This document shows positions 1-20,005 of a DNA stretch of 20,005 bases, piece after piece. Source of the DNA: a virus; IMG/VR virus record IMGVR_UViG_3300025108_000505, positions 1 through 20,005 of that record, one strand, 5' to 3'. The notes under the pieces were generated by a model, which was not told the DNA's origin, searched no databases, and saw only the letters and a program-made list of their open reading frames with translations. The translations under genes and the position numbers were made by a program. Positions within the stretch are counted from its first letter, which is position 1. Every line of letters starts with the position of its first letter.

Positions 1-764
1 GGTCCAATAAAACATAAGGTACCAACTAAGAGTATGTTATGTTCGGATGTATACCCTTCTAAATTAGTTTTTATTTCATTACCATATAACGAAATAAGAT
101 TAGAAACAATAATCACAATACCCACACTCAAAACTAATCTCCATCTGACGTGTTTTAATAGTTTACCCCACGAATTGGAGTAACTTACTAAGTAAAGGGT
201 GAATCCACAAAATAAAGGTAAATAACGATCCGTTAAACCCGCCAATACTAATGTTAGTATGAAGGGTAGGAATATTGAATATATGTTCTTATAATTAACC
301 TGGTGATCTTTAGGTATTTCAATGTTCCCGTCTTTAAATTTGTAAATGTATGTACCTATAACGACTATGGATATTATAAGTAATGGGTAAACCATATTCA
401 TTAGTTCCCCATATGTGATACCTAAAATTGCCATAGGTATTATAACTGTCTTTTCTAATGGTGACCATATATAATAATGGTGTGTTGACAGGTAGTCAAT
501 TATTCCGTAATTCTCTCTCCCTTCTTTATCTTTAGGTGCAATGGTATCAAGTATACCCGCAGAAACCGCAACCCTACCGGGTATAGGTAACACCCCACCA
601 AATAAAGATATTAGAAATAAAACTAACTTCTTAGATTTAACCGTTTTAAGTATTAAACTAAATACATCTACCAAATACCCTCTCTCTTTTAAAATACCTG
701 TTATAACCATTATAAATGAAAGGTATATAAGGAAGTGTTGGTTATTTAATATTACATCTATCAT
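1..764 (-). CDS. Polytopic inner-membrane protein resembling DUF401 permeases (partial, C-terminus beyond left edge)
   Basis: The reading frame opens at the ATG on 764-762 and stays open to the window edge (254 codons seen). The ATG overlaps the TGA of the upstream TonB-dependent receptor (ATGA), which implies translational coupling. The protein is very hydrophobic: probable membrane segments lie near residues 11-25, 47-62, 103-117, 124-140, 160-177, 181-196, 209-224 and 243-254. The key block is FGGVLPIPGRVAVSAG (residues 55-70), followed by HHYYIWSPLEKTVIIP (95-110). This layout recalls DUF401 proteins of the ion-transporter superfamily, which carry a conserved G-x-L-P-x-P-G motif, a small-residue stretch and then a W-P-L-Y-P-like segment. 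Here the usual Gly-Gly after the second Pro is Gly-Arg. The substrate is unknown. Its position after an outer-membrane receptor suggests the inner-membrane step of an import route. The membrane-protein call is firm; the family call is moderate. Confidence 0.72.
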   Translation of the reverse strand, partial: MIDVILNNQHFLIYLSFIMVITGILKERGYLVDVFSLILKTVKSKKLVLFLISLFGGVLPIPGRVAVSAGILDTIAPKDKEGRENYGIIDYLSTHHYYIWSPLEKTVIIPMAILGITYGELMNMVYPLLIISIVVIGTYIYKFKDGNIEIPKDHQVNYKNIYSIFLPFILTLVLAGLTDRYLPLFCGFTLYLVSYSNSWGKLLKHVRWRLVLSVGIVIIVSNLISLYGNEIKTNLEGYTSEHNILLVGTLCFIG

Positions 765-2518
765 AAATTCATTTTTAAATTGAACAACACAGACCTCTTA
801 GGTAAGTCTGTTGATGATCCAGTTATTCTACTTTCATTATTTAGAATATTATAAACGGATACTCCCAAATTAATAGGATTATTTTTATGTTTAAATAACG
901 TATGGTCATAACCTACAGAGATTATGTTCACTCCCTTGTTGTGGGCATACTGTCTAACATCATTCAAATCGTTTTCAGATAGTTCATCGTCTTTAATTTG
1001 AAATGACCAATCTACCCACAAATTATCCTTACTTATCTTAACGTAGGTTCTAAATGGAGAAACTTTGTTGATTGGTTCATCTGTCGATGTTTTACCATAA
1101 ACATATTCTAACCTAGACTTAAGACTAATACCCCTATTAAGTAGGTTATCTTTATTAAACCCCACATTTGATGACCATACCTTTATTTTACCTTGATTTA
1201 CTGTTTGGATGGTATCTGAATTAATGAATATGGTACTTATTGCATCATTCAATAACCTATAATTAAAGTCCACATAGAAACCCCTATTCTTATACCCAAC
1301 CCTATACGAGTCTGAGTTTTCCTGTTTAAGATCAGGATTAGGTAGTTGCTCGGCCTTACCCGTTGTAATAGATTGTTTTACCATAAGGTAGCTAGGTGCG
1401 TTTAAAGACCTTACATAACTTCCAAAGAAACCCTTCTTACCTATAATAAAGGAACTTTCGAATCCACTGAATGGTTCAATATCTGTAATCTTTACTGTCT
1501 TGTATCCACCACTTACAAACACATTAAACCCTTTAAGTTTTATATCCCACCTAAGTCCTTGTTTGAATGTTTTGTAAAGGTCATTAGGGACATAATCAAC
1601 ACCTTCAGTTTGGTAATCAATATGTTCAATTACATTAGATGTATATAGTTCAAGATTGTCACTAACCATATATTCACCATTTATAGTGAACGAATTTAAT
1701 CTACTTTTTATTCTTGTTGTTTTGTTGAGTATATTTTCTGAGAAGTTTTGATATGCAAAGTTTACTTTTAGATCCTTATAATCGTACTTATGATTAAGTA
1801 AAATATATCTCTGTAATTCCCACGTATAGATTTTAGGATCTTGGAAACCATTTATTCTTTCACCACCATTCCATTTATCAGTTCTCTCTAAATCGTTGGA
1901 TTGGGTGAAGAGAAAAGTAGTTTTATTTTTATTAGACCATTGATACTCAGTGATTAATGAATTCTGATTATAAGAACTGTGTGGTATCTCACCACCCACG
2001 GACCTTACATTATCGTTTATAATACTATTAACCGCAATACCAAACTTACCTTCTTTGTAAGAAATATAATTAGTTGTTCCATTTACACCACCATCATAAG
2101 ATAGTTTTATTGATGATGAGTCGATACCTAACTCTCTATTAATTGTACCACCTATATTACCTCCATCACTAATCCTTATTCTCTTAGTAAAATTCATAGG
2201 TACCCACCCAAAGTATTGATTAGGACCTGTTCTGAATAATGCACTATTAAACCTTATATCGTTTATGACTTGATCAACTTGGTTACCTGTGAATCCACCT
2301 AAGAAAGGACTTAGTTGACCCGGACTTGTCTGTTGTAATTGTATTGACCTTTCATATATCTTAGGTTCGATATATACTTGTCTAACTTGGTAGTTAGTTC
2401 CTGCAACCACGACAACCTCATCTAAAGTCTTTACTTTTAGTGTATCTACTTTGGTTTGGGAGTATCCTACATTACAAAATAGTAGTGCGATTACTATGTA
2501 AAAAATAAACTTTCTCAT
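761..2518 (-). CDS. TonB-dependent outer-membrane receptor, Bacteroidota type
   Basis: The protein has 585 residues if started at the ATG on 2518-2516. That start places a signal peptide at residues 1-20 (MRKF, hydrophobic core, GYSQ). An in-frame TTG at 2554 would add 12 residues before the signal and is unlikely. The mature N-terminus has a TonB box, LDEVVVVAG (32-40). A plug follows, with GGFTGNQVDQVINDIRFN (74-91) and FRTGPNQY (95-102), both known from flavobacterial receptors. The plug end is RIRISDGGNIGGTINRELG (113-131), much shorter than the usual R-I-E-V-x-R-G-P...YGSGAIGG form. The rest alternates polar and aromatic residues as a beta-barrel does, with PNPDLKQENSDSYRVGY (about 403-419), a common late-barrel motif, and VYNILN near the end. 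The last residues, LFNLKMNL, lack the usual terminal Phe. There is no N-terminal carboxypeptidase-like domain. The ligand is unknown. It would take up a scarce nutrient or metal complex, or alter the cell surface during infection. Confidence 0.85.
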   Translation of the reverse strand: MRKFIFYIVIALLFCNVGYSQTKVDTLKVKTLDEVVVVAGTNYQVRQVYIEPKIYERSIQLQQTSPGQLSPFLGGFTGNQVDQVINDIRFNSALFRTGPNQYFGWVPMNFTKRIRISDGGNIGGTINRELGIDSSSIKLSYDGGVNGTTNYISYKEGKFGIAVNSIINDNVRSVGGEIPHSSYNQNSLITEYQWSNKNKTTFLFTQSNDLERTDKWNGGERINGFQDPKIYTWELQRYILLNHKYDYKDLKVNFAYQNFSENILNKTTRIKSRLNSFTINGEYMVSDNLELYTSNVIEHIDYQTEGVDYVPNDLYKTFKQGLRWDIKLKGFNVFVSGGYKTVKITDIEPFSGFESSFIIGKKGFFGSYVRSLNAPSYLMVKQSITTGKAEQLPNPDLKQENSDSYRVGYKNRGFYVDFNYRLLNDAISTIFINSDTIQTVNQGKIKVWSSNVGFNKDNLLNRGISLKSRLEYVYGKTSTDEPINKVSPFRTYVKISKDNLWVDWSFQIKDDELSENDLNDVRQYAHNKGVNIISVGYDHTLFKHKNNPINLGVSVYNILNNESRITGSSTDLPKRSVLFNLKMNL

Positions 2519-2554
2519 AGATTTTAATTTAGATAAAATATAAATAAAAGTCAA
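2519..2554 (-). other. 36-nt spacer between methyltransferase and TonB-dependent receptor
   Basis: This AT-rich spacer lies between the TAG stop at 2557-2555 and the ATG at 2518. On the coding strand there is no purine-rich Shine-Dalgarno sequence; the last bases before the ATG are A/T-rich, as in many Bacteroidota leaders. No convincing promoter pair or hairpin was found. Confidence 0.5.
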
Positions 2555-3220
2555 CTATTTTTCTATAAGAAATATACCAATTCCGTTCCAAAAATCTTCC
2601 ATATCTTCACCCTTTGTAAAGATTTCTTTTTGGTGTGATACGAACAATTTTTCCTCATCTATGATTCTATAGAGAGCACCACTATCCCAATTCCAATCAT
2701 CCATTATTAGTATTGTCTTGTCTGAAAATTGAGGGATTATTTTTTTAAGTGTAACATACTGATCATGGAATTTGGTGTCTCCATCATAAAAAATAATATC
2801 TAATTTAGGTAGTTGGGAATAATCAAAGGTTGTATAATCTGTTTTATATATATCTAACCTATCAGGGTCTCCGAACCGCTTAACATTGTCTAAGAAGTTT
2901 TCCTGTGGTGTTACATCTAACCCTTGTTTTAGATAAGATGCCAATTTTTGACTTACACCCATCGGCATTAGGTTTGGTGATGCAAAATTGTCAATCCCAA
3001 TACCATGTAGATTATCATTATTATAAATGGCAGAACAGAAGGTTGCACCTCTGAAAACCCCAATCTCTAAGTACGTCCCACCTATTGAACATATGTTGTT
3101 GAGTAATGACCTTACTTTGTTACTTGTAATTCCGTGAATGTTTAATACGTCTTGGTTAAGTTTGGATACTTCTCTTTCACCCCACCTAATTGAGTTGTCT
3201 ATGTGTTTAATTAGGTCCAT
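2555..3220 (-). CDS. Class I SAM-dependent methyltransferase (Methyltransf_24-like)
   Basis: The protein has 221 residues; its ATG at 3220 lies inside the end of the U32-like gene (14-nt overlap). It has a Rossmann-type methyltransferase pattern: motif I is YLEIGVFRGATF (50-61, E-x-G-x3-G), GIGID (73-77) ends in the acidic residue expected to hold the SAM ribose, and DIIFYDGDTKFHDQY (141-155) and ILIMDDWNW (170-178) match the D-G-D-x3-H and D-D-W/Y pair of the Methyltransf_24 group. Members of that group often methylate sugar or natural-product hydroxyls using a bound metal, and are common in glycan and secondary-metabolite clusters and in phages. There is no DNA-methylase DPPY/NPPY or PC motif, so base methylation is unlikely. 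The acceptor is unknown. Its overlap with a radical SAM/U32-like pair suggests the three act on one product. The fold is confident; the role is inferred. Confidence 0.8.
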   Translation of the reverse strand: MDLIKHIDNSIRWGEREVSKLNQDVLNIHGITSNKVRSLLNNICSIGGTYLEIGVFRGATFCSAIYNNDNLHGIGIDNFASPNLMPMGVSQKLASYLKQGLDVTPQENFLDNVKRFGDPDRLDIYKTDYTTFDYSQLPKLDIIFYDGDTKFHDQYVTLKKIIPQFSDKTILIMDDWNWDSGALYRIIDEEKLFVSHQKEIFTKGEDMEDFWNGIGIFLIEK

Positions 3221-4247
3221 TAAGTTTTCTTTTTTTGTGTTCCGATACTATATCACAATAGTTACAATCCCAACATTGAAATTTACATTTCTTAATTTTC
3301 TTTCTCCACCCTCTTAACTCTTCGTATGGTACACCATCTAAATATGTTTTAGAGGATGAAGACAACACCTCTTTACCTTTGGAATATGACTCAATAATTT
3401 CCATAGTTTCATTAAGTCTATCAAAACTATCTCTACCGTGCATTTTAAAAACGTCAATATGGTTTAGGTATTCGTTAAACTCCTCTTTGAATGGAGGAAT
3501 TGTTGCAGTTTTAAAAAAGAACGCATCTACCTCGTCTTCCCATTTGTGTTCACATGTAACTTTAGATATTTCATGATGAAAGTATGGTAATTCGTTTGGT
3601 TTTCTAAGGTTATTATATGAATAGTGTTCATCCATAACAGGACACCTACCCAAACAACCTTCATTAGTAAGTAACGCTATTTCAATATACCTACCGTGTT
3701 TTTGTTGAAACATTAGTTGTGCTCTTCTAATGTTTTTTAATTCTTCCATATCCCTCATCAATATTCTGTCTACATTAATGTAATCAAAACCTTGTTCGGC
3801 GGAATACCAAAAATCTTGTGCGGTGTTAACCTTTCTGAGTATGGTGTTTTTAATATGCATCTCAGGAAAATGGTCCTTTAGTCCCATGGCCACCCAATGA
3901 CCATGAGGAATTGTCATAGACCTTAACCCTTTCTCATAGAGTGGTTTTAAATTATCAATAAAGAGTTTATAATTTTCATACTTTGGTGATACGTTGAAAT
4001 TATTAAAAGTTGCACTTACTTTTATACCTAACGATTCTTGTATCATCATTGCATTTTCAAAAACAGAGTTTCTATCATTATCATCTATAATTGATCCCAT
4101 CGCATCTTGAGTAAATGGTGGTATCCTACACGTGAAATATATATCATAAATCCAATCCTTGTGTTCCTTTAAAAAAGGATAGAACACATGTGTGAATGCT
4201 TGTTCACTTAACATCGGGTTTAACGGTATTGAAAAAATCTTACTCAT
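3207..4247 (-). CDS. U32-peptidase-like TIM-barrel protein with C-terminal Cys cluster
   Basis: The protein has 346 residues. The ATG at 4247 overlaps the end of the radical SAM gene by 8 nt. It resembles the U32 family (YhbU/UbiU, RlhA, TrhP type): INVDRILMRDMEELKNIR (157-174) fits the V-L-x-R-E-L-S-x-E-E-I element, and IEIALLTNEGCLGRCP (188-203) fits the segment in which U32 proteins place Fe-S cysteines. Other cysteines are C40, C232 and a terminal set C321, C325, C328, C331 (C-x3-C-x2-C-x2-C), more than U32 enzymes usually carry at this end. Known U32 proteins are not all peptidases: several hydroxylate RNA or ubiquinone precursors using a [4Fe-4S] cluster and prephenate or unknown donors. 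An SD-like GGAGGA sits 10 nt before the start. Its tight coupling to a radical SAM enzyme implies joint action. A distant radical-SAM-like barrel without an N-terminal motif is an alternative. Confidence 0.68.
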   Translation of the reverse strand: MSKIFSIPLNPMLSEQAFTHVFYPFLKEHKDWIYDIYFTCRIPPFTQDAMGSIIDDNDRNSVFENAMMIQESLGIKVSATFNNFNVSPKYENYKLFIDNLKPLYEKGLRSMTIPHGHWVAMGLKDHFPEMHIKNTILRKVNTAQDFWYSAEQGFDYINVDRILMRDMEELKNIRRAQLMFQQKHGRYIEIALLTNEGCLGRCPVMDEHYSYNNLRKPNELPYFHHEISKVTCEHKWEDEVDAFFFKTATIPPFKEEFNEYLNHIDVFKMHGRDSFDRLNETMEIIESYSKGKEVLSSSSKTYLDGVPYEELRGWRKKIKKCKFQCWDCNYCDIVSEHKKRKLNGPN

Positions 4248-5238
4248 TCTCTAAACATCCTCCACATATCCCATTACATTCTGTCTTGTAAAAAACACAA
4301 TCTAAACAGTCTTGTGGTATTTTATAATTTTTATGATTCTCCCTATAAAGATCATCGAACTCATCTCTTAGAGTTAATATATTATTTTCTCCTGAAATTT
4401 TCAATACATTATCTATCTTAACTTTGTCTTGTAAAGGATAACAATGAATAGACGAACCATCAGGAAAGATGTCTAACGGCATAAACCCACATATCTTATC
4501 ATACCCTTTTACTTTAAAGGTCGCAAAATCAAATGAGTTTTGTATAATTGATTCTTTTGTTTTACCCTCCCATAAACATGGAGGTACTTGACAATCAGAT
4601 GTAACCCTTATATTGTTGTACATCCCAAATTTAAGTATTTTGGTAACCTCCTCACCCATCTCTTTATTATTAATCAGATAGGTACCTGTCAGATCTAAAC
4701 CTAACCTTATTGCATTTAGTTTACCATCCAATGCATGATACAACCACTTTATGTAATCGTACATTTTTCTTTCCTTCCAATCCGACGATAATGTTAGTGC
4801 GATGAACAATCTTGAGTTTTCTTCAAAACCCCACGTATTGGCGTACGCTGTATATAGTGATAGGTAATTCTTTTTGAATAGATTTAATCTATTCTTTTCA
4901 TCTAATTCCGCACCATTAGGTAGAACCCACTTAATGTGTCTTATGTTGGTGACTATGTAATCTAATGTTCTTTTACCAAATAGTAAGTTACTTACTAAAT
5001 TAACTTTATAACCCCTTGAGATTATATAGTCCATTAGTCCTATAAAGTTTGAATGTTGTGTTGGTTCACCACCTAAAATAGTGACCTCTTCTCTAGATCC
5101 TTTAACATCAAAGTGGTCAAGTAACTCACCCACCTTTTCTATCGACATCTCACCAAGAGTATGTTTTAGTCTTGCATCTTCTTTTGTAAAACAGAACGAA
5201 CAACCTTTAGCACATGTACCATTTATTGCTAAATTCAT
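4240..5238 (-). CDS. Radical SAM enzyme with SPASM-like auxiliary Cys cluster
   Basis: The protein has 332 residues, starting at the ATG on 5238, 10 nt after the previous stop; there is no Shine-Dalgarno sequence. The radical SAM motif CAKGCSFC (C9-x3-C13-x2-C16) lies almost at the N-terminus, so no extra N-terminal domain exists. ILGGEPTQH (54-62) is the GGEP element that binds the SAM amino group. Later cysteines C216, C221, C250 and C266 (IHCYPL, as in many SPASM proteins) and C311, C314, C321, C325, C328 (CLDC...CNGICGGC) would hold one or two auxiliary [4Fe-4S] clusters. That architecture is typical of enzymes that modify peptides or proteins, such as sactipeptide, quinohemoprotein and PqqE-type maturases and anaerobic sulfatase activators. 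The subtype cannot be named from sequence alone. It is followed by overlapping U32-like and methyltransferase genes. A phage-encoded copy beside tail genes is unusual. Confidence 0.85.
   Translation of the reverse strand: MNLAINGTCAKGCSFCFTKEDARLKHTLGEMSIEKVGELLDHFDVKGSREEVTILGGEPTQHSNFIGLMDYIISRGYKVNLVSNLLFGKRTLDYIVTNIRHIKWVLPNGAELDEKNRLNLFKKNYLSLYTAYANTWGFEENSRLFIALTLSSDWKERKMYDYIKWLYHALDGKLNAIRLGLDLTGTYLINNKEMGEEVTKILKFGMYNNIRVTSDCQVPPCLWEGKTKESIIQNSFDFATFKVKGYDKICGFMPLDIFPDGSSIHCYPLQDKVKIDNVLKISGENNILTLRDEFDDLYRENHKNYKIPQDCLDCVFYKTECNGICGGCLENE
4258..4263 (-). promoter_or_regulatory. Shine-Dalgarno-like GGAGGA before the U32-like gene
   Basis: On the coding strand, GGAGGA lies 10 nt before the ATG at 4247. 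It is also the Gly-Gly codon pair of the C-G-G-C end of the radical SAM protein, so coding constraint may explain it. It is one of only two clear anti-SD matches before genes here. Confidence 0.4.
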
Positions 5239-5248
5239 TTAGTTATTT

Positions 5249-5989
5249 TTAGAAATCTATCTTCAGTGTCAGTGGGGTTGTCTCAATTTCCTCATCAATC
5301 TTTTGTTGTCTACTCATACCTACACCAAATTTCTCATGTCTTACCCTGTGACAATCCGCAATGGTGTTACAATTTTTAACTTTTGTTTCTAAAAGTTGTT
5401 GTTCAAGAAGTAGTGTCGCTAATTTTGTGTTATATGTTGTAACATTGGATATAATCTTATCCACTAATACTTGTTTCTCGATACCCCTACCACTTGAAAG
5501 TATGTCTATTACAGGTGTTGGGTAGTTACTATTCTCTTCATATGCAAATGCCTCTCTTTTTTGTTCTTCCCACGTATCTTTCTCTAAATCAGATACGTCA
5601 ACCATAAGATCTTTATATCTTGTAAAGAATCTATCCGCAATAACCTTTAGAAGAACCGCTTTGTTAAAATCAACACCTAATTGTTTGTCCTCATCTGTAA
5701 GTGTGTATTTAACTTTTTCTTCCTCGGTTTCTGAAGACTCCGCTAAAACAGGTACCTCATCCATTAGTGAAGAGTTTGTTCTAATACTCACATAACTTTT
5801 ATAAATGTCGGCAAAAATAAAACCCTTTCCCACATCTTCAGTTATAACAGAGGCATTAAACTTATCCAAATCTAATCTCATATCGTCGTATATGTCTTCA
5901 ATACGTCCGTAGTAATAATTCATGTAGGATCCAATAACTTTAATGTATCCAGGGATTTCACCAGTTATTTTAAAAATAATATGTCTCAT
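5249..5989 (-). CDS. Putative tail-fibre assembly chaperone-like protein
   Basis: The protein has 246 residues. Its ATG (5989-5987) shares one base with the TAA of the upstream gene (TAATG), a re-initiation junction. Residues 135-170 read L-E-x3-W140-x2-Q143-x2-E146-A-x-A-Y150...P157/P159...R168-G-I. This W-x2-Q-x2-E-A...P...RG pattern recurs in phage tail-fibre assembly and DUF4376-like proteins encoded just after fibre genes. It is followed by a long helix, about 172-205. The N-terminal part (1-75) is probably beta-rich and could be the part that contacts fibres. An acidic linker (83-93, ESSETEEEK) separates the halves. Two cysteines (C207, C213) sit near the C-terminal tail. Its position downstream of four fibre genes fits a folding or attachment helper. 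No catalytic motif was seen. The motif match is by eye, so the function is tentative. Confidence 0.55.
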   Translation of the reverse strand: MRHIIFKITGEIPGYIKVIGSYMNYYYGRIEDIYDDMRLDLDKFNASVITEDVGKGFIFADIYKSYVSIRTNSSLMDEVPVLAESSETEEEKVKYTLTDEDKQLGVDFNKAVLLKVIADRFFTRYKDLMVDVSDLEKDTWEEQKREAFAYEENSNYPTPVIDILSSGRGIEKQVLVDKIISNVTTYNTKLATLLLEQQLLETKVKNCNTIADCHRVRHEKFGVGMSRQQKIDEEIETTPLTLKIDF

Positions 5990-6735
5990 TATAAAAGTTT
6001 TTCAGTATCAGGTTTATCTGCCTTACCCAACTTAAGTTGATTCCTCAATGATTCTTCAATGGAGAAACTATTTGTTGTTGCGTTAGACATTAGTTGATTA
6101 ATGTTCTTATCTATAAATACTGTGTAAGAGGAAGCAAGTGATAAAACTTGTTTCTGTTGTTCGGCCGACATCATTAAAATAGAATCTAAGTTACCTGTAC
6201 CTACTCTACCATACGATATCATATCTAACATGGCTTGTTTTGCCATTCTAACCGTCCAATACTCGTGTTCAAATTTATCTTCTAATTCTTTATTACCTAT
6301 AACATCTATTAAATTAGATCCGTCAGGTAGTTTGGCGTCATCAGTGTCTAAGAAATCTTTTATTAGGTCAATAAACCCTTGTCTCTCAATATAAGCGTCC
6401 TTCAAGTTTCTTTTAAACTTTCTAAGGTCAATCTTCATATCCGCAATATTAAGGTCAACTAATTGTTTTCTTTTGGGGTCGGTAAGAAATTCTTTACTCT
6501 CCTCTTGTATTTGTATTTCTAAGTCTTGTTTTTGTACAGTATACTCTAAATGTTCGACCGCATCTTCACGACCTCTGAGTTCGAGTAACCACTGTTTCAA
6601 TTTTGCGTATGGAGTAATTTGTGCTCCCCCAACAAAAGTCTCTGCCTTATATCTCGGTAGTGCGAATGATACCTGTTCCGCTATTTCTATGAGTTTAGAG
6701 TTAACACCATCTCTTTCGTATTTAAAGTCTTGCAT
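5989..6735 (-). CDS. Helical protein of unknown function downstream of tail fibres
   Basis: I do not recognise this 248-residue protein. It starts at the ATG on 6735, after the window's longest gap. Residues about 45-128 are strongly helical and rich in charged heptads (ELRGREDAVEHLEY, MKIDLRKFKRNLKDAY), so a coiled coil is likely. Residues 138-205 hold a second helical part with YGRVGTGNLDSILMMSAEQQ (a Gly-rich turn, then a helix). The C-terminus is polar and probably flexible. There are no cysteines, no signal peptide, no membrane segment and no enzyme motif. It is translationally linked (TAATG) to the putative fibre-assembly protein. It may be a virion structural protein, a baseplate or fibre connector, or a scaffold-type helper. 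The coding call is firm because length, codon use and gene spacing match its neighbours. Confidence 0.75.
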   Translation of the reverse strand: MQDFKYERDGVNSKLIEIAEQVSFALPRYKAETFVGGAQITPYAKLKQWLLELRGREDAVEHLEYTVQKQDLEIQIQEESKEFLTDPKRKQLVDLNIADMKIDLRKFKRNLKDAYIERQGFIDLIKDFLDTDDAKLPDGSNLIDVIGNKELEDKFEHEYWTVRMAKQAMLDMISYGRVGTGNLDSILMMSAEQQKQVLSLASSYTVFIDKNINQLMSNATTNSFSIEESLRNQLKLGKADKPDTEKLL

Positions 6736-6795
6736 ATAATAAAATTTTACTATAATATAAGTATAAAAAAGAATTAAATAAAGTGTAAAATGGTA
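6736..6795 (-). promoter_or_regulatory. 60-nt AT-only-like gap, possible promoter
   Basis: This is the longest intergenic stretch in the window, separating the fibre block from the downstream operon. It is nearly all A/T and contains a perfect 10-nt palindrome, TAAAATTTTA, at 6740-6749. The coding strand carries sigma-like TATATT/TATTAT hexamers but no clear -35 or Bacteroidota -33 TTTG partner. There is no G/C-stem hairpin, so it is not a standard terminator. A promoter here is a guess from position only. Confidence 0.25.
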
Positions 6796-7911
6796 TTATT
6801 CTCTCCAAGCACAGTGACCTGAAGACGTACCTGCGTTCACTGCTGGTGGAAGACCTGCCGGATTTAAAACACCTGTGTCTGTTTGATAATACATCTTCCA
6901 ACTATCGTTATTTTGAAGACTACTACCGTAACAACCTAACATGTATTGCCAATCCTGTCCCATTGCGAAATTCTCTTCACCACAATTAGGTCTTAACTTA
7001 GAAACATTACCAATATTAGTATCTGTAGATGTATCCCATCTTCTCAAATTGTAACCACCTTGGTAAGATCCCTCATTACCGGCATAACCCTTACCAACTT
7101 TAGACGCAATACCTTTTTGTTGTCCGTGTGCTGACCATGAACTTGACGCACTTGATATGGTCTCCGTAGAGAATTCCATTTTTATACTACTTGTACTCCA
7201 TCCATAACCATGAGTTTCATTACAGAACGAACTCGCTCCACCACTACTACTTATCGAGGTTACACCATAGTTTGTTATTGTCGTTTCATTACTTAAATTA
7301 AATTTATCCACCTCAGTTCTGTTACCCGCGAAAATCCAAGCAAACTCATGTTCTTTCCACATGGTTCCACAATCGGACCTACTATATTGTAAGTCGTGGT
7401 TAGATTGGTGTGCGTAGTTAGTGTCCGTCATCATATTAACCGCTGAAGTTGTGTTACTATGTAGAGTTGTCGGTCCTTTGTGTCCATTATCAGTGTTCAC
7501 GGACCACATATAAAATATAGATTTACTACATGCTCCTGAGGTATAGTTTGCAGGGTAGTCTAATAACTCACCTATGTGTGTTGTCTGATCAGTTGCATTA
7601 GTCGCTTTGTGTACATTCTTCCAAGGTGAACTTGATTTGTAACCACCAGCCATATACGAATAGTTTATTATTTGTCTGTACTTAAAGTTAGTCCCTTCAT
7701 TCTGTTGTGCCGATATTCGTTCCCAACCATTTTCTATATTTGAAACACCAGTATAAACCATAAGATAACTTGTGTGTTCGGATGATTCTTCCAAGAATAA
7801 AGAACCCGATAATGGGTTCGATGGTCTCTGTGACTTAACACCTTTCGGTGGTCTTGCAGTGACTCTGTCCACTTTAAGTGAACCACTAACGGACATATTT
7901 TCGTATATCAT
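6796..7911 (-). CDS. Tail-fibre/adhesin paralog 3, kelch-like propeller
   Basis: This is the last of three tandem paralogs (371 residues, ATG at 7911). It opens with MIYENMSVSGSL, shared with the other fibres, then RPSNPLSGSLFLEES (29-43) and GWERI (62-66), the R-P-x-x-P-x-x-G...G-W pattern found at the start of many phage fibre proteins. Six kelch-like units follow from residue 84: each starts with an aromatic/hydrophobic run plus Gly (YSYMAGGY; FYMWSV; FAWIFAG; HGYGW; KGYAGNEG; DWQYMLG) and reaches an F/W-x(2-4)-T-[DE] strand (FNLSNET, RRWDTSTDT, YYQTDTG). Cysteines C128, C310 and C367 are kept in all three copies; C181, C230 and C327 are not. The C-terminus SSGHCAWRE closes the last unit. 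It is probably a receptor-binding virion protein. It lacks a signal peptide and enzyme motifs. Confidence 0.72.
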   Translation of the reverse strand: MIYENMSVSGSLKVDRVTARPPKGVKSQRPSNPLSGSLFLEESSEHTSYLMVYTGVSNIENGWERISAQQNEGTNFKYRQIINYSYMAGGYKSSSPWKNVHKATNATDQTTHIGELLDYPANYTSGACSKSIFYMWSVNTDNGHKGPTTLHSNTTSAVNMMTDTNYAHQSNHDLQYSRSDCGTMWKEHEFAWIFAGNRTEVDKFNLSNETTITNYGVTSISSSGGASSFCNETHGYGWSTSSIKMEFSTETISSASSSWSAHGQQKGIASKVGKGYAGNEGSYQGGYNLRRWDTSTDTNIGNVSKLRPNCGEENFAMGQDWQYMLGCYGSSLQNNDSWKMYYQTDTGVLNPAGLPPAVNAGTSSGHCAWRE

Positions 7912-7923
7912 ATTCTTTCTATT

Positions 7924-9042
7924 TTATTCTCTCCAACCACAATGTCCAGAAGAAGTCCCTGGGTTTACCGCGGGATTTAAACCTGTAACACTTGTAGTTC
8001 CTGTGTCTGTTGAATACGTGAATTTCCACGCATTATTATTTTGTAAACCATTATAATTACCTAACATATACTGCCAATCCTGACCCATAGTAAAGTTTTC
8101 TTCACCACAATTTCCGTCAGGTTTAGGGACGTTACCAATATTCGTGTCTGTTTGATTACTCCATCTTCTTAAATTGTAACCTCCATTATATGAACCTTCA
8201 TTACCGGCATAACCCTTTCCAACCTTAGAACTAATTCCTTTTTGTTGTGAGTGATTACCCCAACGATCCGAGGTTGTAAATGTTTCGGTTGCAAAATTTA
8301 ATTTTACACCAGCGCCCGATGTCCAACCATAACCATGGAGTTCATCTGAAAATGCGGAAGCACCATCACTACCGTTTATTGTTGTTAATGTATATGCGGT
8401 ATGTAAAGATTCTGTAGTTAAATTAAATAATTCCACGGTTGTTGAACCACCACTAAAAAGGTATGCCATTTCAGTTTCTTTAAACATAGTACCTAAATCA
8501 CTTCTTGATATGGTAGTATCCATTGCCGCGGTATGTGCATAGTTGGTATCGGTCATCATATTTACTGCTGACGTGGTTGTACCATGTACATTACCCGCAC
8601 TTTTCCAAGCACCATCATCATTAACAGACCAAACATAGAAAATTGTTCTACTACATGCCCCTGAGGTATACGATGCGGGATAATCCAATAACTCACCTAA
8701 GTGAGATGTTTGGTCGGTTGCGTTTACTGTTTTGTGTACATTCTTCCAAGGTGAACTTGATTTGTAACCACCCGCTAAATATGAATAGTTTATTATCTGA
8801 TTGTACTTGAAACTAGTTTTACCAAAATTACTTTGATTTGCAATTCTTTCCCATCCACCGTCGTTTCCATTACCCGTATAAACCATTAAGAAACTATTAT
8901 CAAAACTACCTGAGGTTGTCATTTCTAAATATAGAGACCCATTTTCTGGTGAAGATGGTCTACTCGCCTTCAAACCTGAAGGAGGTCTTGTAGGTCCTTG
9001 TCCTCTTAATGATCCACTAATTTCTAAATTTTCAAATATCAT
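7924..9042 (-). CDS. Tail-fibre/adhesin paralog 2, kelch-like propeller
   Basis: The middle paralog has 372 residues, with its ATG at 9042, 12 nt after the previous stop and without a Shine-Dalgarno sequence. The N-terminus MIFENLEISGSL and the SRPSSPENGSLYLE (27-40) / GGWERI (62-67) pair match its neighbours. Blade-like units start at YSYLAGGY (86-93), IFYVWSV, MAYLFSGG, HGYGW, KGYAGNEG and DWQYMLG. The strings KVGKGYAGNEGSY and GGYNLRRW (about 273-294), and NCGEENF (311-317), are nearly identical in all three copies, whereas residues about 140-270 vary in sequence and length. It has only the three shared cysteines (C130, C312, C368). A cysteine found at the RSD[DC]CG site in the other two copies is Leu here (SDLGT). 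A receptor-binding role is inferred from context. Confidence 0.72.
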   Translation of the reverse strand: MIFENLEISGSLRGQGPTRPPSGLKASRPSSPENGSLYLEMTTSGSFDNSFLMVYTGNGNDGGWERIANQSNFGKTSFKYNQIINYSYLAGGYKSSSPWKNVHKTVNATDQTSHLGELLDYPASYTSGACSRTIFYVWSVNDDGAWKSAGNVHGTTTSAVNMMTDTNYAHTAAMDTTISRSDLGTMFKETEMAYLFSGGSTTVELFNLTTESLHTAYTLTTINGSDGASAFSDELHGYGWTSGAGVKLNFATETFTTSDRWGNHSQQKGISSKVGKGYAGNEGSYNGGYNLRRWSNQTDTNIGNVPKPDGNCGEENFTMGQDWQYMLGNYNGLQNNNAWKFTYSTDTGTTSVTGLNPAVNPGTSSGHCGWRE

Positions 9043-9054
9043 ATCTATAAATAG

Positions 9055-10194
9055 TTAATTTCTCCAACCACAATGTCCTGATGATGCACCTGCGTTAACA
9101 CCTGGTGCTAACCCTGCAGGATTTACCGTACCTGTATCTGTTGTATATGAGAATTTCCAACTCGCATTTGATTGACCCGTACCATCGTATGTTGCTAACA
9201 TGTATTGATGGTCTTGTCCCATTGTAAAATTCTCTTCCCCACAATTTGCGTGTGGTTTAGGAACATTACCAATATTAGTTTCGGTAAAAACATCCCACCT
9301 TCTTAAATTGTAACCTCCATTATATGTACCTTCATTTCCACAATAACCTTTACCAACTTTAGAACTAATTCCTTTTTGTTGTCCACTAGATGCCCATGAA
9401 GATGCTCTTGTCTCGAACACATCAGTTGCAAAGTGACATTTGTTCCCACTTTGGGAACCATACCCATAACCATAGTTTTCATCAGAAAATCCTGAAGAAC
9501 CTAATGTACTTGTAATGGATAGTGTTGTTGTAACATAAGGTGATCCACCTGGATAATAAGTGGTGTACATTGTCTCGTTAGTTAAATTAAATTTTTCTAC
9601 AGTCGCCACCGATCCACCAAAAACGTATGCAAATTCAGTTTCCTTAAATAAAGTCCCACAATCATCCCTGGCATTTAATAAATCCCATTTAGATTGGTGT
9701 GCGTATGTGGTCTCGTTTACCATATCAACACCAGATGTGTGGGTTGAATGTATGGTGGTGGCTCCTTTATTACCACCGTCAGTATTTGTGGACCAAAGAA
9801 ATAATTTAGTTTTACTACACGCCCCTGAGGTATAGTTTGCTGGGTAATCTAATAACTCACCTAAGTGAGATGTTTGGTCGGTTGCGTTAATTGTTTTATG
9901 TACATTCTTCCATGGTGAACCTGACTTATATCCACCTGCCAAATATGAATAGTTTATTATTTGTCTGTATTTGAATCCTGTTCTGTCAGTATCTTGTGAA
10001 CCCACTGGTTCCCAACCATCATCATAATTAGATGACCCAGTATATGTAACAACGAAACTACCACTTGTAGATTCTTCTAAGTACATAGAACCAACCTCAG
10101 GTGAAGTGGGTCTTTCCCCTCTACTACCTCTCGGTATGATAAATTGTCCACTCACGTCAAGTGAACCACTAACTATTACGTTTTCTCTAATCAT
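9055..10194 (-). CDS. Tail-fibre/adhesin paralog 1, kelch-like propeller
   Basis: The first and longest paralog has 379 residues. It directly follows the giant fibre and has a good Shine-Dalgarno sequence (AAGGAAG). It starts with MIRENVIVSGSL, then RPTSPEVGSMYLEES (28-42) and DDGWEPV (58-64). Units begin at YSYLAGGY (82-89), LFLWST, FAYVFGG (188-194), YGYGYG (241-246), KGYCGNEG (282-289) and HQYMLA (329-334). The third unit holds an insertion, YYPGGSPYVTTT (213-224), absent from the other copies, which makes it the longest. Cysteines are C126, C179, C253, C285, C318 and C375. The C-terminus is SSGHCGWRN. It is most likely one of a set of alternative or cooperating adhesins on the same virion. 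The six-blade propeller is inferred from repeat spacing (about 40-57 residues), not from a structure. Confidence 0.72.
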   Translation of the reverse strand: MIRENVIVSGSLDVSGQFIIPRGSRGERPTSPEVGSMYLEESTSGSFVVTYTGSSNYDDGWEPVGSQDTDRTGFKYRQIINYSYLAGGYKSGSPWKNVHKTINATDQTSHLGELLDYPANYTSGACSKTKLFLWSTNTDGGNKGATTIHSTHTSGVDMVNETTYAHQSKWDLLNARDDCGTLFKETEFAYVFGGSVATVEKFNLTNETMYTTYYPGGSPYVTTTLSITSTLGSSGFSDENYGYGYGSQSGNKCHFATDVFETRASSWASSGQQKGISSKVGKGYCGNEGTYNGGYNLRRWDVFTETNIGNVPKPHANCGEENFTMGQDHQYMLATYDGTGQSNASWKFSYTTDTGTVNPAGLAPGVNAGASSGHCGWRN

Positions 10195-10198
10195 TTAT

Positions 10199-10206
10199 CT
10201 TCCTTT
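10199..10206 (-). promoter_or_regulatory. Shine-Dalgarno site of fibre paralog 1
   Basis: AAAGGAAG on the coding strand sits with its GGA 6 nt before the ATG at 10194, between that ATG and the giant-fibre stop (10208-10206). It is the best ribosome-binding site in the window; the paralogs after it have none. Confidence 0.6.
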
Positions 10207-13200
10207 TATCCTGTTACGACTACTCTTCCTGATCTACTTGTTTCAAATTTAACCACAACCACCCCATTTAAAGAATTTATCGCCGAAGGGAAAAATAAAT
10301 CACCATTACTGTCATATACCTGTACAATTACATTATCGGTTCCTAAACCATGGGTAAAAGTAACGATACTCACATTAACGAATGTAGAAACATTAACCGC
10401 CGGTATCTTTTTCCAAGATTGCCAAGTACTATTATTTTTACCTCTAACGGCAATTCGTCCACTTCTATAGTCACCCGCAATTTGATGTTGCCATGATGAA
10501 CTATATATTTGTGAATAGAGTGCTCCGTCCGTTGCATTCCCTGAAAAATTATCTACCCCAGCTGTGTAGTATGTGATACCCGCACTATCTAAGGTGTCTG
10601 CGTTAATCCCTGCAGTGTGGTTTGTGTTTCTAAACGGAATCCCATCAATCTGGTCGGCCGATCCCGCTGTTGTTGCGTAATTTGCATTATCTGCACTAGA
10701 TGCCGTACCAATAAACTTACCGTCATTATCAATATATGATTTATCTGATCCATCTCTTCTAAACTGTACGATTCTATTTGAAGAAGAATCTGAAACTATA
10801 TACCATCTGTTTGAATGATACTGTATTTTACCAGCACCTCCTGGATTACCTGTCCATGCTGATGTTGCTGATGAGAGTATGGAAGAGTTAGTTATATTGA
10901 TTGCCCCATGTCCTCCAGTGAAATTAATCGGCATAGTTGCCGTATCTGCTACATCTGCTCTCAAGAATTGACTTGAATCAACACCATCAAGTAAATCAGA
11001 ATCTGCCGCCTTGTCTCCTGTTCCTAAATACCTACCGTCTAAATCAACCGTCTGATTGGTTGCTCCATTCACACTCGCAGTAAGAACACCATTACCAGTG
11101 TCGAAACTTAATCCATCAACATAGTAATTTCCACTATCGGTAACTGTTTCCGTAGCCGTAGTTATACCAGTAACGTGTCCGTTACCATCTACTAAAATGT
11201 CTTGAACATACGTTCTACCACTATTGTCAGAAGATGCGGCCGCAGTAATATTATCGTGTGCTGTATAAGTTTCAGTAGTTAAATACCTACCATCAATATC
11301 GACAGTGAACCCTGCATTACCTACACCAGTACCTGTTATTACACCCGTAGTATCATCAAACGTAGCTCCACTTATGTAATCTATATCATTATCATTTCCA
11401 CTATCAGTAACTGTTTCTGTTGCTGTTGTAACACCCGTAACGTGACCATTACCATCTAATAAGATATCTTGTATATATGTTCTACCTGAGTTATCCGAAG
11501 AAGTTGCCGCGGTAATCGTTGGGTGTTGTTGGTATGATGTGTAGTTACCTGCGTGAACCACAATATTACCATTGATTCTAACCGCACTGTTACCGTTAAC
11601 CACAAAGTTAACACCGTCAGTTGCATCATTCTGAGATTTGATCTCAATAACAGAACCTACCAACCCACCACTATTAGTTGTGTGTAAGATATGTGCGGTA
11701 TCTGAGAAATCTGTGGTACCTTCTTTATCATAACTCGTCCAATAGATACCTCTATCTTGGTTGGATGTAGTTACAGGTCCATCAAACTCTATATCACCGT
11801 TACCATTAATTACTTTATTGTTTCCAACATATAAAGAACCAAGTGGGTCAATAGTAATAGCACCACTTGCATTAACATTAAAGATTGGGACACCTGATGA
11901 ATCAGAGACGGCAAATAAATCACCTGTTAGATCATCCGTAATTGAGAATAACTGACCACTTGTACCTTGGATATCAAATATTGTTGATCCCGATGTGGAT
12001 GATGTTAATGTTAGTTTATCAGTAAATTCTGACTGACCATTTGAACCTAAGGTTAATATTCTTGTACTAGATTTAACGAATTGTAAATTACCACCACTAT
12101 TTGTTGTTAGATCATTTGGTGACTCAACAATTCTAAACCCATTACCACCTAACCATTCAATACCTTCTGTTGGTCCTGGATCTGCAATTGTAATATGATT
12201 TACATTACTAATCTGACCATTAACCATATTGATACCATTACCATTCATGTTAATAGCACCACTCATAGTTCCACCGGATTTTGGTAAGAAGTCACCTGAT
12301 GCATACCCTGCAGCTGAGTGATCTCCCCATCCGTATGCGGTATTCCAATTTCCTGAGTTGTTGGCGAAATTACCTGAATGATAAACTTGTAACCATGCTT
12401 GAGTTGAGTTTATTGCAGTATTACTAAATTTTCTATAATATATGTTACCGTTAGAACTAAACCCTAATTGACTATTGTATTCTCCTGAGTGTCTGTTAAT
12501 ATTTAGGAATGCATTTGAATTATCTACTGTTGGCATCCCTAATGCTCCTGAACCTGCACTTACTTGTCCTGTAAATATTACCCTATTTGTGCCAGGGTGA
12601 GTATTTGCGGATCCACCATCACCCAAGAAACTGTTAGATTCCGATGTTAGATATCTACCATCGATATCGACAGTCCATGTTCCTCCATGATATGTCCCTG
12701 TTATAATACCATTACTTGTATTGAATGTTGCACTTGTCGTATACCAGTTAACATCTGTATCAACTGCAAATCCCGAAACATCTACGGTACTCCCGTTTGA
12801 TTTGGTTAGGGTTAGTATCTGATTACTACTGTTATATGTACCACCTGTAACTGTCACATCCACTAGTGTAGGACTAATATCTACAGTGTATGTGTCTCCA
12901 TCATTTCTTGTGAATGTAATAATACCGTTATTTAATGTACCACCTGTTGTATATTCATCATTTTTCACATACCCTTCAGTGGAATGGTCTCCCCATCCAT
13001 ATGCGGTTTTAAAGTTTTGTATGTTTGTTTTACTTAATTCCTCACCGTCAATATAAAGTTTCTTTTGGTAGAGTTTCATCCACTCTTGATAGTTTCCAGT
13101 ACCATCTAAACCTACATCATACGCTCTCCAAATAAATGGTTCACTATAATCATCAGAAGTCCAAAACTCCATTACACCATCATTACTGCTGTAGTTAAAT

Positions 13201-16200
13201 CTAATACCCGCACCATCATTAGTTCCTGTTGGAACAAACTTTATCATTGGGTTAGTACCTGTCATATTAAGATCACCCGATAACGATCCTCCCGACAATT
13301 GTAGATATCTACCATCAAGGTCTACAGTGAATGTATCCCCACCATTATTTCTTGTGAAGGTCACTATACCATTACCACTATTAAATGTAGCCCCTGTTGT
13401 AAATTCATTTGTGTTTGTGAATCCTGTGATGTACCCAACTTGTGAGTGATCTCCCCATCCGTATGCCGTTTTAAAGTTTTGTATGTTTGTTTTTGTGAGG
13501 TCTTCCCCATCTAACCTAAGTAAATCTCCTCTAAGTAGTGCGGTTTTTCTTGCTGCCCAACCACTTACCCAATTGCCTGTTTCTGAATTAACCTCAAGAC
13601 CTTGTTCTGCATTTACATAAACATATTCATTTCCTTGTCCCGTAGCGTAAGCGTAAGATTCACCAGCATTCAATATTAAGTGTTGTCCGGCTCCCCTTAT
13701 ATCTCCATTGATTGTTAATGCTCCTGTGAATGTATCTGTAGTGTTTAATAGGTAACCACTTAAATCTTGATCACCGGTGTACCCCGCAACTGAATGGTCT
13801 CCCCATCCATATGCGGTATTCCAATTAGATATGTTGGTTGAAGTGAAATCACCACTGTGCCATAATTGTTTCCATGTTTGCCATGTTGAACCGTCCGTTC
13901 TGGTCCTCATGTAGAAATCTGATCCGTTATAATGTGCACCTATCTGAAATATAGATGCCGAACCACCCACATTACTTGAAAATAGGTGTGCACTAGCTCC
14001 CGTGTAATTTATGACATAACTTCCACTACCTGTAACTCTCGTTTCTGTCTTAGAATCATCAAACGGATTACCACCTGTTAAACTTATACTTCCTTTATTA
14101 TCTTGGAAATACCTATCGTCATGATTATGTGAGGTTAATGAGAATCTACCATCAATATCAACATTGAAGGTGTCACCACCATTATTTCTTGTGAAGGTTA
14201 TTTTACCATCACCTGTGTTGAATGTTGCACCTGTAACAAATTCATTTGTGTTTGTAAACCCTGTGATGTAACCAACTTGTGAATGGTCACCCCATCCATA
14301 TGCTGTGTCCCAATTACTATCTTTTCTTGTACCCGCACCTGTACCTGTTGCCGGTTTAGAATATATACCTTCTTTATACATTAACTTACCATCGGCAAGT
14401 ATTGTCATTGTGGATTGATTTGTTGATAATATTATAGACGCACCAGAACCATAACTAGAACCGTCACCATGGTAATGTGTTATATACCCTCTTTGTGTAC
14501 CATTCCCTGGATTATCACTAAATTCAATACCCGTACCTAACCCATTAGTTGAGTTTTCTAACTTTAAAGTGTGTGTGTTACTACTTGAAATAGTACCACC
14601 ACTTAGTGGTAAGTATCTACCATCAATATCAACAGTCCATGTTGCACCACCATTAAGTGTACCTGTTACAATACCGTCACCACTATTGAATGTTGCTCCC
14701 GTTGTGAAATTATTTGTATTATCAAGTGCGAATCCTGTAACATTAACGGTAGTCCCGTCTGATTTGGTAAGTGTTAGTGTTTGGTTAGTATCATTGTAAG
14801 TACCACCCGTAACAGTAACTTCCGACAATGCTGATGATATATCTACACTGTATTGGTCACCATCATTTCTTGTGAATGTAACAATTCCTGTCCCACCGTT
14901 CCATGTTGCTCCTGTTGTGTATTCATCATTTTTTACATATCCCTCTGTTGAATGGTCTCCCCATCCATATGCCGTATTCCAATTAGTTGATGTACCATCT
15001 AACGCAGTTACAACTCCTGAGAAATTACCTAAAACACTGTTTACTATGGACCACCTATAGGATGAAGACCCTAAACTTCTTACATTATTAGTGTAAGGTC
15101 TAACGTCTCCATCGAAAGCAGAATATGACGTACCAAAATAGTAAGGTCTATTACCCTCAAAGTGAATCCACCCTGAGTTCTTAGAACCTATATCAATATA
15201 CCCCGTGGATGTTTTAAATCTAAATGCATCTCCTGATGCTTCCTCAATTATTGAGTCACCATCATTAAGGTTTACCCCACCAACAGTAAGAACGTTAGAA
15301 GTTGTTGATCCCCTATCAGTTACACTATCTAATGTATCTGTCTCACTATATCCCGTAATATATCCTTCGGTAGAGTGATCTCCCCATCCGTATGCTGTGT
15401 TCCAATTTCCTGAATTACCACCCGATGCAGTTACAGTACCACTAAAATCACCAAGACCACCATAAACACCTTTCCATCTGTATGCAGATGTACCCATATT
15501 TGAATTAGATGATGTAGTCGTGGTATTTGGTATTAATGCGGTACCAACAAAATGTACGTGGTTTTGATCTCCACTTCTACTAAAACTTGTACTACCGAGT
15601 TGTATGGTAGGTACGGTAAGAGTACCTGTCATGGTGTCTCCACCTAATTTTACAAATCTACCGTCGATATCTACGGTGAACGTAGCATTACCCACACCAA
15701 CACCTGTTATCACACCCGTACCCGTGTTAAAGGTTGCGGAACTTATATAGTCAATATCATTTCCACTATCGGTAACTGTTTCAGTGGCCGTAGTTAGTCC
15801 TGTTACGTGTCCATTACCGTCTAATAGTATATCTTGGATATATGTTCTTCCACTATTGTTAGAAGATGCCGGTGATGCAATTGGTGGATGCTGTGTTAAA
15901 TATGTATTTGAATCTACACTACCATCCGCTTTTAAGAATTGTGATGATGTACCTCCATTTTTAATAAATGAAGATGCAGTGACTGAATTACTAAATGTGG
16001 TTACACCTGTCTCCATTATTCTCATTAGGAGAGAACTACTTTGGAAATTATATATATCTAATGGGTTACCACTAACATTACCACTATATCTTATACCTAA
16101 AACATCCGTACCTGACTCATTAAATTTAATACTTGTTGCAGTTGCGGATGCTCCTGTAACAACGATTCCTCCCATCGTTAGTGTTTGATCAGTTGTTGAT

Positions 16201-19200
16201 CCTCTATCCGCAACACTGTCTAAGGTGTCTGTCTCAGAATAACTAGTTAGGAATCTTCCGTCAATATCTACAGTATAAGTGTCCCCATCATTTCTTTTGA
16301 ATGTAATTACACCATTACCTGTATTGAATGTTGCACCTGTTGTATATTCGTCATTATATTCTGTTAGGTAATTTTGATCACCAACCCAATCTCTTGTTGC
16401 GATGTGATACCACGTTGATCCCGTTATTGAGTCAGTACCCGCAAAATTTCTAAAGTATAATCCGTCACCATTAACTACTGTTGAACCACCTAATTGGAAA
16501 CCATAATTACCATCTGTTTGAGATACGTGTAATATTGTGTTGTGACTACTGATAGGTCCATTAGACGCATAATTTCTATATATACCAAATTCTGTATAAT
16601 CATTAGCGTCACCATTTGTACTATATAATTCACTGTGTATTTGTGCTCTTGTGTCTAAAAATCTACCATCAAGATCAACAGTATAAGTATCCCCATCATT
16701 TCTTGTGAATGTTATTTTACCATCACCCGTATTGAATGTTGCACCTGTTGTGTATTCATCGTTGTAGTCTGTAAGGTAACTCCCTGTTTCCGCCTCAATA
16801 CCATCTAACCTACTATCTAAAGTGGTTAAGTCGGTATTATCTAATAATCTTTCTTCAGATCCTTTTTGACCACCCTTCCAATAGTTGGTTTGTCCGTCCC
16901 ATATTAAAGAACCAGATAATAAGTCAGGAGATGTATTATCCCTAACTTCGATACCCGCATTTTGTGCTCCACTACCATTTAAAGATATAATGTTATCCCC
17001 TATTTCAACAGTTGTTGAATCTACTCTTGTTTCTGTTCCTTTAACTAAAAGATCCCCTTTAATAGTTACGTTAGACCCTGTAAATTCTAAACCACCTTCT
17101 ATTGTGTCTAATCTACCGTCTAAACCTGTGATATCACCGTTTAAACTTCCCGTTTTAGTTTCTAAACTATCTAACCTTCCGTCGTGTGAACCACTTGTCG
17201 TTTCTATACTATTTAACCTATTATTTTGGGTTGTGTTAGTACTATCATTAGAAGATGTATATGAATTAAATGTGGTTCTAATACTACCACTTTCAGTCTC
17301 CAAAGAAACCAATCTAAGATCTTGGTTTGTGTTGGTAGTGTTATTAGACGAGGTGTAAGTGTTTAAATCATTCCTAAGTGTTGTCACATCAGTATCGGTT
17401 GCATAAGTATCGTCAATACTCGCAGTGAATGATTCTAATGAATCCGCTCTACCTTCTAAATTACTTACATCTATATTTAAACTTCCCGTTTTTGTTTCAA
17501 TAGAATCTAATCTATTATTTTGTGTTGTATTAGTGGTATCTAAACTACCTGTTTTAGTTTCGACCGAATCTAACCTATTACTTAAATTAGTTACATCAGT
17601 ATCGGTTGCGTATGTGTCGTCTATACTTGCTGTGAATGACTCTAAAGAATCAACTCTACCATCCAAACCACTAATATCACCATCTAAACTACCTGATTTT
17701 GTCTCTAAAGAATCCAACCTATTATTTAAACCTTGTTTATCTGTTTCGTTGGACGAAGTGTAAGTGTTTAAGTCACCCCTTAGATTAGATATATCTGTAT
17801 TTAAACTACCAGTTTTGGTTTCTAAAGAACCTAACCTATTGTTTTGTGATGTGTTAGTTGAATCATTAGATGATGTATAAGTATTTAAATCACCTCTTAA
17901 ATTGGTAACATCCAAGTCGGTTGCATATGTATTATCAATACTTGCAGTAAAGGATTCTAAGGAATCGGCTCTACCTTCCAAATCAGAAAGATTGTTAGAA
18001 CTTAAATAACTACCTGTTTCTGATTCAATACTATCTAACCTATTGTTTTGTGATGTGTTAGTTGAATCGTTGGATGAAGTGTAAGTGTTTAGATCAGTCC
18101 TAAGTGTTGTTACATCAGTATCAGTTGCGTATGTGTCATCGATACTTGCGGTAAAGGATTCTACACTGTCTAACCTACCATCAACCAAGTTATAATTAGT
18201 TGTTCCTGTAATATCCACTTGTATGGAACTACTAATGACGGTTTCCGTATTCAATTTGGTTTTTACTCTCGCGTCTGTATAATATAAGTTACCCGAACCT
18301 TCAACTATACCGTCAGTATCTCCAGCACCTCCCACAAAAACTTTTCCACCCATACCACCATGATTAGTACAATAGTAATAGATTGTGGATGGTGTGTCTT
18401 GATTCACCACAATTTGAACATAGGATCCCGAAGAACCTTGTGAACCACTAGTGGTTACACCATTTGTATATTGTGTCTGGTTGTTAGAATCTGTTGAGAA
18501 TCTAAATGGGTGTGATGAAACTGATGAGTCAGATACGTCAAACCTATATATTAGTCCTTTTGCCAATGATATGGTTTGTCTCTGAATACCATCTATATAA
18601 TACACCCCACTAATTTGAGTTATTTTAACATCAACATATTGTGTGATAGGTGATGACTCATTTAGTTTAAATTCAGAACCTGAAACAACATTTTCTGTAT
18701 TTAATTTACTTTTTATAGTTGTATTGATATTGGTGGAGAAAGTCTCTAAACTATCTAACCTACCATCGTGTGAACCTGAAGTTGTTTCAAGTGAACTTAA
18801 CCTATTATTACTTGCTGTGTAGTGTGCTGCAAATGATTCGTCATTTTCCGTATCTACACTATTAATAAGTCCCACAATTTCTGCGAATGAGTTCTTGTCT
18901 GCTTCCGAAGATGAAAGTATCGCCTCTACATCAGAATTTAAAGATGCAACATCAACTCCATCAACGGTTCCCGTTAATTCTATACTACCGGTAACAATCA
19001 TTCCGTTACCGAAAACAATTGAGTTTCCGTCAGAAGATATTATTTTATTACCCGACGTTATTTGTATGGGCGCATCTAATTCTATGTTACCTGTTCCCGA
19101 AGAACTTAATGTAATATCACCATCTACAGTTTGTAGTGTAATGGTATCAGAACCCGTTTCTAATATTTTTATTGACTCACCACTATCCGTAGTAACTCTT

Positions 19201-20003
19201 AATTCGGTACCTGTAGTTGAAAGTACTTGTTGTCCATTTATATATAATGACCCTGATGAAAGATATAGGTCTCTCCACTCCTTGTCGGGTGCACCTAAAT
19301 CAATTGTATTTGTGATACTGGGTATAATTGAAACATTGGTTATCAAACTGTCTGAGGATATAGATGCGGTTGCTGATGTACTTGCAATTCTATCTAAACT
19401 TAATCCTGTAACTCCACTTGCAGGAACATTAATTAAACCACTACCATCTCCCCTAAAGGATCCCGTGAACGAACCCGATAATTGAGCTAACTCTTCATCA
19501 CTGTCGTTAGTGGCCATTAACTTTAAACGACCATTATTTACCTTAAGAACTTTCTTATTTGAACCGTGACCTAACTCGATCTCAGATGCAATTAATCTTT
19601 TTAAGGTGTTGCCACTATCATGAAGTTGTACGTCACCATCACTATTCTTAGTTATTTTTGTACCACCTAAATCTATAGTACTTCCCGCCAAATATATGTC
19701 ATTCCATCTTTTAGTATCGCTACCCAAATCATGAGTAAGTGTTCCTTGAGGTAACAACGATCCACTAATTGTTTGATCCCCAATAAACACATTACTTCCA
19801 GTGGTAGCTGCGGTATTTTTATAATCATTAAAACTTGATGTGAGTAAGTATGAGGCTGCGTGTGATGCACTTATTGCATTATCAACACTTCCGTCAATCT
19901 GTGCAGTACCATAGATAGTTCCTTGTACTGTTAAATCCCCTTGTATTTCTGCAGATGCGGAAACGGATAGGGATCCTGTAATGTGTGGATCAAATATATT
20001 CAT
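10206..20003 (-). CDS. Giant modular tail fibre protein (3265 residues)
   Basis: The start ATG at 20003 is supported by MNIFDPHITGSL, which aligns with the SGSL starts of the three paralogs; only two bases lie upstream in the window, so a longer start cannot be excluded. Order of parts: beta-rich N-terminal head (1-395) with LGSDTKRWNDIY and LGAPDKEWRDLY modules; a cupredoxin-like domain (about 444-560); a coiled-coil-like stalk with RLDSLE repeats (610-970, extra copies at 401, 415 and 1065); a long shaft (1085-2991) with seven GWGDHS and nine VD[IL]DGR repeats plus LWHSGDF/VYHSGNF tail-fibre motifs; LDGVDSSQFLRAD (3004-3016); a pyocin-knob-like part (3150-3200, STWQSWKKI); and a C-terminal domain (3203-3265) with THGLGTDNVIVQVYDSNG. 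There is no intramolecular chaperone or S74-type dyad at the end. It would form the long host-contacting fibre, probably as a trimer. There are no frameshifts. Confidence 0.88.
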   Translation of the reverse strand: MNIFDPHITGSLSVSASAEIQGDLTVQGTIYGTAQIDGSVDNAISASHAASYLLTSSFNDYKNTAATTGSNVFIGDQTISGSLLPQGTLTHDLGSDTKRWNDIYLAGSTIDLGGTKITKNSDGDVQLHDSGNTLKRLIASEIELGHGSNKKVLKVNNGRLKLMATNDSDEELAQLSGSFTGSFRGDGSGLINVPASGVTGLSLDRIASTSATASISSDSLITNVSIIPSITNTIDLGAPDKEWRDLYLSSGSLYINGQQVLSTTGTELRVTTDSGESIKILETGSDTITLQTVDGDITLSSSGTGNIELDAPIQITSGNKIISSDGNSIVFGNGMIVTGSIELTGTVDGVDVASLNSDVEAILSSSEADKNSFAEIVGLINSVDTENDESFAAHYTASNNRLSSLETTSGSHDGRLDSLETFSTNINTTIKSKLNTENVVSGSEFKLNESSPITQYVDVKITQISGVYYIDGIQRQTISLAKGLIYRFDVSDSSVSSHPFRFSTDSNNQTQYTNGVTTSGSQGSSGSYVQIVVNQDTPSTIYYYCTNHGGMGGKVFVGGAGDTDGIVEGSGNLYYTDARVKTKLNTETVISSSIQVDITGTTNYNLVDGRLDSVESFTASIDDTYATDTDVTTLRTDLNTYTSSNDSTNTSQNNRLDSIESETGSYLSSNNLSDLEGRADSLESFTASIDNTYATDLDVTNLRGDLNTYTSSNDSTNTSQNNRLGSLETKTGSLNTDISNLRGDLNTYTSSNETDKQGLNNRLDSLETKSGSLDGDISGLDGRVDSLESFTASIDDTYATDTDVTNLSNRLDSVETKTGSLDTTNTTQNNRLDSIETKTGSLNIDVSNLEGRADSLESFTASIDDTYATDTDVTTLRNDLNTYTSSNNTTNTNQDLRLVSLETESGSIRTTFNSYTSSNDSTNTTQNNRLNSIETTSGSHDGRLDSLETKTGSLNGDITGLDGRLDTIEGGLEFTGSNVTIKGDLLVKGTETRVDSTTVEIGDNIISLNGSGAQNAGIEVRDNTSPDLLSGSLIWDGQTNYWKGGQKGSEERLLDNTDLTTLDSRLDGIEAETGSYLTDYNDEYTTGATFNTGDGKITFTRNDGDTYTVDLDGRFLDTRAQIHSELYSTNGDANDYTEFGIYRNYASNGPISSHNTILHVSQTDGNYGFQLGGSTVVNGDGLYFRNFAGTDSITGSTWYHIATRDWVGDQNYLTEYNDEYTTGATFNTGNGVITFKRNDGDTYTVDIDGRFLTSYSETDTLDSVADRGSTTDQTLTMGGIVVTGASATATSIKFNESGTDVLGIRYSGNVSGNPLDIYNFQSSSLLMRIMETGVTTFSNSVTASSFIKNGGTSSQFLKADGSVDSNTYLTQHPPIASPASSNNSGRTYIQDILLDGNGHVTGLTTATETVTDSGNDIDYISSATFNTGTGVITGVGVGNATFTVDIDGRFVKLGGDTMTGTLTVPTIQLGSTSFSRSGDQNHVHFVGTALIPNTTTTSSNSNMGTSAYRWKGVYGGLGDFSGTVTASGGNSGNWNTAYGWGDHSTEGYITGYSETDTLDSVTDRGSTTSNVLTVGGVNLNDGDSIIEEASGDAFRFKTSTGYIDIGSKNSGWIHFEGNRPYYFGTSYSAFDGDVRPYTNNVRSLGSSSYRWSIVNSVLGNFSGVVTALDGTSTNWNTAYGWGDHSTEGYVKNDEYTTGATWNGGTGIVTFTRNDGDQYSVDISSALSEVTVTGGTYNDTNQTLTLTKSDGTTVNVTGFALDNTNNFTTGATFNSGDGIVTGTLNGGATWTVDIDGRYLPLSGGTISSSNTHTLKLENSTNGLGTGIEFSDNPGNGTQRGYITHYHGDGSSYGSGASIILSTNQSTMTILADGKLMYKEGIYSKPATGTGAGTRKDSNWDTAYGWGDHSQVGYITGFTNTNEFVTGATFNTGDGKITFTRNNGGDTFNVDIDGRFSLTSHNHDDRYFQDNKGSISLTGGNPFDDSKTETRVTGSGSYVINYTGASAHLFSSNVGGSASIFQIGAHYNGSDFYMRTRTDGSTWQTWKQLWHSGDFTSTNISNWNTAYGWGDHSVAGYTGDQDLSGYLLNTTDTFTGALTINGDIRGAGQHLILNAGESYAYATGQGNEYVYVNAEQGLEVNSETGNWVSGWAARKTALLRGDLLRLDGEDLTKTNIQNFKTAYGWGDHSQVGYITGFTNTNEFTTGATFNSGNGIVTFTRNNGGDTFTVDLDGRYLQLSGGSLSGDLNMTGTNPMIKFVPTGTNDGAGIRFNYSSNDGVMEFWTSDDYSEPFIWRAYDVGLDGTGNYQEWMKLYQKKLYIDGEELSKTNIQNFKTAYGWGDHSTEGYVKNDEYTTGGTLNNGIITFTRNDGDTYTVDISPTLVDVTVTGGTYNSSNQILTLTKSNGSTVDVSGFAVDTDVNWYTTSATFNTSNGIITGTYHGGTWTVDIDGRYLTSESNSFLGDGGSANTHPGTNRVIFTGQVSAGSGALGMPTVDNSNAFLNINRHSGEYNSQLGFSSNGNIYYRKFSNTAINSTQAWLQVYHSGNFANNSGNWNTAYGWGDHSAAGYASGDFLPKSGGTMSGAINMNGNGINMVNGQISNVNHITIADPGPTEGIEWLGGNGFRIVESPNDLTTNSGGNLQFVKSSTRILTLGSNGQSEFTDKLTLTSSTSGSTIFDIQGTSGQLFSITDDLTGDLFAVSDSSGVPIFNVNASGAITIDPLGSLYVGNNKVINGNGDIEFDGPVTTSNQDRGIYWTSYDKEGTTDFSDTAHILHTTNSGGLVGSVIEIKSQNDATDGVNFVVNGNSAVRINGNIVVHAGNYTSYQQHPTITAATSSDNSGRTYIQDILLDGNGHVTGVTTATETVTDSGNDNDIDYISGATFDDTTGVITGTGVGNAGFTVDIDGRYLTTETYTAHDNITAAASSDNSGRTYVQDILVDGNGHVTGITTATETVTDSGNYYVDGLSFDTGNGVLTASVNGATNQTVDLDGRYLGTGDKAADSDLLDGVDSSQFLRADVADTATMPINFTGGHGAINITNSSILSSATSAWTGNPGGAGKIQYHSNRWYIVSDSSSNRIVQFRRDGSDKSYIDNDGKFIGTASSADNANYATTAGSADQIDGIPFRNTNHTAGINADTLDSAGITYYTAGVDNFSGNATDGALYSQIYSSSWQHQIAGDYRSGRIAVRGKNNSTWQSWKKIPAVNVSTFVNVSIVTFTHGLGTDNVIVQVYDSNGDLFFPSAINSLNGVVVVKFETSRSGRVVVTG
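10209..10556 (-). other. Fibre C-terminal region: knob-like part plus terminal beta domain
   Basis: Residues 3150-3200 of the giant fibre (GALYSQIYSSSWQHQIAG, then RIAVRGKNN and W-Q-S-W-K-K-I) look like a pyocin-knob unit, a receptor-contact module of tail fibres. Residues 3203-3265 match the widespread terminal pattern H-x-L-G-T-x2-V-I-V-Q-V-Y-D-x2-G...V-V-V-x-F...G-R-V-V-V-x-G. This end is the best candidate for host contact. Confidence 0.6.
11127..11225 (-). repeat. NSGRTY[IV]QDIL[LV]DGNGHVTG module, copy 3
   Basis: Residues 2927-2959 of the giant fibre. The same 33-residue module occurs at 11394-11492 (2838-2870) and 15759-15857 (1383-1415). The protein text is almost unchanged while codons differ at many third positions. 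Confidence 0.85.
11394..11492 (-). repeat. NSGRTY[IV]QDIL[LV]DGNGHVTG module, copy 2
   Basis: Residues 2838-2870 of the giant fibre. It ends in TATETVTDSGN, like copy 3, and lies 168 nt from it, so the two form a local tandem pair. Confidence 0.85.
15759..15857 (-). repeat. NSGRTY[IV]QDIL[LV]DGNGHVTG module, copy 1
   Basis: Residues 1383-1415 of the giant fibre, over 4 kb from the other two copies. It is preceded by a short QHPPIASPASSN linker, matched near copy 2 by QQHPTITAATSSDN. Confidence 0.85.
17097..18176 (-). repeat. RLDSLE coiled-coil stalk repeats
   Basis: Thirteen copies of R-[LAV]-x-[ST]-[LIV]-E fall in residues 610-969, with further copies at 401, 415 and 1065 (sixteen in all). 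They alternate with TKTGSL, DLNTYTSSND and four copies of SFTASID[DN]TYATD. Charged and hydrophobic periodicity suggests short trimeric coiled-coil segments broken by Ser/Thr/Asn loops, as in fibre stalks. Confidence 0.8.
18333..18650 (-). other. Cupredoxin-like domain inside the giant fibre
   Basis: Residues 452-557 read as a small beta sandwich: YYIDGIQRQTISLAKG, YRFDVSDSS, SHPFRFSTDS, then YYYCTNHGGMGG. H498, C545, H548 and M551 are spaced as the type-1 copper ligands of plastocyanin-like proteins (one upstream His, then C-x2-H-x2-M). The family call rests on this ligand order and the strand pattern. Copper binding itself is inferred. Confidence 0.6.
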
Positions 20004-20005
20004 CT

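Follow-up and report, generated by a model that had tools for sequence, protein, structure and literature searches.

The radical SAM enzyme, U32-like protein and methyltransferase encoded in a viral DNA stretch of 20,005 nt (IMGVR_UViG_3300025108_000505; the window) form one conserved set. We propose, with a probability of roughly 0.58, that this set post-translationally modifies the receptor-binding tail fibres (phrog_1417) or two other proteins of the fibre operon. Modification of the fibres is the most likely function because, across many relatives, the enzymes travel with the tail-fibre genes and not with the transport genes. The observed basis is the enzyme families, the conserved gene order, the fusion of U32-like protein and methyltransferase, the co-segregation with fibre type and the independence of the receptor and permease.

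Gene arrangement and the three enzymes

All five genes from the radical SAM enzyme to the permease lie on the minus strand (Table 1). The tight operon proposed in a preliminary description of this DNA was reproduced: the radical SAM and U32-like genes overlap by 8 nt and the U32-like and methyltransferase genes by 14 nt, and the ATG of the receptor-like frame, at about position 2518, follows the methyltransferase gene after 36 nt. The receptor-like frame in turn overlaps the permease gene by 4 nt. The order fibres-p5989-p5249-(rSAM)-U32-MT was found in about 80 viral loci, so the arrangement is not due to chance, in agreement with the conserved co-occurrence that the preliminary reading required. 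The protein p5249 is a candidate helper or virion protein. Glycosyltransferase-like and epimerase-like frames are present downstream on the opposite strand. Rfam gave no match, scans for T4 late promoters (TATAAATA) and for sigma-70 promoters gave matches no more than chance, and a search for the Gp23 capsid protein was clear in only one of seven large relatives.

Table 1. Features of the fibre operon and of the adjoining barrel-permease unit in the window
Feature	Position	Strand	Basis or remark
DUF401 inner-membrane permease	3..764	-	PF04165 above cut-off; phrog_14035; gene cut by record end
TonB-dependent-receptor-like outer-membrane barrel	761..2554	-	separate unit, exchangeable slot
SAM-dependent methyltransferase, 221 aa	2555..3220	-	PF13578; phrog_1458 C-terminal part
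U32-like TIM-barrel putative Fe-S protein, 346 aa	3207..4247	-	phrog_1458 N-terminal part; fold
Radical SAM enzyme, 332 aa, SPASM-like C-terminal cysteines	4240..5238	-	PF04055, 41 bits
Fibre-operon protein phrog_1604 (p5249), T4-GC 352 homologue	5249..5989	-	same order in cyanophages
Fibre-operon protein phrog_1409 (p5989), T4-GC 353 homologue	5989..6735	-	PHROG match
Tail-fibre-like paralogue A, phrog_1417, C-terminus SSGHCAWRE	6796..7911	-	candidate substrate
Tail-fibre-like paralogue B, C-terminus SSGHCGWRE	7924..9042	-	
Tail-fibre-like paralogue C, C-terminus SSGHCGWRN	9055..10194	-	
Giant fibre/virion protein, 3265 aa	10206..20003	-	upstream, shares transcription unit

The identities first assigned to the three enzymes stood, by Pfam for the radical SAM enzyme and the methyltransferase and by fold for the U32-like protein. 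The radical SAM enzyme belongs to its superfamily by Radical_SAM (PF04055, cut-off 29.5 bits) and carries the motifs CxxxCxxC (9-16), CX10GX4C (250-266) and CX2CX6CX3CX2C (311-328), with all 12 cysteines invariant in 14 relatives. All seven cysteines of the published SPASM motif, CX9-15GX4C-CX2CX5CX3C-C (PMC5715301), are among them, but CX2CX6CX3CX2C stands where the motif has CX5. The enzyme thus resembles the SPASM maturases PqqE and anSME in CxxxCxxC and in seven C-terminal cysteines at near-published spacing (PMC5715301); it differs from them in that one spacing, in giving no match to PF13186 in Pfam and in having no peptide precursor in view. As the preliminary description had also reported, no precursor-peptide gene was evident among frames of at least 60 aa in the window, nor among frames of at least 30 aa downstream in the relative L082, and the precursor idea was dropped.

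The methyltransferase was placed in Methyltransf_24 (PF13578) at 29.9 bits (cut-off 26.3). The U32-like protein matches phrog_1458 with E 4e-92 and has no Pfam family in the window; since the Pfam Peptidase_U32 profile matched none of 27 members at E<=1, we call it U32-like only. Its AF2 model (pLDDT 83) contains an eight-stranded barrel, for which the U32 peptidase 5d88 was the best PDB match in both Foldseek and VIA-align (Z 15.1). Residues C198, C202, C232, C321 and C325 are invariant in 27 relatives, and C328 and C331 are present in 26. On this predicted structure, the TIM barrel with a conserved Cys cluster that marks the U32 family fold was confirmed. These features are shared with the U32 oxidases UbiU/UbiV, RlhA and TrhP, from which the window's protein differs in the missing Pfam U32 match and in its linkage to fibre and methyltransferase genes. 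Sequence searches of solved structures with the alignments of all three enzymes gave nothing useful.

The pairing of a hydroxylase with a methyltransferase resembles tRNA U34 modification, and the two proteins could modify host or phage tRNA or rRNA as RlhA and TrhP do, the methyltransferase acting on the hydroxylated base. In favour of such a role, the substrates that known U32 oxidases hydroxylate are RNA or ubiquinone (PMC11574389). We regard it as improbable, because the U32-like gene is linked to the fibre operon and not to tRNA or translation genes, and because in other phages a tryptophan halogenase and an Asp/Asn hydroxylase take the place of these enzymes, which suggests amino-acid side chains as the target.

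Receptor-like barrel and permease

The receptor-like protein is probably a TonB-dependent receptor. Although its model is of low quality (pLDDT 43), the 50 best Foldseek rows were all TonB-dependent transporters; the best PDB profile match was PhuR (E 0.01), and the protein shares 27% identity with an annotated Bacteroidota receptor. Against this, the Plug domain scored 16.3 bits, below the curated Pfam cut-off of 23.9, and was matched weakly in three of seven receptor-like members. A bacterial origin of the receptor could be traced to no more than one weak plasmid match. The permease matched DUF401 at 34.5 bits (cut-off 24) in its truncated form and at 48.5 bits at full length, the complete protein of 338 aa being present in a 100%-identical relative.

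In most relatives the slot of the receptor is filled by an unrelated short barrel, the alternatives being a TonB-receptor-like barrel or a short protein of PF13557 that follows a similar leader. Barrel and permease remain paired even where their order flips, and they are a unit of their own, exchanged separately from the unit of fibres, two helpers and enzymes. The preliminary description had suggested a single module: a small molecule or peptide produced or altered by the enzymes would be taken up through the receptor and permease. The short overlaps that join the five genes into one operon, and the constancy of the barrel-permease pair, speak for import. It is nevertheless very unlikely: the enzymes follow the fibre type and the exchange of barrel and permease does not track them, the receptor is as variable as described, no precursor gene was seen among the frames searched, and cyanophages keep the U32-methyltransferase with the fibre genes, without the barrel and mostly without the permease (nine records, compared with 123 for the U32-like gene).

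Co-segregation of the enzymes with fibre type

The viral genotypes fall into two arrangements. Where the radical SAM gene is present, the U32-like protein and methyltransferase are split (53 distinct genotypes); where it is absent they are fused (14 genotypes, cyanophage T4-GC 354 among them), the fusion being found in cyanophages and in other viral contigs.

In a third group of relatives (L265, L282, L240, L257, L219 and L284), the enzyme position holds a PF04820 tryptophan halogenase (E 4e-105) and an Asp/Asn hydroxylase. When these were compared with the radical SAM-type phages, identities were 78-91% for the permease, 44-97% for the slot barrel and 54-94% for p147; they were 29-34% for p5989, 24-29% for p5249, and 26-36% or no match for the fibres. 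Each type was found with both barrels and never with the fibre type of the other, although the number of exchanged genotypes is small: the halogenase type is represented by four, which group into about three clusters. The enzymes therefore co-segregate with fibre type, and the barrel-permease unit is exchanged without regard to the type of enzyme. The preliminary description had rightly mentioned a virion protein as another possible target. Speaking against the link, five halogenase loci of more distant phages were without these fibres.

The enzymes might instead act on a small molecule or on a molecule of the host surface and so serve to exclude superinfecting phages or to manipulate the host. 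The adjoining outer-membrane barrel and the glycosyltransferase-like and epimerase-like frames would fit this role, but we consider it unlikely, as enzyme type tracks fibre type and not barrel type.

Within the fibres, E321, N343 and G369 are invariant in those that occur with the U32-like gene (20/20) and absent from those that occur with the halogenase (0/5). The C-terminal Cys is not universal (17/20), and SSGHCGWR as a radical SAM-specific recognition tag was rejected: cyanophages that have no radical SAM gene carry related SSGxC ends, and the end is missing in some U32 phages. In favour of the link, fibres with only the N-terminal anchor in common were found in phages absent from the U32 lists; against it, U32-like genes without these fibres were found in L162, L093, L095 and L096.

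A counterpart of the locus is present in Kyanoviridae (Syn33, P-SSM4, S-RIM2) as T4-GC 351-352-353-354, with the gene order of the window and homologous fibre, helper, U32-like and methyltransferase genes. It differs from the window in the U32-methyltransferase fusion and in having no radical SAM gene and no outer-membrane barrel; in S-CAM4, one of the few with the permease, that gene is 58 kb from the U32-methyltransferase and fibre genes. The order from the fibre (GC351) to the fused gene (GC354) was found in eight of nine cyanomyovirus records examined, the ninth, S-ShM2, having other genes between 353 and 354. GC353 and the U32-like gene were each found in 123 cyanophage records, mostly near-identical isolates, with an identical breakdown by organism name. 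The phages with GC354 were isolated on culturable Synechococcus.

Since enzyme and fibre genes are adjacent, they could co-segregate by hitch-hiking, as mere neighbours in a contiguous, hypervariable block that recombines as one piece. Linkage without shared function also seems unlikely to us, because the pairing recurs in Kyanoviridae and in the clade of the window, which are distant from each other, and because S-ShM2 retains both enzyme and fibre genes despite the genes inserted between them.

In the cyanophages syn9, S-RIM44, S-WAM1 and P-TIM40, genes for a tryptophan halogenase (prnA) and 2OG-Fe(II) oxygenases likewise adjoin the tail-fibre genes. As in the window, oxidative enzymes that would act on side chains follow fibre genes, but the enzyme families and the fibres differ. 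A 2010 paper raised antibiotic protection as a speculative role of the halogenase and left the matter open (PMC2984593), and DNA repair or 2OG metabolism was proposed for the oxygenases in 2010, their role likewise being left open (PMC3037559). We found no earlier report in the open-access literature linking a phage tail fibre with a halogenase or a radical SAM enzyme.

Proposed tailoring of the fibres

If the fibres are the substrate, fibres and helpers would be translated from one operon, and the U32-like putative Fe-S enzyme would oxidise, probably hydroxylate, residues in the distal part of the fibre. The product may then be methylated by the methyltransferase, and in the radical SAM lineage the SPASM-like enzyme may add a further radical modification. 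The modified tip could have altered stability or receptor specificity. The receptor-like barrel and DUF401 permease would act separately, in the host envelope.

More broadly, and only tentatively, T4-like aquatic phages may carry interchangeable enzyme sets, each dedicated to modifying one class of tail-fibre adhesin: SPASM-like radical SAM enzyme, U32 oxidase and methyltransferase; U32-methyltransferase fusion; or tryptophan halogenase with Asp/Asn or 2OG hydroxylase. Receptor-binding chemistry would then reach past the 20 amino acids. The adhesins of phages are usually interpreted from their sequence or a predicted structure only, and host-range prediction would miss a layer if fibres are post-translationally modified. 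A specific role would also fall to abundant 'auxiliary metabolic' genes (cyanophage tryptophan halogenase, 2OG oxygenases, T4-GC 354), and the function of the cyanophage halogenase, so far unexplained, becomes open to direct test.

Outside viruses, the idea that the U32-like family is widespread in Syntrophaceae was rejected, as only two of 51 genomes carried it. One cellular U32-like gene is flanked by genes for an RTX protein and a T1SS exporter, which we count in favour of the proposed tailoring.

Gene layout and the three enzymes

All 11 main genes of this 20,005-base virus record lie on the minus strand, and the record end truncates the DUF401 permease gene. When the coordinates were rechecked, the overlaps of 8 and 14 nt between the enzyme genes and the 36-nt gap before the receptor gene, reported in the preliminary description, were borne out.

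The radical SAM (rSAM) protein scores above the Radical_SAM cut-off, and its 12 cysteines are invariant, 7 of them being arranged nearly as in the canonical SPASM motif (PMC5715301). No Pfam family was found for the U32-like protein, even over 27 relatives; its structure, predicted with good confidence (pLDDT 83), takes the form of a TIM barrel, with the U32 peptidase 5d88 as top PDB match (Z 15.1; other barrels ≤13.6), and the protein has five invariant and two nearly invariant cysteines. Characterised U32 oxidases hydroxylate ubiquinone or RNA independently of oxygen (PMC11574389). The methyltransferase scores above the Methyltransf_24 cut-off. These three enzymes form one set. The 53 distinct genotypes with rSAM and a methyltransferase encode U32 and methyltransferase separately, and each of the 14 fibre-linked genotypes that lack rSAM encodes them as a single fused protein; the fusion is PHROG 1458, which is T4-GC 354 of cyanophages.

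Features of the window, in gene order, and of the related loci compared with it (L-numbers)
Feature	Locus	Position	Strand
Giant fibre protein	window	10206-20003	minus
Three paralogous fibre-like proteins	window	6796-10194	minus
Two small fibre-operon proteins	window	5249-6735	minus
rSAM protein	window	4240-5238	minus
U32-like protein	window	3207-4247	minus
Methyltransferase	window	2555-3220	minus
Receptor-like barrel	window		minus
DUF401 permease (truncated)	window		minus
Fibre used for residue numbering	L011	3045-4181	
Short PF13557 barrels with common leader (and others)	L005; L072	10734-11591; 10759-11643	
Receptor-like proteins with common leader	L056; L265	10349-12124; 8007-9809	
tRNA-Arg (CCG)	L056	10226-10316	
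147-aa protein, phrog_1401	L002	11685-12128	
Operon with U32-like gene	L095	7589-13804	
2OG-Fe(II) oxygenase-like frame	L267	5613-6254	
Glycosyltransferase- and epimerase-like frames	L082	11277-17325	opposite

Exchange of the enzymes and their fibre neighbours

In six relatives (L265, L282, L240, L257, L219 and L284) a tryptophan halogenase (PF04820, E 4e-105) takes the place of the three enzymes, and the permease is followed by an Asp/Asn hydroxylase gene. The same barrel slot and permease are retained (permease 78-91% identical, slot barrel 44-97%, the 147-aa protein 54-94%), and the fibres are strongly divergent (26-36% or no hit; small fibre-operon proteins 24-34%). The halogenase-type fibre remains in PHROG 1417 (E 9e-18). 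All four combinations of enzyme and barrel type were found: rSAM with the receptor-like barrel (window) or the short barrel (L011), and halogenase with the receptor-like barrel (L265) or the short barrel (L240, L257, L219). Only two combinations of enzyme and fibre type were found. Recombination thus parts the enzymes of the possible modify-and-import module in the preliminary description from its transporter genes, but recombination splitting enzymes from fibres has so far not been observed.

In an alignment of 20 U32-type and 5 halogenase-type fibres, numbered on a fibre equal in length to window fibre C, three residues of the distal domain (E321, N343 and G369) are invariant in the former and absent in the latter. 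Together with a C-terminal Cys (17 of 20 U32-type fibres), they are candidate target or specificity residues and nothing beyond.

The fibre gene GC351 and GC352, GC353 and GC354 are consecutive in 8 of 9 cyanophage records examined; in S-ShM2 further genes, 2OG-Fe(II) oxygenases among them, are inserted between 353 and 354. A tblastn search of 50,697 phage records matched GC353 in 123 and the U32-like protein also in 123, distributed identically over organism names; the two sets were compared by counts and rows listed, not accession by accession. Phages whose fibres have only the N-terminal anchor in common (e.g. S-MbCM6, S-CAM22, S-H38) are absent among the U32 matches listed. The permease matches nine phage records, lying 58 kb away in S-CAM4, and the short barrel had no match among named phages.

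Proposed fibre tailoring and physical adjacency

The best-supported reading is a putative fibre-tailoring set acting on the adhesin or the two co-encoded proteins. The U32-like enzyme would oxidise one of these substrates and the methyltransferase would methylate, with an extra radical SAM step in the window's lineage. SPASM enzymes tend toward polypeptide substrates, and the halogenase and Asp/Asn-hydroxylase families toward amino-acid side chains, with which this reading is consistent. Its main weakness is that the fibre-enzyme block can travel together by physical adjacency, without a common function; the independent persistence of the pairing in cyanophages counts against adjacency alone, but is not decisive. 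The U32-like genes of L093, L095, L096 and L162, and several halogenases, are sited apart from such fibres, so neither family is tied to fibres in every setting. RTX protein and type I exporter genes flank the U32-like gene of Desulfocapsa (L094), a possible second link to secreted surface proteins.

In Syntrophaceae (L095, and L096 with two copies) the U32-like gene lies in an operon with a possible second barrel protein, a GNAT acetyltransferase, a TauE-type exporter and sulfate-activation-like genes. In another phage lineage, a 2OG-Fe(II) oxygenase-like frame, read by eye, follows a fused U32-methyltransferase.

Cyanophage halogenase and 2OG oxygenases were recorded in 2010 with speculative roles only (PMC3037559, PMC2984593), and in Baltic Sea viruses a prolyl 4-hydroxylase was discussed beside collagen-containing tail fibres, its use being termed cryptic (PMC9301287). 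In the open-access papers searched, no report was found that ties fibre type to the presence of rSAM, U32 and methyltransferase genes. Enzymes that tailor a neighbouring gene product are a known kind, to which the proposed set would belong; for phage adhesins, fibre tailoring has a substantial chance of representing a new principle.

The barrel slot and permease

Barrel and permease are an envelope unit separate from the enzymes, perhaps serving uptake or superinfection exclusion; in L170 and L267 their order is flipped and the pair still adjoins. The slot, which precedes the permease, is occupied by a 597-aa receptor-like protein or a PF13557 barrel of ~285 aa. The former has a poor predicted model and is probably a TonB-dependent receptor, several weak lines agreeing. 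In the freshwater clade the leader at the start of the protein, a nearly identical signal peptide plus a TonB-box-like LxEVVV stretch, is common to both kinds, as though one barrel had been exchanged for another behind it. It would be unusual for a short barrel that lacks an evident plug to carry a TonB box.

In several freshwater relatives (L056, and also L052, L054, L067, L076 and L259) a tRNA-Arg (CCG) directly before the slot is a possible recombination landmark. The conserved phrog_1401 protein is next after the permease in nearly all relatives, and downstream of the permease in L082, frames read by eye resemble several glycosyltransferases and an NAD-dependent epimerase.
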